IMG/VR virus record: IMGVR_UViG_3300029955_000013
Location: 1 to 64,000 of that record
Strand: one strand, 5' to 3'
Origin: a virus
DNA: 64,000 nt
Shown here piece by piece: positions 1 through 64,000 of the stretch (its first letter is position 1; each line of letters starts with the position of its first letter). The notes under the pieces are model-generated. The model had not been told where the DNA came from and made no database searches. It worked only from the letters and a program-made list of their open reading frames with translations. Both the position numbers and the translations under genes were made by a program.

Positions 1-1
1 G

Positions 2-757
2 TGTTACAAAGATCCAAACACGAATGCTCTCATCTCGCTTACGCAGACGACACAAATTCCAGTGCCGGTTAGCTGGACGTCCGCAAAAATAGGTGAAGCA
101 GCAGGCATAACAAACACATCTATGCCTAACTACGTATTCGAGGCCACATTAGTGGGCGACATAGTAACACTCGACCCTTCCACCAACTCCACCGGCACTG
201 AAGGCCAAATAGCCTACGGCCAGATAAACGGACTTGATGGTTCCCCAAACAGCGATAGTATTACGATATACGGCGGCTATTTTTACTACCACAGCGGCAC
301 CTGGAATAACGACGGTTTATACCCCGCCATATATTCGATCGGTGGATCACAGCCACTGCCATACATAACAAATTATACAAACCTCCCATACAACGTAAAA
401 GAAATATTAGTACAAATCGGCACATTCCAGGGCTTTGATAGCACCGGCTCGGCCAACCCAACCAACTTCGATGGGGACTCATTGGGTATAGCAGATAGGG
501 ATGTAACTTTGCCTTTTAACGTAAGTACACAGACCATAGACGACGGGGAGATGCTTGAAAAAGTATTGGTAGTAGACTCCAATAATCCAATTGTAAGCGT
601 AGGCACCACCAATGGCGGCTCGGACATTTACGACCCTGTCCAAATGACTGGAGGCCAGTTAATACTCGCTGGTGATGTATACTTTGCTAACAGCGCCACC
701 ATATATATAAATGGTGTAACCCCAAATACAAGTCTCGTTAAAATATTTAAAAGATAA
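2..757 (+). CDS. Virion/fibre-like protein, 3' part (start outside window)
   Basis: The reading frame is open from nucleotide 2 to the stop at 757, so the gene begins upstream of the window. The visible ~251 residues are rich in Gly, Thr, Asn, Ser and Ile with alternating polar/hydrophobic beta-type segments, as in phage fibre or adhesin proteins. I recognise no enzyme motif. It lies just upstream of three signal-peptide-bearing fibre-like genes, and a TATTTAAA box sits inside its last codons. Function is inferred from composition and context only. Confidence 0.6.
   Translation, partial: CYKDPNTNALISLTQTTQIPVPVSWTSAKIGEAAGITNTSMPNYVFEATLVGDIVTLDPSTNSTGTEGQIAYGQINGLDGSPNSDSITIYGGYFYYHSGTWNNDGLYPAIYSIGGSQPLPYITNYTNLPYNVKEILVQIGTFQGFDSTGSANPTNFDGDSLGIADRDVTLPFNVSTQTIDDGEMLEKVLVVDSNNPIVSVGTTNGGSDIYDPVQMTGGQLILAGDVYFANSATIYINGVTPNTSLVKIFKR
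744..751 (+). promoter_or_regulatory. TATTTAAA box before gene 761
   Basis: Exact TATTTAAA ending 9 nt before the ATG at 761, overlapping the end of the preceding CDS. One of a family of identical boxes in this window; a phage-specific (late-type) promoter element is inferred. Confidence 0.55.
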
Positions 758-760
758 ATT

Positions 761-3127
761 ATGAAAAAATTATTACTGTCATTATTAATTGCATTCTCTA
801 TAATAAAGGTCGGTGCACAGAACGTCGTGCAAGCCAATATTGTGAACGCAAAGCAGACATTGATCTTAAACAGTTTCAGCTTGAACGGTGTATTGGACGA
901 TTCTTCACTCGCTGGTAACAGCCATACGACCGTGCCTACAACGTATGCGATCTATAATTACATACATAACCACATGTCTGGTGGCGGTAGTGTGGATTGG
1001 AGTTCTATAACTGGCAAGCCTAACAATATAGTTGGCTACGGAATCACTGATGCTTACCCGTTGAGCGGAAACCCATCTAATTTCCTTACTTCAATAACAA
1101 GCAGCAACGTAACAACCGCATTGGGATTTACGCCATATAATGCTACAAACCCTTCTGGATATATAACTTCATCCGCGTTGTCTTCTTATGTGCCTACTAC
1201 AACGACGATAACAATAAACGGAATCACCTATGACTTAAGTACAAACAGGAGTTGGACAATCTCTGGTGGCGGGGGTGGAACAAACTACTTCACTAAGAGC
1301 GGTAATATAGTTTCGTTGGTGACGCCTGGCGATTCGCTCGTGGCAAATGGTTTTGCAAACATTGGTGGATTCGTCCACAACGGCTTATCAAATGGTTTAA
1401 ACTACAATTTCGTCGTCTTCAATGATGACACAGTAAACATTTCCGCAAACTCTATAGCCGCACTTGGGGCTACACACATAGCTACGCTTAATGCTGGAGA
1501 TAGCGTTTTTACGCTCGGCGGAAACTATATCCTTGGCAAGGGACAAACAGCTGACTACTTCGGTCAAATAAAATCAAGACTTGGATGGCTTGATTATTCA
1601 GGTGTTTTCCACGGTGTGTATGTTAGGGACAGTACAGAAACAGACGTTTACGGCGATACACATTTAAAGAACGATTTATACTTCGATGCTCAAACCTCAT
1701 TCATTAGCGGCACCTCGTTCATTAACGCGGTAGTTCCAGGCACCGCAATAAAAAACGTCCTCAATGTGACGAGTTTGATAAATCAAAGCAGTTTTTTTAT
1801 TGGCGATGATGCTGCTAACGGTACTGTAGAAATGGGTAACTATAGTTCTACAGGTGTAGAACTCTTTAAAACACACGGTGGCAGTACACCTTATATATCA
1901 TTTAATAATAGTGGGTTTAGTATTTTCCCAAATGGAACAACTTATTTTCAAAATGGCAATAATGGACTTGGTATCTCTTCAAGTCAAGAGAATTTTACTA
2001 ACCACTATGGAACTCAAATATTTTCATGGTCAGAAGGTGCATCAACACCAAGTGTAAATCTACAAGCCAACGGAACTATATTATTTAACACTCCTGGGTC
2101 GGCTGGGAATAAAAATGATTTGATTAATCAATCAGGTTTCGCATTCACTTCTGGTGATTTTGGTTTCGCATTCGTGCCAAGCTCAACGACTGCTTATATG
2201 GGTTCGTTTCTATCGAAAACTAAAGGCGTGTCCTTCCCGCAATTAGGCCAAACCGCTCAAACCAATTTGGGAGATCTTTTCCTTACTACTTCTGGTCATG
2301 CAACAGCCGGATTTGGTGCTGGCGGATATGGCACATGGTTTAATACGGTAGATTATGTTGACAGCGCTTCATCAAGAAGGATGTACTTGTTACAATACGC
2401 ATATAGCCGTCTAAACGGCTTATACGATTTAAGGAATATTTTTGCGAGATATTCAATTGAGAGCTACAACCAGGTAGGAAGCGTAATGACCAGTTCTGTA
2501 GACAATATAAATATTTCTGATACGCTTACAATATCTCCGCTCGAGGGTAGCACATTCTATGGAAATCTATCTCAAGCAACGACTTATATTTATTTTAACA
2601 GAGGTGGAAACACAACTTTATTACAGGGGAATAAAATAAAATTTGTATTAACTAATACTTATGCTCCGGCAAGCGTTCCGACCGCCACCCAAGTTAATTT
2701 TCCTACCACATGGAGATGGGACGGGCGTAAACCTACGGCCGTTGCACCAGGCAGGGAGATAATGTTGGAAGTAACCACCAATGACACGGCCGCGGCCGCT
2801 ATTGTATATGCTCATTGGATCGATGATAGCAGCCAGACTATCATGGGTGGCATAATAAACAAAACAATATTCACTCCAACAACAGGCAGTACCATAACGG
2901 CTTTAAACAGGTATCTTAACTTAATAAGCCCTACAGGAGCGCTCGCCACCTTAACCATAAACCTTCCACTGTCACCATTGGATGGTGACGAAGTTAAATT
3001 CAAGTTTACACAAAGCATAGCAAGCTTGAGCTTTTCTGGCGCAACCGTTAAAGGCGCCCTAACAACCGCTTCGCAAGGACAAGAAATAACGCTTACCTGG
3101 GATGCGGGTACATCTTCTTACTATTAA
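761..3127 (+). CDS. Signal-peptide-bearing tail-fibre/adhesin-like protein
   Basis: 788 residues. The N-terminus is a textbook Sec signal peptide: K-K at positions 2-3, a Leu/Ile/Ala core and a cleavage-like G-A-Q end near residue 20, the Bacteroidota style. The rest is Gly/Thr/Ser/Asn-rich and includes fibre signatures such as GYGITDAYPLSGNPS and TTALGFTPYN around residues 95-130. The first ~130 residues are nearly the same as in gene 5119, so the two share a duplicated N-terminal module. The C-terminal part looks like beta-structured fibre tip. It could be a virion fibre or a truly secreted adhesin; the signal peptide is hard to reconcile with cytoplasmic virion assembly. Confidence 0.7.
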   Translation: MKKLLLSLLIAFSIIKVGAQNVVQANIVNAKQTLILNSFSLNGVLDDSSLAGNSHTTVPTTYAIYNYIHNHMSGGGSVDWSSITGKPNNIVGYGITDAYPLSGNPSNFLTSITSSNVTTALGFTPYNATNPSGYITSSALSSYVPTTTTITINGITYDLSTNRSWTISGGGGGTNYFTKSGNIVSLVTPGDSLVANGFANIGGFVHNGLSNGLNYNFVVFNDDTVNISANSIAALGATHIATLNAGDSVFTLGGNYILGKGQTADYFGQIKSRLGWLDYSGVFHGVYVRDSTETDVYGDTHLKNDLYFDAQTSFISGTSFINAVVPGTAIKNVLNVTSLINQSSFFIGDDAANGTVEMGNYSSTGVELFKTHGGSTPYISFNNSGFSIFPNGTTYFQNGNNGLGISSSQENFTNHYGTQIFSWSEGASTPSVNLQANGTILFNTPGSAGNKNDLINQSGFAFTSGDFGFAFVPSSTTAYMGSFLSKTKGVSFPQLGQTAQTNLGDLFLTTSGHATAGFGAGGYGTWFNTVDYVDSASSRRMYLLQYAYSRLNGLYDLRNIFARYSIESYNQVGSVMTSSVDNINISDTLTISPLEGSTFYGNLSQATTYIYFNRGGNTTLLQGNKIKFVLTNTYAPASVPTATQVNFPTTWRWDGRKPTAVAPGREIMLEVTTNDTAAAAIVYAHWIDDSSQTIMGGIINKTIFTPTTGSTITALNRYLNLISPTGALATLTINLPLSPLDGDEVKFKFTQSIASLSFSGATVKGALTTASQGQEITLTWDAGTSSYY

Positions 3128-3137
3128 TAATTAATTT

Positions 3138-5114
3138 ATGAAAAAAATAATTTCATTTTTAGTCATAGCTATGGTGTTTTTTAAAGCTAACAGCCAAGCA
3201 ATAATAGACACATTTCCGGCCGCAGTAGGCTCAACTAAACAGTTCACAATATCTTCTAACATACAAGGTGTGATGACCAATGGGGACCCGTACGTTGTTG
3301 GTTTTAATGTCAATTATCCAGAACCTTCAAAGCCGATTGAGGTAGTAAGGATAGATATTCTAACACAACAAGTCGTAACCAAGAGGATAGACAGCTCACA
3401 GTATTACGCTGGACAGCTTTGGGCCTCTACTTACGATTCAACTGGCACCGTCTATATATCGGCAATTTACGGGCCAGGCGCTGGACACGTTTACAGACTT
3501 GACTTGAAGGACCCAGATACCATAGGCCTTCATGACCTTGGCGCACCATTTTCAGGCACTACTGTATACTCAATGGCATTAGGCAGGGATGGCAAAATAT
3601 ATATGGGCGAGGAAGGAGATAGCAAGCCTGGCTTTTACGATCCGGTTACAAAAACATTTACAACTTATTCGACAATAAACTATCTCGAAAACTACATCCT
3701 ATCGGTAACAGGAGATACCGATTGGGTTTATTCTCAAGTCGGACAGACCGATAGCATTTTTCTATATGCGACAAGGAAATCTGATGGCGTGCATTTCGAG
3801 CTGTCAAGTAATCCTGTATCAACTCGTTACAACCTAACGACAGAAAAGGGGTATTGTATGGTACAACAAGACTATGCCGGCGGTGGACTTCCAGCCGGTT
3901 TTTACTATTTGTATGGAGGCGCAATGCACACAACGCAACCACCATGGACGGTAGGGGATCCAACCGCAGGCGATCAAATAAACTATTATGAAATATACAA
4001 CACACCGGTCGCCGGATATTATTATAACACATCAATATATGACCCTATAACGAACTATGTCTTTATGACCCACGGTTTCGGCACCGGATCGGCAACGATA
4101 GATAGTGTAGTTGTACCTGCAGATAGTTTACTGCTGACCATCAGCGGCCCGATATTCACAATTGACGACACGACCATATATTATAAAGCGAACATACAAT
4201 ACGGCCCGGAATACAGCTACAATATATACACCGGCGTTGTACACCCTCTCGGTAACACACCTACCAATTTGTACTCCGCGTTAATAGACAACAGACCAGG
4301 ACACAAAGGCGTGTACCTCGGAGGCTACCCGTCTGGCGCCGTCATGTATTACGATTTCACACAGCCATGGACGACGGACAAACTAATTCAAGCACAGGTC
4401 GTCCCGTTAACCACATCGAGCAACCCGAGCCTAATAACTTACTTCAAGACGTCGAGTACTCCGCCGGCTGGTTTCCACCACACGTACACCTTGAATTATG
4501 ATTACAGCGACACCATTATAGTCGCCACCGGAGAAGTGATAAGGATAGCTAACACAATCGGTCTCGGCTGTTATAACGTAAATCAAAACCTCGCTCTCGG
4601 CATAGATTATACTATTAGGCCAAACTTGTTGTATGACGGAGGCCTCGCCTCATATAAAAAGTGGACACTGATGACATCAGGGTCCGCCGACACCACGGTT
4701 GAGAAACCTTTTATATTTTTCTATAATGCCCAAAACAACACGATAGAAGACAGCATAAACATACCTGGCTTTACAGACTATGGCAACATATTCGTCGTTG
4801 GCGATAACCTATATGGAATCAACTCGACTAAGGAATATAAGATGAATCTATTGACGAGAAAAATAATTGACACCGTGTCATACCAAAATCAATCTGGCTA
4901 TTACATACTTTCCGATGGCAGACTTCTCGGCTCAGGTATCCCGAGATCATTCTACCCTTATCAGGCAACTTTCCAAGATATAAGCATAGGTTACGAACAC
5001 AATGGGATAATATACGGCGTTAACTCTGTAGGCCAACTGGTAAGAGTTAGAAACTATATCAAAAAGAACAATACAAATTCGGCTATAGGAAGATACTTGT
5101 ATTTAAAAAAATAA
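3138..5114 (+). CDS. Secreted beta-propeller-like protein
   Basis: 658 residues starting with a Sec signal peptide (K-K, hydrophobic core, N-S-Q end near residue 20). The body has repeating units with patterns such as Y-x-L/D-D-x-x-T and G-x-D-G-K-I-Y-M-G-E (around residue 150), typical of WD40/NHL-like propeller blades that end in aromatic beta strands. The C-terminus 'NSVGQLVRV' also fits a blade. Start chosen at the first Met of the signal peptide, 11 nt after the preceding stop. It sits between two fibre-like genes that also carry signal peptides. Carbohydrate or receptor binding is plausible but not shown. Confidence 0.6.
   Translation: MKKIISFLVIAMVFFKANSQAIIDTFPAAVGSTKQFTISSNIQGVMTNGDPYVVGFNVNYPEPSKPIEVVRIDILTQQVVTKRIDSSQYYAGQLWASTYDSTGTVYISAIYGPGAGHVYRLDLKDPDTIGLHDLGAPFSGTTVYSMALGRDGKIYMGEEGDSKPGFYDPVTKTFTTYSTINYLENYILSVTGDTDWVYSQVGQTDSIFLYATRKSDGVHFELSSNPVSTRYNLTTEKGYCMVQQDYAGGGLPAGFYYLYGGAMHTTQPPWTVGDPTAGDQINYYEIYNTPVAGYYYNTSIYDPITNYVFMTHGFGTGSATIDSVVVPADSLLLTISGPIFTIDDTTIYYKANIQYGPEYSYNIYTGVVHPLGNTPTNLYSALIDNRPGHKGVYLGGYPSGAVMYYDFTQPWTTDKLIQAQVVPLTTSSNPSLITYFKTSSTPPAGFHHTYTLNYDYSDTIIVATGEVIRIANTIGLGCYNVNQNLALGIDYTIRPNLLYDGGLASYKKWTLMTSGSADTTVEKPFIFFYNAQNNTIEDSINIPGFTDYGNIFVVGDNLYGINSTKEYKMNLLTRKIIDTVSYQNQSGYYILSDGRLLGSGIPRSFYPYQATFQDISIGYEHNGIIYGVNSVGQLVRVRNYIKKNNTNSAIGRYLYLKK
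5100..5107 (+). promoter_or_regulatory. TATTTAAA box before gene 5119
   Basis: Exact TATTTAAA, 11 nt upstream of the ATG at 5119 and overlapping the last codons of the preceding gene. Confidence 0.55.
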
Positions 5115-5118
5115 ATTA

Positions 5119-8070
5119 ATGAAAAAATTATTACTGTCATTATTAATTGCATTCTCTATAATAAAAGTTGGTGCACAGAACGTCGTACAAGGTAATATTG
5201 TGAACGCGAAGCAAACACTGATCATAAACGGTTTCAGCTTGAGCGGCGTGCTGGACGATTCCTCGCTCGCTGGTAATGATCATACGACCGTGCCTACGTC
5301 TTACGCTATATACAATTACATACATAACCACATGTCTGGTGGCTCTACTGCGTGGAGCGCGATAACAGGCAAGCCAACGACACTTTCGGGTTATGGTATT
5401 ACAGATGCTTACCCGTTGAGCGGTAACCCGTCTAATTTCCTTACAGGTATTACCAGCAGCAATGTAACCACTGCTTTGGGTTATACGCCTTACAATTCAA
5501 CAAACCCAAGCGGTTATACAACACAATCAAATAACGATGCCCGTTACCCGCAATTGTCGGGTAGCTATACAAACCCAAGTTGGATTACTACATTTTCTTG
5601 GAGCAAAATTACAGGCACACCAACTACCTTAAGCGGGTACGGTATAACGGATGCCACATTGCAGGCAATAACAGGTGTTAGCGGCACAACAACAAACAGC
5701 ATAACAGCCAACGGACTTGTTACAACAGGGGTGTTTGGGCAGATAGCAGGCGCAAATAACTTTTTTGTTTACCCCAACCCAACCCCTTTAAGCACAGCCA
5801 CTACAATGTATTGGCCAAGCAAGCCCGGTGATACCTTGGCGGTAAAAAGCGATGTAACCAATGCGGTAAATACCGCCGTGCCAAGCCAAACTGGCAACAG
5901 TGGAAAGTTTTTAACCACTAACGGTACGGCCACCAGTTGGGCAGCGGCAAGCGGTGGCGGCAGTGCGGCAGCGCATGGCTTGGGTACTATATTCGCTACC
6001 AACACTTGGGTTAATACTACAAATTGGACTGCCAACGGTGCCACGCCAACTATAAGCGGCGGCAAATTGGTTGTTACGTACAGCAGTGGCAATTTGCCAA
6101 GCGCGGATTATAATTATTATTCCATGCTGGAAAAATGGAATTTCTTTGCAAGAATAATAGCAACCAACACAAGCGCAAAAATTGGGATTGGCATACACAG
6201 CACGAACGTGTATGAAGGGTTTTCATTGTATGCGCAAGTGGATGCCTCAACGGGTTACCTTACCTTGACCTCAACAGACCTGTCCGGCGGCACATATACA
6301 CCAAGCGTGCAGGCAACAAGTGCAGGACATCTGACTATTAGCACAAACGACAAGATTGTTATTGATTTGGAACGGGATATTGACAGCATATATTGTTACG
6401 CGCTTGATGCCACAACGGCAGCAGGTTGGGTTAAATGCGCATTCGCTTATAACACAAACGGAACTAACCAAGGAACACCTAACACTGGGCGTTTTGGCTT
6501 TGTTGCCAATACAGGAGCTTTTACGGTAGACAGCATGGGCATATCAAGCAACGAACTGATCGGGGCAAATATGTATGTTACATGCGACAGCAAGGGTACA
6601 TACGTAGCCAATGGTTTTAACAGCAGGTGGCCGCAAAAGTTAGCAAACTTCTTTTACCCCTCCGTAGTGGCCATAGGCGGCAGCGAAGGGGTAAGAGACG
6701 TGGTAAACAGGCTTCCCGAAATTATTTCTTTGGCACCAAAATACGTATTGCTGTGTATAGGTAGGAATGACGTTGCATATTCTTATTCAAACTTGTATAC
6801 AGATTATGGCACCATTGTAAGTACGCTCACTGCTGCTGGCATTACCGTGGTGAATATGAACCAAATTTGGGAAAATTACGGAATATCACTATCCACTTTG
6901 TCAAACTGGATTTCTACAAATTACCCAACCTCCTACATTGACACATACACGCCTACGCAGCAGCTTGGTGTCACAGGCAACTGGAGTGACCAAATACACC
7001 CCATACAGAGTGAGCATGATATTGTTTACAACACGGTAATACAGTCAAGAAAAATACCTACCACATCTGACTTTCGTTCAATGGTAAGGATGAACGTGCC
7101 GCCAACGGTTTTAAAGCTTGATAATTTTGGCGCGAACCAGTTTATAGGCGGCAGTGGAAACGACACAAGTACACAAGGAGCAACAGATAATTATGCGTGG
7201 GGACCTGGTGCATTAAGCGGCATATCTTCGGGACTGCATAATTATGCATGGGGTACCGGTGCCGGTAAAAGCGAAAATACCGGCAACTCAAATATATACA
7301 TAGGCAATTTTGCGGGGTGGCAAAATGAAGGTTCTACATATAGTATTTTTTTAGGGGACCACGCTGGGCAAAATGCACTATATCCCCCAACATATACCGC
7401 AACTGATAATTTGTTTTTAGGGAACTACTCCGGTACAAGTATAACCTCAAACGGTAGTCATAATATATTCTTAGGAAACAAGGCTGGGTTTCAAACTTCA
7501 ACCGTAAACAGTAGCCTAATAATTGGCGGCGGCCTTGACGGCTCTTCAAACCCTAATGATTTAGTTTACGGCTCTTTCAATACGGGGCAGATGAGGATAG
7601 GGTTAAACCCGGCAAATAGTACCGCGTTTTCCGCTGGCGCAACATTAGAGGTTATGGGCGGCATAAAAATTGGCGGCAACACGGTTGGCGGCACTTCCGA
7701 AGGCACGTTTTTTTATGATAACACAAAGCATACTCCTTATTGGTACAATGGAAGCAATAACACTTCTAATGTTTTAGCTAAGAGCATACTTACACCAGCA
7801 GCGGCAAGTACTGCCGTTTGTTACCCGAACACATTTACTATACTTAACCCTGCATCTTCTTTATCAAGCATGACAATGCAATTATTTACAGGCTCTTACG
7901 CAAAGGATAATGACGTTGTTGAATTTGTTGCAGAGAATACTATTAGCGGAGTGTCCTATTACGTTGCCGGGGGGAGCGGAGGCAACTTATGCGTAAATTG
8001 CCCTACAACTTTTGTTACCGGTGTCCATTACAAGATAGTGTACAATGTTGCTGACGGAAACTGGTATTAA
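5119..8070 (+). CDS. Fibre/adhesin with embedded SGNH (GDSL-like) esterase domain
   Basis: 983 residues. N-terminal signal peptide and ~130-residue fibre module nearly identical to gene 761. The centre (about residues 485-650) shows SGNH hydrolase blocks: C-D-S-K with nucleophile Ser491, a following G-G, G-R-N-D with oxyanion Asn550, and D-Q-I-H giving Asp624 and His627. The family hydrolyses O-acetyl or other esters, here probably on host surface glycans. Residues ~690-810 contain repeats such as NIYIGNFAG and NIFLGNKAG, like YadA-head trimeric beta-roll repeats. Block I has Cys instead of the usual Gly before D-S. Most likely a depolymerase/deacetylase fibre. The esterase call rests on motif order; substrate is unknown. 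Confidence 0.72.
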   Translation: MKKLLLSLLIAFSIIKVGAQNVVQGNIVNAKQTLIINGFSLSGVLDDSSLAGNDHTTVPTSYAIYNYIHNHMSGGSTAWSAITGKPTTLSGYGITDAYPLSGNPSNFLTGITSSNVTTALGYTPYNSTNPSGYTTQSNNDARYPQLSGSYTNPSWITTFSWSKITGTPTTLSGYGITDATLQAITGVSGTTTNSITANGLVTTGVFGQIAGANNFFVYPNPTPLSTATTMYWPSKPGDTLAVKSDVTNAVNTAVPSQTGNSGKFLTTNGTATSWAAASGGGSAAAHGLGTIFATNTWVNTTNWTANGATPTISGGKLVVTYSSGNLPSADYNYYSMLEKWNFFARIIATNTSAKIGIGIHSTNVYEGFSLYAQVDASTGYLTLTSTDLSGGTYTPSVQATSAGHLTISTNDKIVIDLERDIDSIYCYALDATTAAGWVKCAFAYNTNGTNQGTPNTGRFGFVANTGAFTVDSMGISSNELIGANMYVTCDSKGTYVANGFNSRWPQKLANFFYPSVVAIGGSEGVRDVVNRLPEIISLAPKYVLLCIGRNDVAYSYSNLYTDYGTIVSTLTAAGITVVNMNQIWENYGISLSTLSNWISTNYPTSYIDTYTPTQQLGVTGNWSDQIHPIQSEHDIVYNTVIQSRKIPTTSDFRSMVRMNVPPTVLKLDNFGANQFIGGSGNDTSTQGATDNYAWGPGALSGISSGLHNYAWGTGAGKSENTGNSNIYIGNFAGWQNEGSTYSIFLGDHAGQNALYPPTYTATDNLFLGNYSGTSITSNGSHNIFLGNKAGFQTSTVNSSLIIGGGLDGSSNPNDLVYGSFNTGQMRIGLNPANSTAFSAGATLEVMGGIKIGGNTVGGTSEGTFFYDNTKHTPYWYNGSNNTSNVLAKSILTPAAASTAVCYPNTFTILNPASSLSSMTMQLFTGSYAKDNDVVEFVAENTISGVSYYVAGGSGGNLCVNCPTTFVTGVHYKIVYNVADGNWY

Positions 8071-8074
8071 TCAA

Positions 8075-8082
8075 TATTTAAA
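8075..8082 (+). promoter_or_regulatory. TATTTAAA box before gene 8095
   Basis: Exact TATTTAAA in the intergenic gap, 12 nt before the ATG. Confidence 0.6.
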
Positions 8083-8094
8083 ACTAAAAAATAA

Positions 8095-9549
8095 ATGCAA
8101 AACAATATAATCCTGCTGGAAAAAACAACGGGCAAAAAAGTGATCCTGATCAAAGAAGATGAGCCTGTGCTTTCAGCAAGGAGGCTCGGCGCTAAACAAG
8201 CCCTTATAAAAAAAGGATTCGACGACCTTAGCGAGAGCCAATACGCTGTTCTATACATCATAAACAAATTCGGCAGGAGCTCGTTACCCAAGCCTTACAA
8301 CTCTCTCGGACGCGGACAGATCGCAAGAGAGGCCGGCATAAAGGGAAGCACTTTCGCCTTGAACGGGCAGAAGATGAAGGCCTACCTGAACGGCGACCTC
8401 GAAGCCGGCGACGGTTGGCCAAAAGGAACCGAGTTCATCGAAAAGGTCAAAGGCATGAGCGCGGCGCAACTGAGCAACCTTGCCTTACAAGCTTTCGTTA
8501 ACAACCAGAACAAGGCCGAGGTGAATAAGACTAACGACCAGATAGGAAACAAGCGCAGCCTGAAATTACTCACACCTGACGAAAGGGCAAGGGTGGATGC
8601 AAAGCGCGCGGAAATGGGCAAGGAACCAATCAACTGGGAAAAGGTTATGATGGGCGAATCAAAAAAAAAGAAACGCCATAACTACTCAGGCATAGGCTTC
8701 ATAAACGGCGTCAGAATGGGCGATTGTGGAGACTGCGGCGCGAAACAGGTCAACATATCGTCTCACGACTGCGACGAGAGTGAAGGCGCACCAGAAGCAG
8801 ATTCAGCTCCCGCAGCTTTATCTGAGGGCTCCATCAAGAACCCGAACATTTCCAACTCCGGGCTGACAAACTATCTCGCTGTTGCAAAGGCTGGCCAGAG
8901 AAACGGGCACGTAAAGAACATAATGGACGGCACCGCATACAAAGGCGAAGACCCTTACTTCACCATCGAAAAGAACGACGGCACGTATGACATGGTTGAG
9001 CTTGACCGTGGCAACGGAGCGATCGCTGTGTTTTACGACATCGAAGGAGCAATAGGCGGCAAGGACCACGACATCATGTCGATCGATGAGTTCAAGAGGT
9101 ACGTCTCTAAACTTCCAAAACAAACAGCCGCTCCAATTATGGAAGACGTTGATTTACACCAGTCTGATGAATATCCAACACTTGATAATTATTTGAAAAT
9201 AGCAATAGCTGGTTACCACAATGGCCACATTACTAACTTAGACGATTCGTCAAATTACAATGATGGCCAACACTTCTCGATGACAAAATTAAATGGTAAA
9301 ATCGACGTTGTTGAAATGGATCCAACAAGTGATACTGGGAACGCCTTGTTGCACAAAGATGTAAAGGGAAACAATTTTGAACACGATTCAACGTGGGTAG
9401 ATCAAACAAAATTCAAACAGTATGTCGCATCTCTACCAAAAGGACCGTCTCTAAAAGAAAGAACGCCATGGATGAATGGACAAAAAAATATAGAAGAAAA
9501 CACGAAAGATGAGAGAAAAGTAGAGGGCAAGAGGAACCACAACGTGTAA
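8095..9549 (+). CDS. Unknown protein with a duplicated ~90-residue module
   Basis: 484 residues, not recognised. The N-terminal third is Lys-rich and helical. A short Cys cluster (C-G-D-C-G, then a further Cys near an S-H-D-C) around residues 208-226 could bind metal. The C-terminal half holds two tandem copies of a ~90-residue domain, each starting L-x-N-Y-L-x-x-A and ending F-K-x-Y-V-(S/A)-x-L-P-K, separated by a ~15-residue acidic linker. Both contain an N/R-N-G-H motif and a D-x-V-E-(L/M)-D strand. The charged tail suggests a cytosolic or scaffold-like role. Its position between fibres and tail tube suggests a virion or assembly role; no function is assigned. Confidence 0.6.
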   Translation: MQNNIILLEKTTGKKVILIKEDEPVLSARRLGAKQALIKKGFDDLSESQYAVLYIINKFGRSSLPKPYNSLGRGQIAREAGIKGSTFALNGQKMKAYLNGDLEAGDGWPKGTEFIEKVKGMSAAQLSNLALQAFVNNQNKAEVNKTNDQIGNKRSLKLLTPDERARVDAKRAEMGKEPINWEKVMMGESKKKKRHNYSGIGFINGVRMGDCGDCGAKQVNISSHDCDESEGAPEADSAPAALSEGSIKNPNISNSGLTNYLAVAKAGQRNGHVKNIMDGTAYKGEDPYFTIEKNDGTYDMVELDRGNGAIAVFYDIEGAIGGKDHDIMSIDEFKRYVSKLPKQTAAPIMEDVDLHQSDEYPTLDNYLKIAIAGYHNGHITNLDDSSNYNDGQHFSMTKLNGKIDVVEMDPTSDTGNALLHKDVKGNNFEHDSTWVDQTKFKQYVASLPKGPSLKERTPWMNGQKNIEENTKDERKVEGKRNHNV

Positions 9550-9585
9550 TTCAATTTTGTATATTAAAAACAAAACAATATACAA

Positions 9586-9593
9586 TATTTAAA
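9586..9593 (+). promoter_or_regulatory. TATTTAAA box and leader of the tail tube gene
   Basis: Exact TATTTAAA 45 nt before the ATG at 9639, further than usual. The leader in between holds a three-codon ORF (ATG GAT TAT TAA at 9600) inside a short inverted repeat. A leader that affects expression of an abundant tube protein is possible. Confidence 0.5.
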
Positions 9594-9638
9594 AATTAAA
9601 TGGATTATTAATCATCCAAAAAAATTAAAACTTAAAAA

Positions 9639-10133
9639 ATGCCAACATCTCTCTTTAGCGGGATTCCAAATGAATTTCCAATGCTCCGTAAGGACATGTG
9701 GTCCATCATATTTCCTCCTGAGATGGGTATATCAGAAAGGTTCCAGGTGAAAGCTGCGAGGCCTAAGGTGACCAACTCGTTGAAGGAAGTAAAATACAAG
9801 CTCGGGTACACGAAGTACGCGGGCTCAAGCAAGTTCGAACCTATGACAATCGTCTTCCGCGACGTCGTCGGGCCATCTGTTATGCAGAAGCTATGGCAGT
9901 GGCAGAGAGAGCACTACGACCCGGCAACCGGCTGCGGCGGCTACCCATCGATCTACAAGAAGACGCTTACGCTTCTCATGGAAGACGACTGCGGAAACCC
10001 TGTTCAGAGCTGGACGCTAAACGGCGCGTTTATCACGGAGCTCGACGGCGGTGAGCTTGACATGAACAACGACGGCGACATTGCTGAGGTATCCCTTAAT
10101 GTTTCCTACGATTCAGCGATTTTGAACTATTAA
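9639..10133 (+). CDS. Tail tube protein, T4 gp19-like
   Basis: 164 residues, almost exactly the size of T4 gp19 (163). It has the tube-protein pattern of an N-terminal beta segment with I-F-P-P, a central stretch with positive residues and K-L-G-Y-T-K-Y, a W-Q-W-x-R-E-H-Y helix (about residues 87-94) and a C-terminal strand ending V-S-L-N-V-S-Y-D. Tube subunits stack into hexameric rings and form the DNA channel inside the sheath. It is a single-gene unit: own TATTTAAA box, long leader and a strong terminator directly after it, as expected for a highly made structural protein. No sheath gene is visible in the window. Confidence 0.7.
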   Translation: MPTSLFSGIPNEFPMLRKDMWSIIFPPEMGISERFQVKAARPKVTNSLKEVKYKLGYTKYAGSSKFEPMTIVFRDVVGPSVMQKLWQWQREHYDPATGCGGYPSIYKKTLTLLMEDDCGNPVQSWTLNGAFITELDGGELDMNNDGDIAEVSLNVSYDSAILNY

Positions 10134-10157
10134 TTTTCGATCGAGACTATATTCTGG

Positions 10158-10182
10158 AGGACACCAAATGGTGTCCTTTTTT
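10158..10182 (+). terminator. Intrinsic terminator after the tail tube gene
   Basis: Stem AGGACACC (10158-10165) / GGTGTCCT (10170-10177) with an AAAT loop, followed by a T-run. Confidence 0.85.
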
Positions 10183-10196
10183 ATTTGTACAAAAGG

Positions 10197-10204
10197 TATT
10201 TAAA
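10197..10204 (+). promoter_or_regulatory. TATTTAAA box before the giant fibre gene
   Basis: Exact TATTTAAA directly after the tail tube terminator and 11 nt before the ATG at 10216. A box restarting transcription after a terminator supports promoter function. Confidence 0.65.
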
Positions 10205-10215
10205 AATAAAAATAG

Positions 10216-13200
10216 ATGTTCTATCAAAATACGTACATCCCGGGCCCATACAAGCCTGATTACTACACTTCGGTCGATGAGGCTAATGCTGACATAGTTA
10301 TGCAGTCGAGGTATCCCGGCATGAGCGTATACATAATAGACACATCAAACATACTCACCGAGTACTGGTACAAGGACGACATAAGCGACGGTGGCCTGAT
10401 CCCTAAAATTCTTTCCGCGCCTGGGACGGTGACTGTTGAAGAGGATCCAGTCTGGGAGGCGGAGAAGGTAAACTACTACGAGAAAACACAAGTGGACACC
10501 TTGCTGACGGCCAAGGCCGATCTGGTGGATGGAATAGTGCCGTCTAATCAGTTGCCTGACATGATAATACCTCACCACGTCACTAACTATAGCGCGCTGC
10601 CAGACCCGACAACTGTAGCTAATCAAACATACTTCGTTCTAAATTCGCAAGGCACAAAATGGCTCCCAGGGTCGCTCGGTGGTACGTACTACCCGGTAGG
10701 CATTTATTACAGCGACGGCACCCAATGGATATACATGGGCGAGTTCGCGTACCAGGCGACACAATCGGACACGAACGCGGAAGCCAACAACACCAACTTT
10801 GTAACGCCTTTCACCCTCGGCGGATGGGCTACACAGAAAACTTTCTCGTCTGGAGATCTCGCCGGAACTGTGACGACACCTACTATAAAGGGCGGCGTCG
10901 TCATAAATGACGTTAGCGCATCAGCCGCGGCAGACTTCGCGAACAGGCAATTAAAAATAGGGGCGCTAATATCTATAGACTGGTCTTCAGCATTAAAACT
11001 ACCACAGCTTGCGAACAGTAGCTCGACATCATTTCTTCAAACCAGTGCTGACGGCACAGTATCAGCAGTACCGGTACCGGTCACAAGTGTTTTAGGGAGG
11101 ACCGGCAACGTCGCAGCGACTGACGGCGACTACGACACTTCTCTTGTAACAGAAAACGGAAACTTATATTTCCTTAACAGTAGGGCTATCGGTGCCACCC
11201 TGACCGCTTATGCCGCTGGCGCAGGCATAGTTTCATCTACAGACTCCATAATCTCGGCCATTCAAAAGTTAGACGGAAACATTGGCGGCCTTGTCACTGG
11301 CGTTAGCTCTTTTAATACAAGGGCAGGGGCGGTAACACTATCTTCAGGCGACGTAACGGGAGCTTTGGGATTCACCCCTATGAATGGCAGTGCGACTCTA
11401 CAGACTATATCCAACAATGGAAACGCCACTACAACCGCCATATCTGCACAAAATTACATAGTGACCGGCACAACGGGTAGTGGCTATATATTTTTACCTA
11501 CACAGACAGTAGCCCCTACAACGCCTATAGGTGGTGACAACTTATACCACTTATCTACTGGTCTTACTTGGATGGGTGCTTCCGGTTTCTCGAAAACGTT
11601 CTCAGGATCAGGACTAACAGCAAGCCGTGTCTACACGCTACCAGATGCTAACGGAACACTGGCTCTTGCAGCCACTACTTTGGCCGGTTACGGTATAACA
11701 GACGCGTACCCTCTTATTGGTAACCCCTCTGGTTTTATAACTTCGGCCGCGCTGCCAATATCTGCAAACCCATCTGCTTCTGTAGGGCTGACTGCTGTGA
11801 ACGGAACAGCTACCACTTTCATGACCAGTGATTCTGCTCCAGCTTTAGACCAAACAATTGCACCGACGTGGACAGGGGTACACACTTTTGACAACACTGT
11901 GTTCGTAAACAACAGTCAGTTAACATCGATAGGTACGTTCAACTCTCCTACAAGCTTGGATTCCCAGACTTCTCCTATCTACGTAAACCAAAGTGTGGTA
12001 GACACATCTACTTTGGGAACAAGTGCTAATATTTTTGCTACAGGTATCTACTTAAACGGCGGTACAGTGTCGGCAACAAATGCAGCGACTTATAGCGGTA
12101 ACTTGGGTACTGTGGTCATAAGCTCTGCACCGACTGCCGGAACAAATGTTACTTTTACGGGTAATCAGTATGCTTTAAGTATCTTAACAGGAGGCGCGAG
12201 TATCAACGGTGGTCTGACTTTAGGAGGTAACGTTAGTAAAGCAGCTTGGGGCGCTACTGGTGTAGGGTTCGCTGTTAATACTGCTATTTACACAGATACC
12301 TCTACAGCAGCAAGCGGTACAGTATCAACAACTACTGCGTTTAGTTCTTTTGCAACACCGACACTTGCCACAACAAATACTGCTGTGACTTACAATGGTG
12401 TGGTTACAAACGTATACATAGCAGGCACACCGATAGCTGGTTCAAACGTTACTATACCTAACCTTTATGCTATGTATGTAGCGGCAGGAACAAGCCAGTT
12501 TCAAGGAAACGTAGTAGCTTCTGCCAACCTACAGACAGGCTTAACACTTGCGATAGGCACTACAACAGGTGGTGCAAAATTAGCAGTAGCAGGTAACTTT
12601 GCTTCATCTACTTTGTGGGGTGCCAATGGCATACAGTCAAGATTCCAATCTGCTACTTATACAGACAATATAACTGCTGCAAGCGGTACAGTATCTACAA
12701 CAACAGTTTTCAACTCTTTTGCAACACCGACACTTGCTGCAACGAATACGGGTGTCACTTACAGCGGCATTTTAGCAAATGTTTATATCGCAAGCGCACC
12801 GATAGCGGGCACAAACGTAACTGCAACAGGTACTTTATATGCACTCTATGCTGCCAGCGGAAACGTTGGAATAGTAAATAACCTATCGGTAGGCTCTTCG
12901 CTTTCTACAGTTTCAAGGTTCTCTGTAGGTAGTGGTTTGACAATACCACAGTGGGGCACGAACGGACCAGGATTTGCTTTTCAAAACGCCACCTTTACAG
13001 ACAGTTCTACCGCCGCATCAGGAACGGTATCTGCAACAACTGGCATATATACTATAGCCACTCCAGTTATTGCAGCTACTAACACAAACGTCACATACTC
13101 AGGTACAGTTGCTTCTTTGTATTTGACTGGCGCACCTATCGCTGGAACCAACGTAACGTTTACCGGAAGCCAGTACGCTTTGTATATAGCTGGTAGTGGT

Positions 13201-16200
13201 GCATACGTAACTCACGGCCTTACAGTAGGCGCAGGCGGGAACACCTCTGCTTGGGGCATCAACGGTCCAGGTTTACAAGTGATTGGTTCTAACTACACGG
13301 ATACTTCGACTGCTGCCTCTGCGACTGTCTCCAGTGCAATGATGAACACTTTTGGCACACCAACTATAATCGCGACTAACACTGGTGTGACTTATACCAC
13401 TGCAAGTACTGTATACATAAACGCAGCTCCTGCTGCCGGAACGAATGTTACTATAACAAACCCTTACGCTTTGATAGTAAACACTGGCAACACATATCTC
13501 GGTGGTGGCCTGCTCGTGGGAAGCGCAAATACTGCACCAAGTAGTGGAAACCTTATAGTAGCAGGTGTAAGTACAGGTGTAAGATATAACCCTACGAACT
13601 TGTCTTTTGCCAGCCCTGCATCAGGATTCGTAGGATTTAGAAACGCTTATACAGCAACTACAGCACAATACACACTCACTGCAAACGATAACTATGCACA
13701 GAACATATTTGGTTACTCTTCAGTTACCACAGCAGCTACAGGCACTCATGCGATGCTTGCGAATGTAGCAATAAACCCTTTAAACAGTGTAACAAGTGGT
13801 GGTGCGACAGTTACAACAACTGCATCTTTATACGTCAATGGAGCAGGTAGTGGTGGTTCAAGTAACTACGCATATTATAGTCCAAGTGGAAATACTTATT
13901 TCGGAGGAAGAGTAGGTATTCAGTCAACTTCTATAGGTAACTCATGGCTTACGGTAGGTGGCACTGGCGGTATAGCACCGTGGGGAACTACAGGTTCAAT
14001 CTTTAACGTTGTTGCATCAACCATAACAGACAACTCAACCGCAGCAAGTGGTACTGTGTCTGCGACAACTGCTTTCAACTCGTTTGGAATACCGACGCTG
14101 GCAGCTACTAACACTGGAGTTATATACTCTGGAGCAGTGTCAACAGTCTATATAGGTGGCGCACCTACTATAGGGTCGAACGTAACCCTGTCAGGTACAG
14201 CTTATGCGTTGTATGTTGGTGCAAGTAATGTTTATTTTGGTAATTCGAGTACAACACTTACAGTAAATAGAATAAACTTACCAGGAAATTCATACTCTAC
14301 AGGTATTATCGGTACTGCAGGAAATCTTTTGTCGGTTTCAGCGGGGACTATTACTGATACTTTTACAGCAGCTTCAGGTACTGTTGCAAACTATGCCGTA
14401 AGTGGGATAGGTGCTTCAACGCTTGCAGCTTCAAATACTGCAATCACGTATACCAACGCTGCAACATTCTATATCGCCGGTGCTCCAACGACTGGAACGA
14501 ACGTGGCGATTACGAATCCGTACAGTTTGTATGTCGCTGGTGGTAACACACTTTTTGCTAGCGGTACGAGTGTAGTGTTTTCTACTATAGTATTTGGTTC
14601 AACAAACTCTTCAGGTAATGCAAACTTTTTAGCTAGTGGTGGACGTACGAGTGTATCAGCCACAGACAGTAAACTACTGTTTGGTGGTGCGACAACAGTG
14701 AACTTCCGTGGAATATTCAACGGTGACAACGCATCTGGTGGTGCTATAAGCGTTGGTTCATCCTACTCGAACGTGATAGTCGGTTCATCACCTATAACAA
14801 CGGCAGCTTCTGGCACACACTCGGTCCTCGCTAATCTTGTTGTCAACCCTCTCGGCACAGTAACATCTAGTGGCGCAACGGTAACAACTACGGCTACGTT
14901 ATATGTCAACGGTGCCGGTTCTGGTGGTTCAAGTAACTATTCGATATTCTCGCCTTCTGGTAACAACTATCTTGGAGGTAGTACTACCATAGGACTTGGA
15001 TTAACTGTTGGAGGTGCAACAGTATTAAGTGGTAATATGACCTTAGCTGCTTGGGGTACAACAGGTGTAAAGTTCAATGTAGGCGCTTCAACTTTTACTG
15101 ACAACTCAACTGCCGCATCTGGAACAGTGTCTGGCACTACCGCATTTAACACTATTCAAACACCGACGCTTGCTGCCACAAACACGAGCGTAACTTACTC
15201 AGGCGATATAGCTACTTGGTATGTAGCAGGTGCACCGACAGTAGGCACAAACATTACTTCGACGGGAAACTTGTATGCCTCTTACATAAACTCCGGAGAC
15301 GCTTATTTCGGCGGTTACGTCAACGCAATTGGCGGCATCCATACTGGATCCAAGCTTACATCTAACTTGTTTGTAGAGGGTGGCACTGGTGCGATACTTT
15401 CTCAAAGCACTACAGGCTTAACTTTTGGAGGATCTTTAAGTGTTTCTTTTAGAACAGTTTTTAACGGCTCTACTTCTACTACGCTTGCAAGTGGCAATTC
15501 ATATTCAAATGTTATTGTCGGTTCCTCGCCTATAACGACTTTCACCTCAGGAACACACTCGGTCCTTGCGAACATGGTCGTCAACCCGATAGGCACAGTA
15601 ACGTCTGGCGGCGCAACAGTAACAACTACGGCTACGTTATATGTCAACGGTTCTGGTTCTGGTGGTACTTCTAACTATGCACTATTCTCATCTGGTACAA
15701 GCTTTCTTGGTGGTAGACTTGGTGTAGGAACCAATCCAAGCATAGGTAGTTCTATTTTATCTGTGGGATATAGTAACCTTTCACAAACAACTTGGGGTAC
15801 GCTTGGTGCTATTTTTAATTCAGCAACATCTACGATAACCGATAATAGCACCGCTGCATCAGGAACAGTTTCTGCAACAACCGCTTTCAACTCTTTCCAG
15901 ACACCAACACTTGCTGCCACAAATACGAGTGTCACTTATTCAGGCAACGTTGCAAATGTCTATATAGCTGGTCCACCAACCGCAGGTACAAATGTTACGT
16001 TCACAGGAAACCCTGTTGCATTGTATGCTGGAGGCCAGATATTCTCAAATTATACGAGAAACATAACTGGCACAGGTTCGACGACAGACACATACGAAAA
16101 TGCTACCATAAACCTGAGTGGTACTGCAGGTGGTACTTTCTTCTACCGTAACCAAAAGTCCTTTACAGTAAATAACTCGAGTATCCCTACAGGTGGTACA

Positions 16201-18228
16201 AGCCTACAACACATTGATATAAGTAACAACGGTACAGTAGGAGACCTGTTATATGGATGTGACATAACTATACGTCATCAACCTACTACAGGTAGTGGTA
16301 CTTATAACTATACCACTTTCCTTACTAACTATGTCCCTGCTGCTAGCTCTACTACAGTGAACACTTGGATAGGATATGGTTCAGGTGTCAACAGTCTGTC
16401 TACTGGTACACTCACTACTATGTACGGTTTCTATAACCCAGCAATTACTGTTACTAACTCTGCGCTCGGAGGATATGTAGGACTTTTACAAGGGGATGTC
16501 GTTGGTGCGACTGGTAACGTGTATGGCTACTACAACACTATGACCGCTGGTACTAACAAGTATGCTATCTATGTAAACGGCACAGCACAGTCTTCTATCG
16601 GTGGTAAGCTTACTCTTGGAGTGAGTTCTTACAATACTGCTGCTTGGGGAACTACAGGTTCTATACTTAACGTGTCAGGTTCAGCTATAACAGATAACAG
16701 CACAGCCGCAAGTGGTACTGTGAGTACTAATACTACGTTTAACTCGTTTCAGGTCCCTACCTTAGCGGCTGCTAACACTGGAGTTATATACTCTGGAGCA
16801 GTGTCAACAGTCTATATAAGTGGCGCACCTACTATAGGGTCGAACGTAACCCTGTCAGGTACAGCTTGGGCGTTCTATGTTAATGCTGGTAATACTCAGC
16901 TTGGTGGCAATACGTTGATAGGCAACGGCGCAATTCAAGGCAACGCGAGGTTATCTATTTCTGCTGGGCCGACTGGTGCCAATACAACAACTACTGGAGT
17001 CCATCTCGCAGTCAGTGGAAACACTTACACAGACAATTCAACCGCTGTATCTGGGACAGCTACATGGGCAGTTCAATCTTCATTTGGCGTACCTATATTC
17101 AACTCTACAAACACTGGCGTAACTTACACTAATGCCGCTACAGTATTGATATTAGGTGCTCCGACAGCCGGTGCAAATGCTACAATAACAAACCCTTATG
17201 CTTTGTATGTCGCTGGAGGTCAGGCAGCTTTCTTGGGCGGTATAGCTACAAGCGCAGTAAGTACAACATCAAACTTCTATGCAGCAGGTGGAGCTACTCC
17301 AGGTGCCACTGGTACTACAACGGCACAGTTCGCAAGTTCTACAGTAGCAGGATTTAGAACAATAATAAATGGTACTACAACAGCAGTACTTAACGCAAAC
17401 AGTGTATATGCTAACTTACTTGTAGGCTCTTCTCCTATAACAACTTTCACGTCAGGCACACATAGCGTACTCGCTAATCTTGTCGTCAACCCACTTGGTA
17501 CTGTAACCTCTGGTGGTGCCACAGTAACATTGACTGCAAGCCTGTACGTGAACGGTGCAGGTACTGGTGGTACAAGTAACTACGGTATATATGTTTCAGG
17601 TGCAACCGCAAACAACTTAGGAAGTGGCACGACGACTGTTGGGACACTTACCTCTACTGCACGTATCACAACGACAAGGATAACAGCTGGCGGCATACAA
17701 AGTACCGGCTTTGCTGGCATAAGCGGTGTCAACATTGCAGTACCGACAGGTGTGATAACAGATACAACATCCACAGGTACTGTGTCTACTATATACGGAC
17801 TTAGCAGCATACTTTCATCGGCGCTTGCTGCTTCTGCAAGCGGCGTCACCTACACGACTGCTGCTTCTTTGTATATAGACGGTGCGCCGACTGCCGGCAC
17901 GAACGTTACGGCAATAACAAACCCTTATAGCTTATACATAAACAGTGGTAACTCATACCTTGGCGGTGGGCTGACAATTCCGGTAGCACAGAAGGTTAAA
18001 ATAGCAACCGGCACAAACGCAATCATAGGCCAGGTCACTTTGGTTGCTGGCACCGTGACCGTTTCAACGACTTCTGTTACCGCATCAAGCTTGATATTCC
18101 TTACCATAAGTACGATCGGTGGAACGCCTGGTTTCCATTCTTCTACTATAGTTGCAGGAACCTCTTTCACTATAAATTCTACAAGTTCAACTGACACAAG
18201 TATCATAAACTGGTGGATAGTAAACTAA
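10216..18228 (+). CDS. Giant repeat tail fibre (2,670 residues)
   Basis: The N-terminus (residues 1-150) has an attachment-like domain with Y-P-G-M-x-V-Y-I and E-Y-W-Y-K-D motifs, shared with gene 18544. Residues ~180-560 contain fibre motifs (GYGITDAYPL, V-L-G-R-T-G-N-V). From ~600 to the end there are about twelve copies of a ~80-110-residue module (core TAASGTVS, then A-A-T-N-T-x-V-T-Y, then A-G-T-N-V-T) mixed with four copies of a second module (core SSPITT then GATVTTTATLYVNG). Both should form beta-solenoid or triple-helix shaft. One 96-nt stretch is repeated with a single mismatch (14108-14203 and 16772-16867), so copies exchange by recombination. A host-binding fibre is the best reading; no enzyme domain seen. 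Confidence 0.75.
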   Translation: MFYQNTYIPGPYKPDYYTSVDEANADIVMQSRYPGMSVYIIDTSNILTEYWYKDDISDGGLIPKILSAPGTVTVEEDPVWEAEKVNYYEKTQVDTLLTAKADLVDGIVPSNQLPDMIIPHHVTNYSALPDPTTVANQTYFVLNSQGTKWLPGSLGGTYYPVGIYYSDGTQWIYMGEFAYQATQSDTNAEANNTNFVTPFTLGGWATQKTFSSGDLAGTVTTPTIKGGVVINDVSASAAADFANRQLKIGALISIDWSSALKLPQLANSSSTSFLQTSADGTVSAVPVPVTSVLGRTGNVAATDGDYDTSLVTENGNLYFLNSRAIGATLTAYAAGAGIVSSTDSIISAIQKLDGNIGGLVTGVSSFNTRAGAVTLSSGDVTGALGFTPMNGSATLQTISNNGNATTTAISAQNYIVTGTTGSGYIFLPTQTVAPTTPIGGDNLYHLSTGLTWMGASGFSKTFSGSGLTASRVYTLPDANGTLALAATTLAGYGITDAYPLIGNPSGFITSAALPISANPSASVGLTAVNGTATTFMTSDSAPALDQTIAPTWTGVHTFDNTVFVNNSQLTSIGTFNSPTSLDSQTSPIYVNQSVVDTSTLGTSANIFATGIYLNGGTVSATNAATYSGNLGTVVISSAPTAGTNVTFTGNQYALSILTGGASINGGLTLGGNVSKAAWGATGVGFAVNTAIYTDTSTAASGTVSTTTAFSSFATPTLATTNTAVTYNGVVTNVYIAGTPIAGSNVTIPNLYAMYVAAGTSQFQGNVVASANLQTGLTLAIGTTTGGAKLAVAGNFASSTLWGANGIQSRFQSATYTDNITAASGTVSTTTVFNSFATPTLAATNTGVTYSGILANVYIASAPIAGTNVTATGTLYALYAASGNVGIVNNLSVGSSLSTVSRFSVGSGLTIPQWGTNGPGFAFQNATFTDSSTAASGTVSATTGIYTIATPVIAATNTNVTYSGTVASLYLTGAPIAGTNVTFTGSQYALYIAGSGAYVTHGLTVGAGGNTSAWGINGPGLQVIGSNYTDTSTAASATVSSAMMNTFGTPTIIATNTGVTYTTASTVYINAAPAAGTNVTITNPYALIVNTGNTYLGGGLLVGSANTAPSSGNLIVAGVSTGVRYNPTNLSFASPASGFVGFRNAYTATTAQYTLTANDNYAQNIFGYSSVTTAATGTHAMLANVAINPLNSVTSGGATVTTTASLYVNGAGSGGSSNYAYYSPSGNTYFGGRVGIQSTSIGNSWLTVGGTGGIAPWGTTGSIFNVVASTITDNSTAASGTVSATTAFNSFGIPTLAATNTGVIYSGAVSTVYIGGAPTIGSNVTLSGTAYALYVGASNVYFGNSSTTLTVNRINLPGNSYSTGIIGTAGNLLSVSAGTITDTFTAASGTVANYAVSGIGASTLAASNTAITYTNAATFYIAGAPTTGTNVAITNPYSLYVAGGNTLFASGTSVVFSTIVFGSTNSSGNANFLASGGRTSVSATDSKLLFGGATTVNFRGIFNGDNASGGAISVGSSYSNVIVGSSPITTAASGTHSVLANLVVNPLGTVTSSGATVTTTATLYVNGAGSGGSSNYSIFSPSGNNYLGGSTTIGLGLTVGGATVLSGNMTLAAWGTTGVKFNVGASTFTDNSTAASGTVSGTTAFNTIQTPTLAATNTSVTYSGDIATWYVAGAPTVGTNITSTGNLYASYINSGDAYFGGYVNAIGGIHTGSKLTSNLFVEGGTGAILSQSTTGLTFGGSLSVSFRTVFNGSTSTTLASGNSYSNVIVGSSPITTFTSGTHSVLANMVVNPIGTVTSGGATVTTTATLYVNGSGSGGTSNYALFSSGTSFLGGRLGVGTNPSIGSSILSVGYSNLSQTTWGTLGAIFNSATSTITDNSTAASGTVSATTAFNSFQTPTLAATNTSVTYSGNVANVYIAGPPTAGTNVTFTGNPVALYAGGQIFSNYTRNITGTGSTTDTYENATINLSGTAGGTFFYRNQKSFTVNNSSIPTGGTSLQHIDISNNGTVGDLLYGCDITIRHQPTTGSGTYNYTTFLTNYVPAASSTTVNTWIGYGSGVNSLSTGTLTTMYGFYNPAITVTNSALGGYVGLLQGDVVGATGNVYGYYNTMTAGTNKYAIYVNGTAQSSIGGKLTLGVSSYNTAAWGTTGSILNVSGSAITDNSTAASGTVSTNTTFNSFQVPTLAAANTGVIYSGAVSTVYISGAPTIGSNVTLSGTAWAFYVNAGNTQLGGNTLIGNGAIQGNARLSISAGPTGANTTTTGVHLAVSGNTYTDNSTAVSGTATWAVQSSFGVPIFNSTNTGVTYTNAATVLILGAPTAGANATITNPYALYVAGGQAAFLGGIATSAVSTTSNFYAAGGATPGATGTTTAQFASSTVAGFRTIINGTTTAVLNANSVYANLLVGSSPITTFTSGTHSVLANLVVNPLGTVTSGGATVTLTASLYVNGAGTGGTSNYGIYVSGATANNLGSGTTTVGTLTSTARITTTRITAGGIQSTGFAGISGVNIAVPTGVITDTTSTGTVSTIYGLSSILSSALAASASGVTYTTAASLYIDGAPTAGTNVTAITNPYSLYINSGNSYLGGGLTIPVAQKVKIATGTNAIIGQVTLVAGTVTVSTTSVTASSLIFLTISTIGGTPGFHSSTIVAGTSFTINSTSSTDTSIINWWIVN
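14108..14203 (+). repeat. 96-nt near-identical repeat, copy 1
   Basis: Matches 16772-16867 with one mismatch (G/A) by direct reading, much closer than other module copies in this gene. Points to recent gene conversion or duplication within the fibre gene. Confidence 0.8.
16772..16867 (+). repeat. 96-nt near-identical repeat, copy 2
   Basis: Second copy of the 14108-14203 segment, in the same reading frame. Confidence 0.8.
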
Positions 18229-18233
18229 TCAAT

Positions 18234-18241
18234 TATTTAAT
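18234..18241 (+). promoter_or_regulatory. Variant box TATTTAAT before gene 18250
   Basis: Seven of eight positions match TATTTAAA; 8 nt before the ATG. May be a weak or decayed member of the box family. Confidence 0.35.
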
Positions 18242-18249
18242 AAACATAA

Positions 18250-18522
18250 ATGAAAAACATACAAGCGGTCAACATTAATCAGCCTGGGCCTCCGATCGGT
18301 ATTCAAAATACCATCCAAGCAACACAGCTCGTCGTTTCAATAACATCAGACAATCTCATAGACACATGCCAAATATATTTCGAGCTACAAAACGGAAACA
18401 GTAATTGCTTATACTATGGCAACATGAGCATAACAGGCGTAGACTATCAGAACTGGGGCGGCGACAACGATTATCCTTATATCTATGTCGCAAATAGATA
18501 TTTGCTGACAATAACTTCTTAA
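18250..18522 (+). CDS. Small probable virion protein
   Basis: 90 residues, not recognised. Composition is Asn/Gln/Ile/Tyr-rich with alternating beta segments and no charged helices, similar to small fibre-associated proteins. It lies between two large fibre genes with its own upstream box. A fibre accessory, connector or chaperone role is possible. Confidence 0.5.
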   Translation: MKNIQAVNINQPGPPIGIQNTIQATQLVVSITSDNLIDTCQIYFELQNGNSNCLYYGNMSITGVDYQNWGGDNDYPYIYVANRYLLTITS

Positions 18523-18530
18523 TATTTAAA
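18523..18530 (+). promoter_or_regulatory. TATTTAAA box before gene 18544
   Basis: Exact TATTTAAA starting right after the preceding stop codon, 13 nt before the ATG. Confidence 0.6.
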
Positions 18531-18543
18531 ATATAAAGCGTTA

Positions 18544-20247
18544 ATGAGTCAGCAAATAAATGATAATTTTGACATAAAAGCCGGCAAATCAGTCGACGAC
18601 AAATATGGCAAAATAGTTGGTGGTAAAACTGTACCTTACGCATCTACAACGGAAGCTAACGCGGCTATCAACATAAACTATAGATACATCGGCTTGACTG
18701 TACTCATACAAGGCGAAAACGCGGAAGAGTATTGGTACCATGCCGACGTTACAGACGAGTCACTCGTGGCCAAAAGCGTATCACAATCGCTCGCCACCGT
18801 AGCTACGAGCGGAGAATACTCAGACCTTCTCGGGCTGCCTACTATACCGAATGTACCAACCGATGTATCCGCATTTACAAACGATTCTGGTTACATAACG
18901 AGCGCGGTAACACGCTTAACAGGTATCACTAATCAAGTGAGCGTGTCGGCCCCGACAGGTTCCGTTATCATATACTTACCCCAGGATATAGCGGAAACCT
19001 CATCGCCGCTTTTTGCTGGCATGGAGTTAAACGGTAGCTTCAACAGCGCCGGCAACAAACAGGGATTGAAAATAGATCCCACTCTTACAAACGTAGGTGC
19101 AGGTGAGTCTCTGGCCGGTATCGTTGTTAACCCGACGTTTAATATGCCAACGCCAATAAACACAAGCGAAGGGGTAACTATAATCACTACGAGCAACGAC
19201 TACACCACTGGCTCTCACAACGGCTGCACGGCAACAGGCGGAACAGGTACCGGCGCTACATTCAGCGTCTCGATAGCGAGCGACCACACCATAAGCAACA
19301 TATTCGTTACAAACGGTGGTGACGGCTATCAAGTAGGTGACGTGCTAACGTTGGTTGGATCTTACGGCGGAACGCTATCAATCGTTGTGAGCGTACCAGC
19401 AGTCGGGTTCAACGGCGTATCAGCCGTTGGCATCGATATACAATCGGGCTACCTAAAAATAAACGGGAGCATACTTTACACCGCGAACAACAGTATAACT
19501 TTCGGACAAGGCAACTCGTCGGCTGGTACGAGGAACATATTTCTTGGCGTACAATCTGGCACTTTAAACAGCGGCTCGTACAACACCGCCGTAGGCTTTG
19601 GTTCGATTCTGGGTCACGATTCTGGATCATACAACACAGCCGTAGGCGACCACGGCGGCTTCAGCATTGGAGCGGGCTCGTACAACACAGCATTGGGATA
19701 CTCAGCCATAGGCGCAGCAACAATAGGCGTGCCGCAGTTGCCCGGCGACAACAACACCGGAGTCGGAGCTTTCGCGCTGAGCATAATAGGGGCTGGCGCA
19801 ACATTAAATACAGCGCTTGGCTTTAACGCCGGCGCGAACCTAATAAGCGGCCAGAGCAACATAATCATAGGCAACAACATAGACGTAGCGGACCCTAACG
19901 GAAACAACCAGCTTGCAATAGGCAGCGGAGGGACGACTTGGATAGGTGGCACCGGAGGGGCTATACAGATCCCCAACCTCGCAGGCTCAGGCTCGAGGGT
20001 TGTAGTAGCCGACGCGTCAGGAAACCTAACTGCAACACAGCAGTTATCCAACATGTTCGTAACGGACGCTGACATTGTTGCAGCAATAACTGGGGCGACT
20101 TACAACTCTGGAAACAATTTTACAGCAGCGATAACACCAGCAAGTCTTAAGGTGTTCAACCAGGGATTCTGGTACAAAGACCCGGCGTCAGCGTTCCTTT
20201 ACTATGCCGTAGCAAACAACGCTTCATTCAGAATAACAGGCAGCTAA
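18544..20247 (+). CDS. Tail fibre with YadA-like head repeats
   Basis: 567 residues. Residues ~25-85 resemble the N-terminal domain of the giant fibre (E-A-N-A-x-I, R-Y-I-G-L-T-V-L-I, E-Y-W-Y-H), suggesting a common baseplate attachment fold. Residues ~90-125 carry the fibre motif 'DLLGLPTIPNVPTDVSAFTN'. Residues ~335-440 contain repeats of the type G-S-Y-N-T-A-(V/L)-G, the left-handed beta-roll seen in trimeric autotransporter heads. The stop overlaps the next ATG by one base, so translation of 20247 is probably coupled. Likely a second receptor-binding fibre. Confidence 0.7.
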   Translation: MSQQINDNFDIKAGKSVDDKYGKIVGGKTVPYASTTEANAAININYRYIGLTVLIQGENAEEYWYHADVTDESLVAKSVSQSLATVATSGEYSDLLGLPTIPNVPTDVSAFTNDSGYITSAVTRLTGITNQVSVSAPTGSVIIYLPQDIAETSSPLFAGMELNGSFNSAGNKQGLKIDPTLTNVGAGESLAGIVVNPTFNMPTPINTSEGVTIITTSNDYTTGSHNGCTATGGTGTGATFSVSIASDHTISNIFVTNGGDGYQVGDVLTLVGSYGGTLSIVVSVPAVGFNGVSAVGIDIQSGYLKINGSILYTANNSITFGQGNSSAGTRNIFLGVQSGTLNSGSYNTAVGFGSILGHDSGSYNTAVGDHGGFSIGAGSYNTALGYSAIGAATIGVPQLPGDNNTGVGAFALSIIGAGATLNTALGFNAGANLISGQSNIIIGNNIDVADPNGNNQLAIGSGGTTWIGGTGGAIQIPNLAGSGSRVVVADASGNLTATQQLSNMFVTDADIVAAITGATYNSGNNFTAAITPASLKVFNQGFWYKDPASAFLYYAVANNASFRITGS

Positions 20248-21536
20248 TGATACCTTGCACGTCGTTCGTTTTTTCAGCCGGGAATCTCATACCATACATA
20301 GACGGGTCATTCGTGCTGCGAATGGTAGGTCTAAGATTCCCGCAAACTGCTTCCACAAGCGTCGTGGGGGCTATATCTTTGACATTCAGCGCCCCTACGA
20401 GCGTGTATGTTGACTTTGGAGACGGCAACTCGACTACGTATAACACTACGTCGTTTGGGGGTAATAACGTCTTCTACATGGGTGATAAAGGAATTAATTC
20501 CACCCAAACCCTGCCACCGTACGCTACGGCGGTACACGTCTATGCGGACGAAACGTCTTCGCCAAGGATAATTTCGTTTAACTTCGACAACAACCTATTA
20601 ACAGGCATAACCGTAGCGCTCATGATACTTTCGCATGGAGACCTGGACTTCGAGTTCGCTAATTACTCAAACTTGAAAACCTTCAATTTTCAGCAGGTCT
20701 CTTCTGTAGTAAATTTGAATCTTTTAAACGCGTCATTGTCGAGCCAGTTAACAAGTATATATATAAACAATACTTTTACATCGACGTCTCCGTATTACAA
20801 CTACATACCATTGGAATTGCTTAACATGCCACTCATCTCGCTTGGCGTTGGCACTGAGGGGTTCGGTGCATCAAATTTCGAAACTAACAATATGGCAAGC
20901 ATCGTAAATTGCGCCGCCACATTACAAACTCTAATAATACAGGGGGCCAACATAGGAGACGACGATCATGGCGAAGGCGCCCTGCCCGCCAACTTTGTCG
21001 ATTTAGTTAACCTGCGCAGCCTCGGTATATACGGGACCCTACACACGACATTTCCAGCCGTTATAAACAGCATGACCTGGCTAACAAGCCTCAATATGGC
21101 TTATACCGGCCACCTTACTGGTTTTGGCGACTTTTCGGCCCTTACAAACCTTACGGCCCTAAGCACCGCTTCTACCCCAAACCTTTCAGTTACGCTTCCT
21201 TCTTGGCTCAACAGCCTCATAAAATTAAAAAGCTGGAATTGGCTTGCAGTAGGCAGCACGATACCTGGCGCGCTTGACACGTTCGTCGGAAACATCTATT
21301 CTTTCGTGACGACGAACGCACCGATAACTGGCGTAAGCACGGACCCCTTCAGGAACATGTCATTCAACATCTCCCCTTACTATATCGGAGACGGCACCGA
21401 GATACCAAGCGGCACCTTCCAACAGCCAACTGGTTACATACTCGGCTCATCAAACGGATCGCCGGCATCGAGCCTGGAGATGATATGGGTCATGACGAAT
21501 CAGTACAAACACAGCTGGGTTTACAGAACAGTCTAA
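20247..21536 (+). CDS. Leucine-rich-repeat-like virion protein
   Basis: 429 residues. Residues ~45-60 have an Ig/PKD-like strand (V-Y-V-D-F-G-D-G-N-S-T-T-Y). Residues ~100-350 contain irregular leucine-rich repeats of ~23 residues (L-x-S-L-x-I, L-T-S-L-N-M-A-Y-T, L-T-A-L-S-T-A-S), giving a curved binding surface. The start overlaps the stop of the preceding fibre gene, so the two are coupled. LRRs on a virion would fit host-surface recognition. No signal peptide. Confidence 0.6.
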   Translation: MIPCTSFVFSAGNLIPYIDGSFVLRMVGLRFPQTASTSVVGAISLTFSAPTSVYVDFGDGNSTTYNTTSFGGNNVFYMGDKGINSTQTLPPYATAVHVYADETSSPRIISFNFDNNLLTGITVALMILSHGDLDFEFANYSNLKTFNFQQVSSVVNLNLLNASLSSQLTSIYINNTFTSTSPYYNYIPLELLNMPLISLGVGTEGFGASNFETNNMASIVNCAATLQTLIIQGANIGDDDHGEGALPANFVDLVNLRSLGIYGTLHTTFPAVINSMTWLTSLNMAYTGHLTGFGDFSALTNLTALSTASTPNLSVTLPSWLNSLIKLKSWNWLAVGSTIPGALDTFVGNIYSFVTTNAPITGVSTDPFRNMSFNISPYYIGDGTEIPSGTFQQPTGYILGSSNGSPASSLEMIWVMTNQYKHSWVYRTV

Positions 21537-21556
21537 GTATATAAATAAATAAAACA

Positions 21557-22294
21557 ATGTGGAACTCAATTATCAGCTTCATTTTGGGCCTCTTCGGCTC
21601 GAATAAGGCAAACACAAGCCAAACACAACAAACGCCCGTAACGGAGCCCGTAACGCCAACCGCGAGCGTCCCTGCCGCACCTGTCGTAGAATCTCCCGCA
21701 GTTACGACGCCTGTCGCGGTCGCGCCTACCCTTGTCGTCGCGCCGGCTGTAAACTACGACAACCCTAAAATAAAAAACGCATACCCAAACGTACCCGTCA
21801 TACAATACCAGAAAACTTCCGTATCTGACGCTGACACGGTGGCGTACATGCTCGGCCTAAACCAACCACTTAACGTAAAGAGAGCCGCGTACACAATATT
21901 CTACATAGAGAGCGCTGACGGCAAGGACGGCTTGAATAACAACTACGAAGGGATTCAGGCGGACGGCGATAAGCTCGGGGAACCGTGGGACGATCTCGTA
22001 ATAGCTACGATCGTAGAGCCCGAGACGATGACCGGCAACCCGAGAAGGTTCTGCGTCTTCGCCAACTGGTCCGACCCTCTCGACTACCTTATAAACAGGG
22101 TATCAGGAAGGGGCCTTTACATAGGCGGCTACGCGCACCCCTACGCAAACATGAACGTCACCGATCCCACGTCGTTCGGCCTCGCTTACTACCGCGAATG
22201 GGTGGAGGGAGACGGAACGGCGACGCCTTCTGCAAGCGACCTAAACGACATCGTGGAGGTCTACAACAAGTCGGTAACAGTAATAACGAAATAA
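21557..22294 (+). CDS. Putative lysozyme-like (glucosaminidase-type) protein with N-terminal anchor
   Basis: 245 residues. Short hydrophobic N-terminus (W-N-S-I-I-S-F-I-L-G-L-F-G), then a ~60-residue Pro/Val/Ala/Thr linker, then a globular domain from ~residue 75. That domain has an I-E-S-A motif followed by N-N-N-Y-E-G-I-Q-A-D, similar in layout to GH73/lysozyme-like enzymes in which a Glu near the start of a helix is catalytic and an N-N-x-(F/Y)-G motif follows; the hub protein 37424-40150 has a comparable pattern. A cell-wall hydrolase (endolysin) or exolysin role is inferred. Last gene before a bidirectional terminator. Confidence 0.5.
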   Translation: MWNSIISFILGLFGSNKANTSQTQQTPVTEPVTPTASVPAAPVVESPAVTTPVAVAPTLVVAPAVNYDNPKIKNAYPNVPVIQYQKTSVSDADTVAYMLGLNQPLNVKRAAYTIFYIESADGKDGLNNNYEGIQADGDKLGEPWDDLVIATIVEPETMTGNPRRFCVFANWSDPLDYLINRVSGRGLYIGGYAHPYANMNVTDPTSFGLAYYREWVEGDGTATPSASDLNDIVEVYNKSVTVITK

Positions 22295-22323
22295 AAAAGG
22301 GAGCATTTGCTCCCTTTACTTTT
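22294..22323 (+). terminator. Bidirectional intrinsic terminator
   Basis: Stem AAAGGGAGCA (22296-22305) / TGCTCCCTTT (22308-22317), with A-run on the left and T-rich sequence on the right. Lies between convergent genes 21557 (+) and 22690 (-); serves both strands. Confidence 0.85.
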
Positions 22324-22690
22324 TGCCGAACCAGTCGTTCCAACTAACCCAACCATTACCCTCGTACACCTTGTTTGGCGCCGTCGGTATGTTGTCAGGC
22401 CGCTTGCAAGACTTATAATATCTACGCCATTCGTTGAAGCTCTTTATGTTGACATCGTGTATGAACGACCTCGCTTCAACGAATGGCAAAAACGTCTTCT
22501 TATTGTTTATCCAGTCGTTCCAGTTTACCCAGCCACGACCTTTGTAGAATAAGTAAGGGTTAGCCGGCACGTTAGCAGGGCGTTTCCCAGACTCCACGTA
22601 ATCTATCCAGTCGTTGTGCGTCTTTAGTTTAAGCCCATGGACAAACTCCCTCGCCTCCTCAAATGATAAAAAATCTCTCTTAGTGTTCAT
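22316..22690 (-). CDS. Two-copy integrase-repeat protein (INT_rpt type), no catalytic domain
   Basis: 124 residues made of two tandem ~58-residue repeats. Each has F-x-x-(A/V)-(R/E)-x-F-x-H, an (N/D)-(E/D)-W-x-x-Y helix, K-R-P-x-N-(V/I)-P and a closing G-W-V-x-W-N-D-W. This matches the 'phage-integrase repeat unit' that usually precedes a tyrosine recombinase or other enzyme; here nothing else is attached. DNA binding is likely. It could be a stand-alone regulator or the remnant of a mobile-element protein. A TATTTAAA box lies 58 nt upstream on the same strand. Confidence 0.65.
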   Translation of the reverse strand: MNTKRDFLSFEEAREFVHGLKLKTHNDWIDYVESGKRPANVPANPYLFYKGRGWVNWNDWINNKKTFLPFVEARSFIHDVNIKSFNEWRRYYKSCKRPDNIPTAPNKVYEGNGWVSWNDWFGKK

Positions 22691-22748
22691 AACTAAATTT
22701 TTACTCCTTCTATGTATGTGAACTTCGTCTTTCTTTCCGGTTTAAAAC

Positions 22749-22756
22749 TTTAAATA
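22749..22756 (-). promoter_or_regulatory. Minus-strand TATTTAAA box upstream of gene 22690
   Basis: TTTAAATA on the plus strand. 58 nt before the minus-strand ATG at 22690, next to the terminator of the following minus operon. Spacing is longer than typical, so the link is tentative. Confidence 0.35.
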
Positions 22757-22790
22757 AAAAATGTCTCGTATCTTACGAATACGAGACAAA
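22755..22790 (-). terminator. Minus-strand terminator of the nuclease cassette
   Basis: 10-bp perfect stem (22762-22771 with 22779-22788), 7-nt loop, and a run of Ts on the minus strand after it. Ends the operon 24144 to 22821. Confidence 0.85.
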
Positions 22791-22820
22791 TATACAAACA
22801 AATCCCTGGTGTACAGCCGC

Positions 22821-23186
22821 TTACGAACCGTAATCAATTGCAACTATTCGGCCGTTTAGCCATCCGAAGCTGTCGCTCTTGTGCTCGACCGGAATTACAT
22901 AATCGCCCATATTGCAGAACTTCTCAACTTTGAAGTGCTTAAACTCTTCGTTTTTCATCACCGCGGCCCTCCTCATGACGTTCAGCAAGCCGAGTGGCAG
23001 ACTGAATACGATCTGGCAGAATTTATCGATCGGAAACGCACCTTCTTTAGCATACTCATAAGTCTTATACTCGAATACGTTTGAACGTAGGCCTCCGAGG
23101 AAGTCGGTATAACTATGAAGGGATGGCAGCTTAAACGCGTACCTACCTAAGCAAATAACCCACCTTGTTGCGCCTTTTCGTATCAT
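22821..23186 (-). CDS. Small kinase-fold-like phage protein
   Basis: 121 residues. The start R-K-G-A-T-R-W-V-x-x-L-G-R-Y-A-F-K-L-P resembles a Gly-rich loop plus VAxK strand, followed by F-L-x-G-L-x-S-N-x-x-E and, at the end, G-R-I-V-A-I-D-Y-G, like the kinase D-F/Y-G segment. Small proteins with this pattern occur in other phages near lysis genes. The usual HxD catalytic loop is not obvious, so it may be a pseudokinase or binding protein. Its ATG overlaps the stop of 23488 by four bases (coupled). Family assignment is from memory and moderate at best. Confidence 0.45.
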   Translation of the reverse strand: MIRKGATRWVICLGRYAFKLPSLHSYTDFLGGLRSNVFEYKTYEYAKEGAFPIDKFCQIVFSLPLGLLNVMRRAAVMKNEEFKHFKVEKFCNMGDYVIPVEHKSDSFGWLNGRIVAIDYGS

Positions 23187-23488
23187 TTTACTTTATAGAA
23201 CCTTACAAATTGATTCGGACTGTAATACGCGGAAACTATATCGTTATCTGGATACACACCTACTGCCTGCTCGACCACGAGAATCTGATCCTTGTCGTAC
23301 TGATCGGTGTTGTAGTTGTAGTGGCTCGAGTAGAAGGCATTATAGCAATATATTTTACTGCCGTCCACCATCTCGACGCAGTAGTGTATCTCGCCTGCCT
23401 TGTAGCTCATTTTATCCTCTGTTATGAGAATAAACATAAACAGCCAGATGAAAGCGATAAGTATAAGAATATCACGTATGAACCTCAT
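23183..23488 (-). CDS. Small single-pass membrane protein
   Basis: 101 residues: an N-terminal hydrophobic segment (about residues 6-23: I-L-I-L-I-A-F-I-W-L-F-M-F-I-L-I) followed by an ~80-residue polar domain rich in Tyr and Asp. Translationally coupled on both sides (start overlaps the nuclease stop by 1 base). Topology suggests an envelope protein with its soluble part outside the cytoplasm. Possible partner or immunity-type companion of the secreted nuclease; not shown. Confidence 0.55.
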   Translation of the reverse strand: MRFIRDILILIAFIWLFMFILITEDKMSYKAGEIHYCVEMVDGSKIYCYNAFYSSHYNYNTDQYDKDQILVVEQAVGVYPDNDIVSAYYSPNQFVRFYKVK

Positions 23489-24144
23489 TAGTTGTAGAAG
23501 TTGATTAGCTTGTAACCGAGACGCCCTTCGACGCTATCTTTAGTAAGGTCGAGCCTTATCAGGCTGATGTCGTTCTTGGCGTAAATCTTGTTGGCCGCGA
23601 GGAACTCCTCCTTGTGGCCCTTGTAGACGAGTATCTTGTAGTAGTAGTCCGGTATGCTCAACTTGCCGAGCTTCTTGTCAGAGTAGATACAGCCAGTCGT
23701 AACGAAGACGCTATCGTACTGTAAAGCGACCTTCCTGGTGTAGTTCTCCACCATCCTCCACAAACCGCGGTTAAAACTCTTCACCTGCGGTGCGGCGTTC
23801 GTGTAAAGCATAGACTCGGCCTGTGCGATGCTGTCAAACCTAAAGTCGTCGTCTGGTGCGAGGTGACCGCGATCGTAAATGTCGTTGTACTCACTGCCGT
23901 TGCTCTGCAGCCTCTTAGGCAGTGAAGTATCCATCTTGAACGGCGTCCTGTCGTAAGTGCCTACTTCGTGAGCCTTAGTCAACCAATACTCGGTGTAAAG
24001 TGGAACGAACCTCGTCGTGTCGAAATCGCTAACGTAAAAATGCTTCCTCAAAACCACCGAAGGCGAACCGCCATCGTCGAAAGACAACATCAAGCAGACC
24101 ACAAAGAGATACACACAAGTCAATAAACCAATAATCCTCTTCAT
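23488..24144 (-). CDS. Secreted DNA/RNA non-specific endonuclease (DRGH family)
   Basis: 218 residues with an N-terminal hydrophobic signal/anchor (residues 4-20). The catalytic block D-R-G-H (His94) is followed by T-N-A-A-P-Q (Asn116), then N-R-G-L-W-R-M-V-E with Asn125 and Glu133, the order expected for the Serratia-nuclease/NUC family with one Mg-binding Asn. Such enzymes degrade DNA and RNA without sequence preference. Export places the activity in periplasm or medium, so infecting DNA of competitors or extracellular DNA are likely targets. First gene of a three-gene coupled operon with a host-type promoter directly upstream. Confidence 0.85.
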   Translation of the reverse strand: MKRIIGLLTCVYLFVVCLMLSFDDGGSPSVVLRKHFYVSDFDTTRFVPLYTEYWLTKAHEVGTYDRTPFKMDTSLPKRLQSNGSEYNDIYDRGHLAPDDDFRFDSIAQAESMLYTNAAPQVKSFNRGLWRMVENYTRKVALQYDSVFVTTGCIYSDKKLGKLSIPDYYYKILVYKGHKEEFLAANKIYAKNDISLIRLDLTKDSVEGRLGYKLINFYN

Positions 24145-24157
24145 TCATAAATTTTTA

Positions 24158-24165
24158 CAAATGTA
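24158..24165 (-). promoter_or_regulatory. Bacteroidota-type -7 box of the nuclease operon
   Basis: Minus-strand TACATTTG (TAnnTTTG), 13 nt before the ATG at 24144. A TTTTG lies 21 nt further upstream at the -33 position. Both elements fit the host major sigma consensus, suggesting early, host-polymerase expression. Confidence 0.7.
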
Positions 24166-24213
24166 GTACAAAATCCTTGAATATGTCAAAACTGGAGTTA
24201 CATAACACCACAC

Positions 24214-24270
24214 CTGGAACTTTCTATTATAATATATACAATATATCCGTATATAGTGCGCGGATTTCAC
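24214..24270 (+). promoter_or_regulatory. 57-bp conserved upstream element, plus copy
   Basis: Identical over 57 bp to the reverse complement of 42974-43030. AT-rich core with TATAATATATAC, ending in GTGCGCGGATTTCAC. Lies just upstream of the TATTTAAA box and first gene of the plus-strand operon 24291-37403. Probable strong promoter/activator region; could also be a recombination site. Confidence 0.7.
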
Positions 24271-24276
24271 GGCCAG

Positions 24277-24284
24277 TATTTAAA
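24277..24284 (+). promoter_or_regulatory. TATTTAAA box before gene 24291
   Basis: Exact TATTTAAA 6 nt after the 57-bp element and 6 nt before the ATG. This placement is why the ATG at 24291 is preferred over the in-frame ATG at 24183. Confidence 0.6.
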
Positions 24285-24290
24285 AATAAG

Positions 24291-24746
24291 ATGAAAGCAA
24301 AGAAACTAAAACCTCTTAAGCCGCTGAAAACCATTGCAAAGATCAAAAAAAAGAGGAAAAAGAGGCCAATAACGAAGGAAACAGTAGGAACTTCTAAACT
24401 CGAAAAAAAATTCGGGGAATTCATGAATAGCATCGGGATTGAGTTTGATACACAGTTTCAGCTTTCGTGGAAATTCTACGACTTCATCATAAAGGACACC
24501 AATATAGTTGTAGAAATGGATGGTGACTTCTGGCACTGCAACCCTGCGGTTTACAAAAATGGTCCAATAAACAGCCAACAAAAGAAGGCAAAAAAAAACG
24601 ACAAGCTTAAAAATCACTTGGCGGAAGTGGCCGGCTACGACTTAGTAAGAATATGGGAAAAAGACTTCAAAGACAACCAAGACATGGTTAAAGAACTGTT
24701 ACTTAAAAAGCTCGAAAAGTATCATGAGAAGAAGAAAAATAAGTAA
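24291..24746 (+). CDS. Vsr/DUF559-like endonuclease
   Basis: 151 residues from the chosen ATG. A Lys-rich basic N-terminus (~30 residues) suggests DNA binding. The nuclease core shows S-K-L-E-K-K-F, Y-D-F-I-I, V-V-E-M-D-G-D-F-W-H-C-N-P and a closing G-Y-D-L-V-R-I-W-E-K-D-F, the order of very-short-patch-repair-like and DUF559 PD-(D/E)xK nucleases (first D in Y-D-F-I, then E-M-D). Roles could be homing, DNA processing or recombination. The frame stays open upstream to 24177, but that would translate through the 57-bp element. First gene of the large plus-strand operon. Confidence 0.65.
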   Translation: MKAKKLKPLKPLKTIAKIKKKRKKRPITKETVGTSKLEKKFGEFMNSIGIEFDTQFQLSWKFYDFIIKDTNIVVEMDGDFWHCNPAVYKNGPINSQQKKAKKNDKLKNHLAEVAGYDLVRIWEKDFKDNQDMVKELLLKKLEKYHEKKKNK

Positions 24747-24754
24747 TATTTAAA
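24747..24754 (+). promoter_or_regulatory. TATTTAAA box before gene 24766
   Basis: Exact TATTTAAA, 11 nt before the ATG, directly after the preceding stop. Confidence 0.6.
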
Positions 24755-24765
24755 ATAAAAAATCA

Positions 24766-25419
24766 ATGTGTGATATAAACAAAAGCTGTTCTTGCGGTTG
24801 CAAAAAAGATCTTAAAGAGAGCATAGAAACCAAAAAGTTCATGATACTCGCGAAAGATCCTGACGGTTCGCTTGAGAGTATAATGAAGGCATTACAAACG
24901 AGAGGAAACACTGGTCACTCATTCTCTGTGGAAATGGACAAAGATGATGATGATGGCGGGGAAATTTTCGGTTGGGATGGCGACGGTGGAGCATACATAA
25001 AGAGCATCGAGGTGGAAACCATCGACGATAAGAAGAAGAAGAACAAGGAGGAACTCGACGAGGACGTGAAGGCTGACGATGCCGCGTATTACGAGAAGGA
25101 AGCAAAGGCCCTCGCCAAGAACGGCTACAAGAGGGAGGCGGCTAAAGTGAAAAACAAAGCTAAGCTCGCAGCGCAAGGCAAGCTCGTAGACGGTGAGCTC
25201 GTCGAGGCGAAGATGAACCTTAAGATCACGTCGAATACGAAGAGGGAGCTCATCAAGCAGGCCAAGACCGCGCTCGACTCGATATACAACATATACAACA
25301 TTTGCGAGAAGCAAGGCATAACTGTAGCGGCGTTCATGAGGGACCTTGACATGGCTTTCGAGGGGACAAACGAGATGCTGACCGCCTTGGTTATACAGGA
25401 CTCTGTGGAAAAGAAATAA
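24766..25419 (+). CDS. Unknown Cys-start, acidic/Lys-rich protein
   Basis: 217 residues, not recognised. The N-terminus carries four Cys in a C-x5-C-x-C-x-C pattern (residues 2-12), a possible metal site. Residues ~60-75 are a run of Asp followed by Gly, residues ~85-150 a highly charged Lys/Glu/Asp helix, and the last ~65 residues a predicted helical domain (K-R-E-L-I-K-Q-A-K-T-A-L-D). It sits just before the portal and ends at a strong terminator. A head-assembly or internal protein is possible. Confidence 0.5.
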   Translation: MCDINKSCSCGCKKDLKESIETKKFMILAKDPDGSLESIMKALQTRGNTGHSFSVEMDKDDDDGGEIFGWDGDGGAYIKSIEVETIDDKKKKNKEELDEDVKADDAAYYEKEAKALAKNGYKREAAKVKNKAKLAAQGKLVDGELVEAKMNLKITSNTKRELIKQAKTALDSIYNIYNICEKQGITVAAFMRDLDMAFEGTNEMLTALVIQDSVEKK

Positions 25420-25440
25420 ATACTGATAAAAATGATTATA

Positions 25441-25468
25441 AATGACGACAATTAGTCGTCATTTTTTA
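25441..25468 (+). terminator. Intrinsic terminator
   Basis: Stem AATGACGAC (25441-25449) / GTCGTCATT (25455-25463), 5-nt loop, then T-run. Precedes the portal gene. Confidence 0.85.
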
Positions 25469-25533
25469 TTTATGATGAAATAAAATAAATTCAAAATAAT
25501 TAAAAAATAGCATATATAACCGGATATAAATAA

Positions 25534-28188
25534 ATGGCAAATAAAAAGAGTAATTTCTTCAACAATATGAGTAATTTCTTCAAAAAGGTCGACGGCAGCG
25601 ATCTGATGAAGTTTACAGACAACGGCATTAAGACGTTCGATACGCCTATCTCAAGGAGAGAACTCGATAAGAAAAGGGAACTCCAGGTGTTCAGGCAGTA
25701 CCTCCAGTCGAAGAACTGGACCCAGAAGCACATAGAGTTGTATGACGAATACAGGAGGATGGACAACACGTTCCCTATAATAAATGCAGCTATAAGGTTG
25801 TACGGCCAAGAGGTATGTTTGACTGGGGATACGATAGTTACCACGCCTGGCGGTGACAAGACCATAAGGGAGTTATACAATACTAAGAAGGACTCATTCT
25901 ACGTGAAGTCATTTGACAAGATGTTCAACAGGGTAGAGTGGAATGAGGCGACCAACATACAGAACAATGGTGTCAAGCCGGTATTCAAGGTTACCGTCGC
26001 GAGGAACATAAGCTACGACTCCGCGGAGTGGGACAACAAGCTCGAGGCGTCGTTCAAGTGCACCGACAACCACGAGATAATGGTCGGGCCTGGGTTGTTC
26101 AAGCAACTCAAGGACCTTAGGGTGGGCGACAAGATATGGTCTATGTATTACTCTGTAGACCCCGCATGTAGTTGTAAGGTGGCAAACTTCAACACTACTG
26201 TGATAGAGAGTATAGAATCGGCCGGCGAGGAGGAAGTATTCGATCTCGTACACGTGGTCCCTAACCACCACTTTATGATTAAGTTGACTGATAGCTTCTA
26301 TGTTAGCGTGCATAACTGTACGAAGGACACGGATGGTAACGTTATCAAGATCATAACGGAGGACAAGAGGATAAAGAAACTGCTCGAAGACTGCTTCTAC
26401 AAAAACCTAAAAATAAATTCAACATCGTATTACCACGTAAGGAGCCTGCTGAAATTCGGCAACCACTATTCCTTCTTGGACACGAGGCAGGGTGTAGGTG
26501 TACTTGATCTAATCCATCTGCCACCAGAGTCGATAAGGATACAACTTCTTGACAATTCAGCGAGCCTCGATGATTTCAAGTACACTTGGTACGGTCATGG
26601 TCTTGAGTTCGAGCCTTGGGAGATAGTTCACTGGAAGAACATAGAGGATCTTGAAACTGAGCCGTACGGCCAGTCGATCTTGAGGTCTATAGTAGACACC
26701 TACAGAAGGATAATACTGATGAGGGAGGCTATGATAATATACAGGATTACTCGTGCACCACAGAGGCTCCTTTTCAAAATAGATACTACTGGTCTTGGTG
26801 CTGACGATGCGCTTAGGTATGCTGCAGAGTTGAAGAAGCAGATGATGAAGAGGCCGCTTGTTAATCCAATGACAGGTGAGCTTGACTACAAGCATAATCC
26901 GATCTCTATTATGGAGAACCTTTACATGCCAACTGTTGAGGGTGATACGTCTGACGTTAGGGTGCTCGAAGGTGCAACTAATATGGGCGACCTCGAGGAC
27001 TACAAGATAATAAAGGACGATTTGTTTGCCGGCCTATTGATACCTAAGAGTTACTTGACGTTTGAGGAGGATTTGTGCCTTAGGGAGAACACAAAGATAC
27101 TTACCACAGACGGCGTCCTAACTATAGGCGAGATTTCGAGGCTCCTGGAGAGCGACGAGCCGAAGAAGATATACTCTTTATCTTCAAACAAGTATGGCAT
27201 CATACTTAGCGGCAAGATACTTTGGTGTAAAAAGACAAAAGTCGTGGATATGCTTTATAGGATAACCATAAATGGTAAGCACATAGTTGAATCGACGGAT
27301 AACCACCCATTCATGCTCGAAAACTTGAGCTACAGGAGGGCGGATGAGCTTAAGATCGGTGATAGGTTAAAAAACATATTTGATGAGGACTATTACGTTT
27401 CAGACATAGAGGTTTTGAATCTCGATGTCGAAGAATACGTGTATGACCTTGAGGTTGATGAGTATCACAACTTTGCTCTTGAGAGTGGTGTATTTGTTCA
27501 CAATAGTAACAAAGCCGCCCTCGCGCAAGAGGATTTGCGTTTCGCTGGTGCGATTAGGCAGTATCAGGGCAACTACATAGAGGGGTTGCTGCACATAGCA
27601 CTTGTCCATCTACACATGAATGGCTGTTCGCAAGAGGAACTCGGGTCGTTCCAGATACAGATGAACATAAACTCAACCCTTGCCGAGAAGACTAAGAATG
27701 AACTGTTGCAGCAGAGAATAGACCTTGTTAAGAGTGCTTGGGATCCTTCTAATCCTGGTCTAAATGTTATGTCTTACACTGATAGTTTGAAGGAGTTGCT
27801 TCACTACACCGACGAGGAGATTGAGAAGACTTTCAAGGACCAGATGATAGAGAAAAAGATAAACTGGAGACTTTCACAGTTGAATGAGAATGGGTTCTAC
27901 GAGGAGCCTGCAAGCGAGCAAAGGAAAGCATCGCTGCTTGGTATGAGCAGTGAGAACAACGTGTTTTCAAACCTTAACTTCGAGGGTGTTGATAGTACAC
28001 CAGATATTAAGAGAATACTAACAGAGAAGCTCAATATGGAAATAAATGCGTTGCTGCACAAGGTGACTGCGTCCCCGTCCTTGAAGATGATAGAGTCTGT
28101 TATAAGCGAGAATTATAATTATACGAGCAAGCTTAGCAAGACGAGGAGGAACGCAATACGTGTCAAGAAGGAATTGGGTCTCGATTAA
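25534..28188 (+). CDS. Portal protein (T4 gp20-like) interrupted by two inteins
   Basis: 884-residue precursor. After removal of two inteins (residues 95-261 and 515-657) the exteins total ~574 residues, near T4 gp20 (524). Extein features: N-terminal D-E-Y-R-R-M-D at ~71-77, L-P-P-E-S-I-R-I, a Y-R-I-T-R-A-P-Q-R-L-L-F-K-I-D block, K-K-Q-M-M-K-R-P-L-V-N-P-M-T-G-E and, across the second splice site, E-E-D-L|S-N-K-A-A-L-A-Q-E-D-L-R-F. These match the gp20 portal family. The portal dodecamer forms the packaging and DNA-exit channel. Both inteins lack a homing endonuclease. Upstream is ATATAAATA abutting the ATG rather than a TATTTAAA box. Confidence 0.85.
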   Translation: MANKKSNFFNNMSNFFKKVDGSDLMKFTDNGIKTFDTPISRRELDKKRELQVFRQYLQSKNWTQKHIELYDEYRRMDNTFPIINAAIRLYGQEVCLTGDTIVTTPGGDKTIRELYNTKKDSFYVKSFDKMFNRVEWNEATNIQNNGVKPVFKVTVARNISYDSAEWDNKLEASFKCTDNHEIMVGPGLFKQLKDLRVGDKIWSMYYSVDPACSCKVANFNTTVIESIESAGEEEVFDLVHVVPNHHFMIKLTDSFYVSVHNCTKDTDGNVIKIITEDKRIKKLLEDCFYKNLKINSTSYYHVRSLLKFGNHYSFLDTRQGVGVLDLIHLPPESIRIQLLDNSASLDDFKYTWYGHGLEFEPWEIVHWKNIEDLETEPYGQSILRSIVDTYRRIILMREAMIIYRITRAPQRLLFKIDTTGLGADDALRYAAELKKQMMKRPLVNPMTGELDYKHNPISIMENLYMPTVEGDTSDVRVLEGATNMGDLEDYKIIKDDLFAGLLIPKSYLTFEEDLCLRENTKILTTDGVLTIGEISRLLESDEPKKIYSLSSNKYGIILSGKILWCKKTKVVDMLYRITINGKHIVESTDNHPFMLENLSYRRADELKIGDRLKNIFDEDYYVSDIEVLNLDVEEYVYDLEVDEYHNFALESGVFVHNSNKAALAQEDLRFAGAIRQYQGNYIEGLLHIALVHLHMNGCSQEELGSFQIQMNINSTLAEKTKNELLQQRIDLVKSAWDPSNPGLNVMSYTDSLKELLHYTDEEIEKTFKDQMIEKKINWRLSQLNENGFYEEPASEQRKASLLGMSSENNVFSNLNFEGVDSTPDIKRILTEKLNMEINALLHKVTASPSLKMIESVISENYNYTSKLSKTRRNAIRVKKELGLD
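25816..26316 (+). mobile_element. Mini-intein 1 in the portal (167 residues)
   Basis: Starts at Cys95 (C-L-T-G-D-T-I-V, block A). Block B is T-D-N-H-E-I-M, block F is H-H-F-M-I, and it ends S-V-H-N before Cys262 (+1). All splicing residues (Cys1, TxxH, terminal His-Asn, +1 Cys) are present. Too short for a LAGLIDADG or HNH domain, so a mini-intein, most likely active. Confidence 0.88.
27076..27504 (+). mobile_element. Mini-intein 2 in the portal (143 residues)
   Basis: Starts at Cys515 (C-L-R-E-N-T-K-I-L). Block B is S-T-D-N-H-P-F-M, then E-Y-H-N-F-A-L (block F) and terminal V-F-V-H-N before Ser658 (+1). Uses Ser rather than Cys at +1, unlike intein 1. Removal restores a conserved portal segment. 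Confidence 0.88.
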
Positions 28189-28223
28189 GTGTGTTCGCGT
28201 AGTTTAAAAAACAACGAGAATAC

Positions 28224-28231
28224 TATTTAAA
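28224..28231 (+). promoter_or_regulatory. TATTTAAA box before gene 28249
   Basis: Exact TATTTAAA, 17 nt before the ATG. Confidence 0.6.
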
Positions 28232-28248
28232 AAAGAAAATTATTAGTA

Positions 28249-28623
28249 ATGAGCATCTTACTGGACACGGGTATTATACAAGGCCTTGGTAATGATATTT
28301 TGGTATCCATAGGTGCTGCCGCTGCTTCATTGATTGGCGGTTACATACTTATCAGGGAGAGGATCCTGAAGAACGAGTTGAAAACCAACGCTATGTCAGA
28401 GTACATCGACGGGAAGTATCAGTTGCTCGAGAACAAGATAGCGGAACTGCAAAAAGACATATTAGAGTTCAAGCAGCTTAACAAGGAGACGACCAACTCG
28501 CTGATAGAAAATACGGCGGCCATAAGGGAATTAAAGGCTGTTCTCTACATACTAAAGGAACAGCTTGGCGTCAAGGGCGCCAGGAAGGTTCGGAACATGA
28601 TTGAAGATGAAATTGAAAATTAA
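28249..28623 (+). CDS. Membrane-anchored coiled-coil protein (holin/spanin-like?)
   Basis: 124 residues. One hydrophobic Ala/Gly/Ile segment at ~17-36 (D-I-L-V-S-I-G-A-A-A-A-S-L-I-G-G-Y-I-L-I) is followed by R-E-R and a long Glu/Lys/Leu heptad coiled coil (~45-105). One TM plus a coiled coil is seen in some holin-associated or spanin-like proteins and also in envelope connector proteins. It has its own box and terminator, so it is a one-gene unit. Lysis function is a guess. Confidence 0.5.
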   Translation: MSILLDTGIIQGLGNDILVSIGAAAASLIGGYILIRERILKNELKTNAMSEYIDGKYQLLENKIAELQKDILEFKQLNKETTNSLIENTAAIRELKAVLYILKEQLGVKGARKVRNMIEDEIEN

Positions 28624-28632
28624 TATAAATAC

Positions 28633-28661
28633 GAGGCCACCTTATGGTGGCCTCTTTGTTT
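28633..28661 (+). terminator. Intrinsic terminator
   Basis: 9-bp stem GAGGCCACC (28633-28641) / GGTGGCCTC (28646-28654), TTAT loop, then T-rich tail. Confidence 0.85.
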
Positions 28662-28672
28662 ACTCTAATTAG

Positions 28673-28680
28673 TATTTAAA
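28673..28680 (+). promoter_or_regulatory. TATTTAAA box before gene 28692
   Basis: Exact TATTTAAA, 11 nt before the ATG and just after a terminator. Confidence 0.65.
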
Positions 28681-28691
28681 ATTAAAATGCA

Positions 28692-29147
28692 ATGAGTCAG
28701 CCATCCGGTTTTAATACTTTTACTACTGATTACGACAAGGTTGATCTTATAGACATAAACACTTGGGCGTACAAGAAGACTTACGATGAGAAGCCTTTCC
28801 TTGTTGTGCCGAATTATAAGTTTAACTTAAAGCTCGGCGACACGATGCCTTGTTTCAGATGCTTCGTAAAGAAACTTGGGGAGCAATTCGGCGACCCAAT
28901 AACGTTGCCGAACTTGGACCAGTACGTTATATACTTGAATGTATTTAACTACAGCGACAACATAATATTCAAGGGCAGGATGAATATAGTTAATCTTTCG
29001 TTGGGTGAGCTTGGCTATCAGATGACGCACCTGGACTTCTCTTGCGCTGGTGTTTATTACGCCGAAGTGGAATTCACAGACCCTAACGGGATGATATTTA
29101 CGCTGCCGGACACGCATATTAAGTATGAAATAATAGTAAGAGAGTAA
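28692..29147 (+). CDS. Ig-like baseplate/virion protein
   Basis: 151 residues. After a ~25-residue lead (D-T-F-type N-terminus), the body has the layout of small Ig-like phage domains: L-G-D-T-M-P, V-I-Y-L-N-V-F-N-Y, F-K-G-R-M-N-I-V-N, then G-V-Y-Y-A-E-V-E-F and a closing I-K-Y-E-I-I-V. This resembles BppU-type upper baseplate N-terminal domains. First of a run of short coupled virion genes; its stop overlaps the next start. Confidence 0.5.
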   Translation: MSQPSGFNTFTTDYDKVDLIDINTWAYKKTYDEKPFLVVPNYKFNLKLGDTMPCFRCFVKKLGEQFGDPITLPNLDQYVIYLNVFNYSDNIIFKGRMNIVNLSLGELGYQMTHLDFSCAGVYYAEVEFTDPNGMIFTLPDTHIKYEIIVRE

Positions 29148-29569
29148 TGTCAAGAGGCCAAACAAACTTTTGGAACAACGGCCAGGTTAAGTGGGTCGAC
29201 AAGACCAACAACACGCCTGCACAAGCTGCCGTGGTGCCTTCGTACAACGACATATTAACGCAGAACCTGATAGGCTGTGATGTTAAGACGGACATCGTAA
29301 ACGTGTCCATGAAGATAGAAAAGAATGGCACCATACTGAAGCTTTTCAACATAGCTGATATAGTTTCTTGGCAGATTGACAACAACATAATAAAGCTGTT
29401 TATGAAGTCTTCGGCTCCTTATTCACTTCTGTTCATATCGGTTGCGCAAGCCGTGAAGGCGGACCTGAGGATGTATCTCATTACAAACGGGAACGACATA
29501 CAAGGCTGCGACGATGACCAGGCTTACGTTTGTGGCTCTATTGGAAACTTAAACGCAATATTTGAATAA
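29147..29569 (+). CDS. Virion protein, paralogue of 29569
   Basis: 140 residues. Shares layout with its neighbour: an N-terminal F-W/W-x-P-type motif, then N-(D/V)-(I/L)-L-x-x-x-L-(I/V)-(G/C)-(C/N)-D-V-(K/E)-(T/V)-D, a central I-V-S-W/I-Q-V strand, and a C-terminal Asp/Gly/Cys-rich end. Start overlaps the previous stop (TAATG), implying translational coupling. Unknown role; beta-rich. Confidence 0.55.
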   Translation: MSRGQTNFWNNGQVKWVDKTNNTPAQAAVVPSYNDILTQNLIGCDVKTDIVNVSMKIEKNGTILKLFNIADIVSWQIDNNIIKLFMKSSAPYSLLFISVAQAVKADLRMYLITNGNDIQGCDDDQAYVCGSIGNLNAIFE

Positions 29570-29934
29570 TGCTTACAGGATCAGATTTTTTCTCGGATGG
29601 CAGCCCGATGTGGAGCCCGGTGTACAACAGCTCAAAGGCGGTTACAATAATTCCCGTTTCGCAGGGCCAGAACAACGTCCTGGAGGGGCTCGTGTGTAAC
29701 GACGTGGAGGTGGACAGCAACACGGCTTGTTTCACTGTTAATAAAAACACACAGTTCATATTCGTGGAGAGGGCGCAGATAAACGTCATACAGGTACAGG
29801 GGTCCATGCTGACGGTAAATACGATGGACAACGTGCCGTACGTCATGGTGTTCGTTGACTCCGCCAATATGAATTCGGCATTGACGAGAATAACCGCGAT
29901 GATGAATGGCGAATTTGATCCAGGTTGTGCATAA
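29569..29934 (+). CDS. Virion protein, paralogue of 29147
   Basis: 121 residues, coupled to 29147 through a TAATG overlap. Contains N-N-V-L-E-G-L-V-C-N-D-V-E-V-D, aligned with N-D-I-L-T-Q-N-L-I-G-C-D-V-K-T-D in the neighbour, and a Cys near the C-terminus. Probably arose by tandem duplication. Function unknown. Confidence 0.55.
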   Translation: MLTGSDFFSDGSPMWSPVYNSSKAVTIIPVSQGQNNVLEGLVCNDVEVDSNTACFTVNKNTQFIFVERAQINVIQVQGSMLTVNTMDNVPYVMVFVDSANMNSALTRITAMMNGEFDPGCA

Positions 29935-29941
29935 TAGTTAA

Positions 29942-29949
29942 TATTTAAA
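29942..29949 (+). promoter_or_regulatory. TATTTAAA box before gene 29964
   Basis: Exact TATTTAAA, 14 nt before the ATG. Confidence 0.6.
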
Positions 29950-29963
29950 AAACAAATTAATAA

Positions 29964-30677
29964 ATGAGCTTATATTCAGCGAAACAGATTAATAAAATAA
30001 TCACCGCGCCTATTAAAATAACAAACCTTTCGGTGGGCTCCGGTTCGCTGAGTGTGTCTGTCACCTCCGCCCTTACGTCCGCACTGGCTATAGCCGGAAA
30101 CAACGGTGTATCAGTGCCCGTGCAGGTAAGCACTGACGTGTTTACTACTGGCATCATCACGTCTTCGCCTCTCAACAAGGCCGAGGTATTCGATTCCACG
30201 AGCAAGGAGAAACTGTCTACTAATACGAACAATGAAGTGTACGGTAGAATAACCTACTCATCGGGCTACGTGCTTAGTTTCTATTACCTCGACAGTTCTG
30301 GCATAGAGCAGACTTACACGTTTTCCGCCACGCAGAACGTTGATTTCGATTTCGTCTACAGGTTTACTTTCGCGACGCTACCGACAGATGCACTGGTCTC
30401 TTCCGTTTCGAGAAACATAAACCAGGATCCGGTCGGGGCGAGTTCTATACCAAAGACGGAATTGTTGACCGTGACGGCTCTAAATGTTGTGTCCAACCTC
30501 TCTCTGACACCTAACAACGCAGCCAATGTTACTCTTATCGTTAATGGGAAGACGGAGTTTGCTGTTGGGTCGGGCCCTTCGTTCGGCGTCGCCTCTACTA
30601 CGATAACTTGGAACTCATCCAACGCCGGGTACAATCTCGAGACGACGGATATTGTTTACGCACAATACTACATTTAA
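29964..30677 (+). CDS. Beta-rich virion protein
   Basis: 237 residues, not recognised. Ser/Thr/Val-rich with repeated strand patterns (S-V-G-S-G-S-L-S-V-S-V-T-S) and no charged helices; the last ~60 residues (L-T-P-N-N-A-A-N-V-T-L-I-V-N-G-K-T) resemble fibre or decoration-protein strands. Stop overlaps the next ATG by one base. Confidence 0.5.
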   Translation: MSLYSAKQINKIITAPIKITNLSVGSGSLSVSVTSALTSALAIAGNNGVSVPVQVSTDVFTTGIITSSPLNKAEVFDSTSKEKLSTNTNNEVYGRITYSSGYVLSFYYLDSSGIEQTYTFSATQNVDFDFVYRFTFATLPTDALVSSVSRNINQDPVGASSIPKTELLTVTALNVVSNLSLTPNNAANVTLIVNGKTEFAVGSGPSFGVASTTITWNSSNAGYNLETTDIVYAQYYI

Positions 30678-31024
30678 TGGCAGGATACAAGGCTAAACAG
30701 TTAGATATTAGTGACGTGTCCAATGGTATTGGAGCGGCTGTTCAAGATTCCCAAACGCTTAGGAATATGTACAACTACAGCCAGTATTCTGCTTACTTCT
30801 TGCAGTCGGCAGCACAGCTAACTGTGGGCCAGGTTAACGTGGATGTCATATATGGTGGTGGCACACCGGCATATTATTTTCTTTTCAGGAACGGCTTGAA
30901 ACTAATAGATACCGTGGATTTTACAGTCACCGTGGCGGATGGATTTAACAACCCGAGATTTGTATTAACAAACCCAATAAATAACAGCGGGACGGAAACG
31001 GTCGAGGCCATTCTGTTCACATAA
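30677..31024 (+). CDS. Small virion protein
   Basis: 115 residues from the ATG at 30677, chosen because it overlaps the preceding stop (TTTAATGG); an earlier non-ATG start at 30608 would overlap the previous gene by 70 nt. Helical N-terminus with Q-D-S-Q-T-L-R-N-M-Y-N-Y-S-Q, then beta strands including F-L-F-R-N-G-L-K-L and V-D-F-T-V-T-V. The strand pattern is common in receptor-binding or fibre-tip proteins. Unknown. Confidence 0.5.
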   Translation: MAGYKAKQLDISDVSNGIGAAVQDSQTLRNMYNYSQYSAYFLQSAAQLTVGQVNVDVIYGGGTPAYYFLFRNGLKLIDTVDFTVTVADGFNNPRFVLTNPINNSGTETVEAILFT

Positions 31025-31034
31025 TAAACAATAA

Positions 31035-31583
31035 ATGTCTACAGCAAACCTATCTTGGGATCCAGCCAGTGGAGCGGTCGATTATAAAGTTGAGTATAAG
31101 CTAAGCTCCGATTCCTCATACACGTTGTTCAATGCTCACAATTCGACTACGTCTTGTGTAATCACAGGCTTGTCGGAGGGTAATTCCTATGACTTCAGGG
31201 TGACGACGAACTGTTCATCAGGAAGCGCGTCTGGGGTCGTATACACGGCATCAACACCTTGTCTCGACGTTACCGATTACGTAGCATCTTTCTCTGGCAC
31301 TACGGCCAATTTGCAGTGGGACAAAAAACCGACGGCAATATCTTACGCCATAAGTTACAAGCTGCACTCGGATTCGGTCTACACGACTGCATCCGGCTCG
31401 CCACTGTCAAACACAGGTGCGCCAGACCCGGTCCTTTTCTCGATAAGCGGGCTGACATCAGGCGCCGCCTATGACTTCATGGTCGTTGTAAACTGTATAG
31501 ACAGCGCATCATCTGCTGGAGAGGTTGTGTCCGCCACATCTACTTGTCCGAATGTTACTACCTTAACGGCTACTTTTTCTTAA
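31035..31583 (+). CDS. Double fibronectin type III virion protein
   Basis: 182 residues with two FN3 domains. Domain 1 (residues ~1-78): A-N-L-S-W-D, Y-K-V-E-Y-K, I-T-G-L-x-x-G-x-x-Y-D-F-R-V. Domain 2 (~80-175): A-N-L-Q-W-D-K, Y-A-I-S-Y-K, I-S-G-L-T-S-G-A-A-Y-D-F-M-V. FN3 domains on virions help weak adhesion to cell-surface sugars. No signal peptide. Shares its first domain design with gene 31868. Confidence 0.75.
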   Translation: MSTANLSWDPASGAVDYKVEYKLSSDSSYTLFNAHNSTTSCVITGLSEGNSYDFRVTTNCSSGSASGVVYTASTPCLDVTDYVASFSGTTANLQWDKKPTAISYAISYKLHSDSVYTTASGSPLSNTGAPDPVLFSISGLTSGAAYDFMVVVNCIDSASSAGEVVSATSTCPNVTTLTATFS

Positions 31584-31600
31584 TAGCTAAATAAGAATAG

Positions 31601-31864
31601 ATGACAAAAGAAATGGTGAACCTTTACCTCAGGAAGACCATGGGTGTTCCCATAGAATTCAAAGCTGAAGAAGAGGTGCTTTACATAAAATTCGACTTCC
31701 TGCCTTATAGGGTGAGATCGTTCATACACGCCAAACCAGACTACGATCCATCTAAAATGAAGAAGATGGAGAGGGAGTGTGCTTGTGGGCAAGCTTATTT
31801 CTATGAGGCGGATAGCTTTTACAATTACTTAACAGATTACGAGGATCCAAAATTCACACCATAA
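31601..31864 (+). CDS. Unknown small protein
   Basis: 87 residues, not recognised. Mixed-charge globular composition, distinct from its beta-rich neighbours, with a C-A-C-G motif near residue 61 and K-P-D-Y-D-P before it. Lies between two FN3 genes with short gaps (17 and 3 nt), so co-transcribed. Confidence 0.5.
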   Translation: MTKEMVNLYLRKTMGVPIEFKAEEEVLYIKFDFLPYRVRSFIHAKPDYDPSKMKKMERECACGQAYFYEADSFYNYLTDYEDPKFTP

Positions 31865-31867
31865 CAA

Positions 31868-33322
31868 ATGTCAACTGTAAACTTATCTTGGGACGCGGCA
31901 AGCGGAGCGGTAGGCTACCAGGTTGACTACCGGATAACCGGTGCTGGCGCCTGGACAAACTCCACTCCAAACGAGCCGAACACTACTTGGAGTATTTCAG
32001 GCCTAACTGACAATACGGATTACGACTTTAGGGTCATAACTATTTGTGCATCCGGTACTTCTACCGGAACGGTCATTGGCAGTGTCATAACGCCAAACTA
32101 CGTGTGGATAGAAGACACCTACGTCTGCGAGCAGGAAGAGGTGTTCGATCTGATTAACTATTGGACAGGCTTTAGTTCGCCGGCATATCTTTTTTATGAT
32201 AGCACGAGCGGCTTGATATATTGCATTGATGAGGATGACGCGACGAGTAACGTGTTTAGTTTCGACCCGGCCGTTCTATCTGCGATTAGCTCCCACTCCG
32301 GTGGATTCAGCAGCGTGACTCATAGGATAGGCCTGACGGATTATATATACGCCGCCAAAATTGATCCTGACAATAGAAGGCTTTATATGGTTGGTAAAAA
32401 TACCGGCGGCTTGGCTGTGTACGACATCAATTCGGATTCTTTTATTCTGCCCTCCTCAAATGCAAATCTCGCCTATGGTTGGGATGTGAACACACACACC
32501 TCAACCGGCAATGGGTTTAACAGATTAAGCTTGTCTTTGTTCAGCACCCAAATAATAGCATACGACGATTATTCTGTTACCTTAACGGTATTTGACAGGG
32601 TGTCGCTTACTAAGACGCTTGATAATGTTGCAATATCGACCATAACAGATGGCTCATCCTATATAGACGGCGGCACTCTGTATTTCGAGGTAAACGGAAA
32701 GGCATGGGTTTTGGTGAATGAATCTTCTGCGGCCGGTCATGATTACATCGCCATATACAACCTCGACTTCTCCGGGACCCCTTCGACTATTAACATCGGT
32801 GCATATAGAGCAGTTGCTTTTTACGGCTCTCAGTATTGGTGTTCTGGTTTTTTTGACAGCTATTACCAAAAGCTTTACATATTCGACTTCGGTTCTAACA
32901 TGATGTTTGTTGTTGATACCGACTCCACGTCTGGTACATACCAGACGGTTGTATACAGTTATACCTTTAACAACAGGCAGGGAAAAAGCAACATATCGTT
33001 TGGCATAATCCAGGACCCTATAACCGGAGAGCTATTTGTATCTGGCAATTACTCTGAAGGCAATCCTGGTGCGGACGGATCACCAATATCCGTTACGTAC
33101 AAAATACAGCGAGATCCGTCCGCACCGGACGCTTACAAAATACAGGAATTATATGCTAACACTGTTTTTTCCACATTGACCCAGGTTGGTGGTACGAACA
33201 CGCTTTTCGGCGCTGCACCAGGGGCACCAAAGTGGTCATACGCAACGAGCTGGGGAACAGTAGATACTGCCTCCTCATCGGTGTGGTCGACCGACGGTCA
33301 AATATCACAATATTCGAGATAA
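31868..33322 (+). CDS. FN3 plus beta-propeller-like virion protein
   Basis: 484 residues. Residues ~1-78 form an FN3 domain (V-N-L-S-W-D, Y-Q-V-D-Y, I-S-G-L-T-D-N-T-D-Y-D-F-R-V). From ~residue 100 there are propeller-like blades with Y-D-S-T-S-G-L-I-Y-C-I-D, D-P-D-N-R-R-L-Y-M-V-G, G-L-A-V-Y-D-I-N, L-Y-I-F-D-F-G and G-E-L-F-V-S-G. This is reminiscent of the signal-peptide propeller at 3138 but without an export signal. Likely a host-recognition protein. Stop overlaps the next ATG. Confidence 0.6.
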   Translation: MSTVNLSWDAASGAVGYQVDYRITGAGAWTNSTPNEPNTTWSISGLTDNTDYDFRVITICASGTSTGTVIGSVITPNYVWIEDTYVCEQEEVFDLINYWTGFSSPAYLFYDSTSGLIYCIDEDDATSNVFSFDPAVLSAISSHSGGFSSVTHRIGLTDYIYAAKIDPDNRRLYMVGKNTGGLAVYDINSDSFILPSSNANLAYGWDVNTHTSTGNGFNRLSLSLFSTQIIAYDDYSVTLTVFDRVSLTKTLDNVAISTITDGSSYIDGGTLYFEVNGKAWVLVNESSAAGHDYIAIYNLDFSGTPSTINIGAYRAVAFYGSQYWCSGFFDSYYQKLYIFDFGSNMMFVVDTDSTSGTYQTVVYSYTFNNRQGKSNISFGIIQDPITGELFVSGNYSEGNPGADGSPISVTYKIQRDPSAPDAYKIQELYANTVFSTLTQVGGTNTLFGAAPGAPKWSYATSWGTVDTASSSVWSTDGQISQYSR

Positions 33323-33765
33323 TGGCAAACACAGGAAATAAAATAGTCTTATTGCTTAAGCAGGTCGACAGTAATCACGGGGACACGCCTACCGGACTAA
33401 CGGAGGCGAACACGGTAGACGTCGCGGGTAGCGATTATATCCCGCCGTACCAGAACCTGACCGAGTGCCCTCTGTCATCGCCAACTACCGATTGCCCTAT
33501 TCCTGTGTATGTGACGAATACGTCGAGCACTACCGTGTTCAATTTTGAGTTCTCACTCAACAGCACGACGTTTACAAACTCTAATATAGCGAAGATAACC
33601 GCTACGATAACCGCATCAGGTCACCCTACATACTCGGTTGACTTTACAATGCCTATGACGAACAACTACTTTTCGGGTTCGTTTACCGGGCTGTCTAACG
33701 CGAGTCTGTACACTCTCGTATTGACATATTACGACGCGAGCAACACACTACTACAAACATGCTAA
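33322..33765 (+). CDS. Small virion protein
   Basis: 147 residues from the ATG at 33322, which overlaps the preceding stop (an upstream in-frame start at 33232 would run inside the previous gene). N-terminal K-I-V-L-L-L-K-Q-V, then a Pro/Cys segment (C-P-L-S-S-P-T-T-D-C-P-I-P) and a C-terminal Ig-like strand set (F-T-G-L-S-N-A-S-L-Y-T-L-V-L-T-Y-Y-D). Function unknown. Confidence 0.5.
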   Translation: MANTGNKIVLLLKQVDSNHGDTPTGLTEANTVDVAGSDYIPPYQNLTECPLSSPTTDCPIPVYVTNTSSTTVFNFEFSLNSTTFTNSNIAKITATITASGHPTYSVDFTMPMTNNYFSGSFTGLSNASLYTLVLTYYDASNTLLQTC

Positions 33766-33899
33766 TGAAACAAGCATTAATAAAGTTATTTATAAGGACC
33801 GTAAACCTTATATTTAAGTCCAACCTTTTCTACTTGTACTCTGACGATAACTTCAAGGAGTTAAGGTACAAACACAAAACTGAAGTTGGTAATGGATAA
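33765..33899 (+). CDS. 44-residue basic small protein
   Basis: Short gene whose ATG overlaps the preceding stop by one base (TAATG) and whose end overlaps the next start (33892) by eight bases. Sequence begins M-K-Q-A-L-I-K-L-F-I-R with a hydrophobic segment and a Lys-rich end. The overlap chain on both sides is the main support that it is translated. Confidence 0.5.
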   Translation: MKQALIKLFIRTVNLIFKSNLFYLYSDDNFKELRYKHKTEVGNG

Positions 33900-34086
33900 A
33901 GATATTAATACTGAGTTGGCGGAAGTGTTCGACGAGTTACAGAGCAGTAAATCATTCATAATAAATACCGTGAAGTGTTTTGACGGCAACACGGCTTACA
34001 TAGGTATGCAATTAGGGCTTCTGTTGTGCCAACTGACGGATCTCCAGAATAAAATTAAGTCTATAGTAAAAAAGGACGATGAGTAA
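33892..34086 (+). CDS. 64-residue helical protein
   Basis: ATG at 33892 overlaps the end of the previous small gene; its stop lies inside the start of the glycosyltransferase (34079). Predicted all-alpha (E-L-A-E-V-F-D-E-L-Q; L-L-C-Q-L-T-D-L-Q-N-K-I-K). Possibly a chaperone or assembly factor; unknown. Confidence 0.5.
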   Translation: MDKDINTELAEVFDELQSSKSFIINTVKCFDGNTAYIGMQLGLLLCQLTDLQNKIKSIVKKDDE

Positions 34087-35167
34087 AACAAGCATGCACT
34101 TCGTATCAGAGATGGCTGGATCCATAGGAGAAGTAACCGGTGATCTGTCCGAGTGTTTCGAAAAGGAATTCGAGCTTACAAAAGAATGGGAAAAACAGCA
34201 GCCTTCGAATAAAGAACTGCTGTTTTGTCATTTTATACAGCCAGAGTTTGTCAAGAGCGAAGACTTCCAAGGCTATGACGTCAAAGTGATCATTCAGCCG
34301 ATCGACGGCACCTCAATAAAGGATGATGTGGTAGACATGCTCAACATGTTCGACCTGATAATCACACCAGGCACCGCAGGTAGGTCCATAATGCTCCAGA
34401 ACGGAGTTTTAAAGCCCATTGTGGTCATACCAAACTTTTTTAAGCCTAACATACTGCGTGCGGAAACAAGCCAAGAATTCAAGTCCTATGTCGACCGTGA
34501 GGTAGGCGATAGAACCGTCATATACCACGAGTCGACGTTTCACCCAAGAAAGGGGATAGAAATACTTTACGAGTCTTACATAAAGGCGTTTTCAGACAAG
34601 GTGTATACCAAAGACGTCGTACTGCTGCTCAAAGACTCCAAGCTAAGCCCTGGGACGATTCTAAACAACGAGAGCATGAAGATGAATGCGGTGAGACTAC
34701 AGAGGAAGTACAAACACCCGGCGAAGATATTGAAGATTTCCTGCAACCTGGAAGAAGACGAGCTCGCATACCTGTGGGACCGGTGCGATATATACGCCTC
34801 CTTCTCGAAGATGGAGGGGTTTGGCATCCCGTTGATGAGGATGATGGTGATGGGAAAACCCATTATAACGCTCAATAGCGAAAATAACGGATATATGGAT
34901 TATTTAAACAATGATAACGCGATACTCGTCCCAACAAAAGACGTCGTTGCGAAGGAGGAGTTCATGTGGCTTTACAAGGAAGACACCAAGTGGTCCGTCC
35001 CGAACATAGACGATTGCGTATCAGGATTCGAAAAAATCTATAGTTCTTTAAAGGAAGTAGACTACATAAAAACAAGTAAGGAAGTTTATAGATTCAGCTT
35101 CGAGAATGTTTGCAATATGTACGTCAGCACATTGAAAAGTCTTATAAAATCAAAAAAAATTAAATGA
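34079..35167 (+). CDS. Glycosyltransferase family 4-like (GT-B)
   Basis: 362 residues. The C-terminal half has the GT4 signature: H-P-R-K-G-I-E-I-L (~160), L-A-Y-L-W-D-R-C-D-I-Y (~229-239), then E246-G-F-G-I-P-L-M-R and G-K-P-I-I-T-L-N-S, followed by N-G-Y-M-D-Y. The second Glu of the E-x7-E motif is Arg254 here. Such enzymes transfer sugars from nucleotide-sugars. Being embedded between virion genes and the prohead protease, it may glycosylate a virion protein; a host-surface modification is also possible. Start overlaps the previous gene and the stop overlaps the protease start (ATGA). Confidence 0.75.
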   Translation: MSKTSMHFVSEMAGSIGEVTGDLSECFEKEFELTKEWEKQQPSNKELLFCHFIQPEFVKSEDFQGYDVKVIIQPIDGTSIKDDVVDMLNMFDLIITPGTAGRSIMLQNGVLKPIVVIPNFFKPNILRAETSQEFKSYVDREVGDRTVIYHESTFHPRKGIEILYESYIKAFSDKVYTKDVVLLLKDSKLSPGTILNNESMKMNAVRLQRKYKHPAKILKISCNLEEDELAYLWDRCDIYASFSKMEGFGIPLMRMMVMGKPIITLNSENNGYMDYLNNDNAILVPTKDVVAKEEFMWLYKEDTKWSVPNIDDCVSGFEKIYSSLKEVDYIKTSKEVYRFSFENVCNMYVSTLKSLIKSKKIK

Positions 35168-35799
35168 GCGAAAAGTTTTTTGCGGAGAAGTTGAAGTATT
35201 CTTCGGAATTCGGCGTTAGGTTCGACAGCAGGGTTATACATGTGTTCGGTGAGCTCACAGAGGACATAGGCTCGATACTCAGGATAAAGTATGAACTAAT
35301 AAAACAGTGGTGGAAAGTAGTAGAGAACAAAGATTTTAACGACATAACGCTCGACATATCGAGCTGCGGCGGCTCGATATATTCTATATCGGCCGCGCTT
35401 GATTTTTACGACGAGCTGAAGAGGGAGGACGGTGTAATAGTTAACACTAAAGCGCAGGGTATATGCATGAGCGCGGCCACTATATTGCTCGCCGGCGGAA
35501 CGGGTGTGAGGTCCGCTACAAAGAGGTGTAAGTTCATGTTACACGACATGCAGATTGAGGGTGTCGGCGGCACAGCGAATCAGGTACAGAACACTGTAAA
35601 AAACATATCTGACGAGCAGCTCGAGTTGTTTGCGCTGTACGCTCACTACTCGCGAAAGGGCCAAGAGGACCTTTCCGAAAAGGAACTCGTAAAAGAGGCG
35701 AAGAAATGGCTCAAGCAGTACACCAAAGACGGGTTCGATCATTACGTCAGCGCGGAGGAAGTACTCGGTCTGAATCTTATAGATAAGATTTTAGTTTAA
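35164..35799 (+). CDS. ClpP-like prohead/head-maturation protease
   Basis: 211 residues with the S14 fold: S-C-G-G-S-I-Y-S-I-S-A-A-L-D (oxyanion Gly loop), G-I-C-M-S-A-A-T with catalytic Ser103 and F-M-L-H-D-M with His127; an Asp downstream completes the triad. Size and lack of a Clp-ATPase docking motif agree with phage head proteases, which cleave scaffold and capsid during maturation. Coupled to the glycosyltransferase by an ATGA overlap. Capsid and scaffold genes are not in this window. Confidence 0.8.
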   Translation: MSEKFFAEKLKYSSEFGVRFDSRVIHVFGELTEDIGSILRIKYELIKQWWKVVENKDFNDITLDISSCGGSIYSISAALDFYDELKREDGVIVNTKAQGICMSAATILLAGGTGVRSATKRCKFMLHDMQIEGVGGTANQVQNTVKNISDEQLELFALYAHYSRKGQEDLSEKELVKEAKKWLKQYTKDGFDHYVSAEEVLGLNLIDKILV

Positions 35800-35825
35800 T
35801 ATAACTATGTATCATATTTGTATTT

Positions 35826-36371
35826 ATGGAGAAAGAAAAAATGTCTAACAAAAAAGAATCGGTATTCGAAAACATACCAGAAAGAACAATAGCGCCGGAA
35901 ATGAAGGCACCCATACAACAGGGTGCCTTCGCTGGCGCAGAACTCGAGGTTGTCAACAAGCAGAATAAAATATATTCCATCATGTCCGGCAAGGATGAAG
36001 GCGAGTATTACTCGTTCAACCTGCCAACGTTCGCCGACGGCGAGCTAATAGTGCACGAATACTTCAAAAAGGGTGTCATATCTCAGAAGATACTTAACGA
36101 GAACATAGAGGAGTACTATTGCGACTGGCCAGATGACGAGGACATGAAAATGAGTCTCGACTTCGGCATATTCATGCAGGCATACGAGATCGACAGTATA
36201 TATTGGCTAAACAACACGGTCGTGACGGCGAATCAGAGTCTGCAAGCGAAGGTTATAGAGAAGTACCAAGCGATCGTCCCCAATCTGATTCAGAGGATAA
36301 CAAACCTCGAGAGCCAGCCGGCACACAATAACGTAAAACAAAGGCAGCAGAGCAACCTAATAGAACTTTAA
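35826..36371 (+). CDS. Unknown virion/assembly protein
   Basis: 181 residues, not recognised. The N-terminal ~35 residues are polar and probably disordered (I-P-E-R-T-I-A-P-E-M-K-A-P); the middle has acidic W-P-D-D-E-D; the C-terminal helix V-P-N-L-I-Q-R-I-T-N-L-E is coiled-coil-like. An in-frame ATG at 35841 is an alternative start. Stop overlaps the next ATG. Confidence 0.5.
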   Translation: MEKEKMSNKKESVFENIPERTIAPEMKAPIQQGAFAGAELEVVNKQNKIYSIMSGKDEGEYYSFNLPTFADGELIVHEYFKKGVISQKILNENIEEYYCDWPDDEDMKMSLDFGIFMQAYEIDSIYWLNNTVVTANQSLQAKVIEKYQAIVPNLIQRITNLESQPAHNNVKQRQQSNLIEL

Positions 36372-36589
36372 TGACTCGTGAAACGGAGATAGAGAAGATA
36401 CTTGATATATGCGAGCTGCTCGCAGAAGTGTGCGCGATGATACCTGACAACCCTGGCGTAACACTGCTTGCGGAGGTGGAGGCGAAAATAGCCGCGATGC
36501 GATTGGTCGAGCTTACTGTGATAGCCAGGCAGGACCTTGCCGCTCTTGATTCTAATCAGATCATAAAGAAAATAAACGATATAAAATGA
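36371..36589 (+). CDS. 72-residue helical protein
   Basis: All-alpha prediction (I-E-K-I-L-D-I-C-E-L-L-A-E-V), coupled by one-base and four-base (ATGA) overlaps with its neighbours. Likely a small assembly or chaperone protein of the head/tail operon; unknown. Confidence 0.5.
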   Translation: MTRETEIEKILDICELLAEVCAMIPDNPGVTLLAEVEAKIAAMRLVELTVIARQDLAALDSNQIIKKINDIK

Positions 36590-36948
36590 TAATGATAAAA
36601 CAAAAGGCAAAGAAGAAGAAGATGCTGGATTATTTTGTATCGTTTAGGAAGAAACAAAATTTTATGGAGACTGACGATTCGTCAATATATTCCATAATAC
36701 CTATAGGTACGGCGCTTAAGTTTAACGTGCTAATAAAGGACTTCTTGCTTCACTCACTTCTTGTCAAGAAGAGGAAATTCTACGAGGATATTGAATTTAT
36801 AACTACTAAGAAAGAGCTTATTGAAATAATAACTAAGGTGCTTGATCTGGAGCTCGTAAAGGAGCCTGGTAAGAGCGAGATGAGCGACGATGCAATCAAC
36901 GAACTCGTCGCGGCGCATACAAGATTAACTAAGAAAAAAGCTAAGTAA
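36586..36948 (+). CDS. Unknown basic protein
   Basis: 120 residues. Very basic N-terminus (K-Q-K-A-K-K-K-K-M) then a helical body. ATG overlaps the previous stop as ATGA; an ATG six bases later is an alternative. The stop overlaps the next ATG. Unknown function. Confidence 0.5.
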   Translation: MIMIKQKAKKKKMLDYFVSFRKKQNFMETDDSSIYSIIPIGTALKFNVLIKDFLLHSLLVKKRKFYEDIEFITTKKELIEIITKVLDLELVKEPGKSEMSDDAINELVAAHTRLTKKKAK

Positions 36949-37403
36949 TGGTGAACCAGTATATGTTTGAGGTGGTAGACCAGGTTATCATATTCTCACA
37001 GCAGTTTGCGGCCGAGATAAGGCGGGAAGCGGATGGTCTCGCCAAGTATTACAACAACAACAGGAGCGGTCTTATAGACTCTATGCTGGAGATAAAGAGC
37101 GTCGACGACCAAGACGACTACTACACCAACTACTTTCAGGATGCCGCCGGTAAGGTCATAGAGAACATTGGCAATAATAAATTCAGCTTCAAGGATGAAT
37201 ACCTCATAGACAGCTACGATAAGATACTAAAGCAGATAAACAAAATACCGATAGCCCACAGGCTCGAGAACCCGGTCGTGAAGGTTTTCTTCTACGACCT
37301 GCTCGAGAGCCCAGCAGAGGACACAAACCTGAAGATAATATTGTCCTCTATGTCAATACAGTGGGTCATGTTCCTCGACTTCTATCAAAGGAAGCTTAAT
37401 TAG
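36948..37403 (+). CDS. Unknown helical protein, last gene of the plus operon
   Basis: 151 residues, mostly helical, acidic/aromatic (Y-F-Q-D-A-A-G-K-V-I-E-N-I). Ends 20 nt from the 3' end of the convergent hub gene; no hairpin terminator is visible in the gap. Role unknown, possibly tail assembly. Confidence 0.5.
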   Translation: MVNQYMFEVVDQVIIFSQQFAAEIRREADGLAKYYNNNRSGLIDSMLEIKSVDDQDDYYTNYFQDAAGKVIENIGNNKFSFKDEYLIDSYDKILKQINKIPIAHRLENPVVKVFFYDLLESPAEDTNLKIILSSMSIQWVMFLDFYQRKLN

Positions 37404-37423
37404 TTGTCGCCACAATTATAATC

Positions 37424-40150
37424 TTAGAAGGCTGGCTGGAAATCATTGTAATCGCTAATCGGTTGAGCGATGTTTGTGTTTGCGTTTTCTTGCGCATAGT
37501 ATGCTGCCTTCTTCTGGCTGTTCAGCAGTGAATTGTAATCTTCTGTACCTATTGATTTCACGCAGCTTATTTCGGAAATAAATTTTCCATCTTCACTTAG
37601 TATGTGTTTAACCGTAGAGATCACATACTGTCCGTCGAATAATCCGGTCCCTTTCATAAAGGCAGGATCCCCAACACTCAGCCAAGGGTGGGCAATTGCT
37701 TTTATGTCAGCGTTTCTAAGAGTAGTTAAATAATAATTCTGTTCTGTTCTTTTCTGTTCGAACGTTATAGCGCCTGTAGTCGGCACATCCGGCGGGTTAA
37801 TCACGTCTTTGTTTATGTTGTTCGCCGCGTTCTGCGCGCCCTGTATCCCTGGACCAGTAGGAGTCGGATTGCCTTTTATTTTTATATCCTCCACAAGCGA
37901 CCCCATAAATCTGAATGAAAACACATCGTCCGGTATGACGAGCCTGTTGGTGCCGGTGACACCTATAAACTGTGTTTGTGAAGTGGATAATATGCTGCTT
38001 TGTTTTATAACGGATTCGTCTGTTAGCTGGACAGGGTCGTCCCATATAATAAAGAACCTTCCGTTAGGATTTGCCAGGTCAGAGTCGCCAGGCCCGCTTA
38101 CTGTCATGTGGTTGTTAGACAACACTGTTTGCACCCAAGTCAACAGAAGTGTGTCGCTGTTTTTGGCATTTATGTTAGTTGTCAAAAACTTCACATCATC
38201 GCCAGTTATATTTATGTGTATGTCGTGCGGCGGCGTTGTTATATTTTGGTGGTTCACCCTCCTAACCTGTAACCACGACGAATCATAAACAGCTGTCGGC
38301 CTTTGATTGTGAGCATAACTCGTATTGATGCCATTAGGATTAGTGTAGGCAGATGAATTTGGATTTATAGCGTTGTTAGAGTACTGACTATAGTTTTGGT
38401 CTTGCTTTAAAAATGCAAAGTTATCGTTTAGGAATGCACTTATAAAGTCGAGCAAGTTTGTAGTCAGACCGTTTTTATCATTTGCAAGCTTATGCATGTT
38501 CATTGCAAGATTTATAGGGCAGAAGCAGTTTGCAAAAGTATTATTGTAACGATAGTGGACGTCTGCGCTAAGCGATCCATCTTGTGAATTAACCGTTATG
38601 TCTGAAGACAGTATAGAAATCAATCCATAGTGTTCTATAGTCAATTGCCTATCTATCTGAAAGACGGCTATGTCGTCAACAGTTTTAATCGTATACCCGG
38701 GGTACCAAAGCGAGTTTATGGAATTTGACTGCGTAAGCGATATTGTATAATCGTTAGCCGCCGCCTTGTTCATTATGTCTTGCTTCAAGGTGCCATTGTC
38801 AAAAAGTATCCAGCCAGGGTGATTCCAGAACTTATAGGCAGAGCTGTTTATGTCCTTATCATCCTTCGGTATCCTTAGCTGCCATCCGTACCTGAAATAG
38901 AAATCGCCGGCCTGCTTCGGCGGGTTTATAAGGAAAGACCACGGTGAAGCTATGTCAAAGAATTTGTTTCCCTGTACGTCAAGAAGTTTTAGGGTTATTA
39001 AAGAGAGGCCCTTGCCGAGCTGCAAGCCGGCTTGTACCTCTATCGACTTAAAGCCAATAGCTCCAGCTTTAGATGTAGAGCCGACGTTTGCCGAAGGGCT
39101 CATGACCAAGCTGCCTAAAATTCTATAGCCGAACCCTCTGCCTGTTGACGTGCTCTTTAATGCCGTGTTCGCGGCGTTGTCCATGTATAACCCGGTAGAG
39201 TAATCTTGAAACGGGTCGAGCGTCATTAAATCTATGCCGCCGTTAGCCTGTATACCACTACTTCCGTCAGCGCCTATCAAAGAAGTCCTCATTGCATTAA
39301 ACCTGCTAATGTCATTTGTATTTAGATCTGTTTCAAGAGCACTCATCCCGGCGTTAGACGCCTGTGGCTGGTCTATGAAAAACACAGGTATCAACTCCAC
39401 AAACGGTATAAACGATTGCGGGTAATACCTTGACGCAAGATACATTATGAACTGCCTCAAACCAATCCAGTCAGAACTTTCGCCCTTATCGGACCGCGAG
39501 CCCCATGTAACATAAGAATTATCGTTCTCTATGTTACTAATGTTTGCATTGAGGTTTGCCAGTTCGTTTAACAACGACAAGTCGTTCGGTGGAGCAATCG
39601 AAGGCGCACTGTAAGGTTTTAAGAAATCTGAAGCATAGTTTACATTCGTTACATCCGATGCAGTGTTAGATAACGGTCCCAGCCCTTTATTCCTGTAATA
39701 GTTAGAACTTACACCACTCAAGTAGTCGGCAGTCTTCCCTGCCACATCTTCCCCAGGTGTGCCATTCAAGAAATAAGAATTCTTAGCGAGTGCGTTTACA
39801 TAACTTGTCGGATCTGTAACGGTAGAAAAATCCGAGTAATGGCGATTCAAGTATCTACCTATTTCCGCCCCTGAGTCAGTAACGTTCGGATAAGCGGCAT
39901 AATAACCGCCACCAGGCTGCGGCCGCCCTTGTGTTATACCGCCAGTCGTCTGACCCACATAGTTATAACCGAACACGTTGTTATCACTCGAGGTGGCCTC
40001 TATCGAATTCCAGTTCTGTCCGCTCTCTTGCTGCGATTGTGCCACGGCAAGGTTAGCGAGCAGGGTCGCCTGATCTGTTGTGTATGGTCCGAATGGCGGC
40101 GCTAATTGTGAATATACGCCATTGTATATCTGATTACCGTAGTCTGGCAT
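37424..40150 (-). CDS. Tail hub protein with N-terminal lysozyme-like (glucosaminidase) domain
   Basis: 908 residues. Residues ~30-155 look like a GH73/lysozyme-like domain: A-V-A-Q-S-Q-Q-E-S-G with a candidate catalytic Glu, S-D-N-N-V-F-G-Y-N-Y, then Y-P-N-V-T-D-S-G-A-E-I-G-R-Y. The C-terminal ~100 residues have the hub pattern H-P-W-L-S-V-G-D-P-A-F-M-K-G, D-G-Q-Y-V-I-S-T-V-K-H and I-S-E-I-S-C-V. This combination corresponds to a tail-associated lysozyme fused to a gp27/hub-like part, which locally opens the cell wall during injection. Last gene of the minus baseplate operon; 20-nt gap to the convergent plus operon. Confidence 0.7.
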   Translation of the reverse strand: MPDYGNQIYNGVYSQLAPPFGPYTTDQATLLANLAVAQSQQESGQNWNSIEATSSDNNVFGYNYVGQTTGGITQGRPQPGGGYYAAYPNVTDSGAEIGRYLNRHYSDFSTVTDPTSYVNALAKNSYFLNGTPGEDVAGKTADYLSGVSSNYYRNKGLGPLSNTASDVTNVNYASDFLKPYSAPSIAPPNDLSLLNELANLNANISNIENDNSYVTWGSRSDKGESSDWIGLRQFIMYLASRYYPQSFIPFVELIPVFFIDQPQASNAGMSALETDLNTNDISRFNAMRTSLIGADGSSGIQANGGIDLMTLDPFQDYSTGLYMDNAANTALKSTSTGRGFGYRILGSLVMSPSANVGSTSKAGAIGFKSIEVQAGLQLGKGLSLITLKLLDVQGNKFFDIASPWSFLINPPKQAGDFYFRYGWQLRIPKDDKDINSSAYKFWNHPGWILFDNGTLKQDIMNKAAANDYTISLTQSNSINSLWYPGYTIKTVDDIAVFQIDRQLTIEHYGLISILSSDITVNSQDGSLSADVHYRYNNTFANCFCPINLAMNMHKLANDKNGLTTNLLDFISAFLNDNFAFLKQDQNYSQYSNNAINPNSSAYTNPNGINTSYAHNQRPTAVYDSSWLQVRRVNHQNITTPPHDIHINITGDDVKFLTTNINAKNSDTLLLTWVQTVLSNNHMTVSGPGDSDLANPNGRFFIIWDDPVQLTDESVIKQSSILSTSQTQFIGVTGTNRLVIPDDVFSFRFMGSLVEDIKIKGNPTPTGPGIQGAQNAANNINKDVINPPDVPTTGAITFEQKRTEQNYYLTTLRNADIKAIAHPWLSVGDPAFMKGTGLFDGQYVISTVKHILSEDGKFISEISCVKSIGTEDYNSLLNSQKKAAYYAQENANTNIAQPISDYNDFQPAF

Positions 40151-40155
40151 TCCTG

Positions 40156-40428
40156 TTATATGTCTTTATTGATTAACCATGTCGATGTCACTCTCGTTAG
40201 AGGGTACGGTATCCTTAAAACTGCGTTTATCGGTACCTCGAACTCGTTGTCGAACTGAGGGTTGCCGTACATTATTATCCACGACAAACCAGGGTCGAGG
40301 TAATACACATTAGCAAGATTATCAAGCCTCTCGCCCATCTTGAGCGTATGAAATAGGTCCGTGTTCGCCGGCAATATCTGCCTGATCGGCTGCGGCACGT
40401 CTGTACTTAAGTCATATCTATTAATCAT
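40156..40428 (-). CDS. LysM/gp53-like baseplate wedge protein
   Basis: 90 residues with L-K-M-G-E-R-L-D-N-L-A-N-V-Y-Y, D-P-G-L-S-W-I-I-M-Y-G-N-P and A-V-L-R-I-P-Y-P, the pattern of small LysM-type tail proteins (tail protein X) and T4 gp53. Five nt separate it from the hub gene. Binds peptidoglycan or links wedges in the baseplate. Confidence 0.7.
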   Translation of the reverse strand: MINRYDLSTDVPQPIRQILPANTDLFHTLKMGERLDNLANVYYLDPGLSWIIMYGNPQFDNEFEVPINAVLRIPYPLTRVTSTWLINKDI

Positions 40429-40458
40429 TGTTGTTAAGATTAAAAATACGTAAAAAAA

Positions 40459-42924
40459 TTAACCAACGTTACTCCCAATATAACTACCAGTGTTAACAAT
40501 ATCGCCTGCCTGACTCGCAGGCGGAATGGCGTTGCTTATAGGTGTTAACTGCGTGCTCGGTGCCGAAGGCGTTGTCTTGACGCTCTTGTTTATTATGTCC
40601 TGCAGTGTTTGAGGCTGGGATACGAGAGGGGCGGTAGTCGATATGTTGTTCGCAGACTTAGGTATCACCACCGGGCTTCCATTTATTATCAAGTCCGTGT
40701 TCGTTATATCTTGGTTACTCGCGCTGCTGCTGTATTGTTTGCTCTGCGTGGTAGTACTGTTGCTGTTCTGAGGGATGGACGCGCCGCCTATGACGGAAAC
40801 ACTGTTGCTACCGATGCCCATTTGCGCGGCTATCTGGTTGGCCACGTAAGCCACCCTTATGTATGCGTTCATAGCATCCTGCGCCGCCTGTTTTGCGGCC
40901 AAAGAGCTCGTTGTATTTTGCGTCACAGTCGTTAAGTTGTTGTAAGAGCTTTTATATGAGCTCAATTGGTTATTGTAATTAGCCGTGCCGTTCTGCAACA
41001 CAGAAGGGTTCGCGCTGGTGCCGTTAACCGGATTCGTCGTAGAGGACCCGGAAGAGTTGTTGTTGTCTATACTCAACAACCCCACACCAGTCTGCCTGCT
41101 TATTTCGCCGTTGTCGAACTCCCTTCTGTTATAGAAACCGAAATAGTTCGACGAAGGCTCGTCGTCGTGTATTACCTGGAGGTTCATATTGACTTTAACG
41201 GCCATTGGTACGTGGCCTATATACGATGGATTCAAGTCGATCATGTTGCTGAAATCGTTGAAGTCGAGTGTATAGTCTTTTATGGTGCAAACGAGGTCGA
41301 ACATGTCGGTTACCCTCAGTCTGATCAGCGGCTGCTCTTTCATTTTGCCGTCAGTTCTGTAGTAAGGATACACGCACTGGGCCAAGAAGTTCAACTTGAG
41401 CCACAACGTGTTAGGTGTGTCCGAATACTTGCCGGGTATGTGGTTTCCTACCTGGCCATCATATTTCTGTATTGGTGGTATCATGTAGCCGTTTCCCCAG
41501 TCGAGCTTTGCGTCCTGTATTGCTTGTATTTGATCGACAACATTCGTCGAGTTGGCGATCGCTTGATTCAATTGCTGCATAGCAGCGAAGTAGTCGAGCG
41601 AGAAGTCTGCGATTATAGAAAAGGATATGCTCATTGACCTCGTAGTGTTCTTATACATGGAAACACTCTCCCCCCTTCCAAGGAAATTGTACTCAGACTT
41701 CTGAGAAGAAAACTGGTCAGAAAACCCATCTATGTAGGCGGAGAAAACCATCCTGTTGCTCAAGTTGTTGTTGCCTGTTATGCCGAGCTGTGACGCAATA
41801 GGGTTCTTCTTATAAGGGTCACCATTGTCGTACCTTCCGTGCAGTTTTTCTATAAAAAATCTGTAGGCTCCTGGAGGGGTGTCGATGCTTGCCTTGCCGT
41901 ACATTTGCTGTATGGAATCGTTTATCTCCTGGCTGAATGGCGTGTCCTTCGTGCTCATCTTGGCCGCGTCTGGTATAAATTTCTTGCCCTTAGGCGTCGT
42001 CCTGCTGGCCCAACCCTTGAATAGCGTTGGGTCGTTTTGAGTGCTTGATGCGCCGTAAAACTGTACGTGTTGCGGGTTGAAGTCCTGATTATTAGCGTTG
42101 AAATCCGATATGTTCTGCATCAGATTGTTATACACGTAATCTTTACCATGTATGGGATAGTTGTCGAGCGGTTGAAATGTATCGACCGTTTTATTGGTCC
42201 CAGAATGAGATATGTCCATGGACCCTGGCGTCTGCTCAAGGTCAAAGCCAACGTTGGTGACGCCTGGAGTGTTAATGTATATTTTTTTGTTGTCTTGTTG
42301 TGATGTAGTGGCTGCGTCTTTGTTTATGTTATAACTATCAGTTGTGTTTCTATTTATAAGTTCAGTATGTACGTGATCGGACACCGCGAGCCAAAGCGGC
42401 TGGATGTCACCGTTGTTGAAGTCTGTGTTTATGTACTGGCTCGTATCAATCGTCTTGTCGTACTTTAACGGGTTCTGAACCGACGGGTCTGGAGCCTGTG
42501 TTATGCTATCAATGTTGTATACGAGCACATCATCAGAAATGTCGCTGGTGTTTGCCAGGTAGTTACTTATGTCACTATTCTGAGAGTTCATCGCATCAAA
42601 TACGTTCGAGTACTGGCTGTCAGCAAGCATCTGGCCGGCCACACCAGCGATTTCGACGTCTTGTACCGCTATTTGAATTCTGCTGTCGGCGTAGTATGCG
42701 AGAGTTGTGGCCTCTATTTCTGTCAGAACCTTAATGTAGTTCTCGTCCATCGTATCGGTAGGGCTGAACAGGCTCGCGCTCGTCTGGTTTATGAGCGCGA
42801 GCAATGCTCCATAAGTCGGGTCAACTCCCGTAACTGCATCCGTCACCGGCAATAGGGCGTTCGTCACGACCGAAGGCACACTGACTGGTATCGATAAGGG
42901 AAGACCTGGAATGTTTATAGGCAT
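40459..42924 (-). CDS. Large baseplate/tail structural protein
   Basis: 821 residues. Middle region (~340-620) contains R-M-V-F-S-A-Y-I-D-G-F-S-D, Y-N-F-L-G-R-G-E, Y-K-N-T-T-R-S-M-S-I-S-F-S-I-I and R-L-R-V-T-D-M-F-D-L-V-C, a layout I associate with large baseplate or tail-terminal proteins of T4-like Bacteroidota phages. The last ~180 residues are low-complexity (Ser/Asn/Gln/Thr). First gene of the minus operon, preceded by a TATTTAAA box and the 57-bp element. No enzyme motif. Confidence 0.55.
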   Translation of the reverse strand: MPINIPGLPLSIPVSVPSVVTNALLPVTDAVTGVDPTYGALLALINQTSASLFSPTDTMDENYIKVLTEIEATTLAYYADSRIQIAVQDVEIAGVAGQMLADSQYSNVFDAMNSQNSDISNYLANTSDISDDVLVYNIDSITQAPDPSVQNPLKYDKTIDTSQYINTDFNNGDIQPLWLAVSDHVHTELINRNTTDSYNINKDAATTSQQDNKKIYINTPGVTNVGFDLEQTPGSMDISHSGTNKTVDTFQPLDNYPIHGKDYVYNNLMQNISDFNANNQDFNPQHVQFYGASSTQNDPTLFKGWASRTTPKGKKFIPDAAKMSTKDTPFSQEINDSIQQMYGKASIDTPPGAYRFFIEKLHGRYDNGDPYKKNPIASQLGITGNNNLSNRMVFSAYIDGFSDQFSSQKSEYNFLGRGESVSMYKNTTRSMSISFSIIADFSLDYFAAMQQLNQAIANSTNVVDQIQAIQDAKLDWGNGYMIPPIQKYDGQVGNHIPGKYSDTPNTLWLKLNFLAQCVYPYYRTDGKMKEQPLIRLRVTDMFDLVCTIKDYTLDFNDFSNMIDLNPSYIGHVPMAVKVNMNLQVIHDDEPSSNYFGFYNRREFDNGEISRQTGVGLLSIDNNNSSGSSTTNPVNGTSANPSVLQNGTANYNNQLSSYKSSYNNLTTVTQNTTSSLAAKQAAQDAMNAYIRVAYVANQIAAQMGIGSNSVSVIGGASIPQNSNSTTTQSKQYSSSASNQDITNTDLIINGSPVVIPKSANNISTTAPLVSQPQTLQDIINKSVKTTPSAPSTQLTPISNAIPPASQAGDIVNTGSYIGSNVG

Positions 42925-42937
42925 TAACTATTTTTAT

Positions 42938-42945
42938 TTTAAATA
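42938..42945 (-). promoter_or_regulatory. Minus-strand TATTTAAA box before the baseplate operon
   Basis: TTTAAATA on the plus strand, 13 nt before the minus ATG at 42924 and downstream of the 57-bp element, the same order as at 24214-24291. Confidence 0.65.
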
Positions 42946-42973
42946 AGACAGAAGGCTCGTTTTTTACGTTTTT

Positions 42974-43030
42974 GTGAAATCCGCGCACTATATACGGATA
43001 TATTGTATATATTATAATAGAAAGTTCCAG
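42974..43030 (-). promoter_or_regulatory. 57-bp conserved upstream element, minus copy
   Basis: Exact reverse complement of 24214-24270. Oriented toward the minus baseplate operon, 28 nt before its TATTTAAA box. A distinct spacer follows, so conservation stops sharply at the element ends. Confidence 0.7.
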
Positions 43031-43100
43031 AAAATATGGAGCTGTGGTGTGTTCTTCTATCTTATTTGTGCTTTTTGAAACTTATGTACATATTTGCTCT

Positions 43101-43310
43101 ATGAAAAGGAATAGCAAAACATACTTGATTTTCGTAGCGTTAATGCTCGTTTGTATTTTATTGGAAGATTTTTTTTGTCGGCTCGCTTTCGGCACTTGGC
43201 GCGTACAGGAATACCCCGTGTTCGGCATTGTCATTTGGCTATTCAGTTTGATCTGGATCGGGCGAGAGTGTGCAGACCTGAGCATAATTCTTACTGAAAA
43301 CGAAAAATAA
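43101..43310 (+). CDS. Small two-pass membrane protein
   Basis: 69 residues from the ATG at 43101. Two hydrophobic segments (~8-22: L-I-F-V-A-L-M-L-V-C-I-L-L; ~42-53: G-I-V-I-W-L-F-S-L-I-W-I) separated by a short loop with R-L-A-F-G-T-W-R. Holin-like topology but unassigned. Could equally be an envelope or exclusion protein. Confidence 0.5.
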   Translation: MKRNSKTYLIFVALMLVCILLEDFFCRLAFGTWRVQEYPVFGIVIWLFSLIWIGRECADLSIILTENEK

Positions 43311-43334
43311 ATTTTTTTATTTCGGAATTACCCA

Positions 43335-43342
43335 TATCTTTG
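43335..43342 (+). promoter_or_regulatory. Host-type -7 box (TATCTTTG) upstream of the tmRNA
   Basis: Fits TAnnTTTG, 42 nt before the tmRNA 5' end. The upstream T-rich stretch could provide the -33 region. Suggests transcription of the tmRNA by host sigma factor. Confidence 0.5.
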
Positions 43343-43355
43343 TCTTCTAATTGGG

Positions 43356-43363
43356 TATTTAAA
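43356..43363 (+). promoter_or_regulatory. TATTTAAA box upstream of the tmRNA
   Basis: Exact TATTTAAA 21 nt before the tmRNA 5' end, i.e. at a suitable distance for a start at or near the RNA. With the TATCTTTG box it suggests dual early and late expression. Confidence 0.5.
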
Positions 43364-43384
43364 GTATTAGTTCTTTTACATTAT

Positions 43385-43799
43385 GGGGCCAAACAGGTTA
43401 TCGACTTAACGGTGTATGAGTCAGTAGTCATGCAGGGACAATTCGAATTGAGTTCCTCTAATAAATACATTCGATGCTATAAACGCAAAAAACAAAAGAA
43501 TCGCTGAAGGCGGCGCAATTCTAAGAAACATTTTCAGCAAGTCCGAAGCACCTTGTGCTATCGCAGCCTAATAAGCTTGCTGGAGAGTGCGCAAACTACT
43601 AAGTGTTTGCCAAGTGTGGTCGGGTAAATGTGGTTTCGCTTTTCTGCCATTGAGCGTAACTGCAGCACTTAGCAAAATGCTGTTATACCGAGATATAAAT
43701 GCAATCTGATATTCTCCTGGAAGAAACCAGCGATAAGCATGTGAGTTCCTACAGAACGTAAACGTTAAACACGAGGGTTCGACTCCCTCTGGCTCCACC
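43385..43799 (+). ncRNA. ssrA: tmRNA (ssrA), phage-encoded
   Basis: 5' GGGGCCA (43385-43391) pairs fully with 3' TGGCTCC (43790-43796) including one G-U; T-arm GAGGG-TTCGACT-CCCTC directly before it; D-analogue AACAGGTTATCGAC after the 5' strand. Length ~413 nt, near the normal range. A GTAGTCATGCAGGG segment echoes the conserved region of Bacteroidota tmRNAs. The tag reading frame ends APCAIAA followed by two stop codons at 43569; read back to a GCA at 43485 it would be 28 codons, longer than the usual ~8-20, so the resume codon may lie further in. tmRNA rescues stalled ribosomes and tags products for proteolysis. It sits between a membrane-protein gene and a GIY-YIG gene. CCA is not encoded. 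Confidence 0.85.
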
Positions 43800-43816
43800 G
43801 AACCTAAATTTAATAG

Positions 43817-43824
43817 TATTTAAA
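43817..43824 (+). promoter_or_regulatory. TATTTAAA box before the GIY-YIG gene
   Basis: Exact TATTTAAA, 14 nt before the ATG at 43839 and just after the tmRNA. Confidence 0.55.
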
Positions 43825-43838
43825 GTGTAAAGTTTTGA

Positions 43839-44762
43839 ATGAATTTGAATTTAGGTAAACAGAAATTTTTTGTGATCTATCAGATTACCAATTTATTGAA
43901 TGGTAAGATTTATGTCGGTGCACATTGTACTTATGATGTGAATGATAAGTACATGGGTAGCTCCAAACACCTCAAAAAAGATATTAAAGAGTTAGGCCGA
44001 CAGAATTTTGCGAAGGAGATTTTACATGTCTTTGACAATAAAGAAGACATGATGGCAAAAGAGGCAGAAATTGTTGATCAAGAGTTCTGTCATCGAACTG
44101 ATACTTACAATCGTATGATTGGCGGGATAACAGAAATGTTATGGAATAATATGGTTTCGGTTCGAGATAAGGATGGAAACTATTTGAAAGTGTATAATGA
44201 TGATCCGCGTTATCTTTCCGGAGAATTTGTTGGTTGTACTAATGGTTTTGTTCCAGTAAAAGATGTTGAAGGAAATTTTTTACAAGTTGCTAAAGATGAC
44301 CCACGTTATTTGTCTGGTGAATTAGTTAGTTCTGCAAAAGGAATTTTTAACGCCAAGGATAAAGACGGTAATGTTTATCAAATCAGTAATAAAGATATAA
44401 GGTGGTTATCTGGAGAGTTGGTTGGATTAACTGCTGGTTTACATGGCAATTGTGCGTTCAGTGGTAAAAAACATTCAGAAGAAACAAAAGCCAAGATCGG
44501 AAAGAAAAATTCTTTAGCTCAAAGTGGAAGTGGTAATTCAATGTTTGGTAAAAAGCAAACAAAAGAATCTAACGATAAACGGCTTGATAAGATGGGTAAA
44601 AGTTTTTTTGTATTTGATACTGATGGCAATTTTATTTCGCAAGAATTTGGAATAAATCAATATGCGAATAAAAATAACTTAACTGCCACAAGCATTGTTC
44701 AGTGTTTGAAAGGTAAACAAATAAGTCATAAAGGTTTTAAGTTTTTATACGAAAATATTTGA
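43839..44762 (+). CDS. GIY-YIG homing endonuclease with NUMOD repeats
   Basis: 307 residues. GIY-YIG nuclease at ~10-95 (F-V-I-Y-Q-I-T-N, then G-K-I-Y-V-G-A-H). Residues ~105-200 hold three repeats of V-x-D-x-D/E-G-N-x-x-x-V then D-P-R-Y-L-S-G-E. A NUMOD3-like helix (H-S-E-E-T-K-A-K-I-G-K-K-N-S) lies near 212, and a C-terminal HTH-like module ends near G-F-K-F-L-Y-E. Codon use is visibly more AT-rich than the flanking genes. Free-standing homing endonuclease, probably a recent arrival; its neighbour, the tmRNA gene, is a possible associated target. Confidence 0.85.
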   Translation: MNLNLGKQKFFVIYQITNLLNGKIYVGAHCTYDVNDKYMGSSKHLKKDIKELGRQNFAKEILHVFDNKEDMMAKEAEIVDQEFCHRTDTYNRMIGGITEMLWNNMVSVRDKDGNYLKVYNDDPRYLSGEFVGCTNGFVPVKDVEGNFLQVAKDDPRYLSGELVSSAKGIFNAKDKDGNVYQISNKDIRWLSGELVGLTAGLHGNCAFSGKKHSEETKAKIGKKNSLAQSGSGNSMFGKKQTKESNDKRLDKMGKSFFVFDTDGNFISQEFGINQYANKNNLTATSIVQCLKGKQISHKGFKFLYENI

Positions 44763-44766
44763 GATT

Positions 44767-45015
44767 ATGGGTAGTTTCAGGATTGAGATTAATGCAGTCG
44801 GTGGTCATGGTGTCGATAGGGATGTAAAGGATGGAGAAATTGTAAACTTCTTTAAGGAGGGAAGTACTACTCCAGATGCGATTGCAAAGTCGATTGTTTT
44901 GATCTTACAGCACCACGGCGTTATGGTTGACACTGCTACTCTAACACACTGGCCGGGCCAGGAAGGAGAAGTCCAGGACAATCTGATAACCGGCAAGCGA
45001 AAAGGAAATTTTTAA
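44767..45015 (+). CDS. Conserved small phage-type protein (M-G-S-F-R-I-E-I-N-A-V-G-G-H-G)
   Basis: 82 residues. The opening G-S-F-x-I-E-I-N-A-V-G-G-H-G followed by D-R-D-V-K-D-G-E is a pattern I associate with small phage and plasmid proteins of unknown role. Four nt after the GIY-YIG stop and followed by a terminator. Confidence 0.6.
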   Translation: MGSFRIEINAVGGHGVDRDVKDGEIVNFFKEGSTTPDAIAKSIVLILQHHGVMVDTATLTHWPGQEGEVQDNLITGKRKGNF

Positions 45016-45020
45016 TTTGA

Positions 45021-45063
45021 AGCCCAACCTCATCGGAATTGGACTGATGTTTGGGTTTTTTAA
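45021..45063 (+). terminator. Probable intrinsic terminator
   Basis: Stem CCCAA (45023-45027) / TTGGG (45051-45055) with an inner CATC/GATG pair, followed by a seven-T run. Confidence 0.65.
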
Positions 45064-45071
45064 TTTTATTA

Positions 45072-45251
45072 ATGTATGTAGTTATATTCATTTTTACGGT
45101 AGGAATGCTTTTGGTAATTGAACGGTTAATAAAGCGAACACTCGAGGTCAAGCAACATTTGTTTGGTCTCAGGGATGAATTCAAAAAATTAACCGACGAT
45201 ATGATTAAAAGTGATTTTGCTATGAATGAAAAGGCTGCTCTACAAGATTAA
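45072..45251 (+). CDS. Small membrane-anchored protein
   Basis: 59 residues from ATG 45072 (an earlier TTG start would lie in the terminator). N-terminal TM (V-V-I-F-I-F-T-V-G-M-L-L-V-I) then a charged helix. The 3' end overlaps the zinc-ribbon gene 45226 in another frame. Unknown. Confidence 0.5.
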   Translation: MYVVIFIFTVGMLLVIERLIKRTLEVKQHLFGLRDEFKKLTDDMIKSDFAMNEKAALQD

Positions 45252-45372
45252 ATGTGAATGGTTTAAAGTCCACACCTTTAAACGTGATTCTATTTATTTT
45301 TTTAGAGGCAATTTGATCAGGAGGTACAGGTGCATACATTGCGGCGAGACGGTTATAGTGGAGAAGAAATAA
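45226..45372 (+). CDS. 48-residue zinc-ribbon-like protein
   Basis: Read directly from the sequence: M-K-R-L-L-Y-K-I-K-C-E-W-F-K-V-H ... R-Y-R-C-I-H-C-G-E-T-V-I-V-E-K-K. The C-x5-H and C-x2-C-G elements give a plausible Zn site, a layout common in short phage proteins. Its ATG lies 26 nt inside the previous gene in a different frame, and it is followed directly by a terminator, so it is a likely real short gene. Confidence 0.65.
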   Translation: MKRLLYKIKCEWFKVHTFKRDSIYFFRGNLIRRYRCIHCGETVIVEKK

Positions 45373-45379
45373 AGCAAAC

Positions 45380-45403
45380 GGACACATTTTTGTGTCCTTT
45401 TCT
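45380..45403 (+). terminator. Intrinsic terminator
   Basis: Stem GGACACA (45380-45386) / TGTGTCC (45391-45397), TTTT loop, T-rich tail. Similar to the tail-tube terminator stem. Confidence 0.85.
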
Positions 45404-45417
45404 ATTTATAACTCTAA

Positions 45418-45425
45418 TATTTAAA
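45418..45425 (+). promoter_or_regulatory. TATTTAAA box before gene 45440
   Basis: Exact TATTTAAA, 14 nt before the ATG and after a terminator. Confidence 0.6.
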
Positions 45426-45439
45426 ATATAAATACTTAA

Positions 45440-46933
45440 ATGGCCAGTAGGGAATTTGCTGAACAATTACAGACAAGACGTTTTGAAGAGGTAAAGGCGC
45501 TTTTCGCGAGTGTTATCAAAAAGGCGAGAATACTTCAGAAAGGCCTTGACAAGGAAAAGAGGTCTACGGACGACTTTGCATACATGATCGGCGAGCTGCT
45601 TGAGATACAGGAGCACTTCCAGAATTACAGCAAGGAAAAAACTGTTGCCGCACCGAGGGAGAACAACTTCGAGTACTTTAAGGCACTTGCCCGCAACGTA
45701 ATGGTCAGCGTTTCAAATCTTTACAAAGAGCTTGTCAAAGGCGGCTATACCACCGACGATCTCGGCTACGTCAAAGGCATCCTCAGGGACCTTAACAATA
45801 GGCTTTCCGGGTATGACACTATAAAGGAGGGCAGGACGCCGGTTGTTCGCACGAACAGGGTTAGGAGTATTATAAACAAGTTCTCTGGCAACATACTTAC
45901 GATAGAGGACGTCGAGGCTTTCTTCGCCGCGCTTACCAACCAACTTGGTATAGATTTTCACCCAGAAGACAGCTTCTATGATTACATAGACAATAACGGC
46001 CACATGACATTCTCGCCTGCGGACGCAACAGACCTCGACGAGATCATGTCCAATTGCGATGATGTTTGTTCGAGTAAAGGCTTGGATGTAAACCAGGTGG
46101 CGCTCGATACGGTCAATAATAACAAAAGCAACCCGCCTGCGGATGATGACGCCTCACAAGTAGAGGACGAGCAGCCGCTTGAGGAAGAGGACGAGCCGGA
46201 TTATAGCGACGAGGACAACGAGCATGAAAATTCACAGCAGGTCGATGACTTCATTTACAACCTTAAGACGGCCGCAGCGGGTAACCCTAACGCCCTCATC
46301 AAGAAGGCGCAAGAGCTTTCACAGAATTTCAGTTTGGATTTCATGGAATACCTAATAGACGTGCTCGAGCAGAATAATTACAGGGCTGCGGCGGCTGGCG
46401 TAAAGCAGAGCTTCGAGCAGAGGAGCAAAAGCGAGGAGTATAATCACTTCAAGGACAAGATTGATATGAACAGTCGCCTGAATTCTTCTAACTTCAACGA
46501 GAGCGAGTTTGATGATTTCGATACACAGCAACAACCTGAGGAGCAGGATGTCGAGGACTATGGCGACATGGACCAAGAGCCAGTATCGCAGGACGTGATT
46601 GACGAGCTTGAGCACTTCATCAAGCAGGTGAAGATAAACGCGTTGAGGAACCAAAATAATATAAACGACGAGGCTGGCGCCGCGTTCGCCCAATCTTCAG
46701 GTTATAGCAAAGAGGAGCTTGCTGAGTTTTTAAAGGTCCTGAAAGATCACGGAGGTTTCGACCAGATTGTCAAAGGCATAACTGAGGCGATGAGCGACGA
46801 CGGTAGCAACGATGAGGCGCCTATGTGTCATGCATGCAACGGTACTGGAGAGGGGCCTGCGAGCGGTACTTCCTGCCGTTCATGTGGAGGAAGCGGCGTG
46901 GAAGATGTAAGAAATACCTACCAGGACTATTAA
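45440..46933 (+). CDS. Acidic helical protein with C-terminal DnaJ-type zinc finger
   Basis: 497 residues. Charged helical body with two acidic low-complexity stretches (residues ~235-270 and ~355-380). The C-terminus has C-H-A-C-N-G-T-G-E-G and C-R-S-C-G-G-S-G (residues ~462-485), two C-x2-C-x-G-x-G units as in the DnaJ Cys-rich domain. No J-domain (HPD) is present. May chaperone or bind unfolded proteins or nucleic acid. Last gene before the translation island. Confidence 0.6.
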   Translation: MASREFAEQLQTRRFEEVKALFASVIKKARILQKGLDKEKRSTDDFAYMIGELLEIQEHFQNYSKEKTVAAPRENNFEYFKALARNVMVSVSNLYKELVKGGYTTDDLGYVKGILRDLNNRLSGYDTIKEGRTPVVRTNRVRSIINKFSGNILTIEDVEAFFAALTNQLGIDFHPEDSFYDYIDNNGHMTFSPADATDLDEIMSNCDDVCSSKGLDVNQVALDTVNNNKSNPPADDDASQVEDEQPLEEEDEPDYSDEDNEHENSQQVDDFIYNLKTAAAGNPNALIKKAQELSQNFSLDFMEYLIDVLEQNNYRAAAAGVKQSFEQRSKSEEYNHFKDKIDMNSRLNSSNFNESEFDDFDTQQQPEEQDVEDYGDMDQEPVSQDVIDELEHFIKQVKINALRNQNNINDEAGAAFAQSSGYSKEELAEFLKVLKDHGGFDQIVKGITEAMSDDGSNDEAPMCHACNGTGEGPASGTSCRSCGGSGVEDVRNTYQDY

Positions 46934-47002
46934 GGAAAACGGGTTTCTGGGAAAAAAACAAGAAAATTTTTGAAAAAATTTTTTTATTCTGGAAAAGTAC
47001 CG

Positions 47003-47010
47003 TACATTTG
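47003..47010 (+). promoter_or_regulatory. Host-type -7 box (TACATTTG) at the head of the translation island
   Basis: TAnnTTTG match 46 nt before a short ORF and ~200 nt before the first tRNA. No clear -33 element at standard spacing. Likely promoter of the tRNA/GlyRS unit. Confidence 0.55.
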
Positions 47011-47055
47011 TACTCTAAATAGCAAATAAGCAAATTTAAAGTATATAAAATATAT

Positions 47056-47148
47056 ATGAACAACAAGGTAAACATATTGATATTAGGCACCGAAGGCACA
47101 ACAGAGATTCTCGAAGGAATCCACTGGCTCCCAGCTCTATGTTCGTAA
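47056..47148 (+). CDS. Possible 30-residue peptide
   Basis: ATG to TAA frame beginning M-N-N-K-V-N-I-L-I-L-G. Lies after the TACATTTG box and before a terminator; a second mini-frame (ATG at 47159, M-N-K-F-E-A-W-E) runs into the terminator stem. Could be a leader peptide controlling readthrough into the tRNAs. Weak support. Confidence 0.3.
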   Translation: MNNKVNILILGTEGTTEILEGIHWLPALCS

Positions 47149-47171
47149 GTTTACATTATGAATAAATTCGA

Positions 47172-47202
47172 AGCCTGGGAATAATCACCCAGGCTTTTTT
47201 AT
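47172..47202 (+). terminator. Terminator/attenuator before tRNA-Gly(TCC)
   Basis: 8-bp stem AGCCTGGG (47172-47179) / CCCAGGCT (47188-47195) and a T-run, only a few nt before the first tRNA. Overlap with a mini-ORF suggests attenuation is possible. Confidence 0.75.
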
Positions 47203-47208
47203 TTTAAC

Positions 47209-47284
47209 GGGAAAATCGCATAGTCAGGTCTATTGCCTCTGCCTTCCAAGCAGGTGTTCGTCGGTTCGAATCCGTCTTTTCCCT
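47209..47284 (+). tRNA. tRNA-Gly (TCC)
   Basis: Acceptor GGGAAAA/TTTTCCC, T-arm TTCGAAT, anticodon loop CTTCCAA. Just upstream of the GlyRS-like gene. CCA not encoded. Confidence 0.85.
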
Positions 47285-47340
47285 CACACGGGGCTCAGAT
47301 ACAAAGGTATCGTCTGCCCATGTTCTTTGACATATTATTA

Positions 47341-47421
47341 AGCCATGGTGGCACAGTGGTCGACTGCACCGGTCTTGTAAACCGGAATACAACACGTGGG
47401 TTCGAATCCCACCCATGGCTC
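47341..47421 (+). tRNA. tRNA-Thr (TGT)
   Basis: Acceptor AGCCATG/CATGGCT, anticodon stem CCGGT/ACCGG with loop CTTGTAA, T-arm GTGGG-TTCGAAT-CCCAC. The variable region is about 10 nt, slightly long. Confidence 0.85.
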
Positions 47422-47426
47422 ATTAT

Positions 47427-47498
47427 CATCCTGTAGTCTAACGGTTAGGACGTCAGATTTTCACTCTGGAGATGGGGGTTCGATTCTCCCCAGGATGG
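47427..47498 (+). tRNA. tRNA-Glu (TTC)
   Basis: Acceptor CATCCTG/CAGGATG, loop TTTTCAC, T-loop TTCGATT. A GluRS-like gene is encoded at 50679. Confidence 0.85.
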
Positions 47499-47531
47499 CG
47501 ATTTTTAAAAGCTAATTTATAAATTCGTTTT

Positions 47532-48251
47532 ATGGAAAATCTTTATGACATTAACGGCCTCGTTTTCTGGAGCAAGAGGGAGATACAGTTTAGGAGGTAT
47601 GCGCAGGAATTTTTTTCGAGGGAGATAAGTGACCTGCTCATATTTGAGAACAAGAGCTGGTCTTTCCATGAGACTGAAGGCCCGCTGCTCATTCCTAAGT
47701 CCTTAATCAACGCCGATTATACCAACGAGGACATTTGGGTACAGGAAGTAATTGGCGACGATAACGAGCTCGTATTGAGGCCTGAGACTACTCCAAGCTC
47801 TTTCCGGTATGCGGTTTCTTTGATAAATAACTATGTTTCGCTCCCACCTATGGTTGTGGAGCAGACCGGCAAGTCATTCAGGCGGGAGCAGGATCAGGTC
47901 TCAAAGAACATGAGGCTCAAGGAATTCTACCAGCAGGAGTTCCAGTGCATTTATGCGGCGGACACCTTTAATGATTATCAGTCTAAGATATTGCCCGGCT
48001 TGGTGGCGGTTTTCCAAAAGCTGATTGGTAAGCCTTGCAGGATGGTAGATAGCGACAGGCTGCCTTCTTACAGCTTAAGGACTGTCGATGTGGAGGTGAA
48101 TAATGGTAACAAGTGGATGGAGGTTTGTTCTGTTTCAAAACGTACGGATTTTCCTATTCAAGTTAAGTTTGGTTCCAAGGAACCGAAGCCTATGCTGGTT
48201 CTCGAGATCGCGATAGGCCTTGACAGGTGCGTTTACAATTACTTTTTATAA
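47532..48251 (+). CDS. Minimal class II aminoacyl-tRNA synthetase, GlyRS-like
   Basis: 239 residues. Motif 2 region: L-R-P-E-T (~82-86), then G-K-S-F-R-R-E-Q (113-120) and a K-E-F-Y-Q-Q-E-F helix; E-V-C-S-V-S-K-R-T-D-F-P (~197-208) resembles the GlyRS segment with S-R-T-D-Y-D; motif 3 is E-I-A-I-G-L-D-R near the C-terminus. This order fits an alpha2-type GlyRS catalytic core. The anticodon-binding domain is absent (normal GlyRS ~450+ residues). Three tRNA-Gly genes are nearby, one just upstream. ThrRS/ProRS-like alternatives cannot be fully excluded. Confidence 0.7.
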   Translation: MENLYDINGLVFWSKREIQFRRYAQEFFSREISDLLIFENKSWSFHETEGPLLIPKSLINADYTNEDIWVQEVIGDDNELVLRPETTPSSFRYAVSLINNYVSLPPMVVEQTGKSFRREQDQVSKNMRLKEFYQQEFQCIYAADTFNDYQSKILPGLVAVFQKLIGKPCRMVDSDRLPSYSLRTVDVEVNNGNKWMEVCSVSKRTDFPIQVKFGSKEPKPMLVLEIAIGLDRCVYNYFL

Positions 48252-48267
48252 TATTTTGCGGCCGAAA

Positions 48268-48340
48268 AGCATTTGTAGTTCAGTGATAGAACATGCCTCT
48301 CGTAAAGGTAAAACAGCAGTTTGATTCTGCTCTAATGCTC
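48268..48340 (+). tRNA. tRNA-Thr (CGT)
   Basis: Acceptor AGCATTT with TAATGCT (six pairs, one T-T), anticodon loop CTCGTAA, T-arm AGCAG-TTTGATT-CTGCT. Confidence 0.75.
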
Positions 48341-48371
48341 ATAAAGTTTTATTACTCTGGGGATTTCGATG

Positions 48372-48379
48372 TACATTTG
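48372..48379 (+). promoter_or_regulatory. Host-type -7 box (TACATTTG) before gene 48397
   Basis: TAnnTTTG match 17 nt before the ATG at 48397, giving a very short leader. Possible internal promoter of the island. Confidence 0.5.
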
Positions 48380-48396
48380 CTTTGAAACATTATTCT

Positions 48397-48915
48397 ATGT
48401 ACAACATAAACAAGCGAGCGTTGGATATAAGGAAGATGTTTGGTGAGATTGCAGACATGAACAGTCCTTATGCTGGAACTCTGGATCTCGTTGTTAGGGA
48501 GGAAAAGATTTTCTGCATACTTGCCGAGTCGGTTAGCCAAACGCAGGCGAACTTCATGGTTCAAGAAATCTCAATGTCTTTCTTCCAGGACACGAAGAAC
48601 ATGTTGCTGTCGCAGGCCAAACTGATGCAGAATTTCATAGACACTTATTCTTCGTACGGTCCTGAGTTTAAGATAATAGAAGGGCAGCGAATGGCGTACC
48701 AGAATATGCTTAATTCAATAAATGGTTTGATCGAAGATGTTGACTCACATATAGAATTGTACACTCAATATATTGCGACCAACAACATAATAAAGAAAAG
48801 TATGAAGAAGACTATGAGGGAATGGAAGAAGAACGGTTTTCCTGATCGTTTTGCCGACTCGAGAGATATTCAGATAGTTCCAGACATAATGGGTAATGGT
48901 ACCACACCACCATAA
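48397..48915 (+). CDS. Unknown helical protein
   Basis: 172 residues from the ATG at 48397 (frame open to a TTG at 48382 inside the promoter). Predominantly helical, with R-A-L-D-I-R-K-M-F-G-E-I and many Met/Gln. The C-terminal segment is basic then Pro-ending. Not recognised. Lies between tRNA-Thr(CGT) and tRNA-Glu(CTC). Confidence 0.5.
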   Translation: MYNINKRALDIRKMFGEIADMNSPYAGTLDLVVREEKIFCILAESVSQTQANFMVQEISMSFFQDTKNMLLSQAKLMQNFIDTYSSYGPEFKIIEGQRMAYQNMLNSINGLIEDVDSHIELYTQYIATNNIIKKSMKKTMREWKKNGFPDRFADSRDIQIVPDIMGNGTTPP

Positions 48916-48923
48916 ATTAAAAT

Positions 48924-48995
48924 GCTCCGCTCTTCTAACGGTTAGGATGTGACCCTCTCACGGTTACGATACGGGTTCGATTCCCGTGCGGAGTA
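48924..48995 (+). tRNA. tRNA-Glu (CTC)
   Basis: Acceptor GCTCCGC/GCGGAGT, anticodon stem TGACC/GGTTA with loop CTCTCAC, T-arm CGGG-TTCGATT-CCCG. Confidence 0.8.
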
Positions 48996-49010
48996 CAAAA
49001 AATAATTGAA

Positions 49011-49208
49011 ATGGGTTGGAAATGTACGCAGATTTTGACGAGACAGGAGGCGATAAATTTGATTGTTAGGTTGTCTGATGTGAGCATCTTGGAGAGCCTT
49101 TCTGACGACGATTTGTCAAACGTGGTTGACGGATTTTGTGGAGATAACATGGATATGCCTTATTATGGCTGCAACTTCATGGTCTCCGATGTTATAGATA
49201 ATGATTAA
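49011..49208 (+). CDS. Unknown 65-residue protein
   Basis: Acidic small protein (L-S-D-V-S-I-L-E-S-L-S-D-D-D-L) ending Val-Ile-Asp-Asn-Asp. Starts 15 nt after a tRNA and ends 3 nt before the next. Not recognised. Confidence 0.5.
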   Translation: MGWKCTQILTRQEAINLIVRLSDVSILESLSDDDLSNVVDGFCGDNMDMPYYGCNFMVSDVIDND

Positions 49209-49211
49209 ATA

Positions 49212-49285
49212 AGCAGGAATAGCACAATGGCCAGTGTACGGGTTTGCCAAATCTGATATGGGAGTTCGATTCTCCCCTCCTGCTC
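49212..49285 (+). tRNA. tRNA-Gly (GCC), copy 1
   Basis: Acceptor AGCAGGA/TCCTGCT, loop TTGCCAA, T-loop TTCGATT. The anticodon stem uses two G-T pairs. Confidence 0.8.
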
Positions 49286-49368
49286 TGTGTGTGCAAATAA
49301 AGTTCGAATCTTTACCTTATGTACCGGTTAGGGTAGGGTTAGTTCAATTGGTAGAACGGCACAGTGTC
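49286..49368 (+). other. Possible circularly permuted tRNA (3' half before 5' half) or two tRNA remnants
   Basis: Between tRNA-Gly and tRNA-Met. First part: TGTGC then T-arm AAAG-TTCGAAT-CTTT (49299-49313) and ACCTTAT. Second part: GTAGGGT (49333-49339), TA, D-arm GTTC-loop-GAAC and GCACA (49359-49363), then GTGTC. GTAGGGT pairs with ACCTTAT (two G-U) and GCACA pairs perfectly with TGTGC, so the two halves in reversed order could form a cloverleaf with loop GTGTC, i.e. anticodon GTC (Asp). The ends coincide with the neighbours' processing sites. The TG-rich leader makes the anticodon-stem match less decisive; two decayed tRNA pieces remain the simpler alternative. Confidence 0.4.
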
Positions 49369-49441
49369 GGGCATGTAACTCAGCGGTTAGAGTAGTTCGC
49401 TCATAACGAAAAGGTCGTAGGTTCGATTCCTACCTCGCCCA
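49369..49441 (+). tRNA. tRNA-Met or tRNA-Ile2 (CAT)
   Basis: Loop CTCATAA, T-arm GTAGG-TTCGATT-CCTAC. The acceptor GGGCATG/CTCGCCC has two mismatches and the anticodon stem has one. Because AUA codons are common in this genome, lysidine-modified Ile2 is an alternative to elongator Met. Confidence 0.7.
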
Positions 49442-49461
49442 CCTTAAAAGCAAGAATACGA

Positions 49462-49671
49462 ATGGATAAAAATGAGTTAAAGAAGGTTATTTACAAGACA
49501 CAACCGATTGCGATTTTGCTTAATGTCAGGAAAGACGGATTGTCTTATGCTGCGAGTGTCGATAACAAGATAGTAAAGTTCTTTATACCATACGATGAGA
49601 TTGGTGAAGTGGTTTGGTTTGCAGAGATGCCGGCAAAGTTGCTGATAAGGTATTTGATAGATGTTGATTAA
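49462..49671 (+). CDS. Unknown 69-residue protein
   Basis: Small alpha/beta-type protein (P-I-A-I-L-L-N-V-R-K-D-G-L-S-Y-A-A) following tRNA CAT. Nine nt separate it from the next gene. Not recognised. Confidence 0.5.
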   Translation: MDKNELKKVIYKTQPIAILLNVRKDGLSYAASVDNKIVKFFIPYDEIGEVVWFAEMPAKLLIRYLIDVD

Positions 49672-49680
49672 ATATTTTTT

Positions 49681-49962
49681 ATGGAAGCCAAAGAGAAAAG
49701 ATTTCAGGGCCCTAATGGCGAGTTCGTACCGAGTAAACCGCTCAAGAAAGGCTACCTTTCTATAAAGCAAGCTGATGAAATATGTGAGTGGGTTTATTGT
49801 CACGACTCGTTTAGCGACGAAGAGAAGTTAAAAATGATACTTGGGGTGGAGACGCTGATCGGGGACATAATATCTGAGAACCTTGGAGACTTCAATGTGG
49901 CTTATGTTCCAACCTGGTCAACAAAGTTTAATGACAAAACGCCAATATCGTCTAACGGTTAG
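49681..49962 (+). CDS. Unknown protein whose 3' end overlaps a tRNA gene
   Basis: 93 residues, helical, with D-E-I-C-E-W-V-Y and L-I-G-D-I-I-S-E-N-L. The last seven codons and the TAG stop lie inside the following tRNA-Glu (stop in its D-loop), so mRNA and tRNA processing are mutually exclusive on one transcript. Confidence 0.55.
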   Translation: MEAKEKRFQGPNGEFVPSKPLKKGYLSIKQADEICEWVYCHDSFSDEEKLKMILGVETLIGDIISENLGDFNVAYVPTWSTKFNDKTPISSNG

Positions 49963-50013
49963 GATTGCTCGTTTTCAGCGAGAAAGATGTCGGTTCGAAT
50001 CCGTCTATTGGTT
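49941..50013 (+). tRNA. tRNA-Glu (TTC), second copy
   Basis: Acceptor GCCAATA/TATTGGT, loop TTTTCAG, T-loop TTCGAAT. Overlaps the 3' end of the preceding CDS by 22 nt. Confidence 0.75.
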
Positions 50014-50098
50014 CAAAACTTGGAGGAATCTGGGTCTATCCTGAATTAATAAAGTGCGAGCAAGTGTACATATCTCGCCGCAATAAAGTAAGAGGGAT

Positions 50099-50170
50099 CG
50101 TGGATTAGCTCAGTGGTAGAGTAGCAGGCTGATGGACTGTTGGTCGGTGGTTCAAATCCACCATCCACAA
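50099..50170 (+). tRNA. tRNA-Ile (GAT), copy 1, with C1-A72
   Basis: D-stem GCTC/GAGT, T-arm GGTGG-TTCAAAT-CCACC, loop CTGATGG. The standard fold gives CGTGGAT/ATCCACA with a C1-A72 mismatch, normally an initiator feature, and a G-A pair closing the anticodon stem. Confidence 0.7.
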
Positions 50171-50252
50171 CAAACCAGATAGGAATGTCTGGTGTGCTCT
50201 GGTAATGAGAGTGTGAATAAGCGCGAATAAAACACACTGGTAAGAAACAGAG

Positions 50253-50324
50253 TGTACTATAGGGTAGTGGTAGCCCGTCGGCATCAACAGCCGAAGATCT
50301 CAGGTTCGATTCCTGGTAGTGCAA
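50253..50324 (+). tRNA. tRNA with anticodon CAA (Leu), class I shape
   Basis: Acceptor TGTACTA/TAGTGCA, anticodon stem TCGGC/GCCGA with loop ATCAACA, five-nt variable loop, T-loop TTCGATT. Leu tRNAs normally have a long variable arm; this one does not. Confidence 0.75.
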
Positions 50325-50330
50325 CAATTT

Positions 50331-50669
50331 ATGGCTGAATATTATCATATAACTAATAGTAAAAACCTTAGTAATATCCTTACGGAAGGCCTGATACCAA
50401 ACAAGGGATATGGCATGAGCCGTAGGTTAATAAAGCATAACAAAAACTTTATTACGGATAATATTGCCTACATAATTCATAAGCAGATAGGCTTCAAAAG
50501 GTTTATTACAAAAGATTATGTAGTTCTTAATATCGAGCCATACGGTTTAAATATCAAAGAACACACTTATTGGGATCATATAAACCATAAACATGAAGTT
50601 GCAAAGCATGAGTTTGTTTGTTTTGACGTAATATTACCGAACAAAATTAGTGTAATGCAGAACAATTAA
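50331..50669 (+). CDS. Small ART/KptA-like protein
   Basis: 112 residues from the ATG seven nt after the tRNA (a GTG at 50319 would be inside the tRNA). Y-Y-H-I-T-N-S-K-N-L-S-N-I-L-T-E-G-L-I-P-N-K is the entry motif of RNA 2'-phosphotransferase/ADP-ribosyltransferase-like domains, followed by Y-V-V-L-N-I and a closing F-D-V-I-L-P-N-K-I-S-V. KptA/Tpt1 removes the 2'-phosphate left by some tRNA-ligation pathways; other small ART families modify nucleic acid or proteins. Context between tRNAs and near an RNA ligase favours RNA-related work, but this is inference. Confidence 0.5.
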   Translation: MAEYYHITNSKNLSNILTEGLIPNKGYGMSRRLIKHNKNFITDNIAYIIHKQIGFKRFITKDYVVLNIEPYGLNIKEHTYWDHINHKHEVAKHEFVCFDVILPNKISVMQNN

Positions 50670-50678
50670 AATAATTTT

Positions 50679-51551
50679 ATGAACACACGTATTGCGCCTT
50701 CCCCAACAGGCTTTTTTCATCTGGGGACTGCACGGACAGCTTATCACAACTGGCTTGTGGCTCGCGCAACGGGTGGCTTGTTCACCCTGAGGATCGACGA
50801 CACCGACGACGACAGGAACGATGAGGGTCATGTACAGATGATCTACGACTGCATGGACTGGCTTGGTCTCGATTATGACGATACTTTCAGGCAGAGCGAC
50901 CGGAACAAGATTTATGTTGATTACGCTCAGTTCCTTTTGGACATTGATTATGCTACTGTTGCCGACAATGGTGCTATAATGTTTAGATTTCGTGATGAAG
51001 ATTTAATTCACTTTTTTAACGACACTATCGCCGGCAAGATAGAAACTAAGCAGGATGACATCGACAATCTTAGGAGCCTTGTTCTTATGAAGTCTGATGG
51101 TAACCCTACTTATAACTTCTGTTCCATTGTCGACGACTACCTAAGCAAGATAGACTGGATAATTCGTGGCGCCGATCACATAAAGAATACGATAAAACAG
51201 CTACATGTCATAGAGGCAGTTCAGTCTTTGGATAATCCGGTTAATTATTGGAAACCAAAGTTCACCCATGTGGGCCTTATACACGACATGAGCAACAAGA
51301 AGCTGTCCAAGAGGACCGGTGCGAAAAGCGTGCTCGACTACAAGAACGAAGGCGTAAAGCCGGGTGCTCTGCTCAACACGCTGCTTAGGATTGGCTGGGC
51401 GCCTACCGACCCGAACTTCGACTCGAAGCATAAGATCGTGACGAAGGACATGGCGGTGGACATGATACTCAAGGAAGGTAACTTCAGGTCTGCTCCCGGT
51501 AAGTTCGATCCGATGAAACTCGCATACTACAATAAAAAGCATAGTAATTAA
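50679..51551 (+). CDS. Compact glutamyl-tRNA synthetase-like protein
   Basis: 290 residues, class I. R-I-A-P-S-P-T-G-F-F-H-L-G-T (HIGH-type at 14-17), R-I-D-D-T-D at ~38-43, W-I-I-R-G-A-D-H at ~160-167, and K-L-S-K-R at 208-212 followed by T-G-A. These are GluRS/GlxRS hallmarks. Typical bacterial GluRS is ~470-500 residues; the C-terminal anticodon-binding domain is missing, recalling the truncated Glu-Q-tRNA(Asp) synthetase, which modifies tRNA instead. Three tRNA-Glu genes lie upstream, so a charging role is plausible. Confidence 0.82.
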   Translation: MNTRIAPSPTGFFHLGTARTAYHNWLVARATGGLFTLRIDDTDDDRNDEGHVQMIYDCMDWLGLDYDDTFRQSDRNKIYVDYAQFLLDIDYATVADNGAIMFRFRDEDLIHFFNDTIAGKIETKQDDIDNLRSLVLMKSDGNPTYNFCSIVDDYLSKIDWIIRGADHIKNTIKQLHVIEAVQSLDNPVNYWKPKFTHVGLIHDMSNKKLSKRTGAKSVLDYKNEGVKPGALLNTLLRIGWAPTDPNFDSKHKIVTKDMAVDMILKEGNFRSAPGKFDPMKLAYYNKKHSN

Positions 51552-51556
51552 AAAAA

Positions 51557-51576
51557 TGTCGCACATCAGTGCGACA
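51557..51576 (+). promoter_or_regulatory. 5' leader hairpin of tRNA-Thr(GGT)
   Basis: Perfect stem TGTCGCAC (51557-51564) / GTGCGACA (51569-51576), ATCA loop, ends 3 nt before the tRNA. No T-run after it, so not a plus-strand terminator. Confidence 0.6.
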
Positions 51577-51579
51577 CTC

Positions 51580-51650
51580 GCCCGTATAATTTAATGGAAG
51601 ACTAATCCTTTGGTATGGGATATGCATCAGTTCGATTCTGATTATGGGCT
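51580..51650 (+). tRNA. tRNA-Thr (GGT, probable)
   Basis: Acceptor GCCCGTA/TATGGGC, T-arm ATCAG-TTCGATT-CTGAT. Best anticodon stem ATCCT/GGGAT leaves loop TTGGTAT (anticodon GGT, A37). A shifted reading would give TGG (Pro) but pairs poorly. Confidence 0.65.
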
Positions 51651-51666
51651 CATAAAATTTCAATTA

Positions 51667-51837
51667 ATGCAGTTATCGTTTGGTATTGGTGATACGGTTT
51701 ACGCGAACGTTGGTGGCCAGGAGATGAAAATATTGGATGTCTCTGGCAACACGTATATTTGTCAGGTAATTGTTGACGGTAAGACGGAAAAGGTTAACTT
51801 CGAAAAGGGAACAGTACACAAGAAAATAAGGAAATAA
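51667..51837 (+). CDS. Unknown 56-residue protein
   Basis: ATG at 51667 chosen because upstream in-frame starts fall within the tRNA. Beta-barrel-like pattern (G-D-T-V-Y-A-N-V-G-G-Q-E-M-K-I-L-D-V) suggestive of a small SH3/OB-like fold. Not recognised. Confidence 0.5.
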   Translation: MQLSFGIGDTVYANVGGQEMKILDVSGNTYICQVIVDGKTEKVNFEKGTVHKKIRK

Positions 51838-51876
51838 TTTATAAATGGAAAACATTCACGTCTCGTCTGGATAGCT

Positions 51877-51897
51877 CATCATTGATCAACAATGATG
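51877..51897 (+). promoter_or_regulatory. Hairpin covering the start codon of 51892
   Basis: CATCATTG (51877-51884) / CAATGATG (51890-51897), five-nt loop. The ATG at 51892 lies in the 3' strand, so translation could be controlled by its opening. Confidence 0.5.
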
Positions 51898-52095
51898 ACT
51901 ACAATTACAAGAACTCGATTTTGGAGAGTCGAGTGGATCCATAGAAATGGATACCGTGCACCACATTCGTTTGTGGAAGCAAAAAACAAGAAAGAGGCTG
52001 TGAAAATAGCCCAAGATAATTCCAGGTTTACTGATTTTCCCAAGACTTGGTCCTTTAATCTTGTCCGCTTAGTGGAGAAGGGAGAGGAAGAATAA
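51892..52095 (+). CDS. Unknown 67-residue basic protein
   Basis: R-T-R-F-W-R-V-E-W-I-H and E-A-K-N-K-K-E-A-V-K-I-A-Q-D-N: a compact alpha/beta pattern seen in small phage proteins. Start codon is inside a perfect hairpin. Function unknown. Confidence 0.5.
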   Translation: MMTTITRTRFWRVEWIHRNGYRAPHSFVEAKNKKEAVKIAQDNSRFTDFPKTWSFNLVRLVEKGEEE

Positions 52096-52186
52096 ATGAC
52101 TTAAAACCGAACGGGTTTGTGGACAAGCAACAACCTGCTCCTGGCCAGCAATGGTATATGGAAAAACCACTTTAAATATGTTGTCG

Positions 52187-52210
52187 TGAAAGGGGGCGGT
52201 GACCCTTTCA
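52187..52210 (+). promoter_or_regulatory. 5' leader hairpin of tRNA-Gly(GCC) copy 2
   Basis: 8-bp stem TGAAAGGG (52187-52194) / CCCTTTCA (52203-52210), ends 3 nt before the tRNA; no T-run. Confidence 0.6.
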
Positions 52211-52213
52211 AAT

Positions 52214-52284
52214 GCGGGAGTAGCACAATGGTAGTGCACGGGCTTGCCAAGTCTGATACGAGGGTTCGATTCCCTTCTCCCGCT
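52214..52284 (+). tRNA. tRNA-Gly (GCC), copy 2
   Basis: Acceptor GCGGGAG/CTCCCGC, loop TTGCCAA, T-loop TTCGATT. Sequence is close to copy 1 at 49212. Confidence 0.85.
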
Positions 52285-52319
52285 CAGGGTTAAAAAGAGT
52301 TTAAAATAAAAACAATTCT

Positions 52320-52592
52320 ATGAGTAATTTAAAGATACCTTCTTTTGAAGAGGTATTAGCGAATGATGGCAAGGCTGAAGACCTTGAGCTTATTAAGATA
52401 GAAAAGCAATCTCAGCTTGACACCCAGGTCAGGACCATAGAGGTTAAGATAGCAAGGGCACGCAAGCTTTTTGCGAAGTCTGTGATCGACCCGAAGATTG
52501 ACACTTTGGCGATTGCCTCAGAACTAAAGATATTGACTGCGGAACTCGAGCTTGCGAAGGAAATAAGAGAGGCGGTTTTCCCAAAAAATTAA
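52320..52592 (+). CDS. Unknown coiled-coil protein
   Basis: 90 residues, almost entirely helical with heptad-like Leu/Ile spacing (I-E-V-K-I-A-R-A-R-K-L-F; L-K-I-L-T-A-E-L-E-L-A-K-E-I). Not recognised; five nt before the next gene. Confidence 0.5.
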   Translation: MSNLKIPSFEEVLANDGKAEDLELIKIEKQSQLDTQVRTIEVKIARARKLFAKSVIDPKIDTLAIASELKILTAELELAKEIREAVFPKN

Positions 52593-52596
52593 TTTG

Positions 52597-53376
52597 ATGA
52601 GCGTTATTGATGAACTTTGGAAACCTCAGCAAGAATCCGTTCACGATTATGACGACACTGTAAAAGAACTGCATCCGTACAAGGATTATATCCAGGAGAA
52701 GTATCGGCCGGAGCCTTGCGATTACAACAATTCGCCGCCTCGTTTTTATTATGGTTATGGCAACAGTTCTATTTTAATCACCAAGCAGCGTGGAAGGCGT
52801 AGGCATCTTGGGAAGCATATCATCATCAAAAAGACGCTTAAAAGCACCTATCTCGATTTTGAGCTTCCTGACAAACTTTACGTTACTGTAGAGGGTTTGA
52901 TCGTACATGAAAGCGATTTCTATTGTACTGATGACTCGTTCATGGAGGCGGAATACTTTACTAACAAGTCCATTTACCTGCAGTTTAAAGACGTTAGTTG
53001 CGACATCAACTTAATAGCTTATTTCTTGACCAATAAGGAGTATGATGATTACGAGAAGGAAGACTATCGGTATAGGAGCATGGGCATGATGAGTCCTGTG
53101 CTGGAAATTTACAAGTATCTGCACGAGGGTCGTTCGAAGATAGAGATCGTTTACTGCAATACCTTCTTTGATGATCCGAACAAGCATGTCATAAATAACA
53201 TGTTAAATACGAGTAAGTTTTTGATAGACCCGGTGGCCCCAATCGTACAAAGTGTTTGTGATCTCGGCCGGCATCTGTTCGTCAGCTCTAATGGTTACAT
53301 CTGTCACTGGAAGTTTTATACCAGATTAGATACAGACTTACTGATAAGACATGCTAAAAAACTTGTATTTCTATGA
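52597..53376 (+). CDS. Unknown 259-residue protein
   Basis: ATG at 52597 used (a TTG lies one codon earlier). Tyr/Asp-rich N-terminus (Y-I-Q-E-K-Y-R-P-E-P), central basic R-G-R-R-R-H-L-G-K-H, and mixed alpha/beta rest. Stop overlaps the kinase ATG (ATGA), suggesting joint function. No motif recognised. Confidence 0.5.
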   Translation: MSVIDELWKPQQESVHDYDDTVKELHPYKDYIQEKYRPEPCDYNNSPPRFYYGYGNSSILITKQRGRRRHLGKHIIIKKTLKSTYLDFELPDKLYVTVEGLIVHESDFYCTDDSFMEAEYFTNKSIYLQFKDVSCDINLIAYFLTNKEYDDYEKEDYRYRSMGMMSPVLEIYKYLHEGRSKIEIVYCNTFFDDPNKHVINNMLNTSKFLIDPVAPIVQSVCDLGRHLFVSSNGYICHWKFYTRLDTDLLIRHAKKLVFL

Positions 53377-53864
53377 ACATATTTGTGCTCGGCGGTACCA
53401 AGTCCGGTAAATCCACCATTGCGAAGTATATTGCTGATACGTATGGCTTCAAACTCATACAGATGTCCAAGCCGCTGAAAGATAGGTTCGAGCGTGGGGA
53501 TCTGAACATAGACGTTTACACGAACATGTTGGTTAAGACCACGCTTAGTTACATAGGTTCCAAAGAGAGGCGTAAATCTGAGTATTTCTTGAATTACGCT
53601 TTGCTGGAAATGGGGCCTAATAATGTGTTCGACGGTGTGCGGAACCCTCGTGACTTCATGAGGCTTTTCAATCACTTCGAGGACATGGTTATAAAGATGC
53701 CTGGCGAAGGCATAAATGCTTTTGAGGTGGATGGCTTAAGAGCTATATTCGGCTGCCACAGGTATATGTACAAGTACATGAGCGCAAAGCCGCTGATCAA
53801 GTACCATTACGATCTGGAGCTATCCATAGAGGAGAATTTCCAGAACAACAAAATAGTCATTTAA
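53373..53864 (+). CDS. P-loop nucleotide/nucleoside kinase-like protein
   Basis: 163 residues. Walker A G-G-T-K-S-G-K-S-T at 7-15, a following L-I-Q-M-S-K-P-L-K, and N-V-F-D-G-V-R-N-P-R-D-F (~86-97) as in dNMP-kinase/adenylate-kinase-like phage proteins where an Arg in this segment contacts substrate. Could supply dNTP precursors or phosphorylate RNA 5' ends; size fits a dNMP kinase. Coupled to the gene before it. Confidence 0.65.
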   Translation: MNIFVLGGTKSGKSTIAKYIADTYGFKLIQMSKPLKDRFERGDLNIDVYTNMLVKTTLSYIGSKERRKSEYFLNYALLEMGPNNVFDGVRNPRDFMRLFNHFEDMVIKMPGEGINAFEVDGLRAIFGCHRYMYKYMSAKPLIKYHYDLELSIEENFQNNKIVI

Positions 53865-53873
53865 AAGTAGCTT

Positions 53874-55085
53874 ATGGTTTCTAAATTCGCAATGGACGAC
53901 GCTTATGCTGTACAGGCAGACATTATAGAAGGTTGGTACACGAAGTACAAGTCCATGGATTTGCCTAACGGCTTCAAGAGGGTGTTGTATAGCTTTTCTA
54001 AAAGCGGCGTATCTGTTGCTCTCGGCAGGAATGAAAAATACGGGTATTTCATCTGCGCTTACGGTCAGGGCGAATATTCTTTCGTGATGACAGAAGCTGA
54101 TAGCGAGAACATTCCTGCCGAGGAAGTCTTTGACGTTAAAACTAAGGAAGGATTTATAAAGCATTTCGAGAGGTTTTGCAGGGAGTATAATTACTTGGAT
54201 TTCGAGGTAGTCGATAATGTAAGAGCCTATGATGACACGACGCTTTTCTGCCCGGCCGGGATGCAGAAGTATAAGAACGTGTTTAAGGCGGAGTGCCCAG
54301 AGGATGCTGACAAGGCCGTAAGGCGTCAGTACATGAAGCTAAATGAGAGTGTTATAGCAAATATTCAACCTTGCATAAGGATGAACGATTTGGATGATAT
54401 TGGTGACGGCACGCATTTGCTTTACTTCAACATGATGGGCCTTTTTGCATTTAGGACTCCTGGCTTTGGTGTTAGGCATGCTGTAAAATTTTGGCTTGAT
54501 TTCCTTGAGACGATCGGCTTGAAACCGGATCTTGTTACTGTCCACCCAGACAAGCAAGATTGGATATTTTATTACCAAGATGAAACGGTAGAGCAGAAAT
54601 ATGTAGACGATTTTCTTCAGTATAACGGGCCTGATTTCCTGCTCGATCCAGATTGCACGTGGACTGATGGCGAGATTGGAGGTTACTGTACGGAGTTCTA
54701 CATAAAGGACGTGGAGATAGGCAACATTGTGAATCCGCTTGGTAACTGCATAGATTGCGGCTTTGGCCTCGAGAGGATTCTGTATATACTCAATAATGAG
54801 TTGACTATCGCAACCGATTTGGACACGCTTAAGGAAACCATACTTAAGATATTAGACAGCGGTTACACGCCATCTAATCTCAAACAGGGCTATGTTTTAA
54901 GGAAGCTGTTGAGGGAGTTCGTCAAGAAGGGCGGCGAGATGGATCACGAGGTGTTTCTCGACGAGAAGGATAGGCAGCGAAAAATATATGACAGGTGGCT
55001 GCTGCTCAAGGATAAGCACAAGGACAAGAGCCCTGAATGGTGGTATGATACGCACGGGATTGATTTGAAAATGATAAACGGTTAA
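53874..55085 (+). CDS. Compact alanyl-tRNA synthetase-like protein
   Basis: 403 residues, class II. After a ~110-residue N-terminal extension the AlaRS core appears: D-T-T-L-F-C-P-A-G-M-Q-K-Y-K-N-V-F (121-137), I-Q-P-C-I-R-x-N-D-L-D-D-I-G (~164-177) with T-H-L-L-Y-F-N-M-M-G (~180-189), and motif 3 C-G-F-G-L-E-R (295-301); V-L-R-K-L-L-R-E lies near 340. The editing and C-Ala domains of normal ~875-residue AlaRS are missing. No tRNA-Ala is seen in the window, so the substrate may be a host tRNA or a gene outside. Confidence 0.8.
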   Translation: MVSKFAMDDAYAVQADIIEGWYTKYKSMDLPNGFKRVLYSFSKSGVSVALGRNEKYGYFICAYGQGEYSFVMTEADSENIPAEEVFDVKTKEGFIKHFERFCREYNYLDFEVVDNVRAYDDTTLFCPAGMQKYKNVFKAECPEDADKAVRRQYMKLNESVIANIQPCIRMNDLDDIGDGTHLLYFNMMGLFAFRTPGFGVRHAVKFWLDFLETIGLKPDLVTVHPDKQDWIFYYQDETVEQKYVDDFLQYNGPDFLLDPDCTWTDGEIGGYCTEFYIKDVEIGNIVNPLGNCIDCGFGLERILYILNNELTIATDLDTLKETILKILDSGYTPSNLKQGYVLRKLLREFVKKGGEMDHEVFLDEKDRQRKIYDRWLLLKDKHKDKSPEWWYDTHGIDLKMING

Positions 55086-55088
55086 TTT

Positions 55089-55406
55089 ATGACCAAAGCG
55101 CCTTTTGACGTCTTCTTTACTTTTGATATAAGTTTGAATATTGTGTCTTATGATTCGGATAGTGATACAATGAATTGGTTTAGCCGGTCTGTTCGTAATC
55201 AGATTAAGCTTCACGAGGAAGTTGGAAAGAAGATGGAAGACAGAGGCTATCTTTATGGCTGGTATGAAATATTGGAGACTGATTTTAACTTTCTCACACC
55301 GGCTAAAGAGTCGATCCAGGATAAAAAGGTAAAAGTAAAAGTCGGCGCCTATAAGGATGAACAGTTTATGTATTCTAAGAAAGAATTGGAAAAAATGGTA
55401 AGTTGA
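55089..55406 (+). CDS. Unknown 105-residue protein
   Basis: Three nt after the AlaRS-like stop. N-terminal F-D-V-F-F-T-F-D-I-S-L-N-I strand pair, then a helical/charged C-terminus. Not recognised; probably co-transcribed with the synthetase. Confidence 0.5.
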   Translation: MTKAPFDVFFTFDISLNIVSYDSDSDTMNWFSRSVRNQIKLHEEVGKKMEDRGYLYGWYEILETDFNFLTPAKESIQDKKVKVKVGAYKDEQFMYSKKELEKMVS

Positions 55407-55416
55407 TAAGTAAGAT

Positions 55417-55492
55417 GGGCGATTACTCCCTCACCCTTATAAGGTGTTGAAAGGATAGTTGGTACAGTTCGGTTCGATCCCGAAATCGCCTA
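55417..55492 (+). tRNA. Irregular tRNA-like gene, possible anticodon TAT (Ile)
   Basis: Acceptor GGGCGAT/ATCGCCT and T-arm TTCGG-TTCGATC-CCGAA are good and total length is 76 nt. The only anticodon-like arm (CACC-CTTATAA-GGTG) sits just 7 nt after the acceptor where the D-arm should be, and a D-arm-like AGTTGGTACAG follows it. Either a D-armless, rearranged or decayed tRNA. TAT would read AUA, which is abundant here. Confidence 0.5.
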
Positions 55493-55494
55493 CA

Positions 55495-55971
55495 ATGATT
55501 TACGATGAATTGTGTGGAGAGATTTATGACGAGGTGATAAAGTTTAATATTTTTAAACAGTACCTCGAGAATTACGATGTAGATTTGCCTAAGTTAAGAG
55601 TTGAGACGCTCGATTTTTGTTCACAGACAGTCGATGGCAGGGATGCGGATTATATGGCCAGGATTGCCGCGGCAAAGCCGAAGATTTATTTCGCTACTCT
55701 TATAAAGAGCAAGATACTTGGCGAGCTCGTTAAAATCAAGAAACGTCAAGATTTACTCGAGAAATGGCAGGCATCAGGCATATTGGATGGCTTACACCAG
55801 GGAGTTAACACTAATATTGTTGCATTGATGGAAAGCCAGTCGGAGCAGAGTATTACTGAAAACAGGAGCGCTGAGTTCTATTGGGACACAGTAAGGCTTC
55901 CGCTCGTAAGGAGTGTGTTAATTGATTCTTTAATCAAAGAAGCAGAGCATGACCAGGAAGAAAAGGTATGA
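55495..55971 (+). CDS. Unknown 158-residue protein
   Basis: ATG at 55495, three nt after the tRNA (in-frame starts further up lie inside it). Helical with K-P-K-I-Y-F-A-T-L-I-K-S-K and S-A-E-F-Y-W-D-T-V. Not recognised. The 3' end overlaps the next gene by 23 nt. Confidence 0.5.
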   Translation: MIYDELCGEIYDEVIKFNIFKQYLENYDVDLPKLRVETLDFCSQTVDGRDADYMARIAAAKPKIYFATLIKSKILGELVKIKKRQDLLEKWQASGILDGLHQGVNTNIVALMESQSEQSITENRSAEFYWDTVRLPLVRSVLIDSLIKEAEHDQEEKV

Positions 55972-56329
55972 ACTTACGAAATCGTCTGCCGATAAATTGA
56001 CAGACGCCATTGGGTGCAAGATAGATTTTAAGATAAAAGAGCTTGTAGTTTATCTTAACTTAAATAAGTTCGTTACATTTGCATCTTGTCAGGGACATAG
56101 GAGTCACGGCTTGCGTTACCCTTGGATTGATTTCGACATAAAGTCATACAATGGTTTATTCGATTTTATAAAGAGGCACAAAATCGTCGGCCTTGAAATA
56201 AAGCTCTTGGAAAGCGGTGATGGTTTCGTTATGAGGCTACAACCGGTAGACAAGACCAGGATAAAGGCGGCGAGGGATATTTTTCACATGCTTGAGAAGA
56301 AGTTAAGTAAAAGTTTTTGGAATAAATAA
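55949..56329 (+). CDS. Unknown basic protein with S-C-Q-G-H motif
   Basis: 126 residues. L-N-L-N-K-F-V-T-F-A-S-C-Q-G-H at ~38-50 and P-W-I-D-F-D-I look like a small conserved phage family in which a Cys-x-Gly-His follows a strand. Enzyme activity is uncertain. Start is inside the preceding gene in another frame. Confidence 0.5.
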   Translation: MTRKKRYELTKSSADKLTDAIGCKIDFKIKELVVYLNLNKFVTFASCQGHRSHGLRYPWIDFDIKSYNGLFDFIKRHKIVGLEIKLLESGDGFVMRLQPVDKTRIKAARDIFHMLEKKLSKSFWNK

Positions 56330-56380
56330 GTGATTCTTAGTTTCATCGCTGTAGGGATTCTATTAATCAAAACAGTTAAA

Positions 56381-56734
56381 ATGAAAGATCTAAGAATGGC
56401 CTTTGAGGGTTTGAGGAAAAACCCAGTATTCGTTGAAAATTTCTCTTGTGTAGAAGACGTCTTTAATGGTTTTGTCACATCGGAAGAACAAGAGCAGGGA
56501 GTAGAGATACTATATGCTGCTTACCATAGACCAGATTGGGAAGGCTATGCTACAGTTTACTTCTACAATGCGATCTCCGGAAAGTATTACGAGGTACACG
56601 GCTCACACTGTTCCTGCTACGGCTTGGAAGGTCAATGGGTCCCAGAGGAATTATCGTTAGAGGGATTGCAATACATCCTCGACAATGGTAATTCACACGA
56701 GTATGACGACTTTAGAGAAATCTTGGGAAGTTAA
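56381..56734 (+). CDS. Conserved phage-type protein with G-S-H-C-S-C-Y-G-L-E-x-Q-W
   Basis: 117 residues from the ATG at 56381 (a GTG at 56330 is an alternative). D-W-E-G-Y-A-T-V-Y-F-Y-N, then E-V-H-G-S-H-C-S-C-Y-G-L-E-G-Q-W-V-P-E-E. This signature recurs in proteins of large phages; function unknown. The His/Cys cluster may bind metal. Confidence 0.6.
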   Translation: MKDLRMAFEGLRKNPVFVENFSCVEDVFNGFVTSEEQEQGVEILYAAYHRPDWEGYATVYFYNAISGKYYEVHGSHCSCYGLEGQWVPEELSLEGLQYILDNGNSHEYDDFREILGS

Positions 56735-56740
56735 AAAAAT

Positions 56741-56783
56741 GGTATCAAAGTATTGGGTGAGATTCCCAGTATTCCCTGATACC
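56741..56783 (+). promoter_or_regulatory. 5' leader hairpin of tRNA-Ile(GAT) copy 2
   Basis: Outer stem GGTATCA (56741-56747) / TGATACC (56777-56783), inner TGGG/CCCA. Ends 4 nt (AAAC) before the tRNA; no T-run. Confidence 0.6.
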
Positions 56784-56787
56784 AAAC

Positions 56788-56860
56788 AGGCCTGTATATC
56801 ATCGGTTAGATAGCCATGCTGATAACATGGAAGCAGTTGGTTCGACTCCAACCTGGCCTA
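56788..56860 (+). tRNA. tRNA-Ile (GAT), copy 2
   Basis: Acceptor AGGCCTG/CTGGCCT (one T-T), anticodon stem CCATG/CATGG with loop CTGATAA, T-arm GTTGG-TTCGACT-CCAAC. Confidence 0.85.
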
Positions 56861-56875
56861 CACTAAAAGAATTTT

Positions 56876-58042
56876 ATGAAAGTAGATGTTAACCAGTTCA
56901 AGGAGATACCTTCTCCTCACGGAGTTGGATTGTGTGTCTACGGCGGCATGAGCGATGAAATCAAGGCATGGACCGAGTATCACGATATAAAGACAGAATT
57001 CCACGGAAGATTTACTAATTTTCTGTTTGACGGCCAGGATCTCGATAATTGTTTCAACGAGGGGAAGGTGTACGATTACGTGGATGGTTTTTCGCCGAAT
57101 CTTAATAAGCATTTGCACCTCGGTCATGCGTCTAATTTTGTAATAGCGAAAGCGTTGCAGAACATGGGAATTGGCAAGAAGTACATTGCGAACCTTGGTG
57201 ATACTGTTACTGGAGCTGTTGATAAGTTCGAGGCGCTCGAGGCTTTGAGTGACCTTTGGGACAAGTTTGATTACAAGGTCGATAAGATTTACTTCGCTAC
57301 ACAATTGGTAGGCGATGTTGAGATGGAGGATGGTACTGGCGATTATGTCGGCACGAAGGTTTTCGACGTGAACGGTCAGAAGATAGTTGGCCAGAAGAGC
57401 AACGGTAATTATAGTTACTTTTACCATGACGTCGTTCTCGCGAGCAAGTTGAAAGGCGAGACTCTGTATATGACCGGTTTCGAGCAGAAGGAGCACTTTG
57501 AGAGCTTGAAGTGTCTTTACCCCGGCACTAACCACCTGATGCTTGGCCTCGTGACGATCGACGGCAGGAAGATGTCGAGTAGCGAGGGTAACGTGATTAT
57601 GTTGGCGGACGTCATGGACACGCTCAGGACCGAATTTGGAGACGATCACCTTGCTTGGAATGTTTTGAGTGGTTATATACTCAAGTCAGACGTGGACTCG
57701 GTTAAGGACATCAATATGGCCAACATAGACAACCCACGACAGTCTCTCGGTTTGTACTTCAGTTACACGCTCGCAAAGTTGAAGAGCGCCGGCATGAATG
57801 TGGAGCTGAAGGAAAAGTTTAATTCTTTTCGGATGCAGTACAAGTTCTTGAAGGCAAAGACGAACCTGCAGCCGAGAATATTGTTCGACGGCATTTTCGA
57901 TGTTGCAAAGAAGATTAGTACTCTATACGTAAACCACCACATAGCAGGCAACAAGAAAAACCAGGAGCTGTACCAGCCTTTGATGGAGGATTTGCTGCTC
58001 GGCATGGTAAAGCTTGGCATGTTTGACGTAGATAAGGTTTAA
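56876..58042 (+). CDS. Arginyl-tRNA synthetase-like protein
   Basis: 388 residues, class I. S-P-N-L-N-K-H-L-H-L-G-H (73-84, HIGH-type), L-Y-M-T-G-F-E-Q-K-E-H-F (~197-208) and G-R-K-M-S-S-S-E-G-N-V-I-M-L (~230-243) match ArgRS, whose KMSKS loop reads K-M-S-x-R-x-G-N-V. A helical C-terminal stretch could be a reduced DALR-type domain. Normal ArgRS is ~550-600 residues; the N-terminal Add1 domain is absent. No tRNA-Arg is seen here, although AGG codons are frequent in the phage genes. Follows tRNA-Ile directly. Confidence 0.75.
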   Translation: MKVDVNQFKEIPSPHGVGLCVYGGMSDEIKAWTEYHDIKTEFHGRFTNFLFDGQDLDNCFNEGKVYDYVDGFSPNLNKHLHLGHASNFVIAKALQNMGIGKKYIANLGDTVTGAVDKFEALEALSDLWDKFDYKVDKIYFATQLVGDVEMEDGTGDYVGTKVFDVNGQKIVGQKSNGNYSYFYHDVVLASKLKGETLYMTGFEQKEHFESLKCLYPGTNHLMLGLVTIDGRKMSSSEGNVIMLADVMDTLRTEFGDDHLAWNVLSGYILKSDVDSVKDINMANIDNPRQSLGLYFSYTLAKLKSAGMNVELKEKFNSFRMQYKFLKAKTNLQPRILFDGIFDVAKKISTLYVNHHIAGNKKNQELYQPLMEDLLLGMVKLGMFDVDKV

Positions 58043-58053
58043 AGATAGTGCAC

Positions 58054-58143
58054 CGGGATGGGATACCGGAACAGAATGCGATCCTCAAAGAATATAGCAA
58101 TTAGGCCGCCTGTGGCTATGTGTTAAATGGTATGAGGCATCCC
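58054..58143 (+). ncRNA. Structured leader before tRNA-Ile(GAT) copy 3
   Basis: Closing stem GGGATG (58054-58059) / CATCCC (58138-58143), inner ATAGC/GCTAT stem with a GCC/GGC tip. No coding frame. Ends 6 nt before the tRNA. Could be a processing signal or small RNA. Confidence 0.4.
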
Positions 58144-58149
58144 AACAAT

Positions 58150-58223
58150 GGGGAGGTGGCCAAATGGTGAAGGCACTTGACTGATAATCAAGAGATGTGT
58201 GAGTTCGAGCCTCACTCTCCCCA
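58150..58223 (+). tRNA. tRNA-Ile (GAT), copy 3
   Basis: Acceptor GGGGAGG/TCTCCCC, anticodon stem CTTGA/TCAAG with loop CTGATAA, T-arm GTGAG-TTCGAGC-CTCAC. Confidence 0.85.
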
Positions 58224-58233
58224 CGAGGCAATA

Positions 58234-58324
58234 GCAGGTAGCTCATGTACGTACCCTTCTGCAGACGTGGTCAAATCGTGAGCGAAGCATCAATCGTACC
58301 TGTCCACTGTAACGTGCAGTAGTA
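58234..58324 (+). ncRNA. Possible structured RNA between two tRNAs
   Basis: GCAGGTA (58234-58240) pairs with TACCTGT (58297-58303), and the adjacent GCTC (58241-58244) with GAGC (58280-58283). The enclosed CTGCAGACGTGG partly complements a CCACTGTAACGTGCAG just downstream, hinting at alternative folds. The spacing is tRNA-like but no T-loop exists. No gene here otherwise. Confidence 0.35.
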
Positions 58325-58346
58325 GCTGACTAAAAATACGAGACAA

Positions 58347-58364
58347 GTTGCGGAGAGACGCAAC
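58347..58364 (+). promoter_or_regulatory. 5' leader hairpin of the class II Leu-type tRNA
   Basis: Stem GTTGCG (58347-58352) / CGCAAC (58359-58364), six-nt loop; then AAAC and the tRNA. Confidence 0.6.
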
Positions 58365-58368
58365 AAAC

Positions 58369-58447
58369 GGTGAGGTGATGGAATTGGCAGACATTGGGGA
58401 TAGGATTCCCCTGCGCAAGCGTGGAGGTTCGAGTCCTCCCCTTACCA
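58369..58447 (+). tRNA. Class II Leu-type tRNA, anticodon uncertain (TAG or AGG)
   Basis: Acceptor GGTGAGG/CCTTACC, D-arm like bacterial tRNA-Leu (TGATGGAATTGGCAGACA), variable arm with CGC-AA-GCG, T-arm GGAGG-TTCGAGT-CCTCC. The anticodon arm is GGGGA-TAGGAT-TCCCC: a six-nt loop, or a seven-nt loop if the last pair is a wobble. Confidence 0.75.
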
Positions 58448-58462
58448 CTTAAATTTAACGTT

Positions 58463-58729
58463 ATGACAAGTTTATTGAAGTTTAACAAGTCTGTTACCGA
58501 CAGGTTTACGCCTGCCGAGATCGGTGACATGTTGGTTGGCGAAAAGAAGTATGCCTTAGAGGTTGAGGGTGGTAACCGCGAGCCTACGGGCATCTTTAAG
58601 GACGAGGATGGCGACCTGTATGTTACCATACATGGTTACAAGGTTGGCCGCACAGACCTCGAGGTAGAGTTCGTGGTATTTCCACAATATGACAATCACA
58701 CAATTTTTCAAGCGAGGGTACAGATTTAA
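58463..58729 (+). CDS. Unknown 88-residue protein
   Basis: ATG at 58463 (earlier in-frame starts lie in the tRNA). Beta-rich pattern with L-V-G-E-K-K-Y-A-L-E-V-E-G-G-N and D-L-Y-V-T-I-H-G-Y. Its TAA overlaps the ATG of the next mini-gene. Not recognised. Confidence 0.5.
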   Translation: MTSLLKFNKSVTDRFTPAEIGDMLVGEKKYALEVEGGNREPTGIFKDEDGDLYVTIHGYKVGRTDLEVEFVVFPQYDNHTIFQARVQI

Positions 58730-58812
58730 TGGTAAAGAAGATATTGAGATTTTTCGGTTTGTGTAAACCAGAGAGCGTAGAAGATTTTAAACAGCGTATA
58801 TCCAATAGGTAA
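58729..58812 (+). CDS. 27-residue basic peptide
   Basis: M-V-K-K-I-L-R-F-F-G-L-C-K-P... ending N-R. Linked by one-base TAATG overlaps on both sides (58729 and 58812), which strongly suggests it is translated as part of a coupled series. Amphipathic, basic. Confidence 0.5.
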   Translation: MVKKILRFFGLCKPESVEDFKQRISNR

Positions 58813-59234
58813 TGGCAAACTATTTCACGGTTCGGGATCTTATTGAGTTCATAACGAATAACAACATCCCAATGGATGCAAGGATTTATATGCAGCGTGT
58901 GGAAGACGTCTATTTCAACGGAGTGGATATTGGTGGGTGTGGCGGCTATGTGGACGATAACGGTGTTCGCAGTTGTTTTCCGCCTGGTTCTAAAGCTGAT
59001 GGGTGGAAGACTGTCAAGAAAGAGGGTTATGCTTATCGTAAGGCTTTGGAGTTGAACAGAAGGGTAGATGCTGGAGATTTTCACAACAAGGAAGATTTCC
59101 CGGATCTGGAAGACCCTGAGGTTTTAAGGTCGAGCGAGGAAAGGCTCGAGGAGCTCAAGGAACAGTATTATCCTTGCTTCTCTCCGGTTTACTATGCTGA
59201 TCAGAAGGATTTGTTTTTGGATGCACACTATTAA
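58812..59234 (+). CDS. Unknown 140-residue protein
   Basis: Starts on the preceding stop. N-terminal V-R-D-L-I-E-F-I-T-N-N-N-I-P-M-D-A-R-I-Y is a motif found in many small phage proteins (a ligand-binding-like start). A C-terminal acidic/Lys helix ends with Y-Y-P-C-F-S-P. Not assigned. Confidence 0.5.
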   Translation: MANYFTVRDLIEFITNNNIPMDARIYMQRVEDVYFNGVDIGGCGGYVDDNGVRSCFPPGSKADGWKTVKKEGYAYRKALELNRRVDAGDFHNKEDFPDLEDPEVLRSSEERLEELKEQYYPCFSPVYYADQKDLFLDAHY

Positions 59235-59245
59235 ATAAAAATTAT

Positions 59246-59464
59246 ATGGGATTGGTAGTTAACGTTACTTCTAAAGAGATTATTAGTGGCAAGTTTATGA
59301 AAACGCTCATGAAGTTGCAGGGTTATATTCAGGAAGCCAAGGGTGACATTGAGGTTAGCCAGAGTTACAGTGCTAAAGCTGTGCACTCACGGATGGAGCG
59401 GATCATGGAACTTATGGAAGAAGACATGACCGCATTGGCAAACTCGATACAATTACCAGAATGA
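59246..59464 (+). CDS. Unknown 72-residue helical protein
   Basis: Mostly helical after a short strand (L-V-V-N-V-T-S-K-E-I-I-S). Stop overlaps the next ATG by four bases. Confidence 0.5.
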   Translation: MGLVVNVTSKEIISGKFMKTLMKLQGYIQEAKGDIEVSQSYSAKAVHSRMERIMELMEEDMTALANSIQLPE

Positions 59465-59706
59465 ACAAGTTTCTGCAAGAGGATTTTAAGGAAATTATTG
59501 ATCAGTTGTCAGAAAAGCTTGATCCAGGTAGCAAAAAAGTATTGCAAGAGGTGATAATGGATAATCTTGTCGAAATAAAAGAGAAATATCGTCTTTACAA
59601 GAATTCAGGCTCTGGCAGGATTAGCCTTAATTATACCCGTATTGCTATTGATTACTGGAGCCAAGTGCCTCATTTGATTGAGTTTCTTGAAAAATTTTTA
59701 GAGTAA
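59461..59706 (+). CDS. Unknown 81-residue helical protein
   Basis: Coupled to 59246 (ATGA). Charged helices (L-Q-E-D-F-K-E-I-I-D-Q-L-S-E-K-L). Ends one nt before a tRNA. Not recognised. Confidence 0.5.
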   Translation: MNKFLQEDFKEIIDQLSEKLDPGSKKVLQEVIMDNLVEIKEKYRLYKNSGSGRISLNYTRIAIDYWSQVPHLIEFLEKFLE

Positions 59707-59707
59707 T

Positions 59708-59780
59708 GGCACTGTAGACCAACGGGAGAGTCAACGGCTTTAAACCCCGTCAAGTGTCGGTTCGAGTCCGACCAGTGCTA
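59708..59780 (+). tRNA. tRNA with anticodon TAA (Leu), class I shape
   Basis: Acceptor GGCACTG/CAGTGCT, T-arm GTCGG-TTCGAGT-CCGAC, variable loop five nt. Standard spacing gives loop TTTAAAC (anticodon TAA) with a C-C mismatch closing the anticodon stem. Lacks the long Leu variable arm. Confidence 0.7.
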
Positions 59781-59794
59781 CAAAAAATAAAAGC

Positions 59795-60328
59795 ATGCCG
59801 CAATCTACGATTGAGTTAAGGGATAAGTTTTGGCACAGGGACGAAGATGGTGTTCCAACGTCGGATGGGATAGAGGAGTGTGAGGACATACTAAGGAAGT
59901 ATGGCGTTACATTTGCTCGTGGGTACATAAGTACCACCGGAATCGATGTTGACATATCTGAAGAACTTAACGATGCCATCGAGTTCTTGGTTTATGAGTG
60001 GGACTATGCTTTCGACGGTTACGTCCAGGACAGGAGTCCGGAGAAAGAGACAGTATCAATATCCAAGGAACTTGCGATAGAGATCATAAAGGTCATAACT
60101 GATAAGACGGATAACGGTTATGAGTGGCGCAATCTCGCAGGCATAGAGTATGAGTTGTTCAAGTTCATGTTCATAGAGGAGATGCCTTATAACTCATACA
60201 AGGACCTAAGCGACGACGAGCTGCGTAAAGCAGTTCACATCTATGCGAAGGACAATCAGTACAGGTGGTATGGTCAGCCCATAGATCAAATAGAAGACGT
60301 GGAAGTAAATGCGGAGGATTTTGGTTAA
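59795..60328 (+). CDS. Unknown 177-residue acidic protein
   Basis: Starts 14 nt after a tRNA. Asp/Glu/Tyr-rich, with F-W-H-R-D-E-D-G-V-P-T-S-D-G and N-L-A-G-I-E-Y-E-L-F-K-F-M. Not recognised. Confidence 0.5.
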   Translation: MPQSTIELRDKFWHRDEDGVPTSDGIEECEDILRKYGVTFARGYISTTGIDVDISEELNDAIEFLVYEWDYAFDGYVQDRSPEKETVSISKELAIEIIKVITDKTDNGYEWRNLAGIEYELFKFMFIEEMPYNSYKDLSDDELRKAVHIYAKDNQYRWYGQPIDQIEDVEVNAEDFG

Positions 60329-60381
60329 TAAAGTCGGTGGCATTGTTTGACTTGTGATTTTTTAGTGTAATAAAGTCGGTG
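60326..60381 (+). repeat. 14-nt direct repeat pair
   Basis: TAATAAAGTCGGTG occurs at 60326-60339 and 60368-60381 in the gap after gene 59795. Meaning unknown; possibly remnant duplication. Confidence 0.5.
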
Positions 60382-60434
60382 CGAATTCTGGATTCGAGTT
60401 GTAAACCGAATAATAAAAACTAAAATTGAAGCAA

Positions 60435-60791
60435 ATGTTTAAGTATGTGTCTATTGACGAGTTAGTTGGTAAGGTCTTTAAAGAAGTAACTGCAAGTGTT
60501 GACGAAATGTATTTTATCGCGGAGACGGGAGAGAGATACACGTTCTATCACGACCAGGACTGTTGTGAGTGTGTTAGCATAGAGGATATTGATGGAGACA
60601 TCAGTGATCTTGTTTGCACTCCGATCACGATGGCTGAGGAGACTGTAATGGCAGCAACGGAAGAAGAGTGTAGTGAAAGTGGCACCTGGACTTACTACCG
60701 TTTTGCGACTGTAAGAGGTTACGTTACGGTTAGGTGGTTTGGTTCTTCTAACGGCTATTATTCTGAGGGCGTTTCGTTCGTGAAGTGTTAA
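60435..60791 (+). CDS. Unknown 118-residue Cys-containing protein
   Basis: ATG at 60435 preferred over TTG 60426. H-D-Q-D-C-C-E-C-V-S and a later E-E-C-S-E-S-G-T-W-T-Y-Y-R-F-A-T; ends G-V-S-F-V-K-C. Beta-rich; the layout (C-C-E-x-V followed by D-I-x-G-D) recalls a small family common in large phages. Unknown function. Confidence 0.55.
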   Translation: MFKYVSIDELVGKVFKEVTASVDEMYFIAETGERYTFYHDQDCCECVSIEDIDGDISDLVCTPITMAEETVMAATEEECSESGTWTYYRFATVRGYVTVRWFGSSNGYYSEGVSFVKC

Positions 60792-60798
60792 GATGTTT

Positions 60799-60813
60799 GG
60801 GGTGAAACTCCCC
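60799..60813 (+). promoter_or_regulatory. 5' leader hairpin of tRNA-Leu(TAG)
   Basis: GGGG (60799-60802) / CCCC (60810-60813), seven-nt loop. Ends 7 nt before the tRNA; no T-run. Confidence 0.5.
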
Positions 60814-60820
60814 ATAAATT

Positions 60821-60893
60821 GGTCCTGTAGCCCAATGGCAGAGGCGATAGGCTTAGAACCTATTTAGTGTCAGTTCGAGTCTGACCAGGACTA
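60821..60893 (+). tRNA. tRNA with anticodon TAG (Leu), class I shape
   Basis: Acceptor GGTCCTG/CAGGACT, anticodon stem ATAGG/CCTAT with loop CTTAGAA, T-loop TTCGAGT. Short variable loop. Reads CUA, not the UAG stop. Confidence 0.8.
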
Positions 60894-60908
60894 CTTTAAA
60901 ATGAGCAA

Positions 60909-61067
60909 ATGGGTGTTGTAATTTTCTTTGCGTTATTGTTAGCAGCTTTTTTGATCGCTATGGTTATCGTTGCTTATGATTTTTACTGCGAGAGGAAGGA
61001 GAAAGATGGCAACTTGACATGGAAGCAATATTTTGATAACAAGAAACCTGATATGGGTGACTATTAA
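60909..61067 (+). CDS. 52-residue single-pass membrane protein
   Basis: Read directly: M-G-V-V-I-F-F-A-L-L-L-A-A-F-L-I-A-M-V-I then Y-D-F-Y-C-E-R-K-E-K and a polar tail. One N-terminal TM helix. Starts 15 nt after the tRNA. Function unknown. Confidence 0.6.
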   Translation: MGVVIFFALLLAAFLIAMVIVAYDFYCERKEKDGNLTWKQYFDNKKPDMGDY

Positions 61068-61095
61068 CGTTTAATATTGCTCTATAAATAATTTT

Positions 61096-61557
61096 ATGAA
61101 AGATTTTGTTAAGAAGATCGACTCTATAGATCAGTTTCCGCCAGAATGTCTTGCGGAATGTTTGCCTGATTTTTTAAAGAAGTCTCGTTCGAAAGATAAT
61201 GAGCTTGAGTTGGACGATCTGATAGAGGTCATAGTTTGTTATGGCGATCGCGAGGAGTCAATCGAATCGCTTTACGTTAATTTCACTTATAGCTACACAA
61301 CAAAGAACTGGTTGTTCCAAGCTTTCGGTAGCCAGTATCGTAAGGGTGATTTGCTTTGTGATGAGGAAAATGAAAACTACATAACGGTTACAGACATTGC
61401 TGCGAAGAATAAGTACAATGAAGAGCGGCATGATAAGAAGAAGGAGGCTCGCATAAGGCAGTGGGGTGATTTGTTTTCGAGGCACACGAAAGAAGAGTTA
61501 CTTGTAGTGCTGAGCCAAATTGATTTCCCTAAAAGCATTATCGGCAAGATAAGATAG
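61096..61557 (+). CDS. Unknown 153-residue protein
   Basis: Charged alpha/beta protein with D-D-L-I-E-V-I-V-C-Y-G-D-R-E-E-S and a Lys/Arg-rich helix (K-K-K-E-A-R-I-R-Q-W). Ends with TAG. Not recognised. Confidence 0.5.
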   Translation: MKDFVKKIDSIDQFPPECLAECLPDFLKKSRSKDNELELDDLIEVIVCYGDREESIESLYVNFTYSYTTKNWLFQAFGSQYRKGDLLCDEENENYITVTDIAAKNKYNEERHDKKKEARIRQWGDLFSRHTKEELLVVLSQIDFPKSIIGKIR

Positions 61558-61570
61558 TTATAAAAATGTT

Positions 61571-61642
61571 AATCGAGTACCTCAGAGGCCAGAGGCCAGA
61601 GGGATCGACGGAAAGTCGGTGGTTCGACTCCACTCTCGATTT
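61571..61642 (+). tRNA. tRNA-like gene, anticodon unresolved
   Basis: Perfect acceptor AATCGAG/CTCGATT, D-arm CCTC/GAGG, T-arm GGTGG-TTCGACT-CCACT, 72 nt. The anticodon arm does not pair at the standard position; it contains a repeat of AGAGGCC and GATCGACGG. Possibly decayed or rearranged. Confidence 0.55.
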
Positions 61643-61657
61643 CAATAAATTATTCAC

Positions 61658-61966
61658 ATGATAGTCAAGAAGAGATTTCCAAGTTTTTTCAGCGGCTACG
61701 AGGCCGACAAGACGATACACGAGGTATCTACGCATGATGAGCTGATGGAAATAAATTGGGTAAAGGACAAGGTTAAAATTCCAGGTCACATTGGGATTTT
61801 CTACTCGAAGATTCACTTGAACGATACGCCTTATTATCTCATGGCTCTTTCCAAAAGTGATAAAGAAATTATTTATTCTGTTATAGGATACGTGTACGGT
61901 GATGCGGCCCTTTTAGGTTTGACCGACTATACAGACTATATCAAGAAATACAACAGTACCAAGTGA
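61658..61966 (+). CDS. Unknown 102-residue protein
   Basis: Alpha/beta protein with F-P-S-F-F-S-G-Y-E-A-D-K and I-I-Y-S-V-I-G-Y-V-Y-G-D. Starts 15 nt after a tRNA. Not recognised. Confidence 0.5.
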   Translation: MIVKKRFPSFFSGYEADKTIHEVSTHDELMEINWVKDKVKIPGHIGIFYSKIHLNDTPYYLMALSKSDKEIIYSVIGYVYGDAALLGLTDYTDYIKKYNSTK

Positions 61967-61974
61967 AATTAGCT

Positions 61975-62008
61975 GTACCGCTTCAAGAGATAGTGGAGTT
62001 TGCGGTAC
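61975..62008 (+). promoter_or_regulatory. 5' leader hairpin of the long tRNA-Leu
   Basis: GTACCGC (61975-61981) / GCGGTAC (62002-62008), 20-nt loop; ends 4 nt before the tRNA. Confidence 0.55.
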
Positions 62009-62012
62009 GAAT

Positions 62013-62114
62013 GCCCGGTTGGCGAAACTGGTAGACGCACTGCCTTGTACTTTTAACGAGGAACAAGGTGGCAGCGCCCGAAAGGGTGTGGGAGTTCGAA
62101 TCTCCCATCGGGTA
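62013..62114 (+). tRNA. Class II tRNA-Leu with ~18 extra nt in the anticodon region
   Basis: Acceptor GCCCGGT/ATCGGGT, Leu D-arm (TGGCGAAACTGGTAGACGC), variable arm CGCCC-GAAA-GGGTG, T-arm GGGAG-TTCGAAT-CTCCC. By alignment to bacterial tRNA-Leu the anticodon stem is CTGCC/GGCAG, but 25 nt lie between instead of 7; an alternative fold pairs CCTTGT with ACGAGG. 102 nt against ~84 expected. Possible intron or insertion; anticodon unresolved. Confidence 0.75.
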
Positions 62115-62184
62115 GGAGTATAAAGTTAATACCTGCACGTGGTATGCTCTGCACACAGATTTATTCTGTGACTAAATTTAACTT

Positions 62185-62421
62185 ATGATCGCGGAATTTA
62201 CTGACGACCTGGTTGATTTCGTCGATCACCATGATTGTTCCATGCACCTCGACATGTTCGACAGCGCCAAGGATAAGGTTTTTAAGTTCGGCGACTGGAA
62301 GCTTAGGTTTGTCCACGACGAAATTGCTGATTGTGATGTTTTTTACGTTTCTTTGATCTCAGATTTAAAGAGACTGAACAATGAGTACAAGCCATACCCG
62401 AATTCCGGAAAGCCTCGATGA
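62185..62421 (+). CDS. Unknown 78-residue protein
   Basis: Asp/His-rich start (V-D-F-V-D-H-H-D-C-S-M-H-L-D). Its 3' end overlaps the next gene by 41 nt in another frame. Not recognised. Confidence 0.45.
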   Translation: MIAEFTDDLVDFVDHHDCSMHLDMFDSAKDKVFKFGDWKLRFVHDEIADCDVFYVSLISDLKRLNNEYKPYPNSGKPR

Positions 62422-62785
62422 GGCGGTAGACATAATAGTATCAAGCACCTCGCCGGAGGTGATAGAGAAATACAAGACCCTCACTGAAAAAGAGATCCTC
62501 AGCGGATCGCACCACTCGCTCGGCATGAGCATTAGGAACAACTGGCACCTATGGTGGGAGGAAAGTCATACTTACGATGAGTGGCCAAAAGAAAAACCAA
62601 AGTTAGTAGAAGAGTTTAATGCGCTCGGCATATACCATGCAGACGACATGAGCGGCATCATATTGTCTTCCGCCATAAGGCGGATACAGGACAAGCCACG
62701 TAAGCTCAATGAGGAAGTTGCGAAGTACAAGAAGTTCTGGGCGAAGCAGGGCTTCGAGGATGGGATATTTAAACCTAAAAAATAA
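62381..62785 (+). CDS. DUF6794-like protein
   Basis: 134 residues: I-P-E-S-L-D-E-A-V-D at 8-17, H-H-S-L-G-M-S-I-R-N-N-W-H-L-W (~44-58), G-I-Y-H-A-D-D-M-S-G-I-I-L-S-S (~83-97). These blocks match the DUF6794 family of bacteria and phages, function unknown. A TATTTAAA sequence lies in its last codons, 27 nt before the RNA ligase start. Confidence 0.6.
   Translation: MSTSHTRIPESLDEAVDIIVSSTSPEVIEKYKTLTEKEILSGSHHSLGMSIRNNWHLWWEESHTYDEWPKEKPKLVEEFNALGIYHADDMSGIILSSAIRRIQDKPRKLNEEVAKYKKFWAKQGFEDGIFKPKK
62766..62773 (+). promoter_or_regulatory. TATTTAAA match before the RNA ligase gene
   Basis: Exact 8-mer, but in coding sequence (G-I-F-K) and 27 nt from the ATG; may be coincidental. Confidence 0.3.
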
Positions 62786-62800
62786 TTATATTTTACATAA

Positions 62801-63937
62801 ATGTTTGGACAGATTAACACAAGGAAGGACTTGCCGCACTATGGTTACCCTTCGATCGAGCAGTTTAGGACGGTGATACACAATGTGAACCACAAGGCTC
62901 ACTACGTTGGCCAGGACGAGAACGGAGATGCCATATACGATCAGACGAGACAGAAGCCGACGCTAAAATTCATCGGTACCACGAAGCTGCATGGCACTAA
63001 CTGCGCGGTGGTAATTGACATCAAGAACGAGATAGTTTACTTCCAGTCGAGAGATAACGTGATAACGCCGGCTGAGGACAATGCGGGAGCAGCTACTTAC
63101 CTCGCCTCTATACAGCAGGACATTGTGAATATGGTTAAGGAGGTGATCCAGGAAGAATTCTACGCAAACGAAGTGTATAATTTCACGATACTCGAGACTA
63201 TGCACAAAGAGGACAAGAACAAGTTCGATACGATAGTTATTTACGGCGAGTGGTGCGGCGGCAGCATTCAGAAGGGAGTGGCTTTGAACGGGCTTGACAA
63301 GATGTTCGTAGTGTTCGACGTCGCCTTCATAGACAGCACCGCCGAGATAAAGCACAAGCGCTGGAAGTCTTACGATTTCGTGCAGAGGATCAAGTTGCCA
63401 AGCAAGAGGGTTTACAACATACTCGACTACAAGGTTTGGGACATCGACATCGATTTTAAGGCGCCTACGTTGTCGCAAAATGATTTGATTGACATAACTA
63501 CTGAGGTTGAGGCTCACTGTCCCGTTGGGCTTGCTTTTGGCAAGGATGGCATAGGAGAGGGAGTTGTTTGGAAGTGCATTACGCCGCCCTACGACGGTGA
63601 TTCGGGCTACTGGATGAAGGTCAAGGGGGAGAAACACTCTTCCTCGAAGGTGAAGACAATTGCGGCAGTCGATGTTGAGAAAGTAAGGAACGTGATTGAG
63701 TTCGTCGACAACGTCGTGACGGAGAGCAGGTGTCTGCAGTCGATCGACAAATTGAGGGAGGCTGGCAAGCCGCTGACGAGAGCGAGCCTCGGCGATTACC
63801 TCAGGTGGATATTCAACGACATCGTAAAGGAGGAGACCGACACGATGGTCGCGAACGGCATAGAGGCCAAGGCTGTTGGCGGTGCGATTTCCAACAAGGC
63901 GAGGGAGTGGTTCTTCGCGAACGAGTTGAATTTTTAA
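62801..63937 (+). CDS. RNA ligase, T4 Rnl2-like
   Basis: 378 residues. Motif I T-K-L-H-G-T-N with nucleophile Lys62, motif III/IIIa I-Y-G-E-W-C-G-G (~145-152) followed by K-G-V-A-L, motif IV E-G-V-V-W-K, motif V M-K-V-K-G-E-K. These are the nucleotidyltransferase motifs of Rnl2 (gp24.1). It seals 3'-OH/5'-PO4 nicks in RNA duplexes via Lys-AMP. Ends just before a hairpin. With ~20 tRNAs and an ART/KptA-like gene nearby, repair or maturation of cut tRNAs is a plausible role. Confidence 0.85.
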   Translation: MFGQINTRKDLPHYGYPSIEQFRTVIHNVNHKAHYVGQDENGDAIYDQTRQKPTLKFIGTTKLHGTNCAVVIDIKNEIVYFQSRDNVITPAEDNAGAATYLASIQQDIVNMVKEVIQEEFYANEVYNFTILETMHKEDKNKFDTIVIYGEWCGGSIQKGVALNGLDKMFVVFDVAFIDSTAEIKHKRWKSYDFVQRIKLPSKRVYNILDYKVWDIDIDFKAPTLSQNDLIDITTEVEAHCPVGLAFGKDGIGEGVVWKCITPPYDGDSGYWMKVKGEKHSSSKVKTIAAVDVEKVRNVIEFVDNVVTESRCLQSIDKLREAGKPLTRASLGDYLRWIFNDIVKEETDTMVANGIEAKAVGGAISNKAREWFFANELNF

Positions 63938-63948
63938 ACATAATAAAT

Positions 63949-63983
63949 GGGAGGAGGCATAAAGGCTTCCTTCCTCTTTTAAG
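63949..63983 (+). terminator. Possible terminator after the RNA ligase gene
   Basis: GGAGGAGGC / GCTTCCTTCC imperfect stem with T-run. The next ATG follows at 63985 (M-K-P-I-L, cut by the window end). Confidence 0.5.
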
Positions 63984-64000
63984 CATGAAACCTATACTGG

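Follow-up and report, generated by a model that had tools for sequence, protein, structure and literature searches.

A phage-encoded tmRNA with a tag core shared among viral tmRNAs

The DNA analysed here, referred to as the window, is a stretch of 64,000 nucleotides (positions 1 to 64,000 of the IMG/VR virus record IMGVR_UViG_3300029955_000013, which has 83,900 bases in total). We found that it encodes a true tmRNA that belongs to the Rfam family RF00023, and that the tag of this molecule contains a core which, as indicated by its pattern of codon change, is conserved as a peptide among viruses. Phage tmRNAs and long tags are already known; the new element is the tag core and not the tag length. 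The tags added by tmRNA are usually regarded as host degrons. With a tag peptide that viruses conserve and that the searched bacterial genomes do not contain, the purpose of phage tmRNAs becomes a testable question: the peptide is defined, its partner can be sought, and infected cells can be examined for tagged products.

Results

Both ARAGORN and the RF00023 covariance model identified a one-piece tmRNA gene on the plus strand of the window (Table 1), as an earlier note on this DNA had proposed from the letters alone. The RF00023 match spanned positions 43385–43800 and the whole model (1–374), scoring 60.8 bits (E = 2.7e-21 in 64 kb) against a curated cut-off of 47 bits; the posterior probability of the alignment was low in the middle of the gene, from the tag through the downstream pseudoknots. 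The phage origin of the gene also holds, since the record carries a portal protein (phrog_213), a ClpP-like head-maturation protease and tail proteins typical of a tailed phage. An identical copy of the tmRNA is present in a second phage record of 58 kb (IMGVR_UViG_3300030508_000030), and a nucleotide search of the gene against cultured phages gave no match.

The tRNA-like domain lacks an anticodon arm. Its acceptor stem (GGGGCCA/TGGCTCC) is paired at 7/7 positions and includes G3·U70, which is the alanine identity pair. The T stem has 5/5 pairs and the D-arm analogue is GGTTATCGAC, which confirms the earlier description of these three elements as complete. At the 3' end of the gene the genome reads ACC and then G, so the CCA is only partly encoded and would be completed after trimming. 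The gene is followed directly by an imperfect inverted repeat that runs into the start of the next ORF, possibly a processing or termination element, and a scan for sigma-70 promoters gave no match at the tmRNA.

Table 1. Positions of the tmRNA elements and of neighbouring features in the window.
Feature	Start	End	Strand	Details
One-piece tmRNA (ssrA) gene	43385	43799	+	415 nt; ARAGORN and Rfam RF00023
Acceptor stem, 5' strand, GGGGCCA	43385	43391	+	Carries G3 of G3·U70; pairs 7/7 with 43790–43796
PK1 stem 1	43434	43457	+	AGGGAC 43434–43439 / GTTCCT 43452–43457
PK1 stem 2	43443	43474	+	TCGAAT 43443–43448 / ATTCGA 43469–43474
Tag frame, AKNKRIAEGGAILRNIFSKSEAPCAIAA	43485	43568	+	28 codons; resume codon GCA 43485–43487
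Conserved tag core, RIAEGGAILRNIF	43497	43535	+	Common to about 30 viral tmRNAs
Helix H5	43531	43586	+	TTTTCAGCAAGT 43531–43542 / GCTTGCTGGAGA 43575–43586; best helix of the region, in the MFE fold
Two stop codons, TAATAA	43569	43574	+	
Candidate long-range helix	43599	43672	+	CTAAGTGTT 43599–43607 / AGCACTTAG 43664–43672; 9 pairs; putative part of a downstream pseudoknot, region not above shuffles
Start of H2 3' strand, TAAGCATGT	43734	43742	+	Invariant in aligned relatives
T arm and acceptor 3' strand	43773	43796	+	GAGGG-TTCGACT-CCCTC, then TGGCTCC (U70)
Imperfect inverted repeat	43802	43856	+	Directly 3' of tmRNA; overlaps start of next ORF
Free-standing GIY-YIG/NUMOD3 homing endonuclease	43839	44762	+	Adjoins tmRNA; Pfam SegE_GIY-YIG, GIY-YIG, NUMOD3
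AlaRS-like class II catalytic core	53874	55085	+	403 aa; Pfam tRNA-synt_2c 4.7e-20; alaS TIGR00344 7.6e-21

The resume codon was placed at GCA because the coding part called by ARAGORN, including the two stops, corresponds to gene positions 101–190. This agrees with the codon and the 28-codon frame considered conditionally in the earlier note, as well as with the reported APCAIAA end and double stops. The context of the resume codon, TATAAAC/GCA (UAUAAAC/GCA in RNA), is common to the window and its relatives. The C terminus of the tag, AIAA, is small and hydrophobic; its final IAA had been considered uncommon, which does not hold, since the relatives described below end in VAA, IAA or LAA. The tag had also been described as unusually long. 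Its 28 residues are indeed at the high end of the 8–35 aa given for published tags in passages of PMC8012679, but such a length is not unprecedented. With published tags of up to 35 aa and viral tags in our set of up to 30–32, length was ruled out as the novelty of this molecule.

Pseudoknot PK1 (6 + 6 bp) is located where expected, after helix H2 and before the resume codon, and its score was not matched by any of 100 shuffles; most viral relatives have PK1 at the same position with different stem sequences. Helix H5, with 12 pairs, encloses the last part of the tag together with the stop codons. The earlier note had named the lack of a significant covariance-model hit, or missing pseudoknots, as evidence against a tmRNA: the hit is above the cut-off and PK1 is present, while the post-tag pseudoknots (PK2–PK4) of the window copy do not rise above background, as 60 of 300 shuffles scored at least as well as the best candidate of the region. 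A PK2-like fold occurs in many relatives, where its paired letters vary (GTAAC/GTTAC, GCTAT/ATAGC, GCTG/CAGC). The invariance of the H2 string in the aligned relatives should be read with the fact that the same string had served as the search key for them. Three members of the family (L056, L101 and L194) have tmRNA genes of 642–781 nt in which the stretch separating the tag from H2 is much longer and seems to contain repeated pseudoknot-like units and not an Rfam-recognised intron.

A search blind to the tag, using a pattern for the H2/T-arm region, returned at least 120 viral stretches. The tags called in them by ARAGORN fall into a short class of 8–15 aa and a long class of mostly 21–32 aa; we read many of the former as putatively host-type, for example in prophages adjoining the host ssrA. 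In this set, 15 long-tag loci have the relaxed core R[VI]xEGxAI[LI]xx[IL]F in common with the window. A scan directed at the core identified 28 viral loci besides the window phage, with tags ending in [VIL]AA; these partly overlap the tag-blind set, and some are near-duplicates of each other. Altogether the stricter core R[VI]AEGxAI[LI]xxIF, to which the window tag conforms, is common to about 30 other viral tmRNAs. The tRNA-like domains of the relatives are also intact: in about 20 of them the acceptor stems differ in sequence and keep every pair, the T stems are full, and G3·U70 is found in every relative whose limits could be set. Several relatives missed by ARAGORN exceed the Rfam cut-off.

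Comparison of the window tag with five close family tags gave 47–56 points, a range not reached by any of 2000 shuffles. For the tag-blind set together with the window (13 distinct core sequences), pS was 0.436 and pN 0.098, and the resulting pN/pS of 0.225 is somewhat favourable to our claim because sequences were treated as independent and members were picked by a relaxed peptide motif. The corresponding null had a mean of 1.03 and a minimum of 0.47 in 200 simulations, which indicates that the tag peptide itself is conserved. At the positions left free in the strict pattern (R, A, S), codons likewise change synonymously while the residue stays the same.

A degenerate DNA pattern for the core, run against 84,980 bacterial and archaeal species, gave 53 matches, none of which was a tmRNA tag; since the pattern was exact, it would have missed host tags whose core is changed. 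A tblastn search of the tag against cultured phages gave a chance match only, a weak negative because a Bxz1-type control tag also found nothing. At least two core carriers are crAss-like according to their portal, terminase or capsid proteins, and their structural gene set is unlike that of the window phage. Several of the best portal and terminase matches of these carriers are phages of Bacteroidota (Bacteroides, Flavobacterium), which makes this phylum their likely host group, and the tmRNA tags of Bacteroidota are 9–10 aa long in 28/28 sampled cases (best-scoring loci only). These observations suggest that the tag family is virus-only within the genomes searched and that phages have their own labelling code. 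The converse, that a bacterial lineage outside the genome collection has such a long tag and that phages captured its ssrA, seems improbable to us. Many hosts of uncultured phages are unsequenced and some bacteria do carry long tags (within the range in PMC8012679), but such an origin has to contend with the lack of any tag matching the core pattern in the 84,980 species searched, with the short tags sampled from the phylum to which the crAss-like carriers point, and with the retention of the tag across phages whose structural genes differ.

The portal protein of the window phage is remotely T4-type-like, with best matches in an uncultured huge phage, Microcystis phage Mel-JY01 and Flavobacterium phage immuto at about 30% identity or below. 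Its record has 27 tRNA genes over about 31 kb. These stand singly among ORFs (window 47209–60894 and L012 952–13945), and nearly all are without an encoded CCA. Also present are an RNA ligase and GlyRS-, GluRS-, AlaRS- and ArgRS-like ORFs, which are shortened and mostly reduced to cores. The AlaRS-like ORF matches AlaRS structures in the PDB with motifs 2 and 3; a single-sequence AlphaFold model of the protein was unusable (pLDDT 40). As 0/27 tRNA genes on this record, itself a fragment, are tRNA-Ala, no alanine acceptor other than the tmRNA accompanies the AlaRS-like ORF there, and the encoded protein is a possible candidate for its charging enzyme. We regard this pairing as a lead and not as proof. 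The ORF is found in only one of the 28 tmRNA-carrying records, that of the window, and the protein had no relatives in viral contigs.

Within the stretches compared, the only gene content common to the window phage and the other carriers is a homing endonuclease. Two other viral tmRNAs are followed, at a distance of about 1 kb, by distant relatives of the enzyme that adjoins the window tmRNA, so this enzyme could help to move the tmRNA gene between phages, which is speculation at this point.

Discussion

We consider it probable that the window encodes a working phage tmRNA that uses host SmpB and adds a virus-specific tag. The alanine-type tRNA-like domain, PK1, resume codon and tag frame are all complete as far as can be read from the gene. 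None of the 28 tmRNA-carrying records, including that of the window, yielded a phage SmpB, and the host protein would therefore have to recognise this tmRNA. Based on these features, the transcript would be processed during infection and given its CCA, and would then receive alanine from the host AlaRS or possibly from the phage AlaRS-like protein. The charged molecule would bind host SmpB and rescue ribosomes that have stalled on broken mRNA of the phage or the host, and the rescued chain would receive the 28-residue virus-type tag in place of the short host tag. Its C-terminal IAA should be recognised by a ClpXP-type protease, while the core R-[VI]-A-E-G-x-A-I-[LI]-x-x-[IL]-F is probably a contact site for a protease, an adaptor or another factor, which would be why it is kept. 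Redirection of stalled ribosomes or competition with host tagging, as suggested in the earlier note, is plausible.

A broader and more tentative proposal, which we judge possible and somewhat short of even, is that unrelated phages share a virus-owned tagging code. Under this proposal a specific factor, cellular or viral, would recognise the selected 13-residue core, rescue products would be sorted unlike host-tagged ones, and the window phage may pair the system with its own AlaRS-like enzyme.

A tag with a purpose other than degradation, which would stabilise or redirect rescued phage proteins, or compete with the host tag and thereby spare incomplete phage chains from host ClpXP, would account for a sequence and length far from those of the sampled Bacteroidota tags and for a core that is needless for a plain [hydrophobic]AA ClpX signal; since every core-bearing relative keeps [VIL]AA, the usual ClpX-type C terminus, we think this unlikely. 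It is less probable still that the captured ssrA is a passive passenger or a decoy, for example one titrating SmpB, without a tagging role: TLD-only viral tmRNAs do exist (DS6A, in passages of PMC4131195, and two huge phages described below) and the adjoining homing endonuclease could move the gene, but against this stand an unbroken tag frame closed by two stops and, across the family, selection on the peptide of a tag that a decoy would not need.

Compared with RF00023, the gene agrees in its full-length match, its TLD with G3·U70, PK1, resume codon, tag, H5 and H2; it differs in a 28-codon tag whose core was not found in bacterial genomes, in divergent post-tag pseudoknots and in a CCA that is not fully encoded. 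Phage-encoded tmRNAs have precedents. In passages of the relevant reports, one survey counts 402 phages (2.3%) with a tmRNA (PMC9004378), ten phages are listed with ssrA, one of them in the TLD-only form of DS6A (PMC4131195), and huge phages are described with tmRNA and SmpB (PMC7162821). Mycobacteriophages Bxz1, Cali and Wildcat, Bacillus phage G, Methylophilales phage Melnitz and the huge phages resemble the window phage as tailed phages with a tmRNA gene, often accompanied by tRNAs (PMC4131195, PMC9004378, PMC7162821), although the Melnitz tmRNA is a two-piece molecule (PMC9004378). Unlike the family reported here, the same passages describe no peptide-conserved tag family across phages, and we found no tag family shared between phages in the portions of the open-licence literature that our search covered.

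Flavobacterium phage FpV4, a cultured phage with a Bacteroidota host, offers a starting system with a long tag. Its tmRNA (KT876724.1 81947–82361; 58.2 bits) was missed by ARAGORN and has no annotated feature over it. The predicted tag of about 35 aa, GNTNNSVVSLEDNAQVEANMNMAFSLIREDVAVAA, ends in DVAVAA; it resembles that of the window as a long tag of a phage tmRNA and differs in being without the exact AEGxAILxxIF core.

Two huge phages, L303 (LR756508.1 414804–414915) and L304 (LR756511.1 2250–2386), carry a tmRNA-like gene of 111–136 nt beside a full tmRNA. These short genes have a complete tRNA-like domain with G3·U70 and no room for a normal tag region. They are similar to the TLD-only form of ssrA in phage DS6A, and a role as SmpB decoys is possible. 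The tag GRRKPLSW called by ARAGORN for LR756508 was rejected as implausible.

A second group of viral long tags (L055, L067, L071, L104, L106, L108, L109, L124 and others) reads DEMSTMTF[ED]DLM[SA]FVGADYA[LV]AA, with a related AEELSSFTF form.
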